The notes under the pieces: model-generated
What the model was told of the DNA's origin: nothing
The model's database searches: none
What the model saw: the letters and a program-made list of their open reading frames with translations, nothing else
In this document: positions 1 to 53,923 of the stretch, one piece after another
Layout of the letters: the number at the start of each line of letters is the position of its first letter
How positions within the stretch are numbered: position 1 is the first letter of the stretch
Translations under genes and position numbers: made by a program
Origin: a virus
IMG/VR virus record: IMGVR_UViG_3300009108_000013
Coordinates: 1 to 53,923 of that record
Reading direction: 5' to 3' (one strand)
Length of the DNA: 53,923 bases

Positions 1-414
1 GGGTACTTCGGCGGAGGTTTGGGGCCTGTCTCCACAGTTGACAAGTTTGCGTTCTCTGACGATTCCCGCACGACATTGAGTACGGGTTTGTCATCGGTTC
101 GCCAACGACTCGCTGCAATGGCAAACTCTGGCACAGCGGGGTACTTCGGCGGAGGTTTTGTTACTTCCACAGTCGACAAGTTCGCTTTCAGCAATGACTC
201 CCGTTCCACGTTGAGTACGGGTCTTTCTTCGTCGCGTTACGCTCTTGCTGGAATGGCCGATTCGGGAACCGCTGGGTATTTTGGAGGTGACGGGAACTCC
301 ACCACCACAGTTGACAAGTTCGCTTTCAGCAATGACTCCCGTTCCACGTTATCAACAGGTTTGTCGGTGGGCAGAGAATACCCTGCTGCTATGGCTAACG
401 GAAACATCGAATGA
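1..414 (+). CDS. Tail fibre / repeat protein, C-terminal part (5' end outside window)
   Basis: The frame is open from base 1, so only the C-terminal 137 residues are seen. They form near-identical repeats of about 45 residues with the core STVDKFAFSNDSRSTLSTGL followed by SSxRxxLAAMANSGTAGYFGGG, ending in TAGYFGGG linkers. This looks like the kelch/beta-propeller-like repeats in phage tail or fibre proteins; that assignment is inferred from repeat style and from the structural genes downstream. The DNA repeats are also close copies, so copy number may vary by recombination. The stop overlaps the next start (ATGA). Confidence 0.6.
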   Translation, partial: GYFGGGLGPVSTVDKFAFSDDSRTTLSTGLSSVRQRLAAMANSGTAGYFGGGFVTSTVDKFAFSNDSRSTLSTGLSSSRYALAGMADSGTAGYFGGDGNSTTTVDKFAFSNDSRSTLSTGLSVGREYPAAMANGNIE

Positions 415-941
415 ACATTCACGATGCAATCGCAGAAATACAGCAACCCCGCTCCCGATACCAAATCATCCACTTTGTGCTCGGCCAACACGACACACCC
501 GAAATGCAGTTCTACCAGTTGATGATGGAACTTCAAGACACAGGCTACAAACTACGGATGGCTGAACTGGGTGTACGAAAAGCCAAAATAGAGATAGCCC
601 GCCTGTTAGAGACAGGCGACGAACTAGACGCAATCGAAGCCGAAGAAAAGCAGGTCGGCTTGGAACAAACCCTGATTGTTATGAAAGGCGCGCAACGCGA
701 AATGGCGGTGCTGGAGGACATCTTCAATGACTGCCAGCATTACACCCGCGACGAAATAGAGCACGCCCAACCTGAGTATTGGGAGAAGCGACTCACACGG
801 CAAACGAATCTTCAGATGATGTCGGGGAGCGTGCAGTGGGCGCAGTTGGATTCGATGCGCCAGATCGGGAAGTTGGACGATCTGATTGAGGCTCGCGAGA
901 AGCAGTTGATGGCCGAAGTGGCTAAGGAGTTGGGCGGATGA
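411..941 (+). CDS. Coiled-coil phage protein of unknown function
   Basis: 176 residues, starting in an ATGA overlap with the fibre gene, so probably translationally coupled. Residues about 45-125 are rich in E, K, R, L and A with heptad-like spacing (coiled coil), with more charged helix at the C-terminus. No signal peptide, membrane segment or catalytic motif. Position between a fibre gene and a small structural-type gene suggests a tail-assembly or virion role, which is inference. It overlaps the next start by 4 bases. Confidence 0.7.
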   Translation: MNIHDAIAEIQQPRSRYQIIHFVLGQHDTPEMQFYQLMMELQDTGYKLRMAELGVRKAKIEIARLLETGDELDAIEAEEKQVGLEQTLIVMKGAQREMAVLEDIFNDCQHYTRDEIEHAQPEYWEKRLTRQTNLQMMSGSVQWAQLDSMRQIGKLDDLIEAREKQLMAEVAKELGG

Positions 942-1216
942 TTTACTTGAAATGGCGCCTGTCCGGCGGAGCCCATGGGACTGGCCCCGAAGGCCACATC
1001 GCAGACAGCGGTGGTCACGCTGAAGCCGGTTGGGCTGTCGATGGTGACGGGTACCGCATCGGCTATCTCGCTGAGAGTGTCGATCTGACTGGGTTGGAAA
1101 CTTGGGATGTAACGGAAGTTACCGAAGCGGAAGCACTTGCTTTCTGCCAAGCGGTTTGGGCTGATGCTGAAGTGCTGGCTAGCGGATACATTTCCGGTCC
1201 TCCACCGCCTGAGTGA
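938..1216 (+). CDS. Small phage protein with Gly-rich start and PPPPE end
   Basis: 92 residues, coupled to the upstream gene by an ATGA overlap. The body resembles small beta-rich structural proteins (alternating aromatic and acidic residues, no Cys motif, no membrane helix). The C-terminus SGPPPPE is followed by a TGA codon, after which the same frame stays open for another 39 codons (see the next entry). Function unknown. Confidence 0.65.
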   Translation: MIYLKWRLSGGAHGTGPEGHIADSGGHAEAGWAVDGDGYRIGYLAESVDLTGLETWDVTEVTEAEALAFCQAVWADAEVLASGYISGPPPPE

Positions 1217-1336
1217 CGCTCGTATAGGGCGCCTACACCCTCTCTCATCCTGTGTAACAGGTCGTCAGGCTCTTCGGGATTATCCGGCACAATCGGACAG
1301 GGTTTCAACGCTTCCGGCGTGGCCTACGCCACCTGA
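1217..1336 (+). other. In-frame open extension after the TGA of the 92-residue gene
   Basis: Immediately after the TGA at 1214-1216 the same frame continues for 39 sense codons to TGA at 1334-1336 and has no ATG, GTG or TTG. It encodes a Ser/Gly-rich tail containing GSSGLSGTIGQGFNASGVAYAT-type sequence (written here from positions 1271-1333), a style seen in virion proteins. The stop context is TGA followed by C, which is known to be leaky in bacteria. It could be a readthrough extension, a remnant of a longer gene cut by a nonsense mutation, or chance. Confidence 0.3.
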
Positions 1337-1358
1337 ATAGTTCGTAGCAAAACAGTAT

Positions 1359-1432
1359 AAGATGCTGGTTTCAGCATAATATTGTAGAGTAAACTATGAA
1401 AGCCTTCAACGGCTGACATTATTGTCGAACAA
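1359..1432. other. Intergenic stretch with two small hairpins before the holin
   Basis: Holds ATGCTG-GTTT-CAGCAT (about 1362-1377), then AT-rich sequence, then AGCC-TTCAAC-GGCT near 1400. The first could be a weak terminator and the AT-rich part a promoter region for the holin. No clear TTGACA box is seen. Confidence 0.3.
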
Positions 1433-1444
1433 ATGAGGTTAGAT

Positions 1445-1651
1445 ATGGCCGAGTACAAAGATTTGGCTGAACGTACAATTGCGACTTTTATTCAGGCCGC
1501 TATTGGTGCCATGGGTACCAACAGCGTTATGGATTTGGGCGTTGATAATTGGAAGATGATCCTGATGGCCGGTGTGTCAGCAGGTGTTGCAGTTATCAAG
1601 GGCTGGGCCGCAAGCAAGTTCGGTGATCGTTCACCGTCGATGATGTCCTAA
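1445..1651 (+). CDS. r1t-type holin
   Basis: 68 residues from ATG 1445, chosen because GAGG lies 8 bases upstream; a start 12 bases earlier has no ribosome site. The N-terminus EYKDLAERTIATFIQ matches the amphipathic opening of actinophage r1t holins (typically WKDTAERAIKTFAQ), followed by two hydrophobic stretches (about 18-30 and 38-55) around the VDNWKM segment that aligns with the family's VDW. Expected to form membrane lesions that end infection. No endolysin is visible nearby, which is odd; the next genes are a membrane-anchored protein and a giant lipoprotein. Confidence 0.75.
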   Translation: MAEYKDLAERTIATFIQAAIGAMGTNSVMDLGVDNWKMILMAGVSAGVAVIKGWAASKFGDRSPSMMS

Positions 1652-1742
1652 ACATTATCGAAAAGACATTTCATTCTATGATTTTCTGTATGGAATGGGA
1701 GGCTATGATACATAGCAACTAGGCTCACAAGGGGTTGTTGTT

Positions 1743-2162
1743 ATGGGTGATAGTCTACAGAAACGTCTTGAGGGCGCTGCGGATCTAATCTCGCAAGCCT
1801 TAGAAGAGACGGGAACTACTGGGCAGGCAGTCGGGAACTCAGGCAACGTTGGCTTGATCGACAAGATCAAAGACAATATTGCTTATGTTCTTGGGCTGCC
1901 TGCCGCTTTTTCGGGTGCTTTTGGATTTCTATGGCAATCATCTGGAGAAGAAGCAGCCCTAGATTACAAGGTGGGGTTGCTGGAAGAAGCAGTAGCGGAA
2001 TTGAAGGCCGAGAATGATCTTCTTGGTGGAGGGACTAAAAACTTTTCTCTAGATATGAGTGGGGCACCGGGCGGCTCTACAACTGCAATTATTGTAGGAG
2101 CCTGTCTGGTCCTATTCATCGGTCTTCTCTTCTGGTACCAGAACAAACGTAAACGGCAGTAA
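1743..2162 (+). CDS. Membrane-anchored small protein, possible second lysis-locus protein
   Basis: 139 residues. A hydrophobic patch at about 50-65 (YVLGLPAAFSGAFGFLW), a helical acidic region at 70-95, a Gly/Ser linker, and a clear transmembrane helix near 115-132 followed by the basic tail NKRKRQ. ATG has GGGGTTGTT upstream, a weak ribosome site. Adjacent to the holin, so a second holin or holin regulator is a fair guess, not shown by sequence. The next gene begins 4 bases after its stop. Confidence 0.55.
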   Translation: MGDSLQKRLEGAADLISQALEETGTTGQAVGNSGNVGLIDKIKDNIAYVLGLPAAFSGAFGFLWQSSGEEAALDYKVGLLEEAVAELKAENDLLGGGTKNFSLDMSGAPGGSTTAIIVGACLVLFIGLLFWYQNKRKRQ

Positions 2163-2166
2163 CGCC

Positions 2167-5100
2167 GTGAAGAAATTCGTTGCTGTCTTATTGGCAGGTG
2201 CGTTAGTTCTTTCGGGCTGTGGTGGCGGCAGTAGTGACCCTGACACTCCCACAACGACTCTCTTTCCCCCTACCACAACTACTAGTGTTGTCACGACAAC
2301 TACTAATGCAATCGGTACTGTTCCTACCACTACCACCATTGCTTCAACTGTCCTTGAAGAAGTTCCTCTAGCGGATCACTCCATTCCGGATTACACAACC
2401 AATGAGGACACTTTCTCATTTGAGAACTTTGGTGGTGGTGAGGCACCCGCAGATCTGACAGTAAACATGGCGCGTCGCCTGTATGGCGACAACCAAGTCT
2501 GTTCAGATGTAACCGATGGTCAATGTACGCCGTATCCGGTGATCTTGCAGTTGATGTCGCAGGCGAACAAGTCAATGCGTGGAGGGCTGTGCGAAGGCTT
2601 GGCCGTGTTGAGCCTCCGCCTCGCAGGTGACATAGAAACCCTTGCGACCTTCCAAAACACGCAAACTGTTGCGGAACTCATTAAGCAGGATCCGGCACTG
2701 CTTTCTGAAATCGCCTACTGGTATGTAACCCAGTTCGCTATGGAGGTACAGCAGGAAGCCTCCTCTTATCTAGAGAAGTCTCCCACAGAATTGGCAGAGG
2801 TTCTTCTTTACGATTTCTCAGAAGCAGAAAAAGGAAACCCACACACCGGTTTCACAATCGGTATTTACAGCGAACAGGGCGGACACGCCGTCACCCCTTA
2901 CCGGGTAGAAGAGATGGCCGGTGGCTATCGCATCTATATCTACGATTCCAACTGGCCCAACGAGGAACGTTGGATCGACGTATCCAATGACGGTCAGTGG
3001 ATGTATGCCCTTGCTGCGACCAATCCCACGGAACAATCGGAGGCTTGGTTTGGTGGGACAGGGACTATGGAACTCACTCCGATGCGTTCCCGGTCCGGTC
3101 CATTTACTTGCAGTTTCTGCCCTCAGGAAGAGGGAGAAGAGTCGGGGACGATGCTTACCGTTGCCGCTTCTGGTGACAAGCAGATGGCTCTCAAGATTGA
3201 AACTGAATCAGGTGACAGGCTGGGTTATTACGATGGTGCGTTTGTCAATGAGATTGAAGGCGCTACCTATCGTTATCTGATTTCAGGACCAAGCACCGCT
3301 GATCCAGTTTTGGTGTTTCTTCCACCGGGGGTGGAGTCGTTCTCCGCAGATGTTGAAGAGATTGACGTTCCAACTCCTGAAGCAGAAGAGCCGACTTCTA
3401 CGAGGGACAGAATCGAAGAAGCAATAGAGGAACAGATAGAAGAAGAAACTGAACAGAAGTTTTCTCTACTGGTTCTGAGCGAGGAGAAATCTGTTCAGAT
3501 TGAAGCGGTCATCGTGGAGGAGGAAGAACCGGAACGGTGGGAAGAGGCTGAGGAAGAGGCTGAGGAAGAATCTGAAGAGGTTGAGTCGTTGTTGGCCTTC
3601 TCTGAAGAAGCAATCGAAATTGCAGAGATAGAGGAAGCGACTGTCGCGATTGCTGTTGATGCCCTTGAGGTTGAGATCGAACTGGAAGCCGGTCAGCAAA
3701 TTGAGGTGGCTTTTGCCCCAGAACCGGAGCCTGAACCTGAGCAGCCGGGTGTCATAATTCCTGAGTCGGAGCCAGTCAGAGACACGCTGGATATTGCTAT
3801 TCAGGATGAAGCGGGCGAGGTGCTGGCCGAGGTAGAGGTTGACATGACCGCCTACCGGGTTGTCGAACAGGTGTTCGATGAACCGACTGTCACCATTCCG
3901 GATCGACCGGATGTTCCGGCAGTGACCCTGCCCCCTGCACCAGAACCGGTAATCGTTCCCGTTGTTATCGAACTGACGTTCGATGCAGATGTAGGGGAGA
4001 TCTCCACAGAAGAAGTTGAAGTTGAAGCGTGGGTCGCTTCGGATGCTGAATATTTCCAAGCGGTTGCTGAGGATCGCATCGAAGAAGTGTTGGGCGCGTC
4101 CTACGTCGAAGAGATTGAATCAGTTGAAGAGTGGGAAGCCCCTGAAATATTTGAAGAAGATGAGATTGATTTCGTTGAGATTCTTCTCAGTGTGGATGAA
4201 GAGTATTGGGAAGACGAGCAGTGGGATGAAGTCGAATACGACGACGAATATTTTGAAGAAGAACAGGAGTTGATGGACGATCTCTTTGGTGAGGCTGTCG
4301 ATGTCGAAGAACTGTTTGAAGAAGTTGAATCGTTCATGGAGGAGGTCGAAGAGGAGCGCATCGAATTCTTTGAAGAACATGAAGAGTTTGATGAGGAGGA
4401 GTTCTGGGAGGAATACGAAGAAGAATATTACGAAGAGGATTTCGCCTTTCAGGAGTATGACGCCGATTTGGAAGAGGCGTGGATTCTGGAAGAGATGGGT
4501 TTGGAGGAGTGGAACGAAGACCTCATGGGTCCGTCGCCTACCGAAACCGTTGACTGGGAAGAAGAAGACTGGGACGCCTACGACGAGGAAATGGACGCCA
4601 TCTGGGAAGAGGAGATAGAGGATCCAGAGGCGTGGGAAGAAGAACTGCTGGAGGAATTAGGCGTAGAGGAATGGCCTGAGGAGTGGGGTCCATCACCCAC
4701 GGAATCGGCTGAGTGGACTGAAGACGATTGGGACGCTTACGACCAAGAATGGGCCGCGGATGAAGAGGTCATGATCCTTGCAGAAGAGGGTCTGGACGAG
4801 TGGCCCGAGGACTGGGGACCGTCACCTAGCGAGACATGGGAGTGGACGGAGGAGGACTGGCAGGAATACGACGAGGAAATGGAAGCCCAGTGGGAGGAGG
4901 ACTGGGAGGACATGACCGAGGAGTGGACCGAGGAGGAGTGGGACGACTGGAATGAATTCACGGGTGAAGATGTTGATGACTTAGAAGAGCCAGAGTTGTG
5001 GGAAGATGTAGACCCTGATGACGACAACCCCGGATGGGAAGAGGAAGAATGGGAAGAATTTGACGAAGACACAGAATCCGACGGCTCTATTCCTGAAGAA

Positions 5101-6726
5101 GAAGAAGTGGATGAGGAGCAAGTGGATGAAGAGGAACCAGTAGACGAGGAACCAGTAGACGAAGAGCCAGTGGACGAAGAGGAGCCTTGGGACGAGGAGA
5201 TCGAAGAAGACCCAGACTGGGAGTTAGAAGACCCAGACTGGGAGGTAGAAGATCCAGACTGGGATCCAGATTGGGAGCCTGACGAGCCTGACGTTTGTGA
5301 TGATGGCTGGTGCGAGGATCCGGGTTTCGATCCGAACGAGGGGGATGATGACCCCGGTTGGGACGACCCCTATGGGGGCTGCCGAGGCACCTCTGCCTGT
5401 GCTGATGCCCCCGGAGGGTATGAAACTTGGGACGATTACGATCAAGCAAATGACCCCGGCTACTACGACGACTGGGGCGACGAACTGCCGAGTGGGTATG
5501 CAACATGGGCTGACTTCGCCCAAGAGGTAGAAATAGGGGTAGTCAGCGCCGACGTTGCTGCCGAGTATCTGCCCGAAGAGGTGCAGGAAGCGATCATCCC
5601 TGTGGTCGTCGTAGAGACTGTCTACTACCCGACGGTTTCCTACACATACGAGGACGTTCCCATATCGGAAATCCTGTCAACCAGTGTTTCCACGGCTCAG
5701 ACCGGAACGGCTACCAGTTCAGCCGTGACGGCTACGAACGTCACCGGCACTGAGGTAACGGCTGCGAATGTCACTGGTACAGAAGTCTCTACGGATATGA
5801 CCGCCGTGTTGAGTCGTGATGCCAATGACGGGCACTGGCACACTTGGGAGACAACGGTAACTACGACTGAAACTACGACTGAAACTACGACCCAAACTAC
5901 GACAGAAACTACGACTGCTACGACGGTGACCAATACCCTTGTTGACACAACGACTGTTGTTGCTCGTACTGGTTCCGACATGACAACTTGTACGTTCTAT
6001 GACGGGGTGAACGTCGGCTGCTCCACGGCGCGTGGATGGAGTCCTGAAACAACTACTGTCACCGTCGGAGATGCATATACTGAGGTCAGCACAACGACCG
6101 CTACGGCTGACGTTGTAACGAGTGTTACAGCAGATGTTGTAACGACTGCTAGTACGTCAGCGAGTCAACAGGTTGAACAGGGTTGCTCTGAGGGCGGCTG
6201 GACAGGGATGGGGGACTGGTGCATCGTCTCGTCTAGCAGTCACACCGATTACGACTACGTCCAGTTCACATTGGACGAACCGACGAGCATCCGTATCGAC
6301 GCTGAAACGAACCTGACCCACGCCCAGTTCAATACGAACAACGAGGCTGGTGACCCGTACATCTATCTGAACTGGGATACCCACGCTCCTGAAGGAAACC
6401 ACTCAGGAGACGCATCAGCGGTAGGGGTTGGTCAACTGATTGAAAGTGACGATGACGGCGGGAACGACTGTGGGAACACTTGTGTCAACCCGCCTAGTAC
6501 CGCTGTGGATGTGGATGAAACTCCACATGTAATTAGATGCGAAGATGCTGGTACCGATTGTTCAGATTGGCCGGATCTCCCTCCAGTCATCGACAATGTT
6601 AGTGATCAGTGGGATAGTCGCATCGTTCGCACCAATCAGGCTGCGGGCGACTATGTAGTAAGAGGTTCGGTCTATAACGGAAACAATGACGGGTGGTATC
6701 GCTTGACTATAGAAGAGGTAGAATGA
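2167..6726 (+). CDS. Giant lipoprotein: papain-like protease domain, acidic stalk, Thr-rich stalk, PPC-like domain
   Basis: 1519 residues with GTG start. Residues 1-18 are a lipoprotein signal (hydrophobic core, lipobox LSGC, Cys18), followed by a Thr-rich linker to about 65. Residues 95-310 form a globular domain with Cys142 (GGLCEGLAVL), His240 (GGHAVTPYRVE) and Asp260/Asn262 (YIYDSNWP), an order matching papain-like cysteine peptidases of a type seen in secreted bacterial proteins. Residues about 395-1090 are extremely Glu/Asp/Trp-rich, with repeats around WPEEWGPSPTESAEW. Residues 1180-1330 are Thr/Val-rich. Residues 1345-1519 resemble a PPC (pre-peptidase C-terminal) beta domain (DYVQFTLDEPTSIRI, ESDDDGG, AGDYVVRG). 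Location by the holin suggests a late, surface-exposed product, perhaps a virion or superinfection-exclusion lipoprotein; role unproven. Confidence 0.75.
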   Translation: MKKFVAVLLAGALVLSGCGGGSSDPDTPTTTLFPPTTTTSVVTTTTNAIGTVPTTTTIASTVLEEVPLADHSIPDYTTNEDTFSFENFGGGEAPADLTVNMARRLYGDNQVCSDVTDGQCTPYPVILQLMSQANKSMRGGLCEGLAVLSLRLAGDIETLATFQNTQTVAELIKQDPALLSEIAYWYVTQFAMEVQQEASSYLEKSPTELAEVLLYDFSEAEKGNPHTGFTIGIYSEQGGHAVTPYRVEEMAGGYRIYIYDSNWPNEERWIDVSNDGQWMYALAATNPTEQSEAWFGGTGTMELTPMRSRSGPFTCSFCPQEEGEESGTMLTVAASGDKQMALKIETESGDRLGYYDGAFVNEIEGATYRYLISGPSTADPVLVFLPPGVESFSADVEEIDVPTPEAEEPTSTRDRIEEAIEEQIEEETEQKFSLLVLSEEKSVQIEAVIVEEEEPERWEEAEEEAEEESEEVESLLAFSEEAIEIAEIEEATVAIAVDALEVEIELEAGQQIEVAFAPEPEPEPEQPGVIIPESEPVRDTLDIAIQDEAGEVLAEVEVDMTAYRVVEQVFDEPTVTIPDRPDVPAVTLPPAPEPVIVPVVIELTFDADVGEISTEEVEVEAWVASDAEYFQAVAEDRIEEVLGASYVEEIESVEEWEAPEIFEEDEIDFVEILLSVDEEYWEDEQWDEVEYDDEYFEEEQELMDDLFGEAVDVEELFEEVESFMEEVEEERIEFFEEHEEFDEEEFWEEYEEEYYEEDFAFQEYDADLEEAWILEEMGLEEWNEDLMGPSPTETVDWEEEDWDAYDEEMDAIWEEEIEDPEAWEEELLEELGVEEWPEEWGPSPTESAEWTEDDWDAYDQEWAADEEVMILAEEGLDEWPEDWGPSPSETWEWTEEDWQEYDEEMEAQWEEDWEDMTEEWTEEEWDDWNEFTGEDVDDLEEPELWEDVDPDDDNPGWEEEEWEEFDEDTESDGSIPEEEEVDEEQVDEEEPVDEEPVDEEPVDEEEPWDEEIEEDPDWELEDPDWEVEDPDWDPDWEPDEPDVCDDGWCEDPGFDPNEGDDDPGWDDPYGGCRGTSACADAPGGYETWDDYDQANDPGYYDDWGDELPSGYATWADFAQEVEIGVVSADVAAEYLPEEVQEAIIPVVVVETVYYPTVSYTYEDVPISEILSTSVSTAQTGTATSSAVTATNVTGTEVTAANVTGTEVSTDMTAVLSRDANDGHWHTWETTVTTTETTTETTTQTTTETTTATTVTNTLVDTTTVVARTGSDMTTCTFYDGVNVGCSTARGWSPETTTVTVGDAYTEVSTTTATADVVTSVTADVVTTASTSASQQVEQGCSEGGWTGMGDWCIVSSSSHTDYDYVQFTLDEPTSIRIDAETNLTHAQFNTNNEAGDPYIYLNWDTHAPEGNHSGDASAVGVGQLIESDDDGGNDCGNTCVNPPSTAVDVDETPHVIRCEDAGTDCSDWPDLPPVIDNVSDQWDSRIVRTNQAAGDYVVRGSVYNGNNDGWYRLTIEEVE

Positions 6727-6815
6727 TAAAAGTATGGATTGATCAAGATCTTTGCACTGGGGATGGTTTATGTGAAGAAATATGTCCGAGCGTTTTTGCA
6801 GTGTATCTTCATTGA
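6723..6815 (+). pseudogene. Ferredoxin N-terminal fragment
   Basis: 30 codons beginning in an ATGA overlap with the giant lipoprotein stop. The peptide MIKVWIDQDLCTGDGLCEEI continues with CPSVFAVYLH and stops. C-x5-C-x3-C-P is the first half of the cluster-binding motif of small actinobacterial 3Fe-4S/4Fe-4S ferredoxins, normally about 60-70 residues with a second Cys near the C-terminus, absent here. I see no continuation in other frames. Either a decayed gene or a short coupled peptide. Confidence 0.55.
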
Positions 6816-6844
6816 GTTGGCTGAATAGGCATTAGTATATTTCG

Positions 6845-7207
6845 ATGCAGTTATATCAATATCGCGCCAAGGTGGACCGAGTCGTAGACGGGGACACCAT
6901 AGATGTCATTTTTGATTTGGGTTTTGATATTTCATACAAGTCACGCGTGCGGTTTGTAGGGGTCAATACTCCGGAATCTCGTACCAGAGACTTGGAGGAA
7001 AAGGCTTTGGGTCTTGCGGCAAAAGATTTTGTTGGACGCTGGCTTCTTGAACATGCTGGGAACTGTCCCATTATTGAAACTTCTTTAGATAAAAAGGGAA
7101 AGTTTGGTCGGGTTCTGGGGCGGATAGTCAATGACGAAGGTATTTGTTTAAACGATGTATTGATTGCTGAGGGTATTGGAACGCCATATGACGGAGATAA
7201 ACGATAA
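6845..7207 (+). CDS. Thermonuclease-family (SNase) nuclease
   Basis: 120 residues. Opening RAKVDRVVDGDTIDV and then VRFVGVNTPESRTRDLEEKA match the staphylococcal nuclease fold: the Arg of VRFVGVNTPE, the Glu in the RDLEEKA segment and the Arg of KFGRVLGR correspond to the catalytic Arg/Glu/Arg. Ca-dependent hydrolysis of DNA or RNA is expected. No signal peptide, so likely cytosolic, perhaps host DNA breakdown. Its stop overlaps the next start (TAATG). Confidence 0.85.
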   Translation: MQLYQYRAKVDRVVDGDTIDVIFDLGFDISYKSRVRFVGVNTPESRTRDLEEKALGLAAKDFVGRWLLEHAGNCPIIETSLDKKGKFGRVLGRIVNDEGICLNDVLIAEGIGTPYDGDKR

Positions 7208-7329
7208 TGGCAGCGAAAAGAAAAGCAACAAAGACAAAGGGGCTACGAGGAACTGGATCTCGTCGGGGTCCGGGCAGCAGGGGAACTTCGCCGCGCCGAG
7301 CAAGGGCACGGCGGTTGCGGAGGCGGTAA
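7207..7329 (+). CDS. Highly basic Arg/Lys-rich 40-residue protein
   Basis: Starts in a TAATG overlap with the nuclease gene. Composition is dominated by K, R, G, S and T (MAAKRKATKTKGLRGTGSRR, then arginine-rich ending RARARRLRRR), with no hydrophobic core and no acidic residue. It looks like a protamine-like nucleic-acid-binding peptide. Coupling to a nuclease gene suggests DNA or RNA handling; function is inferred from charge only. Confidence 0.6.
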   Translation: MAAKRKATKTKGLRGTGSRRGPGSRGTSPRRARARRLRRR

Positions 7330-7345
7330 CAGTTAGGAGTTAGTC

Positions 7346-8188
7346 ATGTCCATCTTGGTTCATGAAACTTTTGAAGAGGGATGGCAGGAATCGTGGAGCG
7401 GGAATGTCCACAACGCTTATGTAAGCGGTGACGCTTTACGGCTAATGTTCCGCGAGGGCGATCATTATGGATGCGCCCTCTACAAAGAGGTGCCGCCGTG
7501 TCGCCATGTGAAAGTGTCTTACATGGTGAGGGCACTTGGCAATTGGAATTCCCACAGTACGGGAAAGACGCTGGGGTTTGCCGATCTGCGGTACAAGAAC
7601 GAGAGGGGCCAGTCTTACGGCCATGGAAACCGGCAACCGAATCCGGACGGATTCTCGTTCCGTACATGGTTCGGCAAGACTAAGGATGGCTACATGCCTA
7701 TCGGTATGTACTTCTACCATCTTGGTCAGGTTCCGAAGTGGGGCGATTCAGTCAAGGTCGGACAGATCAAGGTGGGCGGTAATCCCGTTCTCTTTGAGTG
7801 CGAGGCTGATTTCGATGAGGGTTTCATTCGTGCCCGAGTGGATGGAGGTGACTGGGTTCGCCACAATCTTGTAGTCACTGATAAGACGGCGGTGGTTTGG
7901 GCGTGGTTGGACGCCTATTACGGCGGGCCTGCGGTGTCTCCTGAGAACATGGCGTGGGATATTTCAGATTACAAGTTAGAAAATCTTGGTCCTGATCCAT
8001 TGGATCCCGGTATTGACTGGGATGCTATTGCCCGGATGATTGCCGAGAAGGAAGAGGCTGCGAAGGAAACCGCAGAATCAGAGAAGATTATTGAGGCACC
8101 ACCGAAGCCGTCGGATCCGATGGCTGAAATGGCTCCGAGTTTGTCTGAACAACTTAGGAGAATCGCAGATCAAATCGAAGCGTTATGA
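7346..8188 (+). CDS. Polysaccharide-lyase/lectin-like protein with charged C-terminal helix
   Basis: 280 residues with ATG preceded by TTAGGAG. Residues 1-210 are beta-rich (ALRLMFREGDHYGCALYKEV, VKVSYMVRALGNWN, GGDWVRHNLVV) and resemble the jelly-roll of polysaccharide-lyase family 14-like proteins. Residues 225-280 are a long E/K/A-rich helix ending in a short coiled coil, possibly for oligomerisation or virion attachment. Might bind or cut host surface glycan. The family link is by eye and moderate. Followed directly by a methyltransferase gene. Confidence 0.5.
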   Translation: MSILVHETFEEGWQESWSGNVHNAYVSGDALRLMFREGDHYGCALYKEVPPCRHVKVSYMVRALGNWNSHSTGKTLGFADLRYKNERGQSYGHGNRQPNPDGFSFRTWFGKTKDGYMPIGMYFYHLGQVPKWGDSVKVGQIKVGGNPVLFECEADFDEGFIRARVDGGDWVRHNLVVTDKTAVVWAWLDAYYGGPAVSPENMAWDISDYKLENLGPDPLDPGIDWDAIARMIAEKEEAAKETAESEKIIEAPPKPSDPMAEMAPSLSEQLRRIADQIEAL

Positions 8189-8692
8189 ATGCAAACCAAG
8201 CAGGAACTTGAAGAATGGTATGAGCAGGATGACCCGTGGGAGTACACGGTCACTCCAGATGACATCTACCGCAAGCGTTTCTACCTGACAGTCCTAGAAG
8301 GCTTAGGCGAACATTACGACAGGGCATTGGATGTCGGCGCTGGTGAGGGATTCATAACGGGGGATCTTCCGGCAGAGCAGATCCACGCCATTGAGATGAG
8401 TGATAATGCTGCGAGCAGGTTGCCTAAGAATGTCGAACGCGTGTTCGCCCCACAGGGAGAGTACGATCTAGTTCTAGTGACTGGTCTGCTTTATAGGCAG
8501 TACGACCATGAACAGATAGCGAGGCTGGTGTCGGAGGTAGCCAGTAAGCATGTCTGTGTTGGTGGGATTCAAGACTGGTTGTTGCCTTATCCGTTTGGAA
8601 GGTTGATAGAAACGTTTCGATTTCCTTACAGGGAATACACTTCAGTGTTCAATGTTTACAAGTATGAACGGTATTCCCCATGGAGCGGTTGA
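8189..8692 (+). CDS. SAM-dependent methyltransferase (NodS/class I type)
   Basis: 167 residues. Motif I is visible as ALDVGAGEGFITGDL, followed by an acidic residue after strand 2 (IHAIEMS) and YDLVLVTGLLYR in the motif IV region. This is the order of class I (Rossmann) methyltransferases and the style of NodS-type enzymes. Substrate unknown; the following deacetylase and glycosyltransferase suggest a glycan substrate. Its 3' end overlaps the next gene by 13 bases. Confidence 0.7.
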   Translation: MQTKQELEEWYEQDDPWEYTVTPDDIYRKRFYLTVLEGLGEHYDRALDVGAGEGFITGDLPAEQIHAIEMSDNAASRLPKNVERVFAPQGEYDLVLVTGLLYRQYDHEQIARLVSEVASKHVCVGGIQDWLLPYPFGRLIETFRFPYREYTSVFNVYKYERYSPWSG

Positions 8693-9186
8693 GGCTAGCG
8701 CACAACATTGGAAACGAAGATCATCCCAATTATCATACCCGTGAGGAAATACTTGCCTGTGATGATCCGATTGGATTTGATGGGGTATATCGAAACGTTT
8801 ACGAGAATCAAGATGTGTTGGAGGGCAAGTCTGGCATTATGTTCGTGATGGGAAACTTCTTAGGTGGGACTAATGAGTTTGACTTATCAAATGTTCCCAA
8901 ACTAGAACGTTATTGTACTATGCAAGAAGTAAAAGAATTATGCAATAATTATGCATTTGAAATAGGGTGGCATACATGGTCGCATAGGAACCTTTGTTTA
9001 CTATCAGAAAAAGAGATACTGCAAGAAATAACTCCACCATTTAGAACTAAATACTTACGTTATCCCTATGGAGAATATTGCGATAAAGTTATAGAGTGCG
9101 TGAAGCAGGTGGGTTTTCAAAAGGCTTATTCTGTTACACAAGGTGTACACGATAACCAATACAAGATTTACAGTGATTATGTTTAA
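8680..9186 (+). CDS. Polysaccharide deacetylase (NodB-like)
   Basis: 168 residues. GFDGVYRNVYEN corresponds to motif 1 (usually TFDDGYRDNY), with the second Asp replaced; GWHTWSH supplies the H-x3-H metal pair; RYPYGEY is the R-x-P-Y-G motif. A Zn-dependent removal of acyl groups from polysaccharide is expected, though loss of the FDDG Asp may weaken it. Clearly more AT-rich from about 8880 on than its neighbours, a sign of separate origin. Confidence 0.65.
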   Translation: MERLRLAHNIGNEDHPNYHTREEILACDDPIGFDGVYRNVYENQDVLEGKSGIMFVMGNFLGGTNEFDLSNVPKLERYCTMQEVKELCNNYAFEIGWHTWSHRNLCLLSEKEILQEITPPFRTKYLRYPYGEYCDKVIECVKQVGFQKAYSVTQGVHDNQYKIYSDYV

Positions 9187-9895
9187 AGAATACGAAGAAG
9201 AAGGAGTGGCGGTTATACCCTCCGTCTTTACCGCGGAAGAGTGCGACAGGATAAAAAAAGAAGCATACGGGGTTACGGACGATCAAATCAAGTCGGCAGG
9301 ATATAAGCATGTTCCAAGTGAGCAAGCCTACAATAAAAAGTCTTTGATATTCTTTCCCGCATTAGCCAATAGTTATTTGAATAACATACGCGTTGATGAG
9401 CGTATGCGGGCGGTTGTGCATATGTTTTTAGGTGATGAAGTTCGGCAGATCAATAACCAGATTTACTTCCGAGAACAAGCAGACTTGGATACTTTTGCAT
9501 GGCATAGGGACACTATATTCAGGGAAAGCCATGTGTTTACTTCAGATCTTGCAACGGATTATCTTCAGACAATCATTGCCGTAGACGACATCACCGAAGA
9601 CAACGGTTCTGTTGAATTCATCCAAGGCTCTCATAAATGGCCGACTTTTGAAGATCCTAAGAATCTAAGAGTTTTTGAGAGAGGGGAATACAGGGGAAAG
9701 AAATACACGGCGAAGAAGGGAGACATGATGATCTGGTCAGTAATGATTGTTCATGGAAGCGAAGAGAACAAATCGACCGGTTCTAGGATGACCTACATGA
9801 ACGGTTTCTGTCGAAGCAGATCAGCGAGCGCCTATCCCGACTATCTTGTCGATGGCAAAATCGTTGAGAATATCAATCCCCAAAAGATTCCTTAA
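9179..9895 (+). CDS. PhyH-family Fe(II)/2-oxoglutarate dioxygenase
   Basis: 238 residues from ATG 9179; this start gives the family's usual opening FKEYEEEGVAVIPSVFTAEECDRI, whereas a GTG 36 bases upstream adds unrelated residues. HRD in AWHRDTIF supplies the H-x-D pair and MIVHGSEENKSTGSRM the distal His and the 2-oxoglutarate-binding Arg. Such enzymes hydroxylate small molecules or sugar derivatives. It ends convergent with, and 4 bases into, the glycosyltransferase gene on the other strand. Confidence 0.8.
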   Translation: MFKEYEEEGVAVIPSVFTAEECDRIKKEAYGVTDDQIKSAGYKHVPSEQAYNKKSLIFFPALANSYLNNIRVDERMRAVVHMFLGDEVRQINNQIYFREQADLDTFAWHRDTIFRESHVFTSDLATDYLQTIIAVDDITEDNGSVEFIQGSHKWPTFEDPKNLRVFERGEYRGKKYTAKKGDMMIWSVMIVHGSEENKSTGSRMTYMNGFCRSRSASAYPDYLVDGKIVENINPQKIP

Positions 9896-10500
9896 CGACA
9901 GTCAATGAAGTTCTCTCTGTGCCTTCTGTAGTAGAGGAGAGGTTCCGAGAGGTGAACGCGTCTCGCTCCCATTTCCAGCATCCGATCCCACAGCACCCAG
10001 TCTTCTTCTGAATTTGTTCCACCTTCTCGTCGGGCATACCCTGCTGCTTGCCCAAAGGATGTGCGGTACAACATAGAACCGTGATGCCCATCCCTGTGCC
10101 ACCAGACATCTCCGTTGTACATTGCGTTTGGCAGACGAGCATTGGGGTGGTTCATCTTGAACTCTCCGGTCACCATGATTTCATAAGTAACAATGTCGGC
10201 GTCTTGTCCTAACAGTTTCTCTATGGCATCAGAACGGAACCAGTTGTCTGCGCCGATAAACATTGTGTATTCGGTTTCCACCCTCATGAGCATGTCTTGA
10301 AAGTTGTCTACCGTGCCAAGATTTTCCTCCCGCAAGACGTATTCGATCTCAGGATAAATATCTGGTAGGTGTGTGCAGTCGCCAACGCCGTCATCCACAA
10401 ACAGAATCTTGTCGGGCTGCTTGGTTTGCGATAAGAGACTTTCAATACAGTGTGCGGCTAGGTGTCCGTACTGATAAGAAGCAATGATTACGGTTAACAT
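9892..10500 (-). CDS. Glycosyltransferase family 2
   Basis: 202 residues with opening MLTVIIASYQYGHLAAHCIE, then ILFVDDGVGD (nucleotide-sugar binding) and FIGADNWFR (DxD-like region), and EEDWVLWDRM near the catalytic base position: the GT-A fold order. Transfers a sugar to a glycan or protein acceptor. Together with the methyltransferase, deacetylase and dioxygenase it forms a glycan-modification group, although it is read from the opposite strand. Confidence 0.8.
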   Translation of the reverse strand: MLTVIIASYQYGHLAAHCIESLLSQTKQPDKILFVDDGVGDCTHLPDIYPEIEYVLREENLGTVDNFQDMLMRVETEYTMFIGADNWFRSDAIEKLLGQDADIVTYEIMVTGEFKMNHPNARLPNAMYNGDVWWHRDGHHGSMLYRTSFGQAAGYARREGGTNSEEDWVLWDRMLEMGARRVHLSEPLLYYRRHRENFIDCR

Positions 10501-10600
10501 GGTGCTGAAGAATACGCCATCCGAATGATTTTTTTGTGAATGCGAATAGCAGTATGGACATGTTTGCTATGATCAGCAGCACCTTCCAAGAGGACATGAC

Positions 10601-10936
10601 ATGGAATCTCTTTTCGCGAGCGGAGCCGTAGGTGCTGTACTAGTGGCTATCGCCGCGATTTTTAGAGAGCGAAACGTGCGAAGGAAACATAAAACTGAGC
10701 GTTATCAATCCGACTTTCAGATTGGACAGCGTTTACGCGACGAGTTGCGTGACGAGATGGATCGCCGGGAACGGGAGTACCTGTCGGATCGTGCTGTTCT
10801 TGAAAGTCGGATAACTGCTTTGGAGAAAGAAGTGGCACGATGCCATGAAGAGCGGAGAGAACTACAGGAGATGGTGATTCAAGCAGTGAAGGAAGCACCG
10901 GCACCGAAGAAGTCGAAGGCCAAAAAGAAGAACTAG
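10601..10936 (+). CDS. N-terminal membrane anchor plus coiled coil
   Basis: 111 residues. Residues 5-21 are hydrophobic (ASGAVGAVLVAIAAIF), then a basic stop-transfer RERNVRRKHK, then a charged coiled coil (about 35-95) and the tail APKKSKAKKKN. Topology N-out or short anchor with cytosolic coil. Function unknown. It ends 4 bases into the convergent next gene. Confidence 0.6.
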   Translation: MESLFASGAVGAVLVAIAAIFRERNVRRKHKTERYQSDFQIGQRLRDELRDEMDRREREYLSDRAVLESRITALEKEVARCHEERRELQEMVIQAVKEAPAPKKSKAKKKN

Positions 10937-11274
10937 CGAGTGACTTCCTTACTCAAATTGAAATCGCCTTCAATGACTCGTTCCACCACGCCTGCTGCTT
11001 CTATTTCTAGATCGTAAACTCCGCCTTGAGATAAGGCGGCGGTGTTAGTTGCACTCACCGTGACCTGAATAACACCGCTGGAATTCAGGGTGATGTCTCC
11101 TCCGGCTGAGGTCAGGTCCAAGAGTTTGGTAGACGATGTGATATCCGGGCGTACCTGCATCCGGGCCGCGTGTGCGCTAAGGTCGCGAGCAACGGAAGAA
11201 CTGTCCTTGATAGTAAGTGTTTTGATGAACGTCGTTCCCTGTTCACAGGTCAGATCGTGTTGGGCTGCGGTCAT
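10933..11274 (-). CDS. Beta-rich phage structural-type protein
   Basis: 113 residues from ATG 11274; GGAGGT sits 6 bases before this ATG but directly abuts an upstream ATG at 11280, so the second is preferred. Sequence EQGTTFIKTLTIKDSS, RMQVRPD and GVYDLEIEAAGVVERVIEGDFNL resembles BppU-like N-terminal domains of baseplate proteins. A lone minus-strand gene among plus-strand genes. Confidence 0.5.
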   Translation of the reverse strand: MTAAQHDLTCEQGTTFIKTLTIKDSSSVARDLSAHAARMQVRPDITSSTKLLDLTSAGGDITLNSSGVIQVTVSATNTAALSQGGVYDLEIEAAGVVERVIEGDFNLSKEVTR

Positions 11275-11334
11275 TGACATACCTCCAGCAACAGTCTATC
11301 CTAATCAACAAGCCCCAGAGCAGAAAGAATCATA

Positions 11335-11514
11335 ATGGCAAGTTTGGATATCAATCCAGAAGAAGTTATTCAAAACTTGAGTTCACAAATCGGAACATTG
11401 ATGTCTGAAAATACTGTTCTCAAAATGGCTATTGCTAAGTTGCAAGCAGCACTAGCCGAGGTGGAGATCCTTCCGGCTACCGTAGAGCCAGAAGCCGAGA
11501 AAAAAGACAAGTAA
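11335..11514 (+). CDS. Short helical protein
   Basis: 59 residues: a helix of about residues 8-45 with heptad-like leucines (VIQNLSSQIGTLMSENTVLK) and an acidic/basic tail ending EAEKKDK. AGAAAG lies 6 bases before ATG. Its stop overlaps the next ATG (TAATG). Unknown function. Confidence 0.6.
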   Translation: MASLDINPEEVIQNLSSQIGTLMSENTVLKMAIAKLQAALAEVEILPATVEPEAEKKDK

Positions 11515-11840
11515 TGGAAACAGCGTTAGGCGCTGATGTTGTTTGGCATACCGACGGTCATATTATTTCTCTGCGTTTAAACAAGCATGAAGTAGAAGTA
11601 GAACTATCCCACTGTCCCGAAGATGGTTTCTGCAATGTTCGGGAAGCCCAATGCGTAGTTGGGTATTTCATAAACACTTTTGGTTTGGAATGCAACGTAG
11701 GTAGTGCCGAGGTTTCCTCAAAGATGGAAATCGCATGGGCGCTGATGGGCGATGATTTCCATGTGCAGGAATGTCAACTCTGGTGGATCCCGGTAGAAGA
11801 CGACGCATTCTCCAGTTGGTTATCTGCGAAACTGGATTAA
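11514..11840 (+). CDS. Conserved-style small phage protein, unknown function
   Basis: 108 residues, translationally coupled to the preceding gene. Mixed alpha/beta with four Cys in the middle (HCPEDGFCNVREAQC ... LEC) that do not form a standard zinc motif, and an aromatic C-terminal half (CQLWWIPVEDD). No membrane segment. Convergent with the next minus-strand gene, overlapping by 4 bases. Confidence 0.55.
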   Translation: METALGADVVWHTDGHIISLRLNKHEVEVELSHCPEDGFCNVREAQCVVGYFINTFGLECNVGSAEVSSKMEIAWALMGDDFHVQECQLWWIPVEDDAFSSWLSAKLD

Positions 11841-12292
11841 TCTTCTTGAGTATGAAGTAGATGTTCTGGAAGTCTATACGTCGTTGGGTCAGCCGTTACG
11901 ATTGACCTTTGATCGTCTGGCATTTTTCGTTTCGGAGCGTCTTTGACTTCTGCTATTTGTAGATGATGTTCTACTTCTGGAAGCGTGATCACCTTCTGGG
12001 ATGTGACCCGGATAGAACTAGGCAGAATCGTTGGAGATTTCGTCAAGGTTCCGGCATTGTCCAGACATGCTTTCAGATTAGACATGGGAATGATGTGCGA
12101 TTCAAACCCGGCCTGTCCAACGCGTCCTCCGGCAATGATCGCGTCGTAATGGAGTAGGAAAGTCTCTTCGATTTGGGCGTCCATCATGGTGGAAGCCATC
12201 TCCTCCAACAACATTTCTGTGGATTTGAGTGACAAATCCTCGCCGGGTGCCGATGTTGCCTCTGCTCCTGCTGATCCAAGTGATTCTGTCAT
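11837..12292 (-). CDS. Unknown phage protein
   Basis: 151 residues, no recognisable domain. The N-terminal 30 residues are low complexity, followed by a helical part (LLEEMASTMMDAQIEETFLLHYDAIIAGG) and a polar C-terminal half. No signal or membrane segment. Lies downstream of the winged-helix gene on the same strand with a 65-base gap. Confidence 0.5.
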   Translation of the reverse strand: MTESLGSAGAEATSAPGEDLSLKSTEMLLEEMASTMMDAQIEETFLLHYDAIIAGGRVGQAGFESHIIPMSNLKACLDNAGTLTKSPTILPSSIRVTSQKVITLPEVEHHLQIAEVKDAPKRKMPDDQRSIVTADPTTYRLPEHLLHTQED

Positions 12293-12357
12293 ATGATTTT
12301 CCGCTCGTTTTGCTTCGATTTAGACTCTAACATAGCAAAATCGTGTATATCAAGTAC

Positions 12358-12786
12358 CTATTCTGGTTGCTCTTTGGACATTCTTAGTACAGCAAGAGCA
12401 AATCTCCACACATCTGGGTGCTTCCACACCTCTTCGTAGGCTGGTGTGTAGGTAAACCCGTTTCCGCGCTTTTGTCGTTCTACTAGTCCATCCTCCACGC
12501 ATTTTGTTATTGCACGGTGGGCTGCATTCTCTAAAACCCCCAATCTAGTGGACACATCACGGATGCTAGATTCAGGGTTTTCTACCAGAACAACAAATGC
12601 GCGACCTGTTGCGGTGAGTAGGGACGCTCTTTCTTGGGTGTTATACGCGAGTAGCCGGATCTCATTGAGAACTCGCATAACGGTTTCTGCTGCGATTTCT
12701 ACTGTGTCGGCTCCTGCAATAGCATCAGTGATCCGCTTCTTTATGAAGTGTTCGTGATGCGGTCCATAGCCTTTGAACTCACCCAT
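12358..12786 (-). CDS. Winged-helix (MarR-like) transcriptional regulator
   Basis: 142 residues from ATG 12786, preferred because AAGGGA lies 9 bases upstream and because the longer TTG-start version would run into the divergent gene. Residues about 65-130 carry helix-turn-helix and wing: ESSIRDVSTRLGVLENAAHRAITKCVEDGLV followed by ERQKRGNGFTYTPAYEEV. DNA-binding regulator. It is divergent from the HTH gene at 12885, leaving a shared promoter region of about 100 bases. Confidence 0.6.
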   Translation of the reverse strand: MGEFKGYGPHHEHFIKKRITDAIAGADTVEIAAETVMRVLNEIRLLAYNTQERASLLTATGRAFVVLVENPESSIRDVSTRLGVLENAAHRAITKCVEDGLVERQKRGNGFTYTPAYEEVWKHPDVWRFALAVLRMSKEQPE

Positions 12787-12884
12787 TTCTATTGGTCCCT
12801 TAGTAGCCGGGTTCTGTGGATTATCATAGACGACAGCGGCTGATGTCGTGACGACCACAACGTCATCTAACAAGGGACACTGAT

Positions 12885-13166
12885 GTGGAAGAACTGAGAG
12901 CAAGGTTGCAGGAACTGGCGGTACAGGAACCGTCCACCTGTCCGGCCCAAAGGCTTCTAGAGAAATACCGAGAGGAAGACCTAGAACTGGGAATCCTTAT
13001 TTCAGATTCAATGATGAACCCGGATATTTCAGTTGCGGAAGTTCACCGTGAATTGACTAGCAACGGAATCAAGATATCTAGAGAAACCATTTCCAAATAT
13101 CGCAGCCAGATTTGCAGATGCGATCCGCACTGTTCTGAGCGTTTAGGGAGTCCAGCCAATGGCTAA
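12885..13166 (+). CDS. Small HTH-type protein
   Basis: 93 residues with GTG start, AAGGGA 9 bases upstream. The C-terminal half VAEVHRELTSNGIKISRETISKYRSQ reads as a helix-turn-helix of the kind seen in small terminase or repressor proteins, followed by CRCDPHC. Overlaps the phosphoesterase start by 8 bases, so in one operon with it. Function uncertain. Confidence 0.55.
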   Translation: MEELRARLQELAVQEPSTCPAQRLLEKYREEDLELGILISDSMMNPDISVAEVHRELTSNGIKISRETISKYRSQICRCDPHCSERLGSPANG

Positions 13167-14310
13167 GAAGGATCTAAAAGCAAACTTGCAGAAGATGCAA
13201 AAGCCGAGCAGAGCATCCTTGGGGAAACTGGCAGAGATGTTGGATCGGCAGGACATCGACATCGAACAAATTGGTGACATCAAAAAGGTATCGGTGTACC
13301 AATCGTTGACAAAGGATGCGGAAGGGGATCCGCACATCCACGATTTGGTTGGCATTCAGATCTCTCCATCTTGGGAGACTGGTCCTGACTGGCCGGTGAT
13401 AGTGCCGGGTCCGAAAGTTGCAGTACCAAAGAACACCACCAAGAAGAAGAAGACGGCGTTCAAAAAGTGTGTGGTTTTTCCTGACATGCAGATTGGTTAC
13501 TTCCGAAACAGGGACGGGGAACTGGAACCAACCCACGACGAGGGAGCCATCGACATTGCTTTGTCGATTTGTAAGGATGTGAATCCTGACAGGGTTGCGT
13601 TGGTCGGTGACAATTTAGATCTACCAGAGTTGGGTAAGTATCGACTGTCTCCGGCGTTTCAACAGACGACGCAGGCGTCGATTGATCGGGCGACGGAAAT
13701 TTGTGCTGCGGTGAGAGAAGTAGCACCGAAGGCTGAAATCCAATGGCTTGCTGGAAATCATGAAGAACGTTTAACAAACTTTATGTTAGATAATGCTATG
13801 GCAGCGTTTGGTATACGTCAAGGTAAAAGCCCTGAGAGTTGGCCGGTGTTGAGTATTCCTAACTTGTGTCGTTTAGATGATTACAATATCGAATATCTTT
13901 CTGGTTATCCAGCATCCACTATTTGGATCAATGAACATATTAAGGTAATACATGGAGATCTTGTTCGCAGTGGAGGTTCTACTGCTCATGCATATTTAAA
14001 GCGAGAGAAGATTTCTGTAATATACGGACACATTCATAGGCGTGAATGGGCTGAGATGACTAGAAATGATTTTGACGGACCAAAGACTGTTACGGCGATG
14101 TCGCCGGGGTGCTTGGCCCGTATCGACGGAGCGGTCCCTTCCACGAAGGGCGGTACGGATTTGGATGGACGACCGTTGACAAGATATGAGGATTGGCAAC
14201 AGGGTCTTGCAGTTGTGGATTACGAAGAGGGCGACGGCAAATTCAACCTAGAAATGATAACCATTCGTGATGGTTGGGCTTTGTATCGGGATAAGGAATA
14301 CAAGGTGTAG
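13159..14310 (+). CDS. Calcineurin-like metallophosphoesterase
   Basis: 383 residues. After a 95-residue N-terminal region that starts with a basic helix, the metallophosphoesterase motifs follow in order: FPDMQIGYF (D-x-Q in place of D-x-H), GDNLDL, GNHEER, HGDL and GHIHR. Hydrolyses phosphodiester or phosphomonoester bonds with two metals; actinophages carry similar proteins of unknown target. Abuts the WhiB gene, with the start next to the stop. Bases about 13770-14060 are noticeably AT-rich. Confidence 0.85.
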   Translation: MAKKDLKANLQKMQKPSRASLGKLAEMLDRQDIDIEQIGDIKKVSVYQSLTKDAEGDPHIHDLVGIQISPSWETGPDWPVIVPGPKVAVPKNTTKKKKTAFKKCVVFPDMQIGYFRNRDGELEPTHDEGAIDIALSICKDVNPDRVALVGDNLDLPELGKYRLSPAFQQTTQASIDRATEICAAVREVAPKAEIQWLAGNHEERLTNFMLDNAMAAFGIRQGKSPESWPVLSIPNLCRLDDYNIEYLSGYPASTIWINEHIKVIHGDLVRSGGSTAHAYLKREKISVIYGHIHRREWAEMTRNDFDGPKTVTAMSPGCLARIDGAVPSTKGGTDLDGRPLTRYEDWQQGLAVVDYEEGDGKFNLEMITIRDGWALYRDKEYKV

Positions 14311-14691
14311 ATGAATGATGACAACTTAGGTGGACTTGAGGAGACTCACTGGACGGATAAAGCGAATTGTAAAGGCCGAGGGGTAGCGATGTTTCCCAAA
14401 CGGCATAAAGACATTACTTATATTTCAGAAGCGCGGCGCATTTGCAGGGCGTGCGATGTAAAGCCGGAGTGTTTGCTATACGCCTTGAGTTTTCCGGCAG
14501 CAGACATGCATGGTGTGTGGGCTGGTTTAACTCCGAGGCAGTTGGCTAAAGAGCAAAAGACTAGAGGGGTTAAGCCTACTAAACCCACTATTGCAGAGTT
14601 CATGGCAGACATGCTGCGATACTATAAGGAGGATCCACAGTTTAAGGATGATCTTCCTCCACCTCTAGGGGACTATAATTACGATGACTAG
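14311..14691 (+). CDS. whiB: WhiB-family iron-sulfur transcription factor
   Basis: 126 residues. Cys20, Cys45, Cys48 and Cys54 give the WhiB pattern C...C-x2-C-x5-C for a 4Fe-4S cluster, followed by GVWAGLTPRQ (family GVWGG turn) and a basic tail with KTRGVKPTKP. WhiB proteins act with sigma-A in actinobacteria; phage versions can block host WhiB function. Its 3' end overlaps the next gene by 8 bases, so it is in an operon with the phosphoesterase and the HTH protein. Confidence 0.92.
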   Translation: MNDDNLGGLEETHWTDKANCKGRGVAMFPKRHKDITYISEARRICRACDVKPECLLYALSFPAADMHGVWAGLTPRQLAKEQKTRGVKPTKPTIAEFMADMLRYYKEDPQFKDDLPPPLGDYNYDD

Positions 14692-15298
14692 CAATAATTT
14701 GACTAAAGAGTTTATTGCCGAGCGGGATTTGAAAATGTTTCGGATGCGGCAAGCAGGTTCTTCTCACTCAGAAATTGCTAAACGCTACGAGATTTCCGTG
14801 TCTGCCGTGTCCAAGGGCGTCGGTCGCGTCTTAGAAAGATTAAACCGTGAAGCAGCATATGCATATCCAGAAGTGTTGCGTTTGGAATTGGAACGCTTAG
14901 ACAATTTGCAATCTTCGGTTTGGCCGTTGACGCAGTTCAGGCGCGAAACGCATGGCGATGAAGAGATCGTTGTGGAACCAGACATGAAAGCGATTCAAAC
15001 GGTGCTTGGCATTATGGATCGACGTTCAAAACTTTTGGGTATGGAAGTGCAAAAGGTGGACTTGAATGTTACTGGGGCTACCGATGTGCGTCATTCTTTG
15101 GCTGGGGAAGATTTGGCTACGGTCGGCTTGATTGATTACCGCACCGAATCTATGCAACTTTTGGAATTGATGCGTAAGTCTGGGATTCTGGAAAAGGATG
15201 TTGTGGAGAGGGTATTGGCAGAGGTCGAAGATGAAGAAGAAGTAATTGATGCTGAACTATTACCGGACAAAGACAGTGGAGACAATGATGATGAATGA
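14684..15298 (+). CDS. HTH protein, candidate terminase small subunit
   Basis: 204 residues. Residues 14-50 form a helix-turn-helix (MRQAGSSHSEIAKRYEISVS, then AVSKGVGRVLERL), followed by a long helical region with RRSKLLGME and an acidic disordered tail (EDEEEVIDAELLPDKDSGDN). This arrangement is typical of actinophage small terminase or sigma-like proteins. No large subunit follows in the window, so packaging is a guess from fold only. Confidence 0.5.
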   Translation: MTSNNLTKEFIAERDLKMFRMRQAGSSHSEIAKRYEISVSAVSKGVGRVLERLNREAAYAYPEVLRLELERLDNLQSSVWPLTQFRRETHGDEEIVVEPDMKAIQTVLGIMDRRSKLLGMEVQKVDLNVTGATDVRHSLAGEDLATVGLIDYRTESMQLLELMRKSGILEKDVVERVLAEVEDEEEVIDAELLPDKDSGDNDDE

Positions 15299-15524
15299 AG
15301 AAGAAACTAAGACAGCACAAATTCTTGTTCGGATTTCAGAAGAAGAACGAGATGAATGGAAAAAGGCTGCTGAAAAAATGAATGTCAGCATGTCTGATCT
15401 CATTCGATCTACCGTCGCGCCTGTTGTCAAAGAAGCATTGCATTGCACACATCCGGATGAATTCCGTACTTCATATCCGTGGTCGGAGTTTTGTAATAAG
15501 TGTGGGGAGCGTTTACGGGGATGA
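15285..15524 (+). CDS. Ribbon-helix-helix protein with C-terminal zinc pair
   Basis: 79 residues from the ATG cluster at 15285, with TGGAG 4 bases upstream. TAQILVRISEEERDEWKKAA and MNVSMSDLIRSTV match the strand-helix-helix of Arc/CopG regulators, then C-x12-15-C-x2-C (LHCTH ... FCNKCGERLRG) suggests a metal site. Likely DNA-binding. Overlaps the gene before it by 14 bases and the next by 4. Confidence 0.65.
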   Translation: MMMNEEETKTAQILVRISEEERDEWKKAAEKMNVSMSDLIRSTVAPVVKEALHCTHPDEFRTSYPWSEFCNKCGERLRG

Positions 15525-15655
15525 TCTGTCCGTTTCTCAGTGGGGTAGCGGTCTGCTACGCGCTCATCTGGGCAGGCAGAAAGACGCGTCTGTGGGCAAC
15601 GACTGAACCCACGCGTCGGAAGAAGATCAACTTATTTCCAAGAGTGTTGCCGTAG
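15521..15655 (+). CDS. Single-pass membrane peptide
   Basis: 44 residues starting in an ATGA overlap. One N-terminal hydrophobic helix (CPFLSGVAVCYALIWAG) followed by a basic tail (RKTRLWATTEPTRRKK). Predicted membrane anchor with cytosolic tail. Function unknown; immediately precedes the 670-residue gene. Confidence 0.5.
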   Translation: MICPFLSGVAVCYALIWAGRKTRLWATTEPTRRKKINLFPRVLP

Positions 15656-15657
15656 CC

Positions 15658-17670
15658 ATGCGTTGGGGAGGGTTACGTCCGGAGCCGTACAAGTTGTCAC
15701 CGCCTGACGCGGATAGCGACATGATCGTCCAAGAGGGCACGGCTTGGGAACGTCCGGGTGGACTCCGACTGCTGGACAGGTTGGGTAACGCTATTGAAGC
15801 CGGGATGGAATCTCTGTCGTCGGTTGACGGCTTACGGTACGTCGATGCCGATGGGAATGATGTCGCTTATACCCCCACTTGGGCTACGGAAGAAATTCCT
15901 GTACCGGGTACCGGGTTGCGGACTTTGAAAAATTCGGGGGTTCGCACCGTAGGAGAAATGACTGGTGGTTCTGCGTCTTTGAAGGATCGGGGTTTGGCTC
16001 TGGGGGATCGCCGGAAGGCAGTAGCAGAGGCGATTCGGGAAGCACAGAAACCGAAGGTACCGGAGCCGGAACCTGAGCCGCATCCATTGCTGACGGGTAT
16101 AGCAAAAGCGGAGAAGGTGAAAGCGGAGTTGGAGGCTGTCGGGGGTCATTGGAGTATGACAGCGAAAGAAAGAAAAGCGTTTACCGATTCGGAAGCGAAA
16201 AGATCGGAAGGCACGGCAGAGAAAGCAGCCTTGGGAAGACCATGGGTGGCTAGCACTAAGACGACTGCCGAGTTAGTAACGCAGAGCCGTGAAAAAGTAT
16301 TGGAAAGATTGAGAGAACAACTAGATATTCAAGATGACGTTTTGGCTGGGCCACACGATCAGGAGATTAAAGACCGACATGGAAAGTACAAGGAACGTTT
16401 ACAGAAAGCAATCGACTATTTAGAGTCACACACTGATGAGGAGTTCGTCGCTGAACTTGCTAAAGCATTACGAATCTGGTACGACGATGAAGACAATGAT
16501 CTTTGTGTAGCAATGCCACACGGCGAAGTGTTCGATTCGTTTTTGGAAGATGGTTACAAAACTACGCATGAAGTAACAAGTCAACATAGCGGCGAGGACA
16601 TCCGCGGAGATTACGAGGTGTCACAGGGTGTACCGAGGGATGCTCCCGAATCGGTGCGCCCTGCGTCTGGTTTTGTACATGCTGGGGCTACGAAAAGGTA
16701 TCTTGCGGAAGAAGACGAAGGCTTTGTTCACGATCCGCGGCGGGATCATCCTGACAGGGATCATACGTTGACTGCTCTGAACCATCAGCGTTCGATGCAT
16801 GGAAAGTCGGTTTATGGTCAGATTCAATTGGTATTGAATGAGGATGTGAAAGAGCGAACGAAGGCAGGTAACGGGGACACTCTTAACGCTGGAGTTGTGG
16901 CAGCACCGATGGTTGGTGCCACCGATGAAGAGTTGGTTGAATCTTTTCTTAGTTCGGTTAGCCCGCAAACAGCCCCCCTCAAAAAAACCACTACTGATAA
17001 AGTCTTGGACGCATTGGAACTAGTCATAGATGGTGCGGGTGCAAACAATAAAAATATAGGTTACCGCGATCAGGGCATCCATGAGACAGAGATGAAGTTA
17101 GGTGGTGACCTGTATGTGGAAGCGTTGATCTTTGGTTCTTTCGATTTGGATGATGTTGCCGAGATCAAGATTCCTCCAACCGTATGGACAACCCATGCTT
17201 TGGAACATGCACCACTGAGGTCGATGACACCTAGTTATGGTCGTGACGATTCGCCTGCCGACCAAGCGCTTATGGGTGTGTTGCAAACCGGGAGAGACAT
17301 TGAAGATCTTGATCCCGAGATCGAAGCGTCGATTCGTGATGCATTGATAGAAACGCCTGAACGGGTAAGAGATGCAATAAGGAATACACGATTTGCCATA
17401 GTGATGGACAATCTTGCTTCGATGAGGAAACGTGCAGCCATGTTGGCAGCAGTTCGTGCGAAGAATAAAGAAGTCAAGGTTACATTTTTGAGCGAGTTGG
17501 GGGTAGATATGGATGACGTATCCATCTTCGGAGCGGAGGGGGTAGGTAAGACTGTCGAACAGGTTTACCAAGCCCGTTTGATAGAGGTGTTAGAAAAACT
17601 TGCGATTGAAATAAAAAACTGGGAACCTCCTGCTGAGCGTGTTCCCATTCCCATGAGTCAACGATTGTAG
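15658..17670 (+). CDS. Large phage protein, possible head-associated protein with ADP-ribosyltransferase-like region
   Basis: 670 residues. An N-terminal half with Pro/Glu linker (about 125-145) and long charged helices; a central region (about 350-420) reading KSVYGQIQLVLNEDVKERT then GDTLN, which resembles the [YGxVxLVL...xRT...GDSLN] strand signature found in toxin/ADP-ribosyltransferase-like domains attached to phage MuF-type head proteins. C-terminal 200 residues are helical. I can see neither an H-Y-E nor an R-S-E triad with certainty. No membrane segment. Coupled to the upstream small gene. Confidence 0.45.
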   Translation: MRWGGLRPEPYKLSPPDADSDMIVQEGTAWERPGGLRLLDRLGNAIEAGMESLSSVDGLRYVDADGNDVAYTPTWATEEIPVPGTGLRTLKNSGVRTVGEMTGGSASLKDRGLALGDRRKAVAEAIREAQKPKVPEPEPEPHPLLTGIAKAEKVKAELEAVGGHWSMTAKERKAFTDSEAKRSEGTAEKAALGRPWVASTKTTAELVTQSREKVLERLREQLDIQDDVLAGPHDQEIKDRHGKYKERLQKAIDYLESHTDEEFVAELAKALRIWYDDEDNDLCVAMPHGEVFDSFLEDGYKTTHEVTSQHSGEDIRGDYEVSQGVPRDAPESVRPASGFVHAGATKRYLAEEDEGFVHDPRRDHPDRDHTLTALNHQRSMHGKSVYGQIQLVLNEDVKERTKAGNGDTLNAGVVAAPMVGATDEELVESFLSSVSPQTAPLKKTTTDKVLDALELVIDGAGANNKNIGYRDQGIHETEMKLGGDLYVEALIFGSFDLDDVAEIKIPPTVWTTHALEHAPLRSMTPSYGRDDSPADQALMGVLQTGRDIEDLDPEIEASIRDALIETPERVRDAIRNTRFAIVMDNLASMRKRAAMLAAVRAKNKEVKVTFLSELGVDMDDVSIFGAEGVGKTVEQVYQARLIEVLEKLAIEIKNWEPPAERVPIPMSQRL

Positions 17671-17693
17671 ATCCTTAATCTAACAATCATCGT

Positions 17694-18776
17694 GTGATAA
17701 AGATTGTTACTGTGAGAGAAGCCGGATGGATCGAACGTATCAGTTTCAATGACGTTCTTCTAAGCCCTCAATATTCTGAAGTCAGAAGTCGTAACGATGT
17801 AAGTCTCGTAACTGAACTTTCTTCAGGACTAAAACTAGACATCCCTATCATTGCGTCGAACATGGACACCGTATGCGGTCCAGCCATGTTGACTGCCATC
17901 TCAGACCTTGGCGGTATCGGCGTGTACCCGCGAGGGGTGCAGGCGGGCCACAGGATATCCCTCATCCGACAGACGGTGGAGGAAGGCCGCAAGGTTGCCG
18001 TAGCCGTAGGGGTGAACTCTCTGCTAAAAGAAATCGGCTATTACGCAGACGTTGGAGTATCAGCAATCGTTCTTGACATAGCGCACGGCGATTCCGCACA
18101 TGCCTTAGAAAAAATTGTTCAGATTCGACGCATCGTAGAAAGACGCAATCCAAATGTTTGCGTGATTGGTGGGAACGTAGCAACAGCAGGCGCAGTCAAA
18201 CGTATGGCTGAGGCTGGTGCCCACTGTGTCAAAGTCGGAATCGGTGGAGGGTCAGCGTGTACGACACGCGTCAACACTGGAGTAGGTGTGCCGACACTGT
18301 CTTCGATCATGGATTGTGCTACCGAGGCTGACAAACATGGAATCTTTTCAATAGCAGACGGCGGAATAAAAACACCGGGAGATGTAGCGAAAGCATTAGC
18401 CGCAGGTGCAGACGCGGTGATGTTGGGCGGGATGCTTGCCGGAACAGACGAATCACCGGGAGGCGTTGTTCTAATCAATGGGCAACAGTTCAAAAACTTC
18501 CGAGGCAACGCTTCCGCAGAAGCAGGTTCCAAGTATGTCGAAGGTGGAGCCGGACTGGTTCCCCATACCGGACCTTTACGAAATATTATTGAATCAATTG
18601 AAAACGGTTTGAAAAGTGCATTCTCTTATACGGGTGCCAGAAACATCGAAGAGTTCCATGCCAAAGCAAAGTTTGTTAGAGTGTCCGCAATGTCAGTTAT
18701 GGAAAATGGGGCACACGGTTTATCACACGAACGGAAATACGATCCACAAATAGGAGTAAGGAAGATTCTTCCATGA
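17694..18776 (+). CDS. IMP dehydrogenase / GMP reductase family enzyme lacking CBS domains
   Basis: 360 residues, GTG start. FNDVLLSPQYSEV, SNMDTV, GGNVAT, GIGGGSACTTR (catalytic loop Cys189), ADGGIKTPGDVAKALAAGAD and GGMLAGTDESPG are the TIM-barrel motifs of the IMPDH/GMPR family. The absence of a CBS insertion and the length fit GMP reductase or a minimal IMPDH. It probably alters the GMP pool during infection. GGGSACTTR has an extra Gly relative to the common GPGSxCTTR. Overlaps the next small gene by 4 bases. Confidence 0.88.
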   Translation: MIKIVTVREAGWIERISFNDVLLSPQYSEVRSRNDVSLVTELSSGLKLDIPIIASNMDTVCGPAMLTAISDLGGIGVYPRGVQAGHRISLIRQTVEEGRKVAVAVGVNSLLKEIGYYADVGVSAIVLDIAHGDSAHALEKIVQIRRIVERRNPNVCVIGGNVATAGAVKRMAEAGAHCVKVGIGGGSACTTRVNTGVGVPTLSSIMDCATEADKHGIFSIADGGIKTPGDVAKALAAGADAVMLGGMLAGTDESPGGVVLINGQQFKNFRGNASAEAGSKYVEGGAGLVPHTGPLRNIIESIENGLKSAFSYTGARNIEEFHAKAKFVRVSAMSVMENGAHGLSHERKYDPQIGVRKILP

Positions 18777-18877
18777 CGGAAGTAAATGTTGTCCTGCTGT
18801 TTCTAAGTGTTACCGTAGGTTTCACTCTTGCTACAATGTTATGGGTTTGGTGTAATCGAAATTCGTTTGGAGATTGA
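18773..18877 (+). CDS. 34-residue single-pass membrane peptide
   Basis: Begins in an ATGA overlap with the IMPDH-family gene and ends one base before the dehydratase start. It is nearly all transmembrane helix (VNVVLLFLSVTVGFTLATML) with a short polar tail (WCNRNSFGD). Coupling and spacing support that it is translated. Function unknown. Confidence 0.5.
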   Translation: MTEVNVVLLFLSVTVGFTLATMLWVWCNRNSFGD

Positions 18878-18878
18878 A

Positions 18879-19910
18879 ATGCAAAAGCCAAAAAGTAAAC
18901 ATGTGTTACTTACCGGTGGGTTGGGATTCATCGGCGGGCACACCGTAGAGCATTGGCTAAAAAACACGGATTGGGATATCACCGTAATGGATGCGTTGCG
19001 TTTCTCAGGACGCATCGAACGCCTAACAGAAATGGAAGGCTACAACCCTGACCGGGTGAAAGTTGTTTGGCATGATCTCCGAGCGCCGATCCATGAACAA
19101 CTAAAAGAAACGATTGGAAATGTTGACTGGATTGTCAACATGGCATCCGACTCGCACGTTGACCGATCTATCACCGACCCAGTTCCGTTCGTTCAAAACA
19201 ATGTGAACCTCGTCTTGAACATGCTGGAATACGCCCGTGATATACAGCCGGAAAAGTTCATTCAAATCTCCACCGATGAAGTTTACGGACCTGCACCGGT
19301 AGGACATTCCCACTGTGAGGGCGAGGTTTTGCGCCCATCGAACCCGTATAGCGCGTCGAAAGCGGCGCAAGAAATGATCGCGTTCTCATACTGGAGAACC
19401 TACGGGGTGCCAGTAATCGTCACCAACACGATGAACAACTTTGGGGAACGGCAACATCCCGAAAAGTATGTACCGATGGTGATGAAAAAGATCTTGCATC
19501 AGGAAGAAATCCAAGTTCACGGCAAAGAAAGAAGCGAAGGAGGATGGGACATCGGTGCCCGAGTCTGGTTACATGCCAGAAACCACGCCGACGCTGTCCA
19601 GTTCATCCTAAAAAACGTGCCAGTTTTGCATTACGACGATGACACACCGGAGCCGGAACGCTTCAACATCGCCGGGGAAAAAGAAATCGACAACCTAGAG
19701 ATAGTCGAAATGATCGGTGAAATCTTAGAGTGCCCGCCATTGTGGAGACTGGTGGACTTTCACACCAGCAGGCCCGGACATGACCTAAGATACTCACTGG
19801 ATGGAACGAAACTAAAAGAGTACGGATGGGATGCTCCCATGTCTCTAGAGGAATCGTTTGAAAAGACAGTTAACTGGACAATGAAACACACAGAATGGTT
19901 GACAGAATGA
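18879..19910 (+). CDS. NAD-dependent nucleotide-sugar dehydratase/epimerase (RmlB-like)
   Basis: 343 residues from ATG 18879, supported by GGAG 7 bases upstream and by the immediate start of the Rossmann strand. LLTGGLGFIGGH is the NAD-binding G-x2-G-x2-G, STDEVYG and PYSASKAA give the S...Y-x3-K catalytic set, and NNFGERQHPEKYVP matches the dTDP-glucose 4,6-dehydratase region. It makes a 4-keto-6-deoxy sugar nucleotide or a related product; it may serve the glycan genes at 7.3-10.5 kb. Overlaps the next gene by 4 bases. Confidence 0.88.
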   Translation: MQKPKSKHVLLTGGLGFIGGHTVEHWLKNTDWDITVMDALRFSGRIERLTEMEGYNPDRVKVVWHDLRAPIHEQLKETIGNVDWIVNMASDSHVDRSITDPVPFVQNNVNLVLNMLEYARDIQPEKFIQISTDEVYGPAPVGHSHCEGEVLRPSNPYSASKAAQEMIAFSYWRTYGVPVIVTNTMNNFGERQHPEKYVPMVMKKILHQEEIQVHGKERSEGGWDIGARVWLHARNHADAVQFILKNVPVLHYDDDTPEPERFNIAGEKEIDNLEIVEMIGEILECPPLWRLVDFHTSRPGHDLRYSLDGTKLKEYGWDAPMSLEESFEKTVNWTMKHTEWLTE

Positions 19911-20116
19911 AATCAAAAAAACTGGCTGATCTGCGAGTAGCGGTAGGTTTGGAAGAAGGCGACGACAAAGAAGTAATCGAAGAAGCCGTCGCCCTGATCC
20001 ACCATCTCGCTGACGAAATCAGTCAACTAGAAACCAATATAATCTGTATCAATGCACGGCTAGCATTACATGAAGGTTCACGCAAGCACAAGAAGTGGTT
20101 CCGTCGGCTGTTCTAA
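19907..20116 (+). CDS. Small helical protein
   Basis: 69 residues from ATG 19907 (ATGA overlap), preferred over an upstream ATG in the same frame. Helical with acidic central segment (EVIEEAVALIHHLADEISQL) and a basic tail SRKHKKWFRRLF. Unknown function. The stop overlaps the next ATG. Confidence 0.6.
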   Translation: MKSKKLADLRVAVGLEEGDDKEVIEEAVALIHHLADEISQLETNIICINARLALHEGSRKHKKWFRRLF

Positions 20117-20367
20117 TGAACGAAGTTTTCTTTCTAGAACATAAGAATACTCAGATCGAAGTAGATCTAGAACCAGACGACAGGATAAGACTATCCCTAC
20201 GGGACATCGACTTATACCTCACCGCAAGCGAAGCACAACACATCGCAGACATGCTAACCAAAATCTTCCAATGGGATCAAGAAGAAGAACCCTACGAAGT
20301 AGAAGAATTCAAAGGTGAAGGCATCGCTTGGGCCGACGACGAAGACGAACCATCACCGTACTGGTAA
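20116..20367 (+). CDS. Acidic small protein
   Basis: 83 residues from ATG 20116 (TAATG overlap). EVFFLEHKNTQIEVDLEPDD then RIRLSLRDIDLYLTASEAQHIADMLTKIF is a beta-beta-helix arrangement, followed by a very acidic tail ending DDEDEPSPYW. Unknown function. Confidence 0.6.
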   Translation: MNEVFFLEHKNTQIEVDLEPDDRIRLSLRDIDLYLTASEAQHIADMLTKIFQWDQEEEPYEVEEFKGEGIAWADDEDEPSPYW

Positions 20368-20377
20368 ACGCTGGCGC

Positions 20378-20515
20378 ATGAAAACTTGGTTGGCTATCAT
20401 AGGGATCATCCTATGCGGAGCAATCATCGCCGGGGGAGTCATCGGAGAATGGTGGGCATTCGCCATAATGATCCCAGCAGGCGCAATAGCAGAATGGAAA
20501 TGGGCAGAACGTTGA
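20378..20515 (+). CDS. 45-residue membrane protein
   Basis: Two hydrophobic stretches (WLAIIGIILCGAIIAGGVIG and WWAFAIMIPAGAIA) separated by a short turn, with a charged end EWKWAER. Predicted two-pass hairpin in the membrane. No domain recognised. It overlaps the next gene, whose start lies inside it. Confidence 0.55.
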   Translation: MKTWLAIIGIILCGAIIAGGVIGEWWAFAIMIPAGAIAEWKWAER

Positions 20516-20829
20516 ACCCCACGCACAAATACACCAGAGAAATCCTTTACCATTACACATGCGGACAATGCGGACACTGGTGGTCATACGCACACACCGC
20601 ACACAAATACGACATCCACTACCCAAAAATGCTAGAAGAACTCACATGCCCCCACTGCGGCTACCACACGACATGTGAAGAAAAAAGCGGCGCATATCCT
20701 CACCACGAATGGGACCGCTACAGCAGACCCAGAGGAACCACTAGGAGAGACTACAGTAAGGGATGGCAACCGTCTTCTATGGGACCGGACTTACATGTAG
20801 TGGAGGACTTTCTTGAAACGGACCAGTAA
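20494..20829 (+). CDS. Zinc-ribbon protein
   Basis: 111 residues from ATG 20494 (20500 is also possible). YHYTCGQCGHWWSYA and LTCPHCGYHTTC form a C-x2-C ... C-x2-C zinc ribbon about 30 residues apart, followed by a polar, basic C-terminal half. Likely nucleic-acid or protein binding. Part of an overlapping operon. Confidence 0.65.
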   Translation: MEMGRTLNPTHKYTREILYHYTCGQCGHWWSYAHTAHKYDIHYPKMLEELTCPHCGYHTTCEEKSGAYPHHEWDRYSRPRGTTRRDYSKGWQPSSMGPDLHVVEDFLETDQ

Positions 20830-20962
20830 ACAAGCCAAAGGCTTTCTAAAGAAGCAAACAAAGAAACAACAGAAAGCCAAAACCAAAGCCAACAAAACCA
20901 AACGAGACAACAAACCCAAATGGCCCAACGGCCCCAACAAACGAACCTCCTACCCCCGATGA
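20813..20962 (+). CDS. Lysine-rich 49-residue protein
   Basis: TTG start supported by GGAGGA 6-7 bases upstream. Composition is nearly all K, Q, N, T, A and R (SKQAKGFLKKQTKKQQKAKT). Nucleic-acid-binding tail-like peptide. Overlaps the zinc-ribbon gene by 17 bases and the next peptide by 4. Confidence 0.5.
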   Translation: MKRTSKQAKGFLKKQTKKQQKAKTKANKTKRDNKPKWPNGPNKRTSYPR

Positions 20963-21030
20963 CCACCATTTACCTAGTGTTCCTACTCCTACCAGCACTA
21001 CTCGTCCTACTATCACGATCAATAAAATAA
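20959..21030 (+). CDS. 23-residue membrane peptide
   Basis: ATGA overlap with the lysine-rich gene. The peptide is MTTIYLVFLLLPALLVLLSR plus SIK, a single hydrophobic helix with a positive end. It is short, so chance is possible, but the overlap and composition match the other small membrane peptides here. Confidence 0.4.
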   Translation: MTTIYLVFLLLPALLVLLSRSIK

Positions 21031-21193
21031 CTCACCAAAACCCCCCACTATCACCCACAACCACCCACTAACCTAAAAAACCCCACCAAAAAACAACACA
21101 AAAAAATGCCGCGTGCGTGTGCGTTTTTCTGTGGGGTGTTGCTTTTGTCGTTGTGCGGGTTTTGTTAGGGGCTATCTGTTGTAGTTAGTAGGT

Positions 21194-21258
21194 CTATCTA
21201 CTGTAGATAGTATATACTATTGCTGCTAGTAGTAGGAGATATCTACTATAGATAGTAG
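21194..21258. repeat. Nested AT-rich palindromes (TAGATAG/CTATCTA)
   Basis: CTATCTAC-T-GTAGATAG is a perfect 8-bp-arm palindrome at 21194-21210. A second set at 21240-21258 contains TATCTA-CTA-TAGATA and the overlapping CTACTAT-AG-ATAGTAG. More TAGTAGGAGATA copies lie between and after. Could be operator sites or the unwinding element of an origin. Confidence 0.65.
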
Positions 21259-21361
21259 GAGATACTGCCTACTATAAGTAATAAAAACCCCAACCCTTCC
21301 ACCGCATTACATCATTACATGTAACTACCGAGGGGCGTGGTTCTGGATTCTTTTGCACCGC

Positions 21362-21377
21362 ATAGGTCTAGACCTAT
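21362..21377. repeat. 16-bp perfect palindrome
   Basis: ATAGGTCTAGACCTAT reads identically on both strands. A likely operator or initiator-protein site, 16 bases before the DnaA-box match. Confidence 0.6.
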
Positions 21378-21393
21378 ACTGTCTCCATCCGAG

Positions 21394-21402
21394 TTATCCA
21401 CA
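21394..21402 (+). promoter_or_regulatory. DnaA-box match
   Basis: TTATCCACA is an exact match to the classical DnaA box. A single copy on its own is weak evidence, but it lies between two strong dyads in the largest gene-free stretch. Confidence 0.5.
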
Positions 21403-21439
21403 CCGCCTTGCAAATCTTTGCAAGTTTTGGAAGGCGGTG
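21401..21439. repeat. Large cruciform / hairpin
   Basis: Outer arms CACCGCCTT (21401-21409) and AAGGCGGTG (21431-21439) enclose TTGCAAA-TC-TTTGCAA (21408-21423). It has no U-run, so an origin cruciform or protein site is more likely than a terminator. Confidence 0.6.
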
Positions 21440-21965
21440 TGACATTCCGAGGTGACCACTTCCTTGCTATTACTGCTATCTAGAAAAAGGGTCGAAAACT
21501 TTTTAGGCATACCGTGTGCCGAAACAGTTCTATCTAAACACTACATTTGTAACGCCACCGTAACACCCACCGGGACTTGCTTATACCATGCATGTCTACC
21601 GCAAGTGTTGCACGGCGGGGCTTGTCCTAACATGACAACCGTAACCTCACCATAACAAAAGCGGGGCTTGCCTTTACCAAACACCGCAAGCCGCCCCGCT
21701 TCTTTACCGTAACCGATACCGTCCCGTTTCTTTTACACCGGACGCGTAAAAGCGGGACTACTTTACAATCTCTGCAAAGCAGCCCCGCCTTTACTGTAAC
21801 GAATGGGAGGACCAAGAACCCCACCGGAAGAGAGGAGGAAAACGGTAGGGAACCATTACCTTCTCGTTACGGTGGATATAATGACACCGTTGTAGTATGT
21901 TGTCAACCCTAAATGAAAGTTTCTTTTTCACACCGTGACAGTTCTTTTTGTAGTAGGATTTGCAA

Positions 21966-22154
21966 ATGAGTGATCATACCGAAGCCATCCATCCCAAGAC
22001 TGGGCGTCCGCCGAAGCGTGCCGCTGATGGTTCCTCAATAACTCTTACCGTGCGAATACCTGCCGAAATCAAGAACCAAATGATCGACCGTGCCGAGGAG
22101 TACGACCTCACCGTGACCGAATACTTGATTTCTTTAGTGGAGCGAGATGCCTAG
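21966..22154 (+). CDS. Ribbon-helix-helix DNA-binding protein
   Basis: 62 residues from ATG 21966. SITLTVRIPAEIKNQMIDRA and YDLTVTEYLISLVER form the strand-helix-helix of Arc/CopG-like proteins, with a basic N-terminus GRPPKRAADG. Placed just after the candidate origin, it may bind the palindromes there. Overlaps the next gene by 8 bases. Confidence 0.7.
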   Translation: MSDHTEAIHPKTGRPPKRAADGSSITLTVRIPAEIKNQMIDRAEEYDLTVTEYLISLVERDA

Positions 22155-22509
22155 CGGCAGGAAACCCAAGCATTACCCGGACGACGCCACCGTAGACTTC
22201 CGAATAAACTTACCGGGAAGGGTTCGCAACATGATTGCGGACCATGTGATGTCCTTACCGAACACCAACATGAACGAATGGTGCGGGATTGTGCTGCGGC
22301 AGGCTGTTGAAGAAGCCCGAGGCTTACCGACGCCACCTCCTCCGGCGGCTCCGATTCCAAGAAAGGTCGATATTTTAAGAGAGTACCTTACCGGCGAGAC
22401 TATTCTTGAACCGTGCGGTCAACCGTACCCTTGTCAAAGAGAACGAAACGACTCCGAGTTCCATGGTTCCATTGAGTTCTGCGGATATTGCCGCATCATG
22501 GTTTCATAG
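22147..22509 (+). CDS. Ribbon-helix-helix-like protein with Cys-rich C-terminus
   Basis: 120 residues. VDFRINLPGRVRNMIADHVM and MNEWCGIVLRQAVEEA again fit strand-helix-helix, then a Pro-rich linker (TPPPPAAPIP) and C-x4-C ... C-x2-C (EPCGQPYPCQ, EFCGYC), probably a zinc site. Possibly partners with the preceding RHH protein. Confidence 0.6.
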   Translation: MPSGRKPKHYPDDATVDFRINLPGRVRNMIADHVMSLPNTNMNEWCGIVLRQAVEEARGLPTPPPPAAPIPRKVDILREYLTGETILEPCGQPYPCQRERNDSEFHGSIEFCGYCRIMVS

Positions 22510-22596
22510 AACCCGAAGCCGTCCCGTTTCTTTACAATGTTCCTTAAAGAAACACTGGCTTTGTCTTCGGTTTTCGCAGACCTAAACGGTTGTAAC

Positions 22597-23031
22597 TTAG
22601 TCCACTTTGCGAATGACTTCAAGCACCTGATCGAACTCTTCGCGAAGTCCGGGTGCATTGGCAATCATGATGCCTTCTGTCATTGTTGACTTTAGAAGGT
22701 CAAGGATTAGATCACCGTTGTCGTTGATGTGTTCTGCAAACCAGTCCAACGGATCTGATTCCCGTGACATCTGTGCGGCGGTCTTTGCGATTAGGTTCAA
22801 CAAAGGCACCGCAGCGATTTGTCCCAACGTTGTTTGATGGGACATCTCTGATGGTTCCTCACTGATCTGCATCTCACCGTCGTCCGGGTTGGCGTACATG
22901 GGTGTTTCCATCCACTTGCTTACCAGCCGTTCGATCCGGTCAGTTGTTACATCGAACATTGCCTCTTCTTTTTCTAACGAGTCAAGTCCCTGTAACTCCT
23001 TGTTCCAGTCTACGTTTACATTATCTTCCAT
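22597..23031 (-). CDS. Acidic helical protein, unknown
   Basis: 144 residues from ATG 23031, which has AAAGGAG 8-9 bases upstream; the longer open frame lacks this. Helical, acidic (pI low), with LEEVIRKVD-like ending and no motif. First of the long minus-strand series of single small genes. Confidence 0.6.
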   Translation of the reverse strand: MEDNVNVDWNKELQGLDSLEKEEAMFDVTTDRIERLVSKWMETPMYANPDDGEMQISEEPSEMSHQTTLGQIAAVPLLNLIAKTAAQMSRESDPLDWFAEHINDNGDLILDLLKSTMTEGIMIANAPGLREEFDQVLEVIRKVD

Positions 23032-23107
23032 TATGCGCGCTCCTTTCGATAGATTACACGCTAAAGAGGGGGGCGGGCGGCAGTGCCGAAGCACATACCG
23101 CCCGCCG

Positions 23108-23159
23108 GGTACGGGGATTAGTCGGAAGGAGACAAGAGAAAACAACTAACCCCGGTACC
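23108..23159 (-). promoter_or_regulatory. Long inverted repeat in a 5' leader
   Basis: GGTACGGGGATTAGT and ACTAACCCCGGTACC (ends of 23108-23159) can pair nearly completely around a 20-base loop containing an AAGGAGAC. A second hairpin, GGCGG(...TGCCGAAGCA...)CCGCC, follows at about 23070-23105. Both lie between two minus-strand genes and may act as terminator plus leader structure. Confidence 0.5.
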
Positions 23160-23161
23160 GA

Positions 23162-23557
23162 TCATGATCCTACACCTACCATTGGGATTTCCCAAGCAAG
23201 TTGTAGGTCATCTGGGTCTATTGGCCCGTCGTAACACCACGATTCCGTGCCCTCTGGGAAGAAGGCATGGGAATGATCAGTAGATTCGCGGAGGAGTTCT
23301 GGGTCTAGATCGTCGGTGTCTACCGAAAATACGAAGATCTTGTCATGGTTGACCATCTTCGGGAAGGTTTCTATCTTCCCGTCGATTTCAACCTCTTCGT
23401 ATCCGTCGAACTCTCCGCCCCTGATCGCCACAAACGTGGCTGCGTGCGCGGGCAACGGCCCAGCAAGGTAGACGCAGCCGTCGATTCCGGGCTGTAGCCC
23501 TTCCTCCATGATCTGGTCAACCTTGCTAGGCCATGTTGCGTGAAAGATCTCAGCCAT
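23162..23557 (-). CDS. KptA/DarT-like ADP-ribosyl-type fold protein (tentative)
   Basis: 131 residues. FHATWPSKVDQIMEEGLQPG followed by CVYLAG matches the [H-x-T ... I-x2-x-GL-x-P ... VYL] start of RNA 2'-phosphotransferase and DarT-like ADP-ribosyltransferase domains; HAFFPEGTESWCYDGPIDPDDL fits the C-terminal strand. Such proteins use NAD to modify nucleic acid or protein. Catalytic residues are not certain by eye. Overlaps the upstream gene by 8 bases. Confidence 0.45.
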   Translation of the reverse strand: MAEIFHATWPSKVDQIMEEGLQPGIDGCVYLAGPLPAHAATFVAIRGGEFDGYEEVEIDGKIETFPKMVNHDKIFVFSVDTDDLDPELLRESTDHSHAFFPEGTESWCYDGPIDPDDLQLAWEIPMVGVGS

Positions 23558-23942
23558 CGTTGATCTCTAGGTCTGCGTCGGGATAGTTCTCAGCCACCCA
23601 ATCAACCCACTGCGCCCCTGTCAGGGTGCCCATCGTGTTTACCACGGTGGGATGGTTGACGGATAGTCCGTGATCCTCGTCCCAAAAGACCTGCGGGATC
23701 GGATGCTCGTTGTCGTCCGGTGCTTTGACACAAATGCCAAACCCAGTCGTCGTTCGATCATCCTGCTGCAACTCGTTCAACGCAATGCGCGTGAAGTAAC
23801 TGGGGTCGGAACACCGCATCCCAGCCTTCTTGATCGCACGCGCCAACGCGATGTTGACGGAAGACCCACGCCAATGCGTGTATAGATACACACTGTCGCA
23901 GTTCTTCATCTGCTTGATCTCTATGTTTCCGCGGTCACCCAT
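23550..23942 (-). CDS. Conserved-style phage protein (GDRGNI family)
   Basis: 130 residues. Opening MGDRGNIEIKQMKNCDSVYL, then YTHWRG and DPSYFTRIALNEL, resemble a small protein family seen in actinobacterial and phage genomes without known role. No membrane or metal motif. Starts in an overlap with the 43-residue gene upstream. Confidence 0.55.
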   Translation of the reverse strand: MGDRGNIEIKQMKNCDSVYLYTHWRGSSVNIALARAIKKAGMRCSDPSYFTRIALNELQQDDRTTTGFGICVKAPDDNEHPIPQVFWDEDHGLSVNHPTVVNTMGTLTGAQWVDWVAENYPDADLEINDG

Positions 23943-24073
23943 CAGGTAACCGCCTTGTCTTTGGCGAGTTCCTTCTTCAACTCGTCCTTCAGTTCTTTCT
24001 CGGTCTTCTCCCGAATCTCCGTGCCTGAAAACACGAAGGTGGTGAAGCCGTCATCTTTGTTTACTTTTGGCAT
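23942..24073 (-). CDS. 43-residue charged peptide
   Basis: MPKVNKDDGFTTFVFSGTEI then an E/K helix (REKTEKELKDELKKELAKDK). ATG 24073 has AGGAGAGAGAA immediately upstream, and the stop overlaps the next ATG. Real translation is likely. Unknown function. Confidence 0.6.
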   Translation of the reverse strand: MPKVNKDDGFTTFVFSGTEIREKTEKELKDELKKELAKDKAVT

Positions 24074-24143
24074 TTCTCTCTCCTATTCGTTTATCGCCGC
24101 CTGTTGGCGGCAAGTGGATGGGGGGCCGAAGCCCCCCGATCAA

Positions 24144-24230
24144 TCACCAGCGCTTTTTGCGCCGCTTCTTTTTTGGACCCTTCAGAACCTTTTTGACTCC
24201 GAAGAATGCACCTCTCGCTTTGAAGTCCAT
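24144..24230 (-). CDS. 28-residue basic peptide
   Basis: MDFKARGAFFGVKKVLKGPK followed by KKRRKKRW. The start overlaps the stop of the preceding 79-residue gene (ATGA), and GGGAGGG lies 12-14 bases upstream. Strongly basic tail suggests nucleic-acid binding. A GGGGGGCCGAAGCCCCCC hairpin follows at about 24120-24139. Confidence 0.5.
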   Translation of the reverse strand: MDFKARGAFFGVKKVLKGPKKKRRKKRW

Positions 24231-24469
24231 CAGTTTGGTAGCCCTCCCTTCAGGTTGGCTACTAGGAACTGACCCATCTGGTCGGCCAGTTCAGCCTTCG
24301 CCTCAACATACTCAGTCCACGCCAACGTCCCGAAGGACTCGTCGCTGATCTCGTCTGTCTGGTCGGATAGATCCTTCCATTCAGACATCCACATGCCAAG
24401 GCTTCCGCAAAAGTCTCCATGGTCGGGGACGATCACTGTGCTATTGGTGATGCTTATGGTGTCGTTCAT
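24230..24469 (-). CDS. Small acidic protein, unknown
   Basis: 79 residues from ATG 24469 (a start 15 bases upstream has no ribosome site). Beta-type opening MNDTISITNSTVIVPDHGDF then helical acidic half. In an operon: 2-base gap to the upstream gene's stop, overlap with the basic peptide downstream. Confidence 0.55.
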   Translation of the reverse strand: MNDTISITNSTVIVPDHGDFCGSLGMWMSEWKDLSDQTDEISDESFGTLAWTEYVEAKAELADQMGQFLVANLKGGLPN

Positions 24470-24471
24470 GG

Positions 24472-24639
24472 TTACCAGCCCCATCCGCTCTTGACACCAA
24501 AGGCTTCTGCTAGTTGGTAGAGATCTGCGTGCAGATCCCCGTCTATGTTCAGGAAGTTCAGCCCTTCTGTTAGCGCACTGGCTTCCGCGTTGTTTAGTAC
24601 GATAACGGTTATATCGCTACCGCTTGTTACTTCAGCCAT
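24472..24639 (-). CDS. Small protein, unknown
   Basis: 55 residues from ATG 24639 with AAAGGAG 7 bases upstream; the longer frame runs through the promoter. Opening MAEVTSGSDITVIVLNNAEA, ending SGWGW. First gene of the transcript from the promoter at 24677-24705. Confidence 0.6.
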   Translation of the reverse strand: MAEVTSGSDITVIVLNNAEASALTEGLNFLNIDGDLHADLYQLAEAFGVKSGWGW

Positions 24640-24676
24640 AGTTAGTCTCCTTTGGCTAGTTATGTTTACATGTACC

Positions 24677-24705
24677 AGTATAGCACATGTCAGCCCTTCT
24701 GTCAA
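24677..24705 (-). promoter_or_regulatory. Consensus promoter TTGACA-17-TATACT
   Basis: On the minus strand, TTGACA at 24705-24700 and TATACT at 24682-24677, 17 apart, with ACATGTGC just before the -10. Same family as the promoters throughout 24-47 kb. Confidence 0.85.
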
Positions 24706-24721
24706 GTCGGGCAAGTGGGGA

Positions 24722-24743
24722 GTGGGGGGCTTTCGCCCCCCAC
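24722..24743 (-). terminator. GC hairpin with CTTTCG/CGAAAG loop
   Basis: GTGGGGGGC-TTTC-GCCCCCCAC lies between the stop of the VWA gene and the next promoter. No U-run follows on the minus strand. One of at least ten such hairpins (loop CCGAAG or CTTTCG) that end the minus-strand cassettes. Confidence 0.6.
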
Positions 24744-24747
24744 CCAA

Positions 24748-26244
24748 TCAGACCAGTTTGGTTCCGGTCTGGTTCTCGTAGGTCCGCCTGAACCATGCAG
24801 GCCACCACTGCTTGACAGGCTTCCCTGTCGCCAAGTCGTGGAGAAGTTCGACGGCATCCGAAACCTCGTTTCGGATAAGCACCTTCGACTTCTGGACAGT
24901 CTTGATGCACTGCATCGCCAACTGATCCCTGTAGCCCTGACCCGGACCAAGCACCCCGCCATCAGTCACCCACACGACTGGTGCGTTCCTGCGCTGCTTC
25001 TGCTGCACAGCCCACACCAATGCGGGATGATCGACACCGTTGCCTCCGCGAGACTCTGGAATCGCTGTGGTCATCCGACCACGCTCTCCCAAAATCCAGC
25101 AGTTCGCTTTGCCGTCCCTGTCAAAGTCGTTGGTTGTGTAGCACGCTACGGTGCAACCGGGGGCTGCATCCATAATGTCCAACACATCCTTCTCTGACAA
25201 AGCCATTGAGCCTGAGTAGTCGATAAGCACGACACCTCCATTGCCCTTGACCTTCCGATCAAAAATCCGCTTCTGCGGATCGGTGAACATCCGGCCAACA
25301 CGACGCGGGTTGCGACCCATGTTGGATGCGATTCGACGCTTCCCCAGTCCACCCGGAACGTGCCGGGTGAGGTTCTGCTTCTTCACATTCAACTGTGACC
25401 AAGACCCAGCCTCGTCGCTGCGAACAGGCTTCTGGTTCTCCAAGTCTTCTTTGGAGATAGGTGCCTCTTCTTCGGAGTCCGTATCGACCTCGCCAGCACC
25501 ACCCTCGTCGCCACCTTCTTCGGTGTCGCCTGCTGTGGTATCGCCTTCGGTCTTCTCGTCCTCGTCAGTTTCGGGGTTGGCCAGTCGGTCAAGCCACTCT
25601 CCGATGGATTCTGTATGAAAGAATCCTTCGATAAGTTCGTTGGCCGGGTCAAGCCTGCCAGAACTAGTCATTGTCGAACACAAACTCGTGTGGTTCGTGC
25701 GTGACAGTTGACGCAGTTCCTTTTGAAGCAACTGATGGATACGACGGAGTCGTGGTCCCCATCCCGGTCGGTGTCGCCTGATGCCTACGAGGTACTTGTT
25801 CAAGCCCCCACAGCCAGAAACACTGGCCGTGAAGTAAACAGCCTCTGCCCAGTCGCCGCGTTCCGCGATGCGCTCGCCTGCATTCATCTCTGTGCCATCC
25901 TCAAGAATGTCCAGATCGAATCCAGCCTTGCTCACTAGGAAGTTCACACGGGCTTCCTCCGCACAGATCATGGCCCGGTCGGAGCAAATGCCCCTGTTGA
26001 CCCATACCGACCTGTCGCCGGGTGAAACCTTTGCGTGCATCATCTCATGCGCCCTGATGACACGGTCCAGTTCAAAGTCTTGAACAGGCACGATCATCGT
26101 GCGAGGTAGCACACCCGTTCGGGGTAGGCCACGCTCCGCGGCGCATGGGTGAATCTCCCACTCCGCAGGTTCGTCATTGGCTCCATCCCTACGCCTGATT
26201 AGTTCAGGCATGGGGCGTAGATCCTTATGTTCTATAGTTTCCAT
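24748..26244 (-). CDS. VWA-domain protein with N-terminal metallopeptidase-like domain (DUF2201 type)
   Basis: 498 residues. His66-Glu67-x2-His70 (RAHEMMHAK) with EEARVNFLVSKAG downstream is a zincin-type motif. A disordered acidic region (225-265) follows, then a C-terminal VWA domain with MIDAS motif DYSGS (Asp342, Ser344, Ser346), VACYTTND and VVWVTDGG. This two-part layout is typical of bacterial VWA-like proteins that work with a MoxR AAA+ ATPase. ATG has AGGAGACGAG upstream. The MoxR-type gene lies 122 bases upstream on the same strand. Confidence 0.85.
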   Translation of the reverse strand: METIEHKDLRPMPELIRRRDGANDEPAEWEIHPCAAERGLPRTGVLPRTMIVPVQDFELDRVIRAHEMMHAKVSPGDRSVWVNRGICSDRAMICAEEARVNFLVSKAGFDLDILEDGTEMNAGERIAERGDWAEAVYFTASVSGCGGLNKYLVGIRRHRPGWGPRLRRIHQLLQKELRQLSRTNHTSLCSTMTSSGRLDPANELIEGFFHTESIGEWLDRLANPETDEDEKTEGDTTAGDTEEGGDEGGAGEVDTDSEEEAPISKEDLENQKPVRSDEAGSWSQLNVKKQNLTRHVPGGLGKRRIASNMGRNPRRVGRMFTDPQKRIFDRKVKGNGGVVLIDYSGSMALSEKDVLDIMDAAPGCTVACYTTNDFDRDGKANCWILGERGRMTTAIPESRGGNGVDHPALVWAVQQKQRRNAPVVWVTDGGVLGPGQGYRDQLAMQCIKTVQKSKVLIRNEVSDAVELLHDLATGKPVKQWWPAWFRRTYENQTGTKLV

Positions 26245-26366
26245 CTCGTCTCCTAACGTGATTGGTTACTTGCTTACTTGCTTTGCATAGCCTATCACAT
26301 GGGTGTGACAGGCAAGTGTGGGCGAGGGTTGGGGGTGCCGAAGCACCCACCAACCACTCGCTGGGA

Positions 26367-27092
26367 TCAGGAAGCCGATCCGACCGTGTCAACCTTGACA
26401 GCGTCAAGGAAGGCTTCTGCCCGTGATCCGAAGATCAGTTTGGCAGCACGCTCGTCGCCGTGGCTCCGCGCCAACTGTCCGTAGGCGTAGAACTGGCGAA
26501 GGCTAATCCGGCGATCACCCGCGTCGGCCATCTTTCGGGCGTATTCCCGAATGCTGGTCGGCAGGTTCAACAACGCATTGGGATGCGGTTCGTTGATACG
26601 AATCGCACACGGGAAACGGTCCTTCAAAGCAGAAGGCAGTTCCTCCATGTTCTCAATGTTCGTTGTCATGATAACGCTGAACCCGTCCTTAGGCGTTTCC
26701 ACCCGGCCAGTCGCGGGGTTCTCCCACTTAGCCGAATCGACGGTATCCGTCATGGCAAGCAAGGTTGCGAATACATCGCCACCTGCCTTGTCAATCTCGT
26801 CTACGACGAGCCTGCCACCCCGGATGCCGTTTCCACGCCATGCCTTGATAGCCGATCCATCGTTCCAGTCGAATGACCCGTCCTGACCGGGGAGGAAGCC
26901 TCCCGTTACGTCAAAGTTAGTCATGTCTTCTGTGCAGACGAGACGCCACGAACCGGAGTCCGTATCGCCCATGTTGAGTCCGGCGAATGTCTTGCCGGTC
27001 CCCGGTGGGCCGAACAGGATGATCCTGTCGATCCCTGCTGCCAGAACATCGTTGTAGTCCTGCCAGCACTGGGGTAGGTTTTCGTTTGTCAT
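26367..27092 (-). CDS. MoxR-type AAA+ ATPase
   Basis: 241 residues from ATG 27092 (AGGAGACATACT upstream). Walker A FGPPGTGKT (27-35), Walker B LVVDEID (95-101), sensor-1 MTTNIEN and arginine-finger region SALKDRFPC are in MoxR order. It would remodel a target together with the VWA protein encoded just downstream. The C-terminal lid is short (about 70 residues). Own promoter at 27130-27158. Confidence 0.88.
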   Translation of the reverse strand: MTNENLPQCWQDYNDVLAAGIDRIILFGPPGTGKTFAGLNMGDTDSGSWRLVCTEDMTNFDVTGGFLPGQDGSFDWNDGSAIKAWRGNGIRGGRLVVDEIDKAGGDVFATLLAMTDTVDSAKWENPATGRVETPKDGFSVIMTTNIENMEELPSALKDRFPCAIRINEPHPNALLNLPTSIREYARKMADAGDRRISLRQFYAYGQLARSHGDERAAKLIFGSRAEAFLDAVKVDTVGSAS

Positions 27093-27129
27093 AGTATGTC
27101 TCCTATGAGTTGTTGGTTGGTACATATGC

Positions 27130-27158
27130 AGTATAGCACATGCGTGTGACGCTGTCAA
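27130..27158 (-). promoter_or_regulatory. Consensus promoter for the MoxR/VWA genes
   Basis: Minus strand TTGACA (27158-27153), 17-base spacer containing GTCACACGCATGTGC, TATACT (27135-27130). The spacer shares the TGTCNNAC...GTGTGC words of the other promoters. Confidence 0.85.
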
Positions 27159-27234
27159 GTCGGCAGCATCAGCACAAGTGGAGTCACCCCCGACTTGCTA
27201 GAAACAAGTCTAGCAGCCGGGTGTGACAGTCGGA

Positions 27235-27468
27235 TCAGACTCGCTCCAACGTGTCCATGTCAACGATTCTCTCGCTGGTATGAACTCCGTTGCGAATCTC
27301 GCCGCGACCGTTGCTCTCCTGAAACGTGAGGTTGGTGTAGATGACGATCTGGCCGTCATTGTCCTCACCGAACTCAACGAAGTCCATGAGTTGGCGCAAT
27401 GCCTGCCCCACGCTGGTGAACTGGTGATAGTCAAGCCACGATCCCTCGTTGCTCTTTCCGTCGTACAT
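27235..27468 (-). CDS. Small protein, unknown
   Basis: 77 residues; AAGGAGAGAGAC precedes ATG. Sequence MYDGKSNEGSWLDYHQFTSV ... GQIVIYTNLTFQESNG looks like a small beta-alpha protein and shares the QIVIYTNL / QIVLYTGA style with the 97-residue product at 29286-29579. Possibly a paralogue. Function unknown. Confidence 0.6.
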   Translation of the reverse strand: MYDGKSNEGSWLDYHQFTSVGQALRQLMDFVEFGEDNDGQIVIYTNLTFQESNGRGEIRNGVHTSERIVDMDTLERV

Positions 27469-27585
27469 GTCTCTCTCCTTGTAGTTGGTATGCCCCTAGT
27501 GTAGCAGGGGGGTGTGACAGCGGGGACCGTAGGGTAACGGGTGTCCCCCGCCATCACAGAACAAGTATACTACGGGGGTGTGACA

Positions 27586-27601
27586 TCGAACAGGTGTTCG
27601 A
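27586..27601. promoter_or_regulatory. LexA (SOS) box, perfect TCGAAC-N4-GTTCGA
   Basis: TCGAACAGGTGTTCGA is identical to the mycobacterial/actinobacterial LexA consensus. It sits just upstream of a minus-strand -10 like element (AGTATA at about 27564), in the intergenic space between the 68- and 77-residue genes. Confidence 0.7.
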
Positions 27602-27665
27602 CTCTCCATCACCGCAGTCACCTAGTATACCACACTTCAAGACGCTTGTCAAGTTTACAGCAACG

Positions 27666-27872
27666 TTACGTTTGTAACTTGTTCGTAACATTACGATAGG
27701 CCACCGCATAAGGTGCGCCGGGGCTACCGCATAACCAGCAAGTCAAACTAGATTTAGCCAACCAAGTTACATCGCAAGCATCGCACCCAATGACCGGAGG
27801 CGCGCCCGTCCCGTTGCTTATCTCTAACATGTCGACAACCGGCGGGGCTTTTTTACCTTTGATGAGCCACAT
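27666..27872 (-). CDS. Zinc-ribbon small protein
   Basis: 68 residues. GCDACDVTWLA and CWLCGSPG give C-x2-C ... C-x2-C about 20 residues apart. Start context GGGGCTATG is weak. Possibly expressed from upstream read-through. Unknown role. Confidence 0.5.
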   Translation of the reverse strand: MWLIKGKKAPPVVDMLEISNGTGAPPVIGCDACDVTWLAKSSLTCWLCGSPGAPYAVAYRNVTNKLQT

Positions 27873-27955
27873 AGCCCCGTAGTTCTAACACGGGGCGGGG
27901 CTACACCGGAGAAGGCTTTCGGTATACGGTAATCTGAAGCCTTACTCTTTACCGC

Positions 27956-28213
27956 TTACCAGATTTCGTCGTTTTTTGCAGCGGGAGTTGTCTCCGGCGG
28001 CAGGCTTCCATTGGAAGAAACTCCACCGAAATCAAGTTTGCCTGAAGTAACCCACCGTTCACCTTTACCATGAACCGGAGTTACACAAAGATCTATCCGA
28101 CCGAAGTGCGTCTTTACATTTACAACCGTGATCTCAATAGTCAAACCATCGGTTGTTTCGTATTCGGCCTTCTTTCCCACATACTCGTCAATCAAATCTT
28201 CTACCGTTGGCAT
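27956..28213 (-). CDS. Small beta-rich protein, unknown
   Basis: 85 residues with AAAGGAGAGGCGAG before ATG. MPTVEDLIDEYVGKKAEYET then strands (LTIEITVVNVKTHFGRIDLCVTP); polar C-terminal tail. No motif recognised. Confidence 0.6.
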   Translation of the reverse strand: MPTVEDLIDEYVGKKAEYETTDGLTIEITVVNVKTHFGRIDLCVTPVHGKGERWVTSGKLDFGGVSSNGSLPPETTPAAKNDEIW

Positions 28214-28225
28214 CTCGCCTCTCCT

Positions 28226-28432
28226 TTACACGTCCGCAGAAAGAACAAGAAGTTCCCAGACCTGATCCATTTCTTCAGGTGTGTCGTACTTCAGAGTGTC
28301 CACGAATCCTTGGCTTTCACATAGGATGGTCAGAACGTCCCGATGCTTTTGGTAACAACCCAGTTCGCCGTTGAAGATTTCATCAGCGGGGCTGTGCCAG
28401 AGTTGCTTGGTTTCTTCGGCGTCGAACTCCAT
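28226..28432 (-). CDS. Small acidic protein, unknown
   Basis: 68 residues, helical and acidic (MEFDAEETKQLWHSPADEIF ... DTPEEMDQVWELLVLSADV). It ends 12 bases before the next start. Ribosome site weak (GGTAGCAG), so the start is less certain. Confidence 0.5.
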   Translation of the reverse strand: MEFDAEETKQLWHSPADEIFNGELGCYQKHRDVLTILCESQGFVDTLKYDTPEEMDQVWELLVLSADV

Positions 28433-28482
28433 CTGCTACCTATTGTAGCAAGCGGAAGCGGGGGGCGCAAGCCCCCCGTCCG

Positions 28483-28749
28483 TTACCGCTTCGCCGGGTC
28501 GATCTTGCTATCCGGCATCGGGATGTGAGACTCGCTTACCCAGTCTCCCCATTCCTCGTAGGTCATGCCCACCGTTCCAAGGTGAAGATCGTCGTAGACC
28601 ATTCCGTCTACCTGAACTACCCGAAGTCCAAATACGTCGAAGATAATACCTTCCCCGGTGATGGTGACCGTCATGTTCCGGCCATCGCCAAGGTCAATGT
28701 CCATTCGACTGTCGGTTGCGGACTTGGTTTCTGTGTAGATAATGCTCAT
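28483..28749 (-). CDS. Small protein, unknown
   Basis: 88 residues. A beta-rich start (MSIIYTETKSATDSRMDIDL, NMTVTITGEGIIFDVFGLRVV) and an aromatic end (YEEWGDWVSESHIPMPDSKI). Overlaps the upstream gene by 4 bases. A GGGGGGCGCAAGCCCCCC hairpin follows at about 28459-28480. Confidence 0.6.
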   Translation of the reverse strand: MSIIYTETKSATDSRMDIDLGDGRNMTVTITGEGIIFDVFGLRVVQVDGMVYDDLHLGTVGMTYEEWGDWVSESHIPMPDSKIDPAKR

Positions 28750-29096
28750 CGGGCTTCCCTTCCACGAACCGGACTGAACGCCGGGGACATTACGTCCTCA
28801 GGATCGTAGTTGTCCTTCGTGATCTCGTAGCCCTGCAACGTGTAGAAGTCCAGCCATGTGGACTCGCACACATTACAATGAACCGTGTAGCAACCGCTGG
28901 GGCCGTCGAAACTTTCGTCGTCCGCGGTAATGTCGTCAGCCTTGCATACAGGACAGAAGTCCGCGCATCCAAGGTACTCACGATTGTAGTTACGACGCCG
29001 TTGGTTGGCGAGTTCGTCTTGCCTTTTCCAATCTTTTTCACGCGCTTCGGCTCTCGCCTGCGCTTCCAAGATCAGATTGGCTTGGTGAATGCTCAT
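28746..29096 (-). CDS. Zinc-ribbon protein preceded by a structured leader
   Basis: 116 residues from ATG 29096 (AAGGAGACAACA upstream). N-terminal helix rich in A/R/E, then CADFCPVCKADD and GCYTVHCNVCESTW, two C-x2-C knuckles for one zinc. The 5' side carries the multi-helix RNA structure at 29123-29231, so its translation may be controlled by RNA folding. Confidence 0.65.
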   Translation of the reverse strand: MSIHQANLILEAQARAEAREKDWKRQDELANQRRRNYNREYLGCADFCPVCKADDITADDESFDGPSGCYTVHCNVCESTWLDFYTLQGYEITKDNYDPEDVMSPAFSPVRGREAR

Positions 29097-29122
29097 TGTT
29101 GTCTCCTTGTTAGTTGTAAAGG

Positions 29123-29231
29123 GGGGCAACCCATAGGACCACGATGCCTGAGTAAGTCGAAACTGCTCAGTTTGCGTGTCGTAAACACTCGCTGTTGCCA
29201 GCGAGATAACTCTAACCCTATGGGCTACCCC
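29123..29231 (-). ncRNA. Structured leader RNA: 15-bp closing helix with three inner hairpins
   Basis: Read on the minus strand, the ends 29231-29217 and 29137-29123 pair over 15 bp (13 Watson-Crick, 2 G-U). Inside are CUCGCUG-GCAA-CA GCGAG (29205-29188, GNRA loop), GUGU-UUACG-ACAC and CUGAG...CUCAG. The ribosome site of the next gene lies about 20 bases downstream. The cloverleaf-like layout suggests a riboswitch-like leader or a processed RNA. No known family recognised. Confidence 0.6.
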
Positions 29232-29285
29232 AAGTGGATGACGGCGGGGGGGAGAAAGGACAAGAAACGCCCCCCCGCCATCAAA

Positions 29286-29579
29286 TCAAACGCTCAGTTC
29301 GACCTCTACGAACGACTGAATGGCTTCCGCCTGCTCGTCGGTCATGTTGTGATCGCGCCAGACCAAGACGGTCTTGCTCACGCCGGGAATGTAGGCTTCT
29401 GGATCAGCACCGGGGTTCCCGAAGTTCCCGTACTCAAACTCTCCAGTTTCCTTGTTGATGCGTGCCCCTGTGTAAAGCACGATCTGGCCTAGTTCGTCAA
29501 TGACGAACCCTGCCGTGCAAATCTCATCGCCCCATCCTTCGAGGAAGTCGTGAATGTCAATGTCCTTGATAAAGTCCAT
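29286..29579 (-). CDS. Small protein, unknown
   Basis: 97 residues. MDFIKDIDIHDFLEGWGDEI, QIVLYTGARINKETGEFEYG and a helical C-terminus. Acidic, no motif. The QIVLYTG segment resembles QIVIYTN in the 77-residue protein at 27235, suggesting a small paralogous family. Expressed from the promoter at 29611-29640. Confidence 0.65.
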   Translation of the reverse strand: MDFIKDIDIHDFLEGWGDEICTAGFVIDELGQIVLYTGARINKETGEFEYGNFGNPGADPEAYIPGVSKTVLVWRDHNMTDEQAEAIQSFVEVELSV

Positions 29580-29610
29580 GTCTTGTCTTTCTACTAGTTG
29601 GTATGCTATT

Positions 29611-29640
29611 AGTATAGCACACGGGTATGATACTTGTCAA
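29611..29640 (-). promoter_or_regulatory. Promoter TTGACA-18-TATACT
   Basis: Minus strand TTGACA (29640-29635) and TATACT (29616-29611) with CCCGTGTGC before the -10. Spacer is 18 here. Confidence 0.8.
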
Positions 29641-29742
29641 ATGGTGGACCGGGGACTGCCGGAACGCGCTAACGCTCCTGTCCTGTTCCCCGACCCACCA
29701 AGCGGACAGCCGGGGAGGGACCGAAGTCCCTCCCCGACCGGA

Positions 29743-30153
29743 TCAGACGATCTTGACCGCTGGCTTGCGGTCCTTGAACGAGATCGTGCTGGCGACAGCA
29801 CCCTCGTCCAGTCGTCCTGCTTCGACCTCCGCGTCGAACCGGGTAGCCACGACCGAAGTCTTAGCAATCCGATCAAACACATCGGTCGGGAGGATGGCCC
29901 GAATCGCATCGGTGTCGATCTCTCGCACCTGCGAATGGACGACCTGAACAGTCCGTCCGTCCGACAGAACAACCTCGTCCTCACCCAAGGCAAGAAACGC
30001 GTTCTCAGCCTCACGGTAGGCGTCGGAAGCCTCCTTGACCATCGCCTTTAGGTCAGCGACCTGCTGGGCAACAGTCTGGACGGCGGTGGCTGCCATAGCC
30101 GTTGCCATCTTCCTTGCGGTGCCGATGCCCGCTACGGCGGTAGTAGTATCCAC
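29743..30153 (-). CDS. Helical protein, unknown
   Basis: 136 residues with GTG start; AGGAG lies 6 bases upstream. N-terminal Ala/Thr-rich helix, then coiled-coil-like LKAMVKEASDAYREAENAFL, then strands (VVLSDGRTVQVVHSQV) and a mixed C-terminal half. No known domain. Preceded by a TAGACT -10 near 30190. Confidence 0.6.
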   Translation of the reverse strand: MDTTTAVAGIGTARKMATAMAATAVQTVAQQVADLKAMVKEASDAYREAENAFLALGEDEVVLSDGRTVQVVHSQVREIDTDAIRAILPTDVFDRIAKTSVVATRFDAEVEAGRLDEGAVASTISFKDRKPAVKIV

Positions 30154-30271
30154 GCTAGTCTCCTATGTGGGTCTGATCAGCGGATGGGCTTTCCATCCAC
30201 TAAGTGATAGTCTAGCATGGGGGTGTGACAGTCGTTCTGCCACGACCCCCTTGCCGACTCCCTGTATGTTA

Positions 30272-30535
30272 CTACCGGGGTGTGACACTCACATGCCCGC
30301 TGATGAACAGCGTCACGATCTTGTGTGCAGCCCGCTCGTAGGCCATACAAATGTGGTCACCCTGAATCTTGTCTTGCTCAGGATGGCGCTTTGAGGCATA
30401 GGTGATCTTCGACGCGATGTATTCGCTTCGCATCAGAGCCTTTGCCTGCTCCGGTGTGTCCACGCCGTCGATACGGGCAATAGCCATGTCGATAGCGTGA
30501 CGCGTGAACCGGAGGTTCCGGTAAGTGTTGTCCAT
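30272..30535 (-). CDS. Small helical protein, unknown
   Basis: 87 residues, basic and helical: MDNTYRNLRFTRHAIDMAIA ... MAYERAAHKIVTLFISGHVS. AGAAGGAC precedes ATG. The leader carries a strong hairpin (30573-30608). Function unknown. Confidence 0.6.
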   Translation of the reverse strand: MDNTYRNLRFTRHAIDMAIARIDGVDTPEQAKALMRSEYIASKITYASKRHPEQDKIQGDHICMAYERAAHKIVTLFISGHVSVTPR

Positions 30536-30572
30536 GTCCTTCTCTTTCCTATGTTAGCCGTTACCCCTAAGA

Positions 30573-30608
30573 CACCGAATGGGGGTCTGATCCGACCCTT
30601 ATTCGGTG
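30573..30608 (-). promoter_or_regulatory. Leader hairpin upstream of the 87-residue gene
   Basis: CACCGAAT...ATTCGGTG pairs perfectly over 8 bp and encloses GGGTC...GACCC. It lies in the 100-base leader between promoter 30642-30671 and the gene. May stabilise the message or attenuate. Confidence 0.55.
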
Positions 30609-30641
30609 CCCGTAGATAACGAGCGTTTACGTTAGACCCGT

Positions 30642-30671
30642 AGTATAGCATACGGGTATGACAGTTGTCAA
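30642..30671 (-). promoter_or_regulatory. Promoter TTGACA-18-TATACT
   Basis: Minus strand TTGACA (30671-30666), TATACT (30647-30642), spacer with TGTCATACCCGTATGC. Confidence 0.8.
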
Positions 30672-30712
30672 GTCGGTCTAGTCAGGGGGGGACCAAAGTC
30701 CCCCCCACCAGA

Positions 30713-30904
30713 TCAGACCGGGTAGACCTTGTCGTGGTCCGTCGGGTCGCACTCAGGGCAAAGCGCCCCGTCCGGCGTTTCGTCTATGGTGTAGCACGGC
30801 TCAATGTCCGTCCATTCGCCACAGTCGCAGCATTGGCTCAGATCACCAAGACCATCCCTACCGGTGTGACATAGAACATGTGTTCGATCACCGCATTTGC
30901 CTTC
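30713..30904 (-). pseudogene. Zinc-ribbon open frame lacking a normal start codon
   Basis: An open frame between stops at 30907 and 30713 encodes KCGDRTHVLC, SQCCDCGEW and ALCPECDP, paired Cys knuckles like neighbouring zinc proteins, but contains no ATG, GTG or TTG in frame. It may use a rare start (CTG at the DLSQ segment), or be a damaged gene. A LexA-like site overlaps its 5' part. Confidence 0.4.
30872..30887. promoter_or_regulatory. LexA-like box (one mismatch)
   Basis: TAGAACATGTGTTCGA, GAAC-N4-GTTC core intact. Located upstream of the start-less zinc-ribbon frame. Confidence 0.5.
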
Positions 30905-31054
30905 TTATTACATAGACACCGCAACCACACCCGATCCGACCCAAACCCCCCGACCGTCCCGTTTTTTTAGAACCAACTCGGACCGTCCCGTTTTTTTTAG
31001 TTATTTTTCGGGGCTTCCCCGCCTCGGGAGGCCGGGGCTAAACGGGTACGCGAC

Positions 31055-31082
31055 AAAACCCCCAACCGATTGGTCAGGGGTT
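31055..31082 (-). terminator. Intrinsic terminator of the small tmRNA-like RNA
   Basis: On the minus strand CCCC-U-GACC-AAUC-GGUU-GGGGG followed by UUUU. Ends a transcript of about 145 nt starting at the promoter 31206-31234. Confidence 0.7.
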
Positions 31083-31113
31083 CTGTCCGGCGATTGCCGT
31101 GTTGACAACTTCG

Positions 31114-31192
31114 TGGAGGTGCGGAGAATCGAACTCCGGTCCGAAAGCGTTCCGACATGCGGCTTTCACTTCCGTCTACACCGATCACCCCC
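31114..31192 (-). ncRNA. 79-nt tRNA/tmRNA-like RNA without an mRNA-like part
   Basis: Minus strand. Acceptor 5' strand GGGGGUG (31192-31186) pairs all 7 positions with CACCUCC (31121-31115, one G-U), then discriminator A. T-arm CGGAG-UUCGAUU-CUCCG is perfect. The 5' end GGGGGUGAUCGGUGUAGAC resembles the conserved 5' end of actinobacterial tmRNA (GGGGCUGAUCGGUUUCGAC), with no D-stem, as in tmRNA. A helix GAAAGC/GCUUUC takes the anticodon-stem position but encloses 13 bases, not 7. The whole message domain of tmRNA (about 250-300 nt) is missing. CCA is not encoded. It has its own promoter and terminator. Confidence 0.6.
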
Positions 31193-31205
31193 GGTGCTTG
31201 GCACT

Positions 31206-31234
31206 AGTATAGCATACCGGTGCCTGCTTGTCAA
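31206..31234 (-). promoter_or_regulatory. Promoter of the tmRNA-like RNA
   Basis: Minus strand TTGACA (31234-31229), 17-base spacer, TATACT (31211-31206). The predicted start lies about 7 bases before the RNA 5' end. Confidence 0.85.
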
Positions 31235-31267
31235 GTGGGGGGCCGTAGCCCCCCACCGACTTGCGTC

Positions 31268-31507
31268 TTACAGGCTCACCGGGTGGTGAGCCGTTGCGCC
31301 GTGGCCTTCCTCAATCCGAAGAAGTCGCACGGCCAGTTCGCCGTCAACGCCACAGGCGTTGTACCACCGCAGAGCGTCAAAGCGCTCGTTATCGGCTGCG
31401 AACACGGCTGCCATCTTTGCGGCAACCAGTACCATCGCCGTATCGAACCGGAACTCGTTGAGATCCTTTACGATTGTAGCGAAGGCTTCATAATCCTTGC
31501 GGGTCAT
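31268..31507 (-). CDS. Small helical protein, unknown
   Basis: 79 residues; AAGGAGACATC precedes ATG. MTRKDYEAFATIVKDLNEFR, DTAMVLVAAKMAAVF and DNERFDALRWYNACGVDGEL form helices. The start resembles small proteins encoded by many actinophages without known role. Left arm of the first divergent promoter. Confidence 0.65.
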   Translation of the reverse strand: MTRKDYEAFATIVKDLNEFRFDTAMVLVAAKMAAVFAADNERFDALRWYNACGVDGELAVRLLRIEEGHGATAHHPVSL

Positions 31508-31560
31508 GATGTCTCCTTATTCTGTTGTCAAGGGATGGCTTGTCCCATCCACTAACCACA

Positions 31561-31629
31561 AGTATACACGCCGGGTGTGACACTGTCAAGTCAGCCCGAT
31601 TTGACATTGTCTCACCCATGTGCTATACT
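31561..31629. promoter_or_regulatory. Divergent promoter module 1
   Basis: Left (minus) promoter TATACT 31566-31561 with TGTCAA/TTGACA 31589-31584; right (plus) TTGACA 31601-31606 and TATACT 31624-31629; both spacers 17. The two -35 boxes are 11 bases apart. Right spacer TTGTCTCACCCATGTGC. Confidence 0.85.
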
Positions 31630-31634
31630 TACTT

Positions 31635-31690
31635 TATCGGGTCAACGGACCTGCTGTATCACAGCGATACGTCACTGCTTTGCGCGTCCC
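31635..31690 (+). ncRNA. Short structured RNA from divergent module 1
   Basis: Right-arm transcript has no ATG ORF. It contains GGUC-AACG-GACC and GUAUC-ACAGC-GAUAC, and then runs into the GCGTC dyad element. About 55-70 nt. Could be an orphan leader or a regulatory RNA. Confidence 0.4.
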
Positions 31691-31747
31691 GCCTTATTTA
31701 GCCCCGCTGTTGGTGCGTGGGTTCGGGGCTGATTCGGGACGCGGAAA
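31682..31747. repeat. GCGTC...TTTAGCCCCG...CGGGGCTGATT...GACGCG dyad element, copy 1
   Basis: Outer words GCGTC and GACGC, inner TTTAGCCCCG and CGGGGCTGATT. Sits between convergent transcripts, next to GC hairpins. Same arrangement recurs at 32369, 32866, 33514, 34217, 34864, 39131, 39757 and 40569. Confidence 0.75.
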
Positions 31748-31774
31748 AGGGGGGGGCCGAAGCCCCCCCAGTTC

Positions 31775-31981
31775 TCAGTAGACATACGGCCCTTCGACGC
31801 CGGGGATCGTATCCCCGCACGAATCGCAGGGGGTGTCGAACTCCAGTTCGTGGCAGCCGTCCCAACCGGCGTAGTCCACGTTCTGGTTCTGGCACCAACT
31901 CCGGTGGCAGTAATCGCCGCAGAAGTAGACCCGATCCATAACGTCGCCGTTGGTGTCGTCAATGTCATGCTTGTGCGCCAT
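31775..31981 (-). CDS. Cys-rich zinc-binding protein
   Basis: 68 residues; AGGAGACTGTC precedes ATG. FCGDYCHRSWC and DTPCDSCGDTI provide six Cys plus His, probably one or two zinc sites. MAHKHDIDDTNGD opening. Leader contains the shared GTTGACAACT word. Unknown role. Confidence 0.65.
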   Translation of the reverse strand: MAHKHDIDDTNGDVMDRVYFCGDYCHRSWCQNQNVDYAGWDGCHELEFDTPCDSCGDTIPGVEGPYVY

Positions 31982-32031
31982 GACAGTCTCCTATTCAGTT
32001 GTCAACGTGACCCTTCCGGCCACTGAGAACA

Positions 32032-32103
32032 AGTCTAGCACCCCGGTATGACAGTCACCAAGTCGGGGGCCGGTTTGACAATGTCGCACCAGTATGCTAT
32101 ACT
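32032..32103. promoter_or_regulatory. Divergent promoter module 2
   Basis: Minus side TAGACT (32037-32032) with a weaker -35 (TTGGTG); plus side TTGACA 32075-32080, 17-base spacer ATGTCGCACCAGTATGC, TATACT 32098-32103. Confidence 0.8.
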
Positions 32104-32107
32104 TATT

Positions 32108-32370
32108 GTTGTTGGGGAGAGAAAACCCCAACGCGAGGGTTTCTAGAAACCACAGAAACCCCCCGATTCCACAGGAACTAGGCTAGTTCTTTACCAGAAC
32201 CGCCAGTGTCGATGGGACAGGGACAGAAAGGACGAAAGTCCGCCACGGAGACAGTAGCCCGATTGTAGGGTTTGAGGCCAAACGCTGGGTCCGCAACGCA
32301 GTTCCTCCACCCCACGCACGAAAGCGTGAAACGAACTAGAAGTCCTGACACGGAAGCGGGGGGTTTTTGC
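32108..32370 (+). ncRNA. About 260-nt highly structured RNA
   Basis: Transcribed from module 2. 5' hairpins UUGGGG...CCCCAA (32112-32131) and GGUUUCU-AGAAACC (32138-32151); a long-range helix AAACCCCCCG (32156-32165) with CGGGGGGUUU (32357-32366), whose 3' strand runs into a U-tract as terminator; inside it CUAGUUC (32183-32189) can pair with GAACUAG (32333-32339), plus GGAC-GAAA-GUCC, GUUUG-AGGC-CAAAC and CACG-AAAG-CGUG hairpins. No ORF with ribosome site. The compact, closed domain suggests a functional RNA. No family recognised (RNase P considered and not supported). Confidence 0.6.
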
Positions 32371-32436
32371 GCGTCTGGTCTTATTTAGCCCCGCCGGTTG
32401 GTGCGAGGGCCGGGGCGTGTCGGGGCGCGAAAAAAG
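32369..32436. repeat. GCGTC/GACGC dyad element, copy 2
   Basis: GCGCGTCTGG...TTTAGCCCCGCC...GGCCGGGGCG...CGGGGCGCG. Lies between the structured RNA and the convergent 50-residue gene. Confidence 0.65.
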
Positions 32437-32459
32437 GAGGGCCGAAGCCCTCCTTCTCC

Positions 32460-32612
32460 CTACTTGCTAGCCGGGAACATTTCCATCCCGACCGGTACGC
32501 CATCGACGTACTTCGTACAAACAACACACGGGTATGGTCCCATCATGTTGCCGTCGCAGTTCCCCTCGCACTCGTACTGAATGCGAGCGGTATTCCGTAG
32601 GCGCTTTGCCAT
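32460..32612 (-). CDS. 50-residue Cys-containing protein
   Basis: MAKRLRNTARIQYECEGNCD ... YPCVVCTKYVDGVPVGMEMF; C-x3-C and C-x2-C make a probable zinc knuckle. AAAGGAGCATCCG precedes ATG 32612. Left arm of divergent module 3. Confidence 0.6.
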   Translation of the reverse strand: MAKRLRNTARIQYECEGNCDGNMMGPYPCVVCTKYVDGVPVGMEMFPASK

Positions 32613-32660
32613 CGGATGCTCCTTTATGTAGTTGTCAATGGCCCCTCGGCCACTAGAACA

Positions 32661-32729
32661 AGTATAGCAGACTAGTGTGACAGTGTCAAATCGGCCTGAC
32701 TTGACTATGTCTCATCCGTGTGATGGAAT
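32661..32729. promoter_or_regulatory. Divergent promoter module 3 (weak right arm)
   Basis: Minus TTGACA (32689-32684), TATACT (32666-32661). Plus TTGACT 32701-32706, but the -10 position reads TGGAAT, so the right arm should be weaker. Confidence 0.65.
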
Positions 32730-32767
32730 AGTTTTATTCCGCAAGGAGCGGATACAGAAAGGAAACG

Positions 32768-32848
32768 ATGGTATTCCTACCATTACTGCCCATCGTGACC
32801 GTTTGCGCGGCGCTTTGGTTGGTGTGTTCTGACCGGTTCACCGGTTAG
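32768..32848 (+). CDS. 26-residue membrane peptide
   Basis: AGAAAGGAAACG precedes ATG. The peptide MVFLPLLPIVTVCAALWLVC then SDRFTG is a single hydrophobic helix. Right-arm product of module 3. Similar in style to the peptide at 43808. Confidence 0.5.
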   Translation: MVFLPLLPIVTVCAALWLVCSDRFTG

Positions 32849-32865
32849 TCCACCGCCCCCCTTCA

Positions 32866-32939
32866 CGGGGGGGCAGCCATTTAGCCCCGGTACTGGAGCG
32901 GGAGTCGGGGCTGATCGACTTGACTCCAGACGCGCAGAA
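32866..32939. repeat. GCGTC/GACGC dyad element, copy 3
   Basis: CACGGGGGGG hairpin, then TTTAGCCCCGG...CGGGGCTGATC...AGACGCG; the left GCGTC half is degraded. Between convergent transcripts. Confidence 0.55.
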
Positions 32940-32976
32940 GCGCCACCCTTTCGGATGGCGCTCCTATTTCTTCGAC

Positions 32977-33291
32977 CTACCAGCCTGACGCTGCCAGAGC
33001 ATCTTCTTCCGTGACGACGAACCATTCTCCGTCCATCCACATCGAAGTCACTCCAAACGATGAAACATGCTCATGGAAAGCATCTTCCACTTCGTCCGCG
33101 ATCTCCATCGCTACGTCTGGAATGTTGGCAATCGTCCAACCACGGTCGTAGGCACGCATGATGCGCTTCTGCGATTCCGTGGCGTAGTCGTCCAACACGT
33201 TCAGAACCAGATGCGAAATCGCACGCCAGCCGTGAGTGCCATCAACGTGGCAGCCCAGATCGAATCCGATCACATTGCTGTAGTTCAGCAT
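32977..33291 (-). CDS. Small acidic protein, unknown
   Basis: 104 residues; AATAGGAGACACC precedes ATG in the shared GTTGACAACTAAATAGGAG leader. MLNYSNVIGFDLGCHVDGTH, helices in the middle and EWFVVTEEDALAASGW at the end. Unknown function. Confidence 0.65.
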   Translation of the reverse strand: MLNYSNVIGFDLGCHVDGTHGWRAISHLVLNVLDDYATESQKRIMRAYDRGWTIANIPDVAMEIADEVEDAFHEHVSSFGVTSMWMDGEWFVVTEEDALAASGW

Positions 33292-33353
33292 GGTGTCTCC
33301 TATTTAGTTGTCAACGCAGATGGTGTCCCATCCACTAGATACAAGTATAGCAG

Positions 33354-33412
33354 ATAGGTGTGACAGCGTCTAATCGGCCCAGTTTGACAATGTCACACTG
33401 GTATGCTATACT
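33354..33412. promoter_or_regulatory. Divergent promoter module 4
   Basis: Minus -10 TATACT (33359-33354) with a degenerate -35; plus TTGACA 33384-33389, spacer ATGTCACACTGGTATGC, TATACT 33407-33412. Confidence 0.8.
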
Positions 33413-33415
33413 TAC

Positions 33416-33515
33416 TTGTGAAGAAAGCGATGAGACAATGCGTATCAGCGCCATTCGACCCGATTAGGGAACTAGCAACAGGCGAATACGTCCTTTCGAT
33501 CTCGTCGCTTTTTTC
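33416..33515 (+). ncRNA. 100-nt rod-shaped RNA
   Basis: Ends pair: AGCGAUGAGA (33426-33435) with UCUCGUCGCU (33500-33509), extended by AAA/UUU, followed by CGUAU (33441) with AUACG (33486) and CGCC (33449) with GGCG (33481). The 3' strand ends in a run of U, so the rod is its own terminator. A 32-codon frame exists but has a poor ribosome site. Rod with internal loops resembles a small regulatory RNA. Confidence 0.55.
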
Positions 33516-33575
33516 GCGTCTTGTTTAGCCCCGCAGCCAGCAGCGGGGATCGGGACTGATTCAGGACGCGGAAAA
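33514..33575. repeat. GCGTC/GACGC dyad element, copy 4
   Basis: CGCGTCTTGTTTAGCCCCGC ... CGGGACTGATT..GGACGCG, one of the best-preserved copies. Between the rod RNA and the convergent 96-residue gene. Confidence 0.75.
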
Positions 33576-33600
33576 GGGAGGGCTTTCGCCCTCCCCCTTC

Positions 33601-33891
33601 TCAGACTGTAACTCCGTGAACGAATCGTGAGTAGTTCACGATCCACTCGTCGGTGCCGTTCAGCAGTCGGGCGTTCTCTAGAACGTCCTTCCGGTAAACG
33701 TCTCCCAAGTCGAATCCACCGAATGTGTGCGGGGACGAGACGTAGCAGAACCACCGGGAGTAGCCATCCTCGTTGTCCGGATGCTGGTAGGTCTTTACGA
33801 CGTACCAAGTCCATCCTGCGTCATTGACGTAGGTGGCGTAGGGATCGTCTTGTGGGACGATGCGCCCGAACGGATTGGTCTTACGAGCCAT
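33601..33891 (-). CDS. Small protein, unknown
   Basis: 96 residues: MARKTNPFGRIVPQDDPYAT, WTWYVVKTYQHP, FCYVSSPHTFGGFDLGDVYR and NGTDEWIVNYSRFVHGVTV. Beta-rich and aromatic. Shared AATAGGAGACAC leader. No motif. Confidence 0.65.
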   Translation of the reverse strand: MARKTNPFGRIVPQDDPYATYVNDAGWTWYVVKTYQHPDNEDGYSRWFCYVSSPHTFGGFDLGDVYRKDVLENARLLNGTDEWIVNYSRFVHGVTV

Positions 33892-33942
33892 GATGTGTCT
33901 CCTATTTAGTTGTCAACGTGACCGGGTCGGCCACTAAGAGAG

Positions 33943-34011
33943 AGTCTAGCATACTGGTGTGACACTGTCAACTCGGCCCAGTTTGACACTGTCCTACCCA
34001 TGTGCTATACT
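33943..34011. promoter_or_regulatory. Divergent promoter module 5
   Basis: Minus TAGACT (33948-33943) with TTGACA (about 33971-33966); plus TTGACA 33983-33988, spacer CTGTCCTACCCATGTGC, TATACT 34006-34011. Confidence 0.85.
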
Positions 34012-34067
34012 TATTGTTGTTGGAGGGGCCAGAAAGTGCCCCACTGATTCACCCAAGGAGGTGAGAC

Positions 34068-34187
34068 ATGAATCCAGCAGGAGACGAACTGGACTACGAA
34101 GCCCTCGCGGCTGAGTGGTACGGGCCGGACCCCAGCCGTTGGGACGACGATCCGTCGCCCTACGCGGGGACTTACTCTGAGGAGTAA
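34068..34187 (+). CDS. 39-residue acidic microprotein
   Basis: AAGGAGGTGAGAC precedes ATG, a full anti-Shine-Dalgarno match. The peptide starts MNPAGDELDYEALAAEWYGP and is rich in D, E, W, Y and P. Right-arm product of module 5, terminated at 34195. Similar in style to the products at 38799 and 39583. Small acidic phage peptides often mimic nucleic acid or bind host enzymes; that is inference. Confidence 0.7.
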   Translation: MNPAGDELDYEALAAEWYGPDPSRWDDDPSPYAGTYSEE

Positions 34188-34194
34188 GCCGGTG

Positions 34195-34216
34195 AACCCC
34201 CCGAAAGGGGGGTTTT
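34195..34216 (+). terminator. Intrinsic terminator
   Basis: AACCCCCC-GAAA-GGGGGGTTTT, after the 39-residue gene. Confidence 0.85.
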
Positions 34217-34284
34217 CCCGCGTCCGGGTGCGCCCCGCAGGCAGTTGGGGGGGCGGGGCTGATTGACTTGGCTCTAGACGCGAC
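34217..34284. repeat. GCGTC/GACGC dyad element, copy 5
   Basis: CGCGTCCGGG...GCCCCGC...GCGGGGCTGATT...AGACGCG between convergent transcripts. Confidence 0.7.
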
Positions 34285-34317
34285 GAAGGGGAGAGGCTTT
34301 CGCCCCTCCCCTTTCGC

Positions 34318-34533
34318 TCAGCCCACCAAGTCGCTGTTGCGCTTGATGTAGTTAGCCAGTTGGCCCATCGACTTCGTGACCGTGAAAGTCGCCATCGCTG
34401 CGAAAGCGTTGAGATTCTCGTAACGGTACTCCGTGTCGCCCCACAGGATCGCTGCGTCGCCGTTCACCCAGAGGGTGATCAGACGGGCACCGCTTGTGGT
34501 GGGGTGCTGGATGGTACACATTGGGATGTGCAT
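34318..34533 (-). CDS. Small protein, unknown
   Basis: 71 residues; AATAGGAGACAGAGG precedes ATG. MHIPMCTIQHPTTSGARLIT, LWVNGDAAILWGDTEYRYE and a helical end. Beta-rich first half. No motif. Confidence 0.6.
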   Translation of the reverse strand: MHIPMCTIQHPTTSGARLITLWVNGDAAILWGDTEYRYENLNAFAAMATFTVTKSMGQLANYIKRNSDLVG

Positions 34534-34588
34534 CCTCTGTCTCCTATTTAGTTGTCAACGTGGGTAGCAGTTGCTCCCACTAGAAACA

Positions 34589-34659
34589 AGTATAGCATAC
34601 CAGTGTGACAGTGTCAAGTCGGGGGCCGGTTTGACAGTGTCATACCCATGTGCTATACT
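34589..34659. promoter_or_regulatory. Divergent promoter module 6
   Basis: Minus TATACT (34594-34589), TTGACA (34617-34612); plus TTGACA 34631-34636, spacer GTGTCATACCCATGTGC, TATACT 34654-34659. Near-palindromic over about 70 bases. Confidence 0.9.
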
Positions 34660-34706
34660 TATTCTCAGTGGCTACCGGCCACGACAACTACAACTTAGGA
34701 GACACG

Positions 34707-34832
34707 ATGGACTACGACGCTTGGCTAGAAGCGCCCTACATGGAAGAAGGGTGCGAATGCGACGGCGGTTGCCATAGATGCGATGCCATACTGGCCGAAG
34801 ATTACCACTGGTCTACGGACCCAAGAGTCTAA
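34707..34832 (+). CDS. 41-residue acidic Cys-rich microprotein
   Basis: TTAGGAGACACG precedes ATG. MDYDAWLEAPYMEEGCECDG then GCHRCDAIL; C-x-C-x4-C-x2-C may bind one metal. Right-arm product of module 6. Confidence 0.7.
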   Translation: MDYDAWLEAPYMEEGCECDGGCHRCDAILAEDYHWSTDPRV

Positions 34833-34840
34833 AGAAACGG

Positions 34841-34865
34841 GGGGAGCCGAAAGGCTCCCCTCTTT
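34841..34865 (+). terminator. Intrinsic terminator
   Basis: GGGGAGCC-GAAA-GGCTCCCC then TCTTTC. Confidence 0.75.
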
Positions 34866-34924
34866 CGCGTCCCCCCTCAGTCCGCCCCGGAAGTCGCAAC
34901 AAAAAGCGGGGCTAGACGCGCAGA
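34864..34924. repeat. GCGTC/GACGC dyad element, copy 6
   Basis: CGCGTCCC...TCCGCCCCGG...GCGGGGCTAGACGCG, between two opposing terminators. Confidence 0.65.
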
Positions 34925-35206
34925 AACCCCCTTTCGGGGGATCTGGCTCGGGGGCTAGTCGGCGTCCATCTCTGGATCACCGCTTCCGCGAATGCGCCGG
35001 TTCTTCGCAACAACGCCATTTCAGGGTTGCTGGCCGGTTCTCGGCTGGCGTGGTATTCGCCAGCACTTAGACATTGGGGGAGAGCCGCTTTACTCAGCCG
35101 TGGTGACTGAGTGACAGATACCATCCTGTCACGGACTCGCCTTGAGCGCGACTCAGGCTATGTCCCCCTCCGATTCGCCTGCCTATTGGCAGGGCTTCGA
35201 TCTGTT
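34924..35206 (-). ncRNA. About 280-nt structured RNA with own promoter and terminator
   Basis: Runs from the promoter at 35213-35241 to the hairpin GAUCCCCC-GAAA-GGGGGUUU (34942-34924). Inside are CCUGCC/GGCAGG, CCUGAG...CUCAAGG, GACAG...CUGUC, CUCAG...CUGAG, GCUGGCG...CGCCAGC and a long-range GGGGGA/UCCCCC. A 70-codon frame exists but has no ribosome site and reads through the terminator. No RNA family recognised. Confidence 0.5.
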
Positions 35207-35212
35207 AGTAAT

Positions 35213-35241
35213 AGTATAGCACATAGGTGCGACACTGTCAA
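35213..35241 (-). promoter_or_regulatory. Promoter of the 280-nt RNA
   Basis: Minus TTGACA (35241-35236), spacer GTGTCGCACCTATGTGC, TATACT (35218-35213). Confidence 0.85.
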
Positions 35242-35242
35242 G

Positions 35243-35310
35243 TCCTCCAGCGGAGAATCGAACTCCTACAACCCATACTGGCGTTGCCCACTCCTCTACA
35301 TGACTGGAAG
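35243..35310 (-). ncRNA. 68-nt tRNA-like fragment (acceptor plus T-arm)
   Basis: Minus strand. CUUCCAG (35310-35304) pairs with CUGGAGG (35250-35244, one G-U), discriminator A; T-arm GGAG-UUCGAUU-CUCC. A helix CAAC/GUUG with CCA-GUA-UGG inside replaces a normal anticodon arm, and no D-arm is visible. Shares GCGGAGAAUCGAACUCC (complement) with the RNA at 31114. It lies after the 71-residue gene in the same transcript. Not a canonical tRNA. Confidence 0.4.
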
Positions 35311-35354
35311 GTGTTTCGACCGGTTCTGTTGCCACCCCCGGTCAGGGCCGATTC

Positions 35355-35570
35355 TCAGTCAGTGAAGATGTCGCGTGGCGTGATGCCAAGCGCTGCGTAG
35401 CGCCTCGCCCGTTCCGCTTCCACGGCCCGTACTTGCGCCTTGCGTGCCCGCTCCGCTCCCCAAGTGCGACGGTAGGTCGCTTTCGCTGCCCGGTAGGCGT
35501 GATTGCCTCCAAGCGTGGCGAGGGTTGCGAACATCGCTGCGACTGCGTCGGTGTCCTGCTTCGTTGCCAT
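35355..35570 (-). CDS. Arg/Ala-rich helical protein, leaderless
   Basis: 71 residues, MATKQDTDAVAAMFATLATL then basic helices (KATYRRTWGAERARKAQVRA) and ITPRDIFTD. The -10 TATAAT (35582-35577) is 6 bases before ATG, so the mRNA should start at the ATG. Basic helical character suggests nucleic-acid binding. Confidence 0.65.
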   Translation of the reverse strand: MATKQDTDAVAAMFATLATLGGNHAYRAAKATYRRTWGAERARKAQVRAVEAERARRYAALGITPRDIFTD

Positions 35571-35576
35571 GTAGGT

Positions 35577-35645
35577 ATTATAGCACCCCTGTGTGACATT
35601 GTCAAGTCAGCCCGATTTGACACTGTCATACCAGTGTGCTATACT
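35577..35645. promoter_or_regulatory. Divergent promoter module 7
   Basis: Minus TATAAT (35582-35577) with TTGACA (about 35605-35600), leaderless; plus TTGACA 35617-35622, spacer CTGTCATACCAGTGTGC, TATACT 35640-35645. Confidence 0.9.
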
Positions 35646-35694
35646 GTTTCTTAGTGGGGAAGCGCCCCACTTGTTGACAACAAGAGGAGACAAC

Positions 35695-35934
35695 ATGCAG
35701 TTCAGCATGTACACCCATGAGGGCGACAGGATGGTCCTAGCGTCCCTCCAGCGCCAACTGGAGATCGTCCTGTCCTTCACCCACGCAGTCACTGCGGAGG
35801 CGCTGGTAGGGCGAGTCGAAGCGGAGGTGACAGCGTGTGGTCACCCTGAGGTGACTGACACAGCGGTCAGGGAGTGGATTTACACCTATCTTGAGAACGA
35901 GGGCCACATCGTTCAGACGGAAGTGATCGTCTGA
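35695..35934 (+). CDS. Small helical protein, unknown
   Basis: 79 residues from ATG 35695, after AGAGGAGACAAC; the longer open frame runs into the promoter. MQFSMYTHEGDRMVLASLQR and TDTAVREWIYTYLENEGHIV suggest a compact helical (perhaps winged-helix) fold. Leader contains TTGACAAC as in the left-arm genes. LexA-type site directly after the stop. Confidence 0.65.
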   Translation: MQFSMYTHEGDRMVLASLQRQLEIVLSFTHAVTAEALVGRVEAEVTACGHPEVTDTAVREWIYTYLENEGHIVQTEVIV

Positions 35935-35950
35935 TCGAACAGGTGTTCGG
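35935..35950. promoter_or_regulatory. LexA-like box
   Basis: TCGAACAGGTGTTCGG, a CGAAC-N4-GTTCG core, starts at the stop codon of the 79-residue gene and precedes a GGAGG...CCTCC hairpin. Confidence 0.55.
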
Positions 35951-36031
35951 AGGGGGGGGCGAAAGCCTCCCCTCCACCCCTTTAGCCCCGCTTCTTCAAG
36001 GAGGTCCACTACTCAACAGACTGCGGGGCTT

Positions 36032-36472
36032 ATGATGTCCTTCATGGCGATCAGTTACGAGAAGGCGCGCAAACTCTTTGGCAAGTTCATCTCGTTCAAC
36101 CAAATGTTGTCGGAACAAGTTGAAGTAGAAAACTATTATCAGTTCTCTTATCGTTTAGATACTTATCAACTTTGGGCTGACTGTGATGAAGAACATCTCC
36201 CTTCGTCCCGCATGTTGTGCGCCCATGCGGGGCTACACATGGCAATCGTGGATTCGGACAACAGATTGGAGCAGGCGGAGTTCGCTGTGATGATGGGGCC
36301 GTTTGATCTGATGCGTGGTGATGATCCTGAACTTCTTTATCGACAGATGACGAAGAGTGTGAAAGCGGTGATAGGGACGGCGCAACTTCATATTCACGCG
36401 TTGGGTTACCCGTGTCATGATGAGTGCCAGTGCGAATCCATAGTGAATGAAGAGAACTATCTTGGCCCCTAA
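36032..36472 (+). CDS. Unknown phage protein
   Basis: 146 residues (an ATG at 36044 is also possible). MMSFMAISYEKARKLFGKFI, helical central region, His/Cys-rich end (HIHALGYPCHDECQCESIV) that could bind metal. Weak ribosome site. First gene of the locus leading to primase 1. Confidence 0.55.
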   Translation: MMSFMAISYEKARKLFGKFISFNQMLSEQVEVENYYQFSYRLDTYQLWADCDEEHLPSSRMLCAHAGLHMAIVDSDNRLEQAEFAVMMGPFDLMRGDDPELLYRQMTKSVKAVIGTAQLHIHALGYPCHDECQCESIVNEENYLGP

Positions 36473-36548
36473 ACCCCGTATTAGCGCCTCTGTGGGCCAT
36501 GGGCGACGACTGCGCCAAAGCGATCAGTCGCGTGAGCCGAGCCCGACG

Positions 36549-36638
36549 ATGACCGTTAGTCGAATACTTATCGACCTACAAAATAACTGGAGTTTCTTTG
36601 CACCTCTTCCTTATAAGAAACGGTTGTACCACAAATGA
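36549..36638 (+). CDS. 29-residue peptide, paralogue of the 47-residue peptide at 51450
   Basis: MTVSRILIDLQNNWSFFAPL then PYKKRLYHK. The segment LIDLQ(N/K)NWSFFAP is shared with the minus-strand product at 51450-51593, and the DNA of 36566-36606 matches the complement of 51536-51576 at 40 of 41 bases. Stop overlaps the next ATG (ATGA). Two occurrences in frame, both coupled, argue it is translated. Confidence 0.55.
   Translation: MTVSRILIDLQNNWSFFAPLPYKKRLYHK
36566..36606. repeat. 41-bp repeat, copy A (inverted copy at 51536-51576)
   Basis: Starts ACTTATCGACCTACAAAA and ends GTTTCTTTGCACCTC. It differs at one base from the reverse complement of 51536-51576. Contains AAACTCCAGTTT-like symmetry (AACTGGAGTTT). 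Both copies lie near a primase gene. Confidence 0.8.
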
Positions 36639-36772
36639 TGCTTGAAGTAGAAAACCGTGAACGATGGCTCATACTGAGAGCCTTACGGCGACTAGGCAAC
36701 GACGACAACAACGTCAAACTCGCCATCGAAGCCATCGACCTGCTAGAAAGACTCATCGATGACTACGACTGA
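36635..36772 (+). CDS. 45-residue helical protein
   Basis: MMLEVENRERWLILRALRRL, then LAIEAIDLLERLIDDYD: two helices, acidic end. Coupled to the 29-residue peptide by ATGA and overlapping the next gene by 14 bases. Unknown role. Confidence 0.55.
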   Translation: MMLEVENRERWLILRALRRLGNDDNNVKLAIEAIDLLERLIDDYD

Positions 36773-36959
36773 ATACACGACAGCGATACTGTCCCCCGAC
36801 GAAACACGCCTCATCGCCCAAGCACTACACTACCTGCACGGCTCCGACCAAATCACAACAAATAAAGACATCATCGAAGCAGGGCAACTCGTCCAATACT
36901 TCGACAGAGCATCTGGGATGGAGAGGAAACAATGGAAGATGTCTCACGCCACACAATAA
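36759..36959 (+). CDS. 66-residue helical protein
   Basis: MTTTEYTTAILSPDETRLIA then QALHYLHGSDQITTNKDIIE; helical, no motif. Overlaps both neighbours (14 and 28 bases), so part of the primase 1 operon. Confidence 0.55.
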   Translation: MTTTEYTTAILSPDETRLIAQALHYLHGSDQITTNKDIIEAGQLVQYFDRASGMERKQWKMSHATQ

Positions 36960-37684
36960 ACCTGTTCGCCGCCCTATTCGCAGGCGGACACATCGCCACC
37001 GACGACCCCACGGACAATAAAGGGTTTCGCCCATGGGAAAACCCTGCCGGAGGATGGCACAAAGCAACAGGAGCAGGCTACACAACGGCTGTTGAAGACC
37101 ACCTCACCAACGCAGACAAACCCAACATCGGTGTTTACCCGTTGACACGACACAACACCGAAGACGACGCAGCCGTCTACGTCACCCAATGGGGGTGCGT
37201 AGACTTTGACGAAGGCGAAGAAGCCTCACTAGCCCACGCCGTCAACCTCCAGACTGTACTACAACAACTTCAAGTAACTTCATGGATAGAACGCTCCCGA
37301 TCCAAAGGCTACCACCTGTGGGTATTTTTTGAGGAACCACTCCCGGCGCGCAAAGTACGAGAAGGACTGATCGGTGCATGCAACGTAGTTGATGCACCGA
37401 CAGTGGAGGTCAACCCGAAACAGTTGGTGCTAACAGGGCAAGGACTAGGCAACGGGGTACGTTTGCCGTACGGTTATCCCCGAAATGAGCACCGAAACAT
37501 TGTTGTTTACGGTGGCGCAGACATGTCGTTGGATGGATTTGCGGAACTCGCATCGAAAACAAGGGTCACACCTGTTGCGTGGAATGCCGTCACAGCCTTG
37601 TACAGCCCCCCCAAGCCCGTCCCAGCCCCCAAAGTGACCTACACCTACGGTGGGGGGGGTCAGAATGGCCCTAAATCCGTTTGA
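36932..37684 (+). CDS. Archaeo-eukaryotic-type primase (TOTE/AEP-like), copy 1, short
   Basis: 250 residues. CVDFDEGEEA (Asp91, Asp93) is the metal-binding D-x-D; ERSRSKGYHLWVFF (His128) is the s-x-H nucleotide-binding motif; EVNPKQ follows as the third element: the order of AEP primases of the TOTE-conflict type. Makes primers or fills gaps. Clearly paralogous to 52689-53654 (FAALxxGGxIA, GVYPL, FxERSRSKGxHxWV) but lacks its C-terminal helical 100 residues, ending in a low-complexity PKPVPAPK-GGGG tail. Confidence 0.8.
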   Translation: MEDVSRHTINLFAALFAGGHIATDDPTDNKGFRPWENPAGGWHKATGAGYTTAVEDHLTNADKPNIGVYPLTRHNTEDDAAVYVTQWGCVDFDEGEEASLAHAVNLQTVLQQLQVTSWIERSRSKGYHLWVFFEEPLPARKVREGLIGACNVVDAPTVEVNPKQLVLTGQGLGNGVRLPYGYPRNEHRNIVVYGGADMSLDGFAELASKTRVTPVAWNAVTALYSPPKPVPAPKVTYTYGGGGQNGPKSV

Positions 37685-37698
37685 CCCCAGACGCGAAG

Positions 37699-37720
37699 AA
37701 ACCCCCCTTTCGGGGGGTTT
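37699..37720. terminator. Bidirectional intrinsic terminator
   Basis: AAACCCCCC-TTTC-GGGGGGTTT separates primase 1 from the convergent 101-residue gene; T-runs on both sides. Confidence 0.85.
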
Positions 37721-37726
37721 CCAAGA

Positions 37727-38032
37727 TTACGCTACGACGTAGCGATTCGCTCTGTCTAGGAGCGTCCTGCCCTTCACGGTCACGCAGCGATCCACGCGAT
37801 CCGAATCGAAGGGTTCACCCACGCGACCCATGATGGGTTCGTGGTCCTGCCACTTGCAGTTTGGAGCGAAAGGCCGTGAAACGGAGCAGGTACCGTGACC
37901 ATGACGGTCCACTAGGCCGTAAAACTTCCTACCCGTGATCTTGCTACCCTCAATGTGCGAGGAGTAACGCAGGTACAAATCGCACCCGCAGTACCAGCAA
38001 GAATCCACGATAGGAGCATTTTTGAAATACAT
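37727..38032 (-). CDS. Cys-rich small protein
   Basis: 101 residues; AAGGAGGCGTT precedes ATG. SCWYCGCDLY, HGTCSVSRPFAPNCKW and VDRCVTV carry Cys/His that might form a zinc site (HNH-like spacing is not convincing). Basic. Unknown function. Confidence 0.6.
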   Translation of the reverse strand: MYFKNAPIVDSCWYCGCDLYLRYSSHIEGSKITGRKFYGLVDRHGHGTCSVSRPFAPNCKWQDHEPIMGRVGEPFDSDRVDRCVTVKGRTLLDRANRYVVA

Positions 38033-38100
38033 AACGCCTCCTTGGATTATCGGGGACGATCCCCGACGAGCAATACTTTACCAGACGCTTGTGACGGTGT

Positions 38101-38174
38101 CAAGTCAGGGGCAAGTCAGGGGCAAGTCACGCACGCAGGCGCACGCACGCGTGGGCGCGCACGCACGCGTGGGC
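38101..38174. repeat. Tandem repeats: CAAGTCAGGGG x2-3 and an 18-bp alternating GC unit x2
   Basis: CAAGTCAGGGG occurs twice, then CAAGTCA (38101-38129); the CAAGTC word is the core between the divergent -35 boxes. Then GCGCACGCACGCGTGGGC is exactly duplicated at 38139-38156 and 38157-38174, alternating purine-pyrimidine. No gene here. Confidence 0.75.
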
Positions 38175-38240
38175 GCGCGAGTCCCGAATAGGGCCGCAGC
38201 CCTCGGGGCTGGCGCGGGGGTTCGGGCGGGTGTAGACGCG

Positions 38241-38266
38241 AAAAAGCCCCCCCTTGCGGGGGGGGC
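38241..38266. terminator. Terminator hairpin
   Basis: AAAAAGCCCCCCC-TTGC-GGGGGGG; the A-run makes it an intrinsic terminator for minus-strand transcription of the 44-residue gene. Confidence 0.7.
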
Positions 38267-38275
38267 GGTGGTGGG

Positions 38276-38410
38276 TTAGGCTAAATCAGCCTCTTCCACC
38301 TCGCGTGCGAAGTCGGCAGCCGCTTCGGCGTTGCGCCGTCGCTGCTCTTCCTTCAGCCACTTCATTTGAGTGGCGCTGGGTTCGTGCCAGCCACAAGGGA
38401 TGTAACTCAT
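38276..38410 (-). CDS. 44-residue charged helical protein
   Basis: MSYIPCGWHEPSATQMKWLK then KEEQRRRNAEAAADFAREVE. AAGGAGGTGAT precedes ATG, the strongest ribosome site in the window. Helical, K/E/R-rich. Driven from 38437-38465. Confidence 0.65.
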   Translation of the reverse strand: MSYIPCGWHEPSATQMKWLKEEQRRRNAEAAADFAREVEEADLA

Positions 38411-38436
38411 AAAATCACCTCCTTCGTGATACCAGT

Positions 38437-38465
38437 ATTCTAGCACACCAGCATGACAGTGTCAA
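38437..38465 (-). promoter_or_regulatory. Promoter TTGACA-17-TAGAAT
   Basis: Minus TTGACA (38465-38460), spacer CTGTCATGCTGGTGTGC, TAGAAT (38442-38437). Confidence 0.8.
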
Positions 38466-38680
38466 GTCGGCGTTATGCGGGCGCAGCCGCGCACCTGCGC
38501 GAGTCCCGAAGGGGGCGCAGCCCGCCGGGACGTAACGAGGGACAAAAAAAAGCCCCCACCTGTCGGGATAACCCATTGGTGGAGACTTTTTGCTGCGGGC
38601 CGGTCGGTCATTTCTTTGTGCTGCCCGTGCGGGGTTTCGCGTCCCCGGCGGTCTTTCCGCTGCTTTCACTCAACACAATA

Positions 38681-38749
38681 AGTATACCACACCCTTACGA
38701 CAATGTCAAGTCGGGCCGATTTGCTATTGTCCTAGCCCTGTGCTATACT
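38681..38749. promoter_or_regulatory. Divergent promoter module 8
   Basis: Minus TATACT (38686-38681), TTGACA (38709-38704); plus TTGCTA 38721-38726, spacer TTGTCCTAGCCCTGTGC, TATACT 38744-38749. No good minus-strand gene follows to the left until 38410. Confidence 0.75.
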
Positions 38750-38798
38750 TGTGGTTAGTGGGAGGGGGCCGCCTCCCACACGACGGCAAGGAGCCATC

Positions 38799-38903
38799 AT
38801 GGACGACTTCTACGAGGATTACCCGGAGGACTTCTACGCGGAGCATCCCGAACAATGGGATCTCTTCGGAGAGGGCTACGAGGATCCGGCAGATCCGGCC
38901 TAG
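38799..38903 (+). CDS. 34-residue very acidic microprotein
   Basis: AAGGAGCCATC precedes ATG. The peptide opens MDDFYEDYPEDFYAEHPEQW; about 40% D/E plus aromatic residues. Right-arm product of module 8, followed by a terminator. Overlaps the minus-strand 71-residue gene stop by 4 bases. Confidence 0.65.
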   Translation: MDDFYEDYPEDFYAEHPEQWDLFGEGYEDPADPA

Positions 38904-39115
38904 TGGTCAGCCCCCCGCTTCGGTGGGGGGCTTTCTCGCGCCCTCGGGGCTTGCGGGGACGGAGGATAGATGATCTTGGTGCCTTCGGGGAGAATCCCGA
39001 TCAAAGAACGAAGGCAATGACGAATCTCGCCCTCGGAATCAACCCATTCTACCCAATAAATAGGATTAGTCAAGTTTTCGTAGTTTGATTCCGGGCGGTA
39101 CTTCTCTCGGGCCAT
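38900..39115 (-). CDS. 71-residue protein, leaderless
   Basis: MAREKYRPESNYENLTNPIY, WVEWVDSEGEIRHCLRSLIG, then a Pro/Arg-rich tail that reads through the opposite-strand terminator region. TTGCGG-17-TAGAAT lies upstream with the -10 six bases before ATG, so leaderless. The tail composition makes the 3' end less certain. Confidence 0.5.
   Translation of the reverse strand: MAREKYRPESNYENLTNPIYWVEWVDSEGEIRHCLRSLIGILPEGTKIIYPPSPQAPRARESPPPKRGADH
38909..38937 (+). terminator. Intrinsic terminator
   Basis: AGCCCCCC-GCTTCGGT-GGGGGGCT then TTCTC, after the 34-residue gene. Confidence 0.7.
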
Positions 39116-39130
39116 GTCTTATTCTATCTC

Positions 39131-39188
39131 ATCCGCCGCAGCCCCGCAAGTGGATGACAGTTTCGGGACTGATTGGGGACGCGAAGAA
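39131..39188. repeat. GCGTC/GACGC dyad element, partial copy
   Basis: CAGCCCCGCAAG...TTTCGGGACTGATTGGGGACGCG; the right half is well kept, the left GCGTC is missing. Confidence 0.5.
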
Positions 39189-39213
39189 ACCCCCACCGGA
39201 GTGGGGGCTGCTT

Positions 39214-39369
39214 CTAGTAGTTTAGCGTCGGTTCATCCAACGCTTCCCATGCTTCGTCGTTCCACTCGCCCTCGCCCCTAGCCCAACGATGGAGTTCTTC
39301 CATCTGGGCCTGAAACTCGGCAAGCGTGCCTTTATGTTCGACAAGCATGAGATCATGTTCGATCTTCAT
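39214..39369 (-). CDS. 51-residue acidic protein
   Basis: MKIEHDLMLVEHKGTLAEFQ then helical acidic end with W residues. ATG 39369 has GAAGGAGAAGC upstream; the longer frame crosses the promoter. Left arm of module 9. Confidence 0.6.
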   Translation of the reverse strand: MKIEHDLMLVEHKGTLAEFQAQMEELHRWARGEGEWNDEAWEALDEPTLNY

Positions 39370-39457
39370 TGCTTCTCCTTCGTTCGTTCCCCGCTGGGGC
39401 CGTAGCCGCGGCGGGGGCGCTTTACGGGCATCTGCGCCATCCCTTCTTGATAGAATA

Positions 39458-39526
39458 AGTATAGCATACCCGTGAGACAATGTCAAGTCAGTCGGATTTG
39501 ACAATGTCATCCTAGTGTGCTATACT
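39458..39526. promoter_or_regulatory. Divergent promoter module 9
   Basis: Minus TATACT (39463-39458), TTGACA (39486-39481); plus TTGACA 39498-39503, spacer ATGTCATCCTAGTGTGC, TATACT 39521-39526. Confidence 0.9.
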
Positions 39527-39582
39527 TACTTCATGGAGGGAAACCCCTTCATTGACAACTAAATAGCCTTAGGAGGCAATCC

Positions 39583-39720
39583 ATGACAGTCATAAACTGG
39601 ATGGACCTCGTAGACTGGGAAGCCCCAGTGGACGAGGACGATCTCTGGGAGGCAATCGCTGAAGCGAACGGCGTCGAATACGACGAAATCGCTGACGGTG
39701 ATCTCCTAGAGTTCATCTAA
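39583..39720 (+). CDS. 45-residue acidic microprotein
   Basis: TTAGGAGGCAATCC precedes ATG in the GACAACTAAATAG leader. MTVINWMDLVDWEAPVDEDD and onward: about one third D/E with W. Right-arm product of module 9. Confidence 0.7.
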   Translation: MTVINWMDLVDWEAPVDEDDLWEAIAEANGVEYDEIADGDLLEFI

Positions 39721-39731
39721 TCTCAAGAGGG

Positions 39732-39758
39732 AACCCCGGCCAATCGGTCGGGGTTTCT
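39732..39758 (+). terminator. Intrinsic terminator
   Basis: AACCCCGGCC-AATC-GGTCGGGGTT then TCTTC. Confidence 0.75.
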
Positions 39759-39827
39759 TCGCGTCTAGGGTTCCGCCCCCCGTTTAGTCCCGATGGTCGA
39801 ACGAATGTTCGGGGCTTAGTGACGCCT
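39757..39827. repeat. GCGTC/GACGC dyad element with LexA-like loop
   Basis: TTCGCGTC...GTTTAGTCCCGATGG...CGGGGCTTAGTGACGCC. Unlike other copies, the loop contains a LexA-type dyad (39797-39812). Confidence 0.65.
39797..39812. promoter_or_regulatory. LexA-like box
   Basis: TCGAACGAATGTTCGG, CGAAC-N4-GTTCG core intact. Confidence 0.5.
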
Positions 39828-39900
39828 GCCATAGAACAAGTGAACCGATTCACAAGTTCATCCGGTAGAATAAAGGCTGACCGACAAGCAAGAAAGAATA

Positions 39901-40050
39901 ATGAAAACTCTATTCAATAAAGTAAAGCATCTTCTAAAGCCAAGAACTAACCATTATTACTATCATAATCAAGTTATGACTGATGAACTGGAACGGGAAC
40001 TCATGAAGGCATATGCCGGGACTGGTTACCGCCGGGGCCGACGCCTTTAG
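39901..40050 (+). CDS. 49-residue basic protein
   Basis: MKTLFNKVKHLLKPRTNHYY, then YHNQVMTDELERELMKAYAG and TGYRRGRRL. AAGAAAG upstream is a weak ribosome site. Basic and AT-rich compared with its surroundings. No promoter of the family seen just upstream. Confidence 0.45.
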   Translation: MKTLFNKVKHLLKPRTNHYYYHNQVMTDELERELMKAYAGTGYRRGRRL

Positions 40051-40099
40051 TCCAACTTCGGACGCGGAAAAGCCCCCGACCGAAGCCGGGGGCCAATCC

Positions 40100-40273
40100 T
40101 CAATCCTTGGGGCAGGCGCATCCTGCAATGTTTGTGTACCACCCCCCGGCCACCATCTCATCGAATGTGTCGATGTGGCCGTAATCGCTACATTCGTCAC
40201 ATTGGACTAGGCCGGTGAATCCGGTCCCTACTGGTCGCCCGTTACGGCTACGGAGGTCGGTTGTGATTCCCAT
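40100..40273 (-). CDS. 57-residue zinc-type protein
   Basis: MGITTDLRSRNGRPVGTGFT, VQCDECSDYGH and AGCACPKD: C-x2-C plus C-x-C for a metal. AAGGAGAATCCC precedes ATG 40273. Left arm of module 10. Confidence 0.65.
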   Translation of the reverse strand: MGITTDLRSRNGRPVGTGFTGLVQCDECSDYGHIDTFDEMVAGGWYTNIAGCACPKD

Positions 40274-40331
40274 TGGGATTCTCCTTCTATTTAGTTGTCA
40301 ACTAAGCGGGGTACTTTCTCCCACTACAAGT

Positions 40332-40401
40332 ATTATAGCATAGTCACTAGCCCCTGTCAAGTCGAATCAGACTTGACATTGCCTCACCCTTGTGCTATAC
40401 T
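40332..40401. promoter_or_regulatory. Divergent promoter module 10
   Basis: Minus TATAAT (40337-40332), TTGACA (about 40360-40355); plus TTGACA 40373-40378, spacer TTGCCTCACCCTTGTGC, TATACT 40396-40401. Confidence 0.85.
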
Positions 40402-40412
40402 TAGTATTACGA

Positions 40413-40527
40413 GGTCGGCCAAAGATGAGGCACGGTGTCCTTGGGTAATGTAACTGCACGGCGTGGCGTATTACAGCGTGAAACCGTGTTGCCCAAGTAT
40501 TGCAGGGTTCGACTCCCTGTCCGATCA
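40413..40527 (+). ncRNA. 115-nt tRNA-like RNA with enlarged anticodon domain
   Basis: GGUCGG (40413-40418) pairs with CCGAUC (40521-40526, one G-U), discriminator A40527, then CUA instead of CCA. T-arm CAGGG-UUCGACU-CCCUG (40503-40519) is perfect, and a 5-base variable loop precedes it. UUGGG (40441-40445) and CCCAA (40492-40496) occupy the anticodon stem but enclose 46 bases, in which CACGG/CCGUG can pair. A 3-bp D-stem GAU/GUC is possible. Own promoter (module 10) and terminator. Not a translatable tRNA as it stands. Confidence 0.55.
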
Positions 40528-40544
40528 CTAACGAGTGAAGAACG

Positions 40545-40566
40545 CCCCCGCTTCGGCGGGGGTTTT
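40545..40566 (+). terminator. Intrinsic terminator of the tRNA-like RNA
   Basis: CCCCCGC-UUCG-GCGGGGG followed by UUUU. Confidence 0.85.
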
Positions 40567-40568
40567 CT

Positions 40569-40648
40569 CGCGTCTACACCCCTTTAGACACCGCAAGCCC
40601 CGCCAACCCGACCGAAACTCGGGACTATTCGACTCCGCACGCGAAAAA
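40569..40648. repeat. GCGTC/GACGC dyad element, diverged copy
   Basis: CGCGTCTACACCCCTTTAGA...CTCGGGACTATTCGACTCCGCACGCG; both ends recognisable. Confidence 0.5.
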
Positions 40649-40676
40649 GCCCCCCGATGTGGGGGGCTAGATCGGA

Positions 40677-40937
40677 TCACCAAGCCATTCCGGCTCGTTC
40701 TGCCCAAGCCTCTTCGGCTTCTTCGGCTGCCTGCATCGGAGAACCGTATTCCCAATGATGATGACCCGCTTCGCAAGTCCAACCATCGGAACCGTTCTCA
40801 TGAACCGCCGTTCGTGGTGCGCCGCATTCCACCTCGTCGTAAAGATCAGACGGGAAGTCGATTTCACGGGTGGTGTTGCGAACCAGAACCAGCCATGTGC
40901 AGGGGTTTCCGTCAAGAAACGCACCTTTGTAAAGCAT
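40677..40937 (-). CDS. Small protein, unknown
   Basis: 86 residues from ATG 40937 (AAGGAACAATC upstream in the GTTGACAAC leader). MLYKGAFLDGNPCTWLVLVR, a WTCEAGHHHWEYGSP segment with Cys/His, and an Ala/Glu helix at the end. Unknown function. Confidence 0.6.
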   Translation of the reverse strand: MLYKGAFLDGNPCTWLVLVRNTTREIDFPSDLYDEVECGAPRTAVHENGSDGWTCEAGHHHWEYGSPMQAAEEAEEAWAERAGMAW

Positions 40938-41015
40938 GATTGTTCCTTCTATTCTGTTGTCAAGTGGAGGGTTCTCCCCCACGAACCAATAGTCTATCAT
41001 TCGGGTGTGACAAAG

Positions 41016-41225
41016 TCAAGTCCGATCCAAGTCATCCTTGCCGAACAAGTTCTCACACCAAATCGGCGGGAACACATGCTGATCCTCCATCACAGAGATG
41101 AAGTAGTCCCGTGGATCTTCGCCGTCGTCTGAGATTGCTTCGATCCACTCACGAATCTGGATTCTGGTAAGAAGATCCTCTTCCTCAAAGAAGATAACGT
41201 CCACATTGCTTTGGCTGTGCGTCAT
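41016..41225 (-). CDS. Acidic small protein, unknown
   Basis: 69 residues from ATG 41225 (ATGA overlap with the 159-residue gene). MTHSQSNVDVIFFEEEDLLT and an acidic middle, ENLFGKDDLDRT end. Coupled to the upstream gene. Confidence 0.6.
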   Translation of the reverse strand: MTHSQSNVDVIFFEEEDLLTRIQIREWIEAISDDGEDPRDYFISVMEDQHVFPPIWCENLFGKDDLDRT

Positions 41226-41701
41226 GCCGGGGCTTTCGCGCATTCCAAGCAGGCGCCGGGTGCGGTCATCCACTTGCCGGGTTGACGGGCACCCATCATC
41301 GAATACATTTCCTTTCGACGCAGGGCTTTGCCCTCAAAGCCTCGCCCGCAGTCCAAGCAAAGTCCCCACCAAGGCTTCCGTCCCATAAACCAGACGTAAA
41401 CGGGGGAGTTCATCAGCCACAAGTTCCTCCAAGATGGACGCTTGCCCTTCTTCTTGGAACGCACGCTCTTCTCCATACACTCCTGAAGCCATGTGGCAAC
41501 CTGATCCCTGCTGATTCCCTTCGCTCCACGACCGTACCCGTATTCGGGGTTGTACAGTTCGTGATCTTTGTCGTGAAAGTCGATCATCATCTTGGTGTGG
41601 AGATCGTTGACAAAGGCGAGTTGGCCCCGCACTGTGCGCGGGAGTTTCATGGGTTTAGTCCACAGGTGTTCACCTGTCTGATAGTTCTTAATGAATCTCA
41701 T
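41222..41701 (-). CDS. Zinc-knuckle phage protein, unknown
   Basis: 159 residues; GGAGAGGAAACT precedes ATG. N-terminal basic helical part (PRTVRGQLAFVNDLHTKMMI), SRDQVATWLQECMEK, then GLCLDCGRGF and GACLECAKAPA, two C-x2-C knuckles. Possibly nucleic-acid binding. Confidence 0.6.
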   Translation of the reverse strand: MRFIKNYQTGEHLWTKPMKLPRTVRGQLAFVNDLHTKMMIDFHDKDHELYNPEYGYGRGAKGISRDQVATWLQECMEKSVRSKKKGKRPSWRNLWLMNSPVYVWFMGRKPWWGLCLDCGRGFEGKALRRKEMYSMMGARQPGKWMTAPGACLECAKAPA

Positions 41702-41783
41702 AGTTTCCTCTCCATGTTCTTTACAAGGAGGCTTAGGTCTAGGAATGTAAAGAAGGGGTGGGGATTTCTCCCCACCCTCTCCT

Positions 41784-42302
41784 TTAGACGTTCTTCATCG
41801 TGATGACGGGCCGTCCACAGCCATGCTCATCGTCCTCAAAGTCAATGAGTTCGACCTGACTACCGTAACCCTCGTCCCAACCATCTTCGGTGGGAACGGG
41901 GAGAAAGGTAAAGGACGACCGCTCCATGTTCATCAGAATCGCTGCCACTCGTCCATTTCCATCCTCAAACGGATGAATCTTTAGAAACTCCAGAACGAAT
42001 GCCTGACGATCCGTGTCCCACAAGTCTGAATCACAAAGTTGATCCATCAGTCGTGGAATCTGATCGGCTTTCGCTCCGGTGTTTCCGTTTAGGAACGTGA
42101 CCGGTGTGGTCCGATAGGTTGCGATCCGAACCGAATCGCGAACCCTTGCGTTTAGACACTTGATGGTTTTCTGTAACGGATACGGCGTGGCATGGGCAAA
42201 GTCCCATGCGGTGAGGAAGCCGGGGACAGATAGGGCACTATCGCCCTGCTTGTCCACTTCCTCGCACGCCCATTTGATTAGGTTAGCGTTGTAGTTGTTC
42301 AT
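41784..42302 (-). CDS. fic: Fic-domain protein (AMP/nucleotidyl transferase)
   Basis: 172 residues. HPFEDGNGRVAAILM (about 115-129) is the full Fic active-site loop H-P-F-x-D/E-G-N-G-R, with its catalytic His and nucleotide-binding residues intact. Fic enzymes attach AMP or another nucleotide moiety to host proteins, or act as toxins. No clear inhibitory (S/T)xxxE(G/N) helix was seen. Leaderless: TATACT lies 7 bases before ATG 42302. Its promoter lies at the end of the WhiB gene. Confidence 0.9.
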   Translation of the reverse strand: MNNYNANLIKWACEEVDKQGDSALSVPGFLTAWDFAHATPYPLQKTIKCLNARVRDSVRIATYRTTPVTFLNGNTGAKADQIPRLMDQLCDSDLWDTDRQAFVLEFLKIHPFEDGNGRVAAILMNMERSSFTFLPVPTEDGWDEGYGSQVELIDFEDDEHGCGRPVITMKNV

Positions 42303-42309
42303 GCGTATT

Positions 42310-42338
42310 AGTATAGCATCTTTCTAGTCGTTTGTCAA
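42310..42338 (-). promoter_or_regulatory. Leaderless promoter of the Fic gene
   Basis: Minus TTGACA (42338-42333), 17-base spacer, TATACT (42315-42310), then AATACGC and ATG. Confidence 0.85.
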
Positions 42339-42629
42339 GTCAGCCACATGACTCAAGTCAATGGCCCTCAAACGCAGGATGTTGTTACGTTCAGCCGGTG
42401 TAGCCCCGCCCCAAACGCCAAACTCTTCCTTCTGGCGCAAGGCGTAATCCAAGCATTCCTTCTGAACTGGGCAACTCCGACAGATTGCTTTCGCAATCGG
42501 AATGTTGGATGACTTCCCAACATCAACGAAGAATACTTCAGTTGGATGGCCCGCACATGCTGCGTCGTCGGCCCATGCTGTTTCTTCAAAGTCTCGTTCT
42601 TCACCGATGTGTCTTTGTCTAGGTTCCAT
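42324..42629 (-). CDS. whiB: WhiB-family iron-sulfur transcription factor, second copy
   Basis: 101 residues. Cys25, Cys50, Cys53 and Cys59 (C...C-x2-C-x5-C) and GVWGGATPAERN are the canonical WhiB motifs, closer to the host consensus than the 126-residue copy at 14311. Likely binds sigma-A and redirects or blocks host transcription. A long structured leader (42670-42787) lies between promoter and gene. Confidence 0.93.
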   Translation of the reverse strand: MEPRQRHIGEERDFEETAWADDAACAGHPTEVFFVDVGKSSNIPIAKAICRSCPVQKECLDYALRQKEEFGVWGGATPAERNNILRLRAIDLSHVADLTND

Positions 42630-42669
42630 CGTTCTCTCTCTTTCGGGGCTTATGGGGTAGGGGGAGGCA

Positions 42670-42787
42670 GGAGGGTGCCACCTAACTAGATACGTCTAGT
42701 GATTTCGACCCACTACAGGCACGGCTGGGCTAAGCACCCGCAGTACCGCTTTTGGCCGTACCGTTATTCGGTGTGCGTACACCCTCC
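42670..42787 (-). ncRNA. Structured 5' leader of the second whiB
   Basis: Minus strand. GGAGGGUG (42787-42780) closes with CACCCUCC (42677-42670), 8 bp. Inside are ACUAGA-CGUA-UCUAGU (perfect), UAGUG...CACUA and GUAC-containing hairpins. The ATG follows about 40 bases later. Riboswitch-like or a processed RNA; no family recognised. Confidence 0.55.
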
Positions 42788-42802
42788 TACTTCCTTAGTT
42801 CT

Positions 42803-42831
42803 AGTATAGCAGATCAGCCAGTCAATGTCAA
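42803..42831 (-). promoter_or_regulatory. Promoter of the whiB leader
   Basis: Minus TTGACA (42831-42826), 17-base spacer, TATACT (42808-42803). It overlaps the end of the deacetylase gene. Confidence 0.85.
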
Positions 42832-43743
42832 GTCAGGGTTACCGACCGACGTATCACCATTTGCAGCCAGAATCGTGTTCAGATGCGCGTGGGCCAACGA
42901 GTTCCGGCTGTAACCGGACATGACGTAGCCACCCGCCAGCACGAATGCCGTCGGGATGCCCAAGCCCCGCAGGTGATTGAACACAATCTGCTCACGTTCT
43001 GCCAACGTGTCGAAGCCGATCCAAGGAAACGGGTCAACTCCTGCATTATACAACACCAAGCCGCAGTTGTCAAAGTTGACACGATTCAGCAAGTCTGTTA
43101 TAGTAGACAGGTATTCCTCTTTGTCGTTGACGATGATGAGTTCATCGGGACTCGTCGGCCTGTAGGTGTCGAACGCTTGGGTTGAAACGTCGTACTGTTC
43201 CACCCAGTCCATCCCAAACTCGTTCATGAACTGCATCGTTCCCCCGCCGCAATGCGCGTCGAAGTCAAGGATAAACACCTTCTTCTTCAAGCCAAGGTAA
43301 TGGCGAGCAAAGTAGGCAGCAATCGCAAGTCCGTTGACCGTGCAGAATCCCTCGCCCGCATACGGGGTTGCGTGATGCAGTCCCGAAGAAAGGCTTCCGT
43401 GGATTCTGTGATTGAGTCCGCCAGCGAGGGCGTCGTCGGTTGCACTCAGAACTCCCGCCGTGGAATGCACGGCCATGTTCCAGATGCCTTCGTCCCACGA
43501 AAATCCGTTGGATTCAGCAAGATTCCGTGGTTCGCCAGTCGCCAACGCGTGGGCGTATTCGGAATCAAGCATCGAAAGGATCAAACTTTCGGCCCGTGCC
43601 AACGATTGTGCTGTCGGTTCGGCCAGTTCGATGTCAACCCAGCAATCTTTATTGATGAGTTTGGCGATATCTGCCGACTTACGGGTGGTATCGAAGTCCG
43701 CACCAGTCCCGACATAGGCGTCATCGTAGTAAATAGTAGTCAT
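42814..43743 (-). CDS. Histone-deacetylase superfamily protein (AcuC/HDAC-like)
   Basis: 309 residues. GLHHATPYAGEGFCTVNGLAIAA, VFILDFDAHCGGGT (zinc Asp and His), LYNAGVDPFP (zinc Asp) and VLAGGYVMSG (catalytic Tyr region) are the ordered motifs of the family, so the zinc site is complete. Bacterial members deacetylate acetyl-lysine proteins (AcuC) or acylpolyamines. A phage copy could reset host protein acetylation. AGGAGGAATAACTT precedes ATG. Confidence 0.9.
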   Translation of the reverse strand: MTTIYYDDAYVGTGADFDTTRKSADIAKLINKDCWVDIELAEPTAQSLARAESLILSMLDSEYAHALATGEPRNLAESNGFSWDEGIWNMAVHSTAGVLSATDDALAGGLNHRIHGSLSSGLHHATPYAGEGFCTVNGLAIAAYFARHYLGLKKKVFILDFDAHCGGGTMQFMNEFGMDWVEQYDVSTQAFDTYRPTSPDELIIVNDKEEYLSTITDLLNRVNFDNCGLVLYNAGVDPFPWIGFDTLAEREQIVFNHLRGLGIPTAFVLAGGYVMSGYSRNSLAHAHLNTILAANGDTSVGNPDLTLTG

Positions 43744-43764
43744 AAGTTATTCCTCCTGTGTATT

Positions 43765-43793
43765 AGTATAGCACAAAGCAAGTCGTTTGTCAA
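43765..43793 (-). promoter_or_regulatory. Promoter of the deacetylase gene
   Basis: Minus TTGACA (43793-43788), 17-base spacer, TATACT (43770-43765). Confidence 0.85.
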
Positions 43794-43807
43794 GTCCGGG
43801 GCTTACC

Positions 43808-43888
43808 GTGTGGTTAGAAATCATTACAGTTGCGTGTATCGCTCCCCTCGCCGTGTTGTTTGTGCTGACTTGGTGGGACAACAAATAA
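43808..43888 (+). CDS. 26-residue membrane peptide
   Basis: GTG start; MWLEIITVACIAPLAVLFVL then TWWDNK: one hydrophobic helix. Terminator right after the stop. No plus-strand promoter or good ribosome site, so only moderately supported; similar in style to 32768-32848. Confidence 0.35.
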   Translation: MWLEIITVACIAPLAVLFVLTWWDNK

Positions 43889-43932
43889 AGAAGCCCCCGC
43901 ACGGGACCAGAGGTCATAGGCGGGGGCTTCTC
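43889..43932. terminator. Bidirectional terminator-like hairpin
   Basis: AGAAGCCCCCGC-type arms: GAAGCCCCCGC...GCGGGGGCTTC, 11 bp, with a 20-base loop. Confidence 0.6.
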
Positions 43933-43939
43933 TCCTGCA

Positions 43940-44002
43940 TCAACCAATGCACTTGGACTTACCGATGCAGAAACTGCGTAACTCGTCCGTTTTTCCTTTC
44001 AT
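43940..44002 (-). CDS. 20-residue peptide (low support)
   Basis: MKGKTDELRSFCIGKSKCIG behind GAAGG, about 60 bases downstream of a consensus promoter (44064-44092) with no other gene before the terminator at 43932. Either this peptide or a short RNA is the product. Confidence 0.3.
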   Translation of the reverse strand: MKGKTDELRSFCIGKSKCIG

Positions 44003-44063
44003 AACGGGTGGCCTTCACCAGATACGGACAAACTCATCCGGTCATCCCGATTGCAATACTATA

Positions 44064-44092
44064 AGTATAGCACACGGTTTACGACTTGTCAA
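44064..44092 (-). promoter_or_regulatory. Consensus promoter
   Basis: Minus TTGACA (44092-44087), 17-base spacer, TATACT (44069-44064). Confidence 0.85.
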
Positions 44093-44093
44093 G

Positions 44094-44549
44094 TTAGTCC
44101 TTCTTCGTGGTGCCTTTGCGTCCGATCACGAACTCATCGGCAGGAACAACCTTGGTAGTCCCGAGTTCGTTGACAAAGATGCGAACCTTGTTGTTCTCGT
44201 AGCATTCGACAACGTAACCTTCGGAACGGGCAGTCCCCTTCTTCGCTTTGAGTTGCACGAAAACGTTGGTGCCCTTCTTTAGAATACGCCCGCCTTCGCG
44301 TCGGATCTCGTCAATCGGATCGCCGGGGTCGTCAAGACGGGACTGCTCCAGACGCTTTGCACAAATGGCAAGGTTGTAGGCAATGCCGTCCCTCATGGAA
44401 AGGCGCTCGCCCTTCACGACGAATGCCATACCGTTCGCTATCGAACGAGCCGTGGTGCAATACCCGCATCGGGCCATGCCGAACTTGGTTTTCCGTTCGC
44501 ACGGGGAGTTCAAAAGTTGGGGAAATTCTTTTAGTATTGAAGTGTCCAT
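44094..44549 (-). CDS. Unknown protein, leaderless
   Basis: 151 residues. MARCGYCTTARSIANGMAFV, helical middle, and a C-terminal basic beta part (LKKGTNVFVQLKAKKGTARS, EGYVVECYENNKVRIFVN) like a KOW/SH3-type barrel. ATG lies 6 bases after TATACT. Possible RNA/DNA binding. Confidence 0.6.
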   Translation of the reverse strand: MDTSILKEFPQLLNSPCERKTKFGMARCGYCTTARSIANGMAFVVKGERLSMRDGIAYNLAICAKRLEQSRLDDPGDPIDEIRREGGRILKKGTNVFVQLKAKKGTARSEGYVVECYENNKVRIFVNELGTTKVVPADEFVIGRKGTTKKD

Positions 44550-44555
44550 GACTGT

Positions 44556-44584
44556 AGTATAGCAGATTGGAACTGACTTGTCAA
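44556..44584 (-). promoter_or_regulatory. Leaderless promoter of the 151-residue gene
   Basis: Minus TTGACA (44584-44579), 17-base spacer, TATACT (44561-44556), ACAGTC, ATG. Confidence 0.85.
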
Positions 44585-44591
44585 GTCCCGG

Positions 44592-44798
44592 TCAGAAGAG
44601 GGTCGGTCCCTCACCTTGGGGGTTCTTCGACTTCTTTGCTTCGATGTCGATGCAAGTAACGTGCGCCCAACCGTCCCATTCTTGGACGAGTTTCATCCCC
44701 GACTTCTTGCCCGGTTTGATCCAGCACAGCACACGCTTCATTGCTGAATAACGAGAATCAAGTTCTTCGCTGCAAAACTCGCAGATTACTTTAGCCAT
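44592..44798 (-). CDS. Zinc-knuckle small protein
   Basis: 68 residues. MAKVICEFCSEELDSRYSAM with C-x2-C, and C/H pair further on (HVTCIDIEAKK). Overlaps the upstream gene by 8 bases. Ends with the GEGPTLF tail. Unknown role. Confidence 0.6.
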   Translation of the reverse strand: MAKVICEFCSEELDSRYSAMKRVLCWIKPGKKSGMKLVQEWDGWAHVTCIDIEAKKSKNPQGEGPTLF

Positions 44799-45168
44799 TT
44801 CGGATGTGAGACTTCGCTGCTTCCATGCTTCGATTCAACCACAACGTGATCACCGAAGCCCCGGCAGTCCCGACATGAGTGTCGTAGTCGTCCGTGTTTC
44901 CGACATTGGCTAGTTCTTCTTTCGCTTGACGAATGGCTCGGTCAAGTTCTTGACTCATTCGGTCGCCGTCGAAAGTGACAAGCAGTCGTTTCACATCGCC
45001 CTCTTCTTCCAAGTCGATCACTTCGGGGACGACTTGTTGGTTCACAGCCGGGGCGGGCGCGGCTACGACCATGACTTCGTATTTCTGACCATCGGAGACA
45101 AACTGCGCCTTGGCTAGAATGTCGGGGTCGTCACGATAACCTTGAATCTTGAAGTCCAAGATACTCAC
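44791..45168 (-). CDS. Unknown protein
   Basis: 125 residues, GTG start with AGAGGATAG upstream. MSILDFKIQGYRDDPDILAK, a linker with APAPAVNQQ, then RLLVTFDGDRMSQELDRAIR and a helical C-terminus. Driven by TTGACA-17-TACACT at 45186-45214. Unknown function. Confidence 0.6.
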   Translation of the reverse strand: MSILDFKIQGYRDDPDILAKAQFVSDGQKYEVMVVAAPAPAVNQQVVPEVIDLEEEGDVKRLLVTFDGDRMSQELDRAIRQAKEELANVGNTDDYDTHVGTAGASVITLWLNRSMEAAKSHIRNG

Positions 45169-45331
45169 CTATCCTCTTGTTGCATAGTGTAACACATCTT
45201 TGCAACGATGTCAAGCCTTCGGCCATCAAGTCATGGTCGCCGGAAAGGAAGGCTTCGGTTGTCGCGTGATACGCGTCGGAGAGGCTGTCAAACAGGGGTT
45301 CGGAGATGTTCGTGGGGATGCGGGTTGACAT
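45131..45331 (-). CDS. Small helical protein overlapping the next promoter
   Basis: 66 residues, MSTRIPTNISEPLFDSLSDA ... QRCVTLCNKRIGEYL. Possible leaderless start (TAGGGT six bases before ATG). Its 3' half contains the promoter of the following gene, which is unusual. Confidence 0.5.
   Translation of the reverse strand: MSTRIPTNISEPLFDSLSDAYHATTEAFLSGDHDLMAEGLTSLQRCVTLCNKRIGEYLGLQDSRLS
45186..45214 (-). promoter_or_regulatory. Promoter TTGACA-17-TACACT
   Basis: Minus TTGACA (45214-45209) and TACACT (45191-45186), inside the coding part of the 66-residue gene. Confidence 0.75.
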
Positions 45332-45370
45332 GTGCCAACCCTACACCCCCGACGAACATGGGACCGAAGA

Positions 45371-45637
45371 TCAGGCGACGTTGACAGCGCCGGTATCTTC
45401 GACCTTCTCCTTGTACGCTCGCACGATGATCGTGCGCTCGTCCTTCGTGTGCGTGCGGGCCTTGAGGCCACGACGCTTGGCAGTCCCGTGGACATGCGCC
45501 ACGAAAGTCCGGGGAGCCATCTCAAAGTCAACGCCCTGAGACAGTTCCCAAGTCTTGCCGTTCAAGATGGTGTCCCAATCGTACTTGGACTTACCACCTG
45601 TATTCGTTGGGAACCTGAAGTGTGATACTTCCTGCAT
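45371..45637 (-). CDS. Basic small protein with hairpin-array leader
   Basis: 88 residues; AGAGGAAAGAACC precedes ATG. MQEVSHFRFPTNTGGKSKYD, basic middle (GTAKRRGLKARTHTKDERTI) and IIVRAYKEKVEDTG. Possible nucleic-acid-binding protein. Four hairpins precede it at 45663-45724. Confidence 0.6.
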   Translation of the reverse strand: MQEVSHFRFPTNTGGKSKYDWDTILNGKTWELSQGVDFEMAPRTFVAHVHGTAKRRGLKARTHTKDERTIIVRAYKEKVEDTGAVNVA

Positions 45638-45662
45638 GGTTCTTTCCTCTTCTTGCTTGTGC

Positions 45663-45724
45663 CGGACCGATACTGGTCCGTGCCTCAGATCTTGAGGCTA
45701 TCGTAGCCGGTTGCGAAACGCAAC
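45663..45724 (-). promoter_or_regulatory. Array of four hairpins in a 5' leader
   Basis: Minus-strand order: GUUGCG-UUU-CGCAAC, GGCUA-CGA-UAGCC, GCCUCA-AGAUC-UGAGGC, CGGACC-AGUAUC-GGUCCG. All arms are perfect and almost contiguous (second and third share bases, so they may be alternatives). Lies between the phosphatase gene and the 88-residue gene. Confidence 0.65.
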
Positions 45725-45730
45725 TATTTG

Positions 45731-46378
45731 CTACAAGTATTCGACCTGCCGGATCTCATGGATCACCTTGTGCAAGTCTATGTCGTTCTCAAAGAAGAAG
45801 CATTCGATAAGGAGATCGCCGTCTTCGTCAGCGTTCTCTGGTTCTACTTTGAAGTATGTTTCCCAAGCACTCTCTGCGTAGAAGCAGGCAGCGATGGGAC
45901 GGTTGTGACGGATCATGGTTAGAGCCTGTGTAGTCCCGTAGCCTTCCATGAGCATCAGGTAGAACACCATTGACGGTGCCCTGTTGATCCCCATGTGGCA
46001 ATGCACCATGACCTTCGCCGTGGGGTTCTCGTCAATGATGGCTTTGTACGCATCCCAGCCCGCATGGAACCATGACGGGGCTTGACTCCCGCCGTCGTCG
46101 TGCGTGCCAAGGTAGACGTATCCCACATCGGGGTACGCCTCTGCTACCAAAGCCTCGTCCGAGTATTCCTCACGAACATCTAGGATGTGCGTGATGCCGT
46201 GGTCCTCTACCCAAGTTCGGAGATGCGGCAACGCACGCTCGCCGTGCGGCAGATCGCCGGATAGGTAGATGTTCGGTGTGATCTGACAGACGGTCCTCCA
46301 CCACTTAGCACCTTCGGTGTTGAGTAGTCCCGAAGGCTCAGGTGGGAAGCATCGTTGTCGTTGTTCTAGGTTGTTCAT
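45731..46378 (-). CDS. Dual-specificity protein phosphatase
   Basis: 215 residues from ATG 46378, which overlaps the upstream stop (ATGA); a GTG 63 bases upstream would read the upstream gene out of frame. VMVHCHMGINRAPSM contains H-C-x2-G-x2-R, the phosphocysteine loop; YLGTHDDGG supplies the general-acid Asp; ITPNIYLSGDLP is the usual N-terminal strand. Would dephosphorylate Ser/Thr/Tyr or a nucleotide/RNA end. Last gene of a five-gene overlapping operon. Confidence 0.88.
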   Translation of the reverse strand: MNNLEQRQRCFPPEPSGLLNTEGAKWWRTVCQITPNIYLSGDLPHGERALPHLRTWVEDHGITHILDVREEYSDEALVAEAYPDVGYVYLGTHDDGGSQAPSWFHAGWDAYKAIIDENPTAKVMVHCHMGINRAPSMVFYLMLMEGYGTTQALTMIRHNRPIAACFYAESAWETYFKVEPENADEDGDLLIECFFFENDIDLHKVIHEIRQVEYL

Positions 46379-46518
46379 GTGCAGAAGCCGCATTCGGTCA
46401 GGCCGTCGCCGGATGGCGACTCGCCGTGACAGTACGGGCACTCCTCTTCTAAGTTAGTTGTTTGCTCTAGTATGCCAGTCTGGTAATACTTTGTCAAGTC
46501 GTAGGTGGAATAGGTCAT
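46375..46518 (-). CDS. 47-residue zinc-knuckle peptide
   Basis: MTYSTYDLTKYYQTGILEQT ... ECPYCHGESPSGDGLTECGF then CT: two C-x2-C pairs 12 apart. GGATGGAGAACG precedes ATG; both start and stop overlap neighbours (ATGA). A TTGACA-17-CATACT promoter lies inside it. Confidence 0.65.
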   Translation of the reverse strand: MTYSTYDLTKYYQTGILEQTTNLEEECPYCHGESPSGDGLTECGFCT

Positions 46519-46640
46519 CGTTCTCCATCCTTCATCGCCTGTTCATCACGGTCGCAGTAGTCGTCGTATGCCATTTGAGCATCACAGTATTTGCATCCTG
46601 CGCCTTCGCATTCCTCGCAAGGCTCTTCCTCGTCAGTCAT
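46515..46640 (-). CDS. 41-residue zinc-type acidic peptide
   Basis: MTDEEEPCEECEGAGCKYCD then AQMAYDDYCDRDEQAMKDGER. C-x2-C-x4-C-x2-C looks like half of a DnaJ-type zinc domain. Start overlaps the 71-residue gene and stop overlaps the next ATG. Confidence 0.65.
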   Translation of the reverse strand: MTDEEEPCEECEGAGCKYCDAQMAYDDYCDRDEQAMKDGER

Positions 46641-46848
46641 GCTCGCCTGCTGTCATGGCGTCCCGGCGACGAGAGATCGCTGACACGATGGTCGATGTGG
46701 ATGTGGAGAACATGGGGAAAGACCACTTGTGCGAGAAGTGATCGGTGTCCGTCTTGTTCCATGCCCATAGGTCGATGCGTTGTCGGGATGACATCGCCTT
46801 CCATTGGGCAAAGTTGTCCATGCGTTCCTGTAGTTCTTCGGGCAACAT
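46633..46848 (-). CDS. 71-residue protein, unknown
   Basis: MLPEELQERMDNFAQWKAMS, SRQRIDLWAWNKTDTDHFSH, then Ser/Thr-rich and SAISRRRDAMTAGEHD. Starts in TAATG overlap. A zinc/His-rich pattern is absent. Unknown. Confidence 0.6.
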   Translation of the reverse strand: MLPEELQERMDNFAQWKAMSSRQRIDLWAWNKTDTDHFSHKWSFPMFSTSTSTIVSAISRRRDAMTAGEHD

Positions 46849-47129
46849 TAGTCAATCTCCTTCGCCCAGTCGTAGGGCTGCCTATCGGTGTCGATGATTC
46901 GCTCCTTCGCCCAGTCGTAGGGCTGCCTATCGGTGTCGATGATTCGGATGTGATCTTCCTCAGGACCGAAGTCGTGTGAGGGAACGATGATCTTGTCGTG
47001 GTCTAGTTTGGTGAGCCTCACGATCCATGACCAAAGCAAACTACCGATAGGGATAGCAAAGCAAGTCATGAGCATGGCGAGTACCAACATGTGTAGTGTC
47101 TCGTATGAGATAAGCGGTTCGTATGTCAT
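46848..47129 (-). CDS. Membrane protein with duplicated 15-residue tail, leaderless
   Basis: 93 residues from ATG 47129, seven bases after TATACT. Two hydrophobic segments (MLVLAMLMTCFAIPIGSLLW region), basic loop, then a tail in which RIIDTDRQPYDWAKE occurs twice in a row, encoded by an exact 45-bp tandem duplication. First gene of the operon. Confidence 0.65.
   Translation of the reverse strand: MTYEPLISYETLHMLVLAMLMTCFAIPIGSLLWSWIVRLTKLDHDKIIVPSHDFGPEEDHIRIIDTDRQPYDWAKERIIDTDRQPYDWAKEID
46857..46946. repeat. Exact 45-bp tandem duplication
   Basis: 46857-46901 is identical to 46902-46946 and keeps the reading frame. No silent differences, so recent. Confidence 0.9.
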
Positions 47130-47136
47130 GAGTATT

Positions 47137-47165
47137 AGTATAGCAGAAGGGATAGAGAATATCAA
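47137..47165 (-). promoter_or_regulatory. Leaderless promoter of the microgene operon
   Basis: Minus TTGATA (47165-47160), 17-base spacer, TATACT (47142-47137), AATACTC, ATG. Confidence 0.8.
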
Positions 47166-47221
47166 GGGTTATGCTCGCCTATACGCTCGCCTATTGCGAG
47201 GCGATTCAACTAGCAAGAGAC

Positions 47222-47250
47222 TTGACAAGACGATCAGGGTTTGCTAAACT
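47222..47250 (+). promoter_or_regulatory. Leaderless promoter of the DUF2188-like gene
   Basis: TTGACA 47222-47227, 17-base spacer, TAAACT 47245-47250, ATG at 47258. Confidence 0.8.
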
Positions 47251-47257
47251 ACCGGGC

Positions 47258-47392
47258 ATGTCAGAACGATACGATATCAAACCAAACCCCGACGGCGGAT
47301 GGCTCGTCATCGACACCGGCAATCGAAACGTCGAAGTGTCGAAGCATAAGACCCACGGTGAGGCGCTGCGAGAGGCGATCCGAAGGGGCTGA
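47258..47392 (+). CDS. DUF2188-like small protein
   Basis: 44 residues: MSERYDIKPNPDGGWLVIDT, GNRNVEVSKHKTHGEALREA and IRRG. The strand-strand-helix with DGGW and the T-x2-EA-x2-A ending fits DUF2188, a short bacterial and phage family of unknown function. Leaderless. LexA-like dyad starts 9 bases after the stop. Confidence 0.65.
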   Translation: MSERYDIKPNPDGGWLVIDTGNRNVEVSKHKTHGEALREAIRRG

Positions 47393-47400
47393 GGACAAGG

Positions 47401-47416
47401 CCGAACATACGTTCGG
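47401..47416. promoter_or_regulatory. LexA-like box, perfect dyad
   Basis: CCGAACATACGTTCGG, perfectly symmetrical arms with N4 centre. Confidence 0.6.
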
Positions 47417-47476
47417 AGAGATGGTCAAAGCATTGACGATCAAACATGAAGGTATGTAGCCCCGGTTGAGCCGCAG

Positions 47477-47629
47477 GTTACCGACGAGTAACTTACGGGA
47501 AGCGAACCAAGTCCAACCGACAAGTTACCGACCGGTAACCGAACACTTGTTCGACCAAAAAATCGCTCGCCATAACCAGCGAAATCTCAAGTTACCGACG
47601 AGTAACATCTCAAGTTACCGACGAGTAAC
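47477..47629. repeat. Four palindromic iterons GTTACCGAC(GA/CG)GTAAC
   Basis: Copies at 47477-47492, 47524-47539, 47591-47606 and 47614-47629; three identical (GTTACCGACGAGTAAC), one with CG. GTTAC/GTAAC arms make each a dyad. No gene overlaps. Candidate initiator, partition or repressor sites. A LexA-like box abuts copy 2. Confidence 0.8.
47539..47554. promoter_or_regulatory. LexA-like box
   Basis: CCGAACACTTGTTCGA overlaps the last base of iteron 2. Confidence 0.5.
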
Positions 47630-47727
47630 ATAGCAAAACCGAATCAGCCCCGAACATTTCCGAACTTCCAACAGTGGGGGGGGAGGTTTGTGGCATTTTT
47701 TTTGTGTTCGCTTTTTCTAGAATAGTT

Positions 47728-47835
47728 TTATCCGGTTGCTATTTGGACGGTGGCTTCGGGGTCTAGGTAGAGTTGGCCGTATTTGGTGTTGGCTGCTATC
47801 CATCCGAAGATGACTGATTGTTTCTATCCTGTGAT
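47728..47835 (-). pseudogene. Broken C-terminal gene fragment
   Basis: Minus-strand frame encodes LTITG, a TAG stop, then KQSVIFGWIAANTKYGQLYL and DPEATVQIATG, which looks like real protein but has no start codon. It could be the continuation of the 23-residue gene at 47838 after a one-base frameshift plus the TAG. Confidence 0.4.
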
Positions 47836-47837
47836 GG

Positions 47838-47909
47838 TTAGGTGTTGCCTGTTTGTGGTCCTATGGGTTTGTCGCCTATTTGTAGTTCTTTGACTTGTTT
47901 TGTTTCCAT
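47838..47909 (-). CDS. 23-residue peptide, probably truncated
   Basis: METKQVKELQIGDKPIGPQT then GNT. Starts in TAATG overlap with the 75-residue gene. Likely the N-terminus of the broken gene described at 47728. Confidence 0.4.
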   Translation of the reverse strand: METKQVKELQIGDKPIGPQTGNT

Positions 47910-48136
47910 TAGTTTTGGTCGTGGGGGGCTTTTGGTATTTTGGGCGCGATTTTTGTTGCTGTGTTGTGCATGTCTAGCATTCGGTCTTGGATGTCGTTGC
48001 TGGTGAAGATGTCTCTGGTGTTGGTTAGGGCTAGGAGGTCTTGGATTTCTTGTAGGAGGGTGTCTATGGGTGTGGTTGCTTGGGCGATCCATCCTTCTGT
48101 TTGGGTTTCTTCTTCTAGTGCTGGTGCTTCTGTCAT
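47909..48136 (-). CDS. 75-residue helical protein
   Basis: MTEAPALEEETQTEGWIAQA, TPIDTLLQEIQDLLALTNTR, RMLDMHNTATKIAPKIPKAP: acidic N-terminus, two helices. No clear ribosome site. Unknown function. Confidence 0.5.
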   Translation of the reverse strand: MTEAPALEEETQTEGWIAQATTPIDTLLQEIQDLLALTNTRDIFTSNDIQDRMLDMHNTATKIAPKIPKAPHDQN

Positions 48137-48250
48137 GTTGGTCCTGTCTGAGGGTAGCGGTCTTGTGTGTTTAAGGGTTACGTTGTAGGGTAGCAGCCGG
48201 GGCTGGGTGGCCTTGTTTGAAAAATATTTTTTAGTGATGTGTGTTGTTGG

Positions 48251-49207
48251 TTATGCGGGGCTGTCCCATAGGTTGTCTAGTCCTTTGATCATGCCTCCGT
48301 TGCGTAGGAATTCCACGGCTACGGATAGGCGGAAGTGATTTTTGTTGGGTGTGCCGGGTGGGTATCGTTCTTCTAGTAGGAGGATTGTTTGTTCAAAGGG
48401 GTATCCGTCCCATTCGGCGTCGAATAGGTCGTAGTCGTCTATGTTGGCTGGCGGTTCGGGTGTTGGGGCTTCTTCGGGTTCTAGTTGTGGTTCGGGTGGG
48501 GGTTGCGGTGAAGGATCTGGCTCTTCCGGAATAGAGGGGGTCGGTTCCGGGGCCGGATCCTCCACCGCAGGCTGTGTAGTTGTCGTGGGTGGGGTGCTGG
48601 TTGTAGTTGTTGTGGGGATGCTTGGGGTGCATTGGAGTTTCCAGAAGTTCCAGTTCGACACGCCGTCGAACAAATGCTCCCAGTAGGTGTTCTGATAGTG
48701 CCGCCCGTATCCGTCGTGACCCAACGCCCATTCGGTCACTATGCCTGTTTCTACGAGTGGTATGGGTGAAGTGCCGCCGTAGAGGAATACGCCGTGGTCG
48801 GTGACGGTGATGTTTGTGGACGCGATGGAGCCTTCAGCGATCAGGCGGTCAACTGTTGTTTCTAGTTTTCTGATGCATGGCGTTTTTGTTTGCCGGGTTT
48901 CGACTTCGTAGTCGGGTGGGTGAACCGTTGGCGGGATTGGGGCTGCTTGCCATACGCCGGTTTGGCCGAGGCGGCATTGGTGTTCCCAGTTTGTGTAGCC
49001 ACCTGATCCCGGCTTTTCTCCCCACCACGGGTCGTCGTATCGGAGAGCGGTTCCGCTTTGGTAGTCCTGATACCAGACCTGTTCGTTTAGCGGTCGGGTG
49101 TCTTCGGGGTCGCATGGCGCGTAGACCTGATCGTGATGGGCGCTTACTGGGGCTGCCATGACGATGGTTGAGATTATTGCTAGTAGCACGAATGCTTTGA
49201 GTTTCAT
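48251..49207 (-). CDS. Secreted protein with Pro/Glu/Thr linker
   Basis: 318 residues from ATG 49207 (ATGA overlap). Residues 1-23 are a Sec signal (MKLKAFVLLAIISTIVMAAP, VSAHH cleavage region). A Trp/Tyr/Cys-rich domain (30-190), then a disordered T- and P-rich linker (TTTTSTPPTTTT, PEPQLEPEEAPTPEPP), then a C-terminal 60-residue domain with FEQTILLLEERYPPGTPNKN. A surface or secreted phage protein; with the lipoprotein at 2167 it is one of two exported products with TTTTT linkers. Confidence 0.7.
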   Translation of the reverse strand: MKLKAFVLLAIISTIVMAAPVSAHHDQVYAPCDPEDTRPLNEQVWYQDYQSGTALRYDDPWWGEKPGSGGYTNWEHQCRLGQTGVWQAAPIPPTVHPPDYEVETRQTKTPCIRKLETTVDRLIAEGSIASTNITVTDHGVFLYGGTSPIPLVETGIVTEWALGHDGYGRHYQNTYWEHLFDGVSNWNFWKLQCTPSIPTTTTTSTPPTTTTQPAVEDPAPEPTPSIPEEPDPSPQPPPEPQLEPEEAPTPEPPANIDDYDLFDAEWDGYPFEQTILLLEERYPPGTPNKNHFRLSVAVEFLRNGGMIKGLDNLWDSPA

Positions 49208-49452
49208 CTTCTTCCTCTTCTTCTGTCCCGTCGGCAGGATTCGCATCGTCGGGCGACTTTGGTTTCGCCGTTGTGCTTATATTTGAAGTCTTCGATTGTG
49301 TACCACAGTCGGCAGTCGGCGCACAAGTATTGGCCTTCGGCGTTCTTGGCTTCTGCTTCTTTTATGAATTCGGCCCGTTTTTGGGCGCGGCTTGCTTGTT
49401 TGTTGGCTTTCTTGAACCGGTTCTTAGGTCCACCGCTTGGTGTAAAACCCAT
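49204..49452 (-). CDS. Zinc-finger protein, basic
   Basis: 82 residues. A Lys/Arg/Ala helix, then YLCADCRLWYTIEDF and VARRCESCRRDRRRGRR: C-x2-C ... C-x2-C with a very basic end. Resembles HNH-associated or ribosomal-like zinc fingers without the H-N-H residues. Coupled to the secreted protein. Confidence 0.65.
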   Translation of the reverse strand: MGFTPSGGPKNRFKKANKQASRAQKRAEFIKEAEAKNAEGQYLCADCRLWYTIEDFKYKHNGETKVARRCESCRRDRRRGRR

Positions 49453-49639
49453 AATGGTTCCCCTCTTTCAGATAGTTTTATCCGGGTAGCGACTATGCTA
49501 CCCAACCGTGCCTGCCATGCCTGACCCGGCCTTGCCTTACCTCGCCCATCGATGCCCCGACTGCCGTGTCAACGGGGGAAGGGAGAGGGTGGCGCTCTCA
49601 GCAAACCACCCTCTCCCCACATTCCCCATTATTCTGTTG

Positions 49640-50116
49640 TTACTCTTCGTCCTTGGGGAGTTCTGGCAGATCCTCAATTGCTGCGAGGACTGGTGTGAAC
49701 TCTTCAAAGGCGGAGAGAGCCGCCCGGTATCCACGCAAGGTGGAACGGTACCGGTTGAACAACTGTGCCCGACCGACAGCGTTCTTCAAGGCTACGTTCG
49801 TGGGAACGTACTCCTTGCGACCCGTCACGACCTCAATGGGCACGAACGCACGGACCGTTTCTGATCCGCCTGCCTGAATCAGCAGGACTTCACGGAGAAT
49901 CTTGCGAGCCTCAATGATGTTGTACTGGTAGGCAGCCTCATCAACATCCCATGTGAACCGGTCGTGGAGCGGATGCTCCGGGTCGCGTGCGACCTCAACC
50001 AGTTCCTCCGGGGTGACACCAGCAGACTGAAGGTCTGTGATGATATCGTTGATGTGGTCAACGTTTGTCTTGCGAGGAACAACAACCTCTTCTGTTGTGT
50101 CCGTTACTTCGCGCAT
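49640..50116 (-). CDS. Conserved-style phage protein (HPLHDRFTW family)
   Basis: 158 residues. EHPLHDRFTWDVDEAAYQYN then EARKILREVLL matches a recurring actinophage/prophage protein that accompanies recombination genes; function unknown. Coupled to the 211-residue gene upstream (TAATG style overlap at 50116). Confidence 0.65.
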   Translation of the reverse strand: MREVTDTTEEVVVPRKTNVDHINDIITDLQSAGVTPEELVEVARDPEHPLHDRFTWDVDEAAYQYNIIEARKILREVLLIQAGGSETVRAFVPIEVVTGRKEYVPTNVALKNAVGRAQLFNRYRSTLRGYRAALSAFEEFTPVLAAIEDLPELPKDEE

Positions 50117-50751
50117 TACTCAGCCGCTTCCTCTTCGGTGAGAACCTTCACACCACCGTCTACGGTCTGGAAACGCCCGTAGTCGCCGTTGCTCTTCGGA
50201 GCCGTGGGACGCCACTCACCGATACCGCCGATACCGGCTGCATCCACGATGGAGATGACGCTGTCCAACGACAGGATCGAAGGAATGAACTCAACCTTGA
50301 TGGTTGCGCCCCACTTCTCAAACATGGGACGGTACCGAAGGTCAACGACCCCGGTAGCGTTGCGGACGGCGTCCTCGCGCATGATCGGTTCATCGGTGAA
50401 CCCGGTGAGGCGAACCAACTGGTCCGGACCCTCGCCGTGGACAAAGATGCCCTGACGCAATGCCGTCATGGTGACGCCGTTGAAGAAACGACCGGCGCTT
50501 ACACAAGCGCCCTTGAAACCCGCAGCCGGGAAGCCGTAGGAGCCGTCGGGGAGCAGGTACTTCGCACCCTCAAACAGTTCCGCAGGGTTCTTCGGCAACT
50601 GCAACTTTTTCTTGCCAGCCTGTGCCTGCCTGATCTGCTCTTTGATCTTTTCCGAAAAGTTATTGCAGATCAAGGGCGTAAGACCCTCAACTTCGATCTC
50701 AACAACCGTAGGAACGATCTTGGTCAACTCTGTTGCTACTGACGTAGCCAT
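50116..50751 (-). CDS. Conserved-style phage protein with RAMP-like glycine loops
   Basis: 211 residues. YGFPAAGFKGACVSAGRF and GIGGIGEWRPTAPKSNGDYG recall the I-P-G-S-S-x-K-G helix and Gly-rich loop of Cas7/RAMP-type RNA-binding proteins, but only by shape; many phages have a similar protein next to the HPLHDRFTW gene. Promoter with internal palindrome at 50817-50845. Role possibly in recombination or ssDNA binding. Confidence 0.55.
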   Translation of the reverse strand: MATSVATELTKIVPTVVEIEVEGLTPLICNNFSEKIKEQIRQAQAGKKKLQLPKNPAELFEGAKYLLPDGSYGFPAAGFKGACVSAGRFFNGVTMTALRQGIFVHGEGPDQLVRLTGFTDEPIMREDAVRNATGVVDLRYRPMFEKWGATIKVEFIPSILSLDSVISIVDAAGIGGIGEWRPTAPKSNGDYGRFQTVDGGVKVLTEEEAAE

Positions 50752-50816
50752 AATAGTTATCCTCTGTTCGTGTATTTACGGTAACTGACCGGAAGGATTT
50801 CCGTGCCAGTAGGGGT

Positions 50817-50845
50817 AGTGTATCGAACCTTTGGGTTCGTGTCAA
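50817..50845 (-). promoter_or_regulatory. Promoter with palindromic operator between -35 and -10
   Basis: Minus TTGACA (50845-50840), TACACT (50822-50817), 17-base spacer filled by CGAACCTTTGGGTTCG (50824-50839), a CGAACC/GGTTCG dyad with 6-base centre spacing in LexA style but wider. Confidence 0.8.
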
Positions 50846-50867
50846 GTATTTGAATGTTGCGGTTCTA

Positions 50868-51023
50868 TTACAAGCCTAGCCTGCGATACCATGCCTTTGC
50901 ATGGATCTCGCATCGGGGATAGTGTCGCCCGTCACGGTATCGGACATGGAATTTCACATCCCCGGAACAAGCACCGACACCCTCGGGCCGATAGTTAGCA
51001 CACGCTGCTGCTGGTAATGGCAT
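50868..51023 (-). CDS. 51-residue basic protein
   Basis: AGAAGGAGGTCATC precedes ATG 51023. MPLPAAACANYRPEGVGACS then RYRDGRHYPRCEIHAKAWYR; Cys/His could bind metal. Unknown. Confidence 0.6.
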   Translation of the reverse strand: MPLPAAACANYRPEGVGACSGDVKFHVRYRDGRHYPRCEIHAKAWYRRLGL

Positions 51024-51042
51024 GATGACCTCCTTCTAAGGT

Positions 51043-51228
51043 CTAAGTTTTGGGCTGGAATGCCCATGTTGCTATTCGTAACTCTCTGATCTCTGCACGC
51101 AGAGCCCAAACCTCTTCCATCATCCACATGATGGCATCGGACTCAATATCTTCACTGTCTAACTCAGTAATGTTGTTGTGGTGTTGGCGGTACATGGCCA
51201 CCAACTTGACCATGGCTTTGTCGGTCAT
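51043..51228 (-). CDS. 61-residue helical protein
   Basis: AGAGGAGAT precedes ATG. MTDKAMVKLVAMYRQHHNNI and WMMEEVWALRAEIRELRIAT are helices, coiled-coil-like. Unknown. Confidence 0.6.
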   Translation of the reverse strand: MTDKAMVKLVAMYRQHHNNITELDSEDIESDAIMWMMEEVWALRAEIRELRIATWAFQPKT

Positions 51229-51276
51229 ATCTCCTCTAGGGTGCTGCTAGGCGTATTTGTGGGCGTGCTTTGATGC

Positions 51277-51453
51277 TCACGGGGTGTTCCTTTCGTTGGG
51301 TTCACGGTCGCAGATTTCGCCGTGGATTCTCGCTAGTGTAGCGAGTTCGGGGTGGAGGCGGTTGGCTGACACCGGGTATTGGTCGGCTAGTTCGCAGACA
51401 CGGTTGACGAGTGCCCGATACACAGCCTCCCACGGGAACGGCTCATCGGTCAT
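51277..51453 (-). CDS. 58-residue protein, unknown
   Basis: MTDEPFPWEAVYRALVNRVC, ELADQYPVSANRLHPELATL. Its ATG overlaps the stop of the 47-residue gene (ATGA). GGAAGGGATATGAA upstream. Confidence 0.6.
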   Translation of the reverse strand: MTDEPFPWEAVYRALVNRVCELADQYPVSANRLHPELATLARIHGEICDREPNERNTP

Positions 51454-51593
51454 TTCATATCCCTTCCGCTAGCGGCAGCAATGTGCAACCGTGTCTTAGC
51501 CGTCATGTAGGCAACGGTTGTTTCATTTCTGACAGGAGGTGCAAAGAAACTCCAGTTTTTTTGTAGGTCGATAAGTAATGCACTAACGATCAT
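51450..51593 (-). CDS. 47-residue peptide, paralogue of 36549
   Basis: MIVSALLIDLQKNWSFFAPP then VRNETTVAYMTAKTRLHIAA. Overlaps stops/starts on both sides (ATGA). LIDLQKNWSFFAP matches the product at 36549, and DNA 51536-51576 is the near-exact inverted copy of 36566-36606. Confidence 0.6.
   Translation of the reverse strand: MIVSALLIDLQKNWSFFAPPVRNETTVAYMTAKTRLHIAAASGRDMK
51536..51576. repeat. 41-bp repeat, copy B
   Basis: Reverse complement matches 36566-36606 at 40 of 41 bases. Confidence 0.8.
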
Positions 51594-52348
51594 TGCTGGG
51601 CCTCCACATCAAGGAGCAGCCTGCGCTTCAACTCCTGACACAGATCAGCCTCAGTCGTAAACCACTCCGCCAGTTCGTGGTTTTCGGTACGCTCCATGTC
51701 CACAGATGTGTTGAGGGTGTGATCGAAGGCATCGTCTAAGCCTCGTTCGATTCTGCACCAGTCATCCCAGTTCACCTGAAGGGTGAACATCTGCTCATCC
51801 CATTGCACGACATTTTCTGGCGCAACTTCGATGGTGTCGAATGATCGCCCAACAATCTCTACTGCGATACCAGATGGGTGGGTTCCAGACTCCTGAACGG
51901 ACGGCTCCCGCAACCCGAACAGGCACCTGTCGGCCTCATGCACGCCGTCGTCGTCCGTGATTGGCCCCCACGACCAGTCCAATGTCTCCAACTCGAACGC
52001 TGGGAAGCGGTACTTGCCGCAACTACAAGGTGCAGCCTGTAACTTTTCGTCTGTTCCACAAGGTGCAGCCTGTACATCCGCATCCTGAGATGCACTATCC
52101 GCTTCGTGGACATCACCAATCAGCCACGGCACCGCTCGATCCATCAGTTTCTTCAACCCAGGTAGGAACCTGGGGCGGTCGTCGTCGACCATCGCAACAA
52201 ACTCATCCCACGCCTTCTCCTCCAAAAGAAACACCCTGTCCTCGTCTAAACAGACACAGGTCGGATCTTTCCCAGCCTCAGCCCTGAACGTCCCCCAATC
52301 CGTCACACCGTAACAAACAGAACAGTTGGTTGGCAGCCTGTTACCCAT
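51590..52348 (-). CDS. Cys-containing protein, unknown
   Basis: 252 residues. N-terminal knuckle TNCSVCYGVTDW and CVCLDED, an acidic centre with a repeated QAAPC (DVQAAPCGTDEKLQAAPCSC), and a C-terminal acidic helical part. The DNA carries the direct repeat AAGGTGCAGCCTGTA twice (52029 and 52060). Its start overlaps the RusA stop (TAATG). Possibly a replication accessory protein. Confidence 0.55.
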   Translation of the reverse strand: MGNRLPTNCSVCYGVTDWGTFRAEAGKDPTCVCLDEDRVFLLEEKAWDEFVAMVDDDRPRFLPGLKKLMDRAVPWLIGDVHEADSASQDADVQAAPCGTDEKLQAAPCSCGKYRFPAFELETLDWSWGPITDDDGVHEADRCLFGLREPSVQESGTHPSGIAVEIVGRSFDTIEVAPENVVQWDEQMFTLQVNWDDWCRIERGLDDAFDHTLNTSVDMERTENHELAEWFTTEADLCQELKRRLLLDVEAQQ

Positions 52349-52692
52349 TACCGCTTCTTCCCGACAAGACGATGCACCTGGCGGTCATCGTCATACGCCA
52401 AGCCGTTCAAAGCATCCTCGACAAGTTTCAAATAGTTGGATACGTCACCACGAAGCGGCGACTTCTCAACCGCCAACGGAGTCAACGAAATAATGATCTT
52501 GTCTTTCTGAAACACACACGACAACGACACAGGCCCCTCAAACTTCGGCCCACTGTACGCCTCCGCTATTATCTGCTCGGCATCTATCGTCGCCTTCGGC
52601 GTGTACGTGCGTCCCCGCGCAAAACGGGGACGCCCCTTCACCCTGGGGCTGGTATGCACCGTGAACTTGTGTGTCAACGGGTTCGGCATCAA
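52348..52692 (-). CDS. rusA: RusA-like Holliday-junction resolvase
   Basis: 114 residues. FTVHTSPRVKGRPRFARGRT and YTPKATIDAEQ at the N-terminus, then DVSNYLKLVEDALNGLAYDD DRQVHRL (split here) give the D...N...K/E-D-x-L-N...D-D pattern of RusA enzymes with the metal-binding Asp residues. Cuts branched DNA in recombination/packaging. Between primase 2 and the 252-residue gene, overlapping both. Confidence 0.85.
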   Translation of the reverse strand: MMPNPLTHKFTVHTSPRVKGRPRFARGRTYTPKATIDAEQIIAEAYSGPKFEGPVSLSCVFQKDKIIISLTPLAVEKSPLRGDVSNYLKLVEDALNGLAYDDDRQVHRLVGKKR

Positions 52693-53654
52693 TCTCTCCC
52701 AACGTCAGTGTCGATCTTGGCATGTTCAACGAGTTCATGCAGACGCTTCTCGCGGTCGGAGCGGCCAACAAACTTGCCGATCTTCTCATCCAGGGCGGCA
52801 GACCAACGGAACACAGAGTCATCTCTGTAGTTTTGGCGAAACAGGGAGCAGGCGAAGGCGTACAGGGCGTTTGACCTGTCTTCTCGAACGTCGCCTTCCC
52901 ATATCTGTCTCGCTATGTATTTGAAGTTTTTGTCGTCACGTCCCTGGATGGCGCCGACACCCGACTCGTCGAGGAAAGCATTCGCCCTCCTGAGGTGTCG
53001 TTCCTTGTGTAGCGAGTGGAGGGTTTGTATCGAGTGGACGGGTGCCCTGGTTGTCCACGCCAGATGCGTGAACCGTGCAACGGTTGTCGGGCTGTCGTCC
53101 TCGTCGAGGATGACCTGTCGGCCAGGGTTCGACATGTTGGGGAACGGAAGTAGCAAACAGTTGCCGTATCCTTTGCCGTCGAGTTCTGTTTGTTTCGGAT
53201 ACACCTCTCTGGTTGGTACATCAATGAGTTCGCATGCTCCGAACAGGGCTTCACGCGCCAGGACAGCGGTTACTGGTTGTTTCAGGTACACCCAGATGTG
53301 GAATCCTTTGGAGCGGGAACGCTCAATGAACGCTGTGATCCCAAACTTGTTGAGTAGCAGTTTCAGGTTCTTGGCGTGGACGAGGTCGCCTTCGCCTTCG
53401 TCGAGGTCGACTGCGCACCAGTTGACATGCCATCTGCCGCCGTGGTCGTCGTTGCGGAACAGTGGGTACACCCCGATGGGTGGTTCGTCGTTGAGGTGGT
53501 CTCTGATTGCGTCTTCGTACGGCTCCCCTGTTGCTGCGTATGGGGCGCCCTGGGCGTCTACGAGAGGTTTGATGCTGCCGTAGTTGATGGCGATGCGGCC
53601 TCCTTCGTGGAGGGCCGCAAACATTGCCACTGTTTCTTCGGTTACATCATCCAT
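52689..53654 (-). CDS. Archaeo-eukaryotic-type primase (TOTE/AEP-like), copy 2, long
   Basis: 321 residues. CAVDLDEGEGD (Asp83, Asp85), ERSRSKGFHIWVYL (His119) and EVYPKQ are the AEP motifs; a C-terminal helical region (about 215-321) with ALYAFACSLFRQNYRDD follows. Homologous along residues 1-205 to the 250-residue primase at 36932. Probably the replication primase; coupled with RusA and with the 83-residue gene upstream. Confidence 0.82.
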   Translation of the reverse strand: MDDVTEETVAMFAALHEGGRIAINYGSIKPLVDAQGAPYAATGEPYEDAIRDHLNDEPPIGVYPLFRNDDHGGRWHVNWCAVDLDEGEGDLVHAKNLKLLLNKFGITAFIERSRSKGFHIWVYLKQPVTAVLAREALFGACELIDVPTREVYPKQTELDGKGYGNCLLLPFPNMSNPGRQVILDEDDSPTTVARFTHLAWTTRAPVHSIQTLHSLHKERHLRRANAFLDESGVGAIQGRDDKNFKYIARQIWEGDVREDRSNALYAFACSLFRQNYRDDSVFRWSAALDEKIGKFVGRSDREKRLHELVEHAKIDTDVGRD

Positions 53655-53893
53655 TGGCCTGGTATGTCAGAGTCGAAGTATTCTCGAACCATGCCGCAGC
53701 GAGGGTCCATGAAGTAGTCGATTGGCGGGTTGGTTATCTCGCAGGGAGGACGCTTGTTCTTGCACAGGTCTAGTGAAACAGATACCGAATGGATTCGTTT
53801 CTCATGGTCGTCGAGTTTCGGGTTATCTCGTTTGCGAAACACATTCAACTGGAGGATGGCGTATTCGTCAGCGTTGAACTTGCCGTCGTCCAT
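53642..53893 (-). CDS. Unknown protein, possibly extending beyond the window
   Basis: 83 residues from ATG 53893: MDDGKFNADEYAILQLNVFR, RIHSVSVSLDLCKNKRPPCE, and FMDPRCGMVREYFDSD. The frame stays open to the window edge (last 30 bases), so the true start may lie outside. Overlaps primase 2 by 13 bases. Confidence 0.5.
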   Translation of the reverse strand: MDDGKFNADEYAILQLNVFRKRDNPKLDDHEKRIHSVSVSLDLCKNKRPPCEITNPPIDYFMDPRCGMVREYFDSDIPGQWMM

Positions 53894-53923
53894 GCCCCTG
53901 GAGGAACCACGCGTCGATGACTT

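Follow-up and report, generated by a model that had tools for sequence, protein, structure and literature searches.

Ten divergent pairs of predicted composite promoters, joining a sigma-A-type signal to a phage-lineage box, in an uncultured actinobacterial virus

Introduction

Phage T4 promoters carry either host-like -35 and -10 elements or a host -10, often with TGn, together with a box that replaces the -35, and a 2010 review recorded no sigma appropriation outside T4-type phages (PMC2988021). In cluster K phages, repeated and subcluster-specific motifs (SAS/ESAS) lie upstream of many non-structural genes and include an AGGAG-bearing start element (PMC3203893). The host takeover module of SPO1 groups early genes, most of them small, that have strong promoters and ribosome sites (PMC6873191), and a tag-less form of tmRNA, reported to be a tmRNA inhibitor, is known from phage DS6A (PMC4131195, PMC11915505).

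Here we describe a window of 53,923 nucleotides, the whole stretch of DNA analysed (IMG/VR record IMGVR_UViG_3300009108_000013). It resembles the early and middle promoters of T4 in having two promoter kinds at dozens of sites (PMC2988021), in retaining the host -10, which in T4 has TGn in about half of the promoters and in the window has TGC in most, and in carrying a phage box in place of the -35, as do the related phages G026 and G047. The MotA box of T4 is centred at -30, whereas the box described here, TGTCACAC, extends from about -28 to -21 and is nearer the -10; unlike in T4, the host is actinobacterial, many promoters carry both signals and the box words differ between related phages. 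As in cluster K, repeated upstream motifs differ between lineages and there is an AGGAG-bearing start element, here TTGACAACTAAATAGGAGACA, but the ESAS is a 17-bp inverted repeat where the window has two divergent promoters. The 13-bp SAS of cluster K (GGGATAGGAGCCC, 11-19 copies there) has 2 weak matches in the window, with 1.0 expected. Like SPO1, the window contains a small-gene cluster with strong promoters and ribosome sites; it differs in having a promoter for nearly every gene, divergent-pair units and RNAs among the cargo.

Results

All ten divergent sigma-70-type promoter pairs claimed by the initial annotation were found, back to back between positions 31,561 and 40,401, with gaps of 11-13 bases between the paired -35 boxes and spacers that are, as it had stated, mostly of exactly 17 bp (19 of 20 arms; 18 in the 32061 arm). 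Allowing each hexamer at most 1 mismatch gave 38 promoter sites in the window, where Markov simulations gave 4.5 +/- 2.1. The same criterion gave 7 divergent pairs, including one beyond the cassette region; none arose in 100 simulations. A strict motif search gave 20 matches in the window and 0 in the reversed control. The similar single promoters said to occur from 24 to 47 kb were also borne out. The cargo consists mostly of small acidic proteins, with one membrane peptide and structured RNAs (-35 starts are given as minus/plus):

31561-31589 (-), 31601-31629 (+): module 1 promoters, both composite; -35 starts 31589/31601
31268-31507: M1, leftward gene of module 1, 79 aa; rightward cargo, RNA R1
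32032-32061 (-), 32075-32103 (+): module 2 promoters; -35 starts 32061/32075; minus arm with 18-bp spacer but an unchanged 8 bp between box and -10
31775-31981: M2, leftward gene of module 2, 68 aa; rightward cargo, RNA R2
32661-32689 (-), 32701-32729 (+): module 3 promoters; -35 starts 32689/32701; rightward -10 weak (TGGAAT; TAGAAT in near-identical strain G001)
32460-32612: M3, leftward gene of module 3, 50 aa
32768-32848: R3, rightward membrane peptide of module 3, 26 aa
33344-33372 (-), 33384-33412 (+): module 4 promoters; -35 starts 33372/33384
32977-33291: M4, leftward gene of module 4, 104 aa; rightward cargo, RNA R4
33943-33971 (-), 33983-34011 (+): module 5 promoters; -35 starts 33971/33983
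33601-33891: M5, leftward gene of module 5, 96 aa
34068-34187: R5, rightward acidic peptide of module 5, 39 aa
34589-34617 (-), 34631-34659 (+): module 6 promoters; -35 starts 34617/34631
34318-34533: M6, leftward gene of module 6, 71 aa
34707-34832: R6, rightward acidic peptide of module 6, 41 aa
35577-35605 (-), 35617-35645 (+): module 7 promoters; -35 starts 35605/35617
35355-35570: M7, leftward leaderless gene of module 7, 71 aa
35695-35934: R7, rightward acidic protein of module 7, 79 aa
38681-38709 (-), 38721-38749 (+): module 8 promoters; -35 starts 38709/38721; predicted minus-arm transcript with no evident gene
38799-38903: R8, rightward acidic peptide of module 8, 34 aa
39458-39486 (-), 39498-39526 (+): module 9 promoters; -35 starts 39486/39498
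39214-39369: M9, leftward gene of module 9, 51 aa
39583-39720: R9, rightward acidic peptide of module 9, 45 aa; 55% identical homolog in L124
40332-40360 (-), 40373-40401 (+): module 10 promoters; -35 starts 40360/40373; minus arm without TGTC
40100-40273: M10, leftward gene of module 10, 57 aa; rightward cargo, RNA R10

The shared spacer words of the initial annotation are real: over the 20 arms, mean pairwise identity is 0.93 at TGTC and 0.40 at the variable spacer positions 1, 6 and 10-13. They form a separate promoter element, TGTCACAC, exactly 8 bp upstream of the -10, and this distance is kept where the -35 spacer is 18 (30671 and 32061). Box matches stand at the 8-bp offset in 13/16 cases, with almost none at other offsets, and an unbiased word-by-offset scan of the window recovered both TTGACA-N17 and GTCACA-N9. 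Most sites have the TGC of an extended -10, and the -10 itself, TANANT, is at a fixed offset. No -35 (within 2 mismatches) accompanies 7/22 box sites in the window; those at 26.3, 27.2, 27.5, 27.6 and 30.2 kb, and the promoters without a box, are:

26289..26310 (-): box-only promoter whose -10 is weak, ahead of the VWA-like gene 24748-26244
27207..27228 (-): box-only promoter, TGTCACAC-N8-TAGACT
27498..27519 (-): box-only promoter, TGTCACAC-N8-TACACT, before gene 27235-27468
27564..27585 (-): box-only promoter, TGTCACAC-N8-TATACT
30209..30230 (-): box-only promoter, TGTCACAC-N8-TAGACT, before gene 29743-30153
42310..44584 (-): sigma-A-only single promoters without a TGTC box (42338, 42831, 43793, 44092, 44584); starts are leaderless at two of these

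Genes follow the box-only sites; one of them, in the relative L109/G026, is a 75% identical homolog of the cargo gene M5. Because the box also occurs without a -35 in the window and its relatives, the cassette promoters read as near-consensus sigma-A promoters combined with a phage-lineage box. The idea of one regulon kept its shared grammar but proved too simple, since the promoters fall into three types (sigma-A only, composite and box only).

The palindrome CAAGTC..GACTTG seen at the centre of the pairs is only loose, consisting mostly of two GAYTTGACA arms, and its role as the regulatory site was not supported. TTGACA is preceded by GAT, GGT or AGT in rightward arms and mostly by GAC in leftward arms; GAC precedes the single promoters too (C at -1 in 17/17, A at -2 in 15/17), and beyond the arms the pair centre adds only GnC. 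This palindrome was not supported as the main operator: the conserved word lies instead inside the spacer, at a distance set by the -10, and is also found by itself where the -35 and its mirror half are missing.

Leftward genes of 50-105 codons are present in most modules as described, except that the leftward arm of module 8 has no ORF with a ribosome site and M7 is leaderless. The rightward arms likewise carry mostly peptides or structured RNAs, but R1 was not supported as a structured RNA, folding no better than shuffles (z = 0.10). The analysis supports a promoter family of shared grammar serving small, mostly terminator-bounded units whose protein or RNA cargo varies. Leaderless ATGs lie 6-8 nt downstream of several -10s, which fits the expectation that these sites are real starts. 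A Pfam scan of the tested leftward and rightward cargo proteins recognised no family, save for one weak match. The leader and RNA elements are:

33294..34558 (-): repeated leader element TTGACAACTAAATAGGAGACA, located between a short 5' hairpin and the start; exact copies at 33294-33314, 33896-33916 and 34538-34558, and one with 2 mismatches at 31985-32005
32104..32375 (+): R2, structured RNA, ~261 nt, terminator at its end, z = -3.85 against shuffles
33413..33515 (+): R4, structured RNA, ~95 nt, z = -3.13
40402..40575 (+): R10, RNA with a canonical T arm, CAGGG-UUCGACU-CCCUG, and a terminator, fold z = -1.64
35213..35241 (-): single promoter, composite, with a structured RNA downstream
about 34950-35206 (-): structured RNA behind that promoter, fold z = -3.99

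Rfam models gave no convincing match to R2 and a weak match to R10 in the T arm only; known riboswitches or RNase P were rejected as identities of the structured RNAs, Rfam having given no convincing match.

A near DNA search of 50,697 phage records returned no relatives of the cassette region, and promoter-string searches gave chance-level matches only. The exact composite pattern was found in IMG/VR only in strain G001 and in one unrelated gut-phage-like contig. In diverged actinophages the box is present in many copies without a -35 (within 2 mismatches): 18/22 of the roughly 22 sites in G026 and all 11/11 in G047. It lies at the 8-bp offset in 19/25 cases in G026, 10/17 in G047, 10/19 in G058 and 8/11 in G054, again with almost no matches at other offsets; five records first taken as negatives gave none. 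The word-by-offset scan recovered GTCACA-N9 or variants in G026, G033, G047, G058 and G054, and TGTAAC-N10 in G027. Independent phages of 43-59% GC have the same word at the same offset; other phages have the variants TGTCAGAC, TGTCGCAC and TGTAACAC at that position, or a different box, TCCGGAGAA, and the word in G030 also differs. Back-to-back pairs recur in five related phages (G026, G027, G030, G033 and G058), with about 0.01-0.14 expected in each, compared with ten in the window phage; the divergent pair of G033 is composite, as in the window.

Several candidate readers of the box were considered, including a WhiB-like gene that marks the host as actinobacterial:

42324..42629 (-): WhiB-like gene, candidate regulator; second copy at 14311-14691 (+)

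WhiB genes are present in 15/16 related records. The terminase-linked WhiB is an unlikely reader, because its C-terminus is nearly the same across phages with different boxes. Sigma-70 was rejected as a universal reader, with full genes in 2/16 records only (G033 and G062), and so was a small basic protein family of five box-positive phages, whose profile misses the window and G054 and matches G027 weakly. MotA and AsiA were absent among the window proteins scanned against PHROGs or Pfam, which are a subset of the ORFs of a possibly fragmentary record.

Discussion

We think it fairly probable that the modules are mostly autonomous units in which each promoter would superpose two start signals, with a box factor either encoded or recruited by the phage. 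The first signal would be the near-consensus host sigma-A promoter TTGACA-N17-TATACT, usually with the extended -10 TGC, which host polymerase should fire upon DNA entry. The second would be TGTCACAC, 8 bp before the -10, which appears to replace the -35 in the window phage and its relatives and is probably read by the phage-encoded or phage-recruited factor. In the timing that we infer, transcription would shift from the sigma-A-only promoters (42-47 kb) to the box-only promoters (26-30 kb), and the composites, which carry both signals, would therefore stay active throughout. Most transcripts of protein genes would either be leaderless or begin with a leader that holds a hairpin and a strong ribosome site. 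The cargo is most likely host-directed, and host takeover by it is plausible. We give about an even chance to a broader form of actinophage promoter switching, in which a phage factor (or a Wbl/sigma complex) would act with a drifting lineage box, the -35 would be dispensable and the two codes would be merged in ten host-takeover cassettes.

It is unlikely that a host protein or host sigma factor reads the box and that phages copy a host type of actinobacterial promoter. The element is indeed common to unrelated phages and no examined phage gene tracks it; against this, the box word varies by phage at one position (TGTCACAC, TGTCAGAC, TGTCGCAC, TGTAACAC, and another in G030), and the composite pattern had 0 exact matches in the 84,980 species genomes of GTDB, a scan covering the composite form alone. 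More doubtful still is the proposal that TGTC and the -35 form a palindrome, GACA-n-TGTC, serving as a phage repressor operator, likened to the L5 repressor site that overlaps a -35, which would silence the cassettes in a lysogen or once early infection is past. In most arms GACAnTGTC is perfectly palindromic and shares bases with the -35, a position at which many temperate phages have operators. However, box-only sites lack the GACA half and still have TGTCACACC intact 8 bp from the -10, 18/22 G026 sites lack any -35, and few sites lack a -10.

In cluster A phages such as L5, stoperators have the consensus GGTGGMTGTCAAG and are dispersed in the genome; this stoperator was not found in the window, where GGTGGMTGTCAAG has 1 match with 2 mismatches against 2.7 expected. 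Nor was there an integrase or immunity repressor among the proteins scanned. Recent duplication of one strong host-type pair, with spacer likeness reflecting descent without function, would agree with module cores that are 49-76% identical over ~85 bp, but we consider it very improbable: free spacer positions are down to 0.40 identity while TGTC stays at 0.93, so that common descent alone is not the explanation, and independent phages of differing GC content share the word and its offset.

The combination of an ordinary promoter with a lineage signal suggests a so far undescribed redirection of the host transcription machinery. If the broader promoter-switching reading is true, a mechanism like sigma appropriation would exist outside T4-type phages. 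A -35-replacing box in many actinophages, with words varying by phage, makes the question directly testable in a major bacterial group. Because the box is followed by start sites, leaderless genes and non-coding RNAs, it also allows genes and RNAs expressed during infection to be sought in uncultured phages from sequence alone, and the cassettes supply a list of small proteins and RNAs that merit tests for a part in host takeover.

The best hint of a counter-host role is a tag-less tmRNA-like RNA next to the cassettes:

31111..31192 (-): tmRNA tRNA-like domain without the mRNA-like domain, 82 nt
31206..31234 (-): its promoter, single, sigma-A-type, no TGTC box

This RNA matches Rfam RF00023 (59.3 bits, E 9.5e-21) with about 294 model positions missing; many 3' halves of ordinary tmRNAs also matched the scan pattern for the tRNA-like domain only, and these were discarded by eye. 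Like the DS6A tag-less tmRNA, it is phage-encoded and has the tRNA-like domain only (PMC4131195, PMC11915505); unlike it, it belongs to another phage and stands behind a sigma-A-type promoter, beside the cassette region.

Divergent promoter pairs and the spacer box

All ten back-to-back promoter pairs described in the initial annotation (31,561-40,401) were found in place, with the 17-bp spacer claimed for most of them in 19 of 20 arms and a slightly tighter distance between paired -35 boxes (11-13 bases rather than about 11-14). Allowing at most one mismatch per hexamer, we counted 38 promoter-like sites in the window, where first-order Markov simulations gave 4.5 on average. Seven divergent pairs passed this threshold, compared with none in 100 simulations; the pair at 43.07 kb lies outside the modules, and the modules missed at this threshold have more mismatches in one arm. 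The ten-pair structure is real and far beyond chance, and it gains interest over the initial description from its key word, which is part of a promoter class common to uncultured actinophages. A near-identical strain, G001 (IMGVR_UViG_3300009109_000015), matches part of the window at 99.8-99.98% identity (16 differences in about 14 kb); in module 3 the rightward -10, a weak TGGAAT in the window, reads TAGAAT there, with two changes 3 bp apart.

The words said to be shared by the spacers are indeed conserved, but they do not form a single unit. GTGTGC is an extended -10 (TGC ahead of TATACT), while TGTCnnAC forms the core of a promoter element in its own right, the box, because TGTC is nearly invariant, its distance to the -10 is fixed and it occurs without a -35. 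The spacer likeness persists under alignment, with a mean pairwise identity of 0.93 at TGTC compared to 0.40 at variable positions; an 18-bp -35 spacer, as at 30671 and 32061, leaves the box still 8 bp from the -10; and boxes lacking any -35 occur at 26310, 27228, 27519, 27585 and 30230, all on the minus strand. Promoters at 42-47 kb are predominantly sigma-A-only, those at 31-41 kb composite (-35, box and -10), and those at 26-31 kb box-only or mixed. Composite promoters would serve for expression immediately on DNA entry as well as after a switch.

The proposed central palindrome, CAARTC-nGnCn-GAYTTG, is present, but is mostly the product of two GAYTTGACA arms; GAC also precedes the TTGACA of single promoters, and the sole extra in the centre is G-n-C. 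A palindromic operator is possible but not needed. The modules align at 49-76% identity and are related by descent.

The box in other phages

The same promoter word recurs in related phage contigs, with variants at the same place. In G026, a viral record found by a relative search with a VWA-domain-like protein, homologs of the module 5 leftward gene (75% identity) and of gene 29743-30153 both sit behind TGTCACAC-N8-TACACT without a -35, and G026 has about 22 sites of this type. Composite and box-only sites occur together in G033 (43% GC); G047 and several other phages were added through a pattern scan. Box-to--10 distances peak at exactly 8 bp, with almost nothing elsewhere, and the five records initially classed as negatives show none. 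An unbiased scan covering all 6-mers and all offsets recovered the same word, and variants at the same position: TGTCAGAC in G054, TGTCGCAC in G058 and TGTAACAC in G027. In G030 the word is different, AATCCGGAGAAnnACGCA; some 22 promoters there (L369-L370) follow another grammar, AATCCGGAGAAnnACGCA-N5-TAAGAT, several of them leaderless and two forming back-to-back pairs.

Searching each phage with its own box word turned up back-to-back pairs in G026, G027, G030 (two), G033 and G058, where 0.01-0.14 are expected per phage, and the same scan gave no close convergent pairs. Both arms of the G033 pair carry TTGACA, and their -35 starts are 13 bp apart, as in the window. Divergent pairing is a general habit, which the window phage expanded to ten.

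Changes of word at a fixed position would be expected if each phage carried its own box reader. WhiB proteins occur in 15 of 16 related records; the terminase-linked WhiB is unlikely to be the reader, its C-terminus being very similar in phages with different boxes. WhiB7 is known to contact DNA upstream of the -35, not between -35 and -10 (PMC10245118). Full sigma-70 genes were found only in G033 and G062 among the related records. Reading by a host protein is possible, since host genomes were scanned solely for the composite pattern.

The closest working analogue is T4, whose early promoters have a -35 and a -10 and whose middle promoters keep the host -10 but replace the -35 by a MotA box with its centre at -30 (PMC2988021). 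We do not claim T4-type membership because the box position differs and no MotA or AsiA relatives were found among the window proteins scanned. Repeated start-associated elements with a 13-bp word are known from cluster K mycobacteriophages (PMC3203893), but this word is not enriched in the window.

Cassette cargo, leaders and terminators

The leftward arms, described as feeding genes of 50-105 codons, lead to nine small genes (50-104 codons, one leaderless); that of module 8 gives a predicted transcript without a clear gene. The division of rightward cargo into six peptides and four RNAs held, as four RNAs, a 26-residue membrane peptide and five acidic proteins with net charges between -8 and -15. 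The structure ascribed to these RNAs is borne out against shuffled sequence for R2 (z = -3.85) and R4 (z = -3.13) and modestly for R10 (z = -1.64; canonical T arm), but R1 folds no better than shuffles. The closest functional analogue is the SPO1 host takeover module, in which small genes with strong expression are clustered (PMC6873191).

Most mRNA leaders have a short starting hairpin and a strong ribosome site, and three genes carry an exact copy of the element TTGACAACTAAATAGGAGACA. Leaderless ATGs are found 6-7 nt past a -10 at four places (35605, 42338, 44584, 47165), independently supporting the predicted start sites. RNAs at 40402-40545 (+), which may hold a pseudoknot, and 35249-35345 (-) have a tRNA-like T arm (GTTCGAYTC) without a recognisable tRNA. 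On both strands, the terminator of many units is a hairpin and T run, then CGCGTC; CGCGTC or CGCGCC follows most terminator T runs of the cassette region on either strand, and where convergent units meet it often flanks the inverted repeat AGCCCCG...CGGGGCT.

Post-terminator CGCGTC/CGCGCC
31679, 32364, 33509, 34213, 34863, 38932, 40563, plus strand
31748, 32435, 33575, 34926, 38245, 40071, minus strand

A neighbouring tmRNA-like RNA

Just left of module 1 lies a small RNA with its own sigma-A-only promoter:

31111-31192, minus strand, tmRNA tRNA-like domain without the mRNA-like (tag) domain, 82 nt

This rare tag-less form is known from Mycobacterium phage DS6A, and a similar molecule is reported to inhibit tmRNA strongly (PMC4131195, PMC11915505). 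An RNA of this kind beside the cassettes gives some support to the idea that the region acts on the host. Similar RNAs occur in further viral contigs, and Streptomyces phage Alone3 has one that is unannotated. These candidates are in sequences L187, L188, L190, L191, L195 and L300 (Alone3) around 1175-1260, some sharing a hairpin motif AAAGCCG...CGGA; that of Alone3 is inside a tRNA array and that of L195 adjoins about 20 tRNAs.

Phage assignment and other gene content

The window, 53,923 bases of IMG/VR viral sequence with 52% GC, is most likely from an actinophage, because it has two genes of the WhiB-like family, which is reported to be exclusive to Actinobacteriota (PMC10202952), and because its metallophosphoesterase finds its best relatives among phages of Clavibacter, Microbacterium, Streptomyces and Mycobacterium. 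The genome is possibly incomplete. Gene 28746-29096 has a long leader, 29110-29240 (-), that resembles a closed multi-hairpin RNA (CCCATAGG...CCTATGGG) and has no Rfam match at E up to 1. Host-like metabolic and signalling genes are also present:

9143-9895, PhyH dioxygenase
17694-18776, IMP dehydrogenase-like
18828-19910, nucleotide-sugar epimerase
41784-42302, Fic
42814-43743, histone-deacetylase-like
45731-46441, dual-specificity phosphatase

Primase-polymerase-like genes at 36932-37684 (+) and 52689-53654 (-) both match phrog_21866, and DNA at 36.57 kb, near one of them, resembles that at 51.54 kb in inverted orientation, which together probably reflect a duplication.
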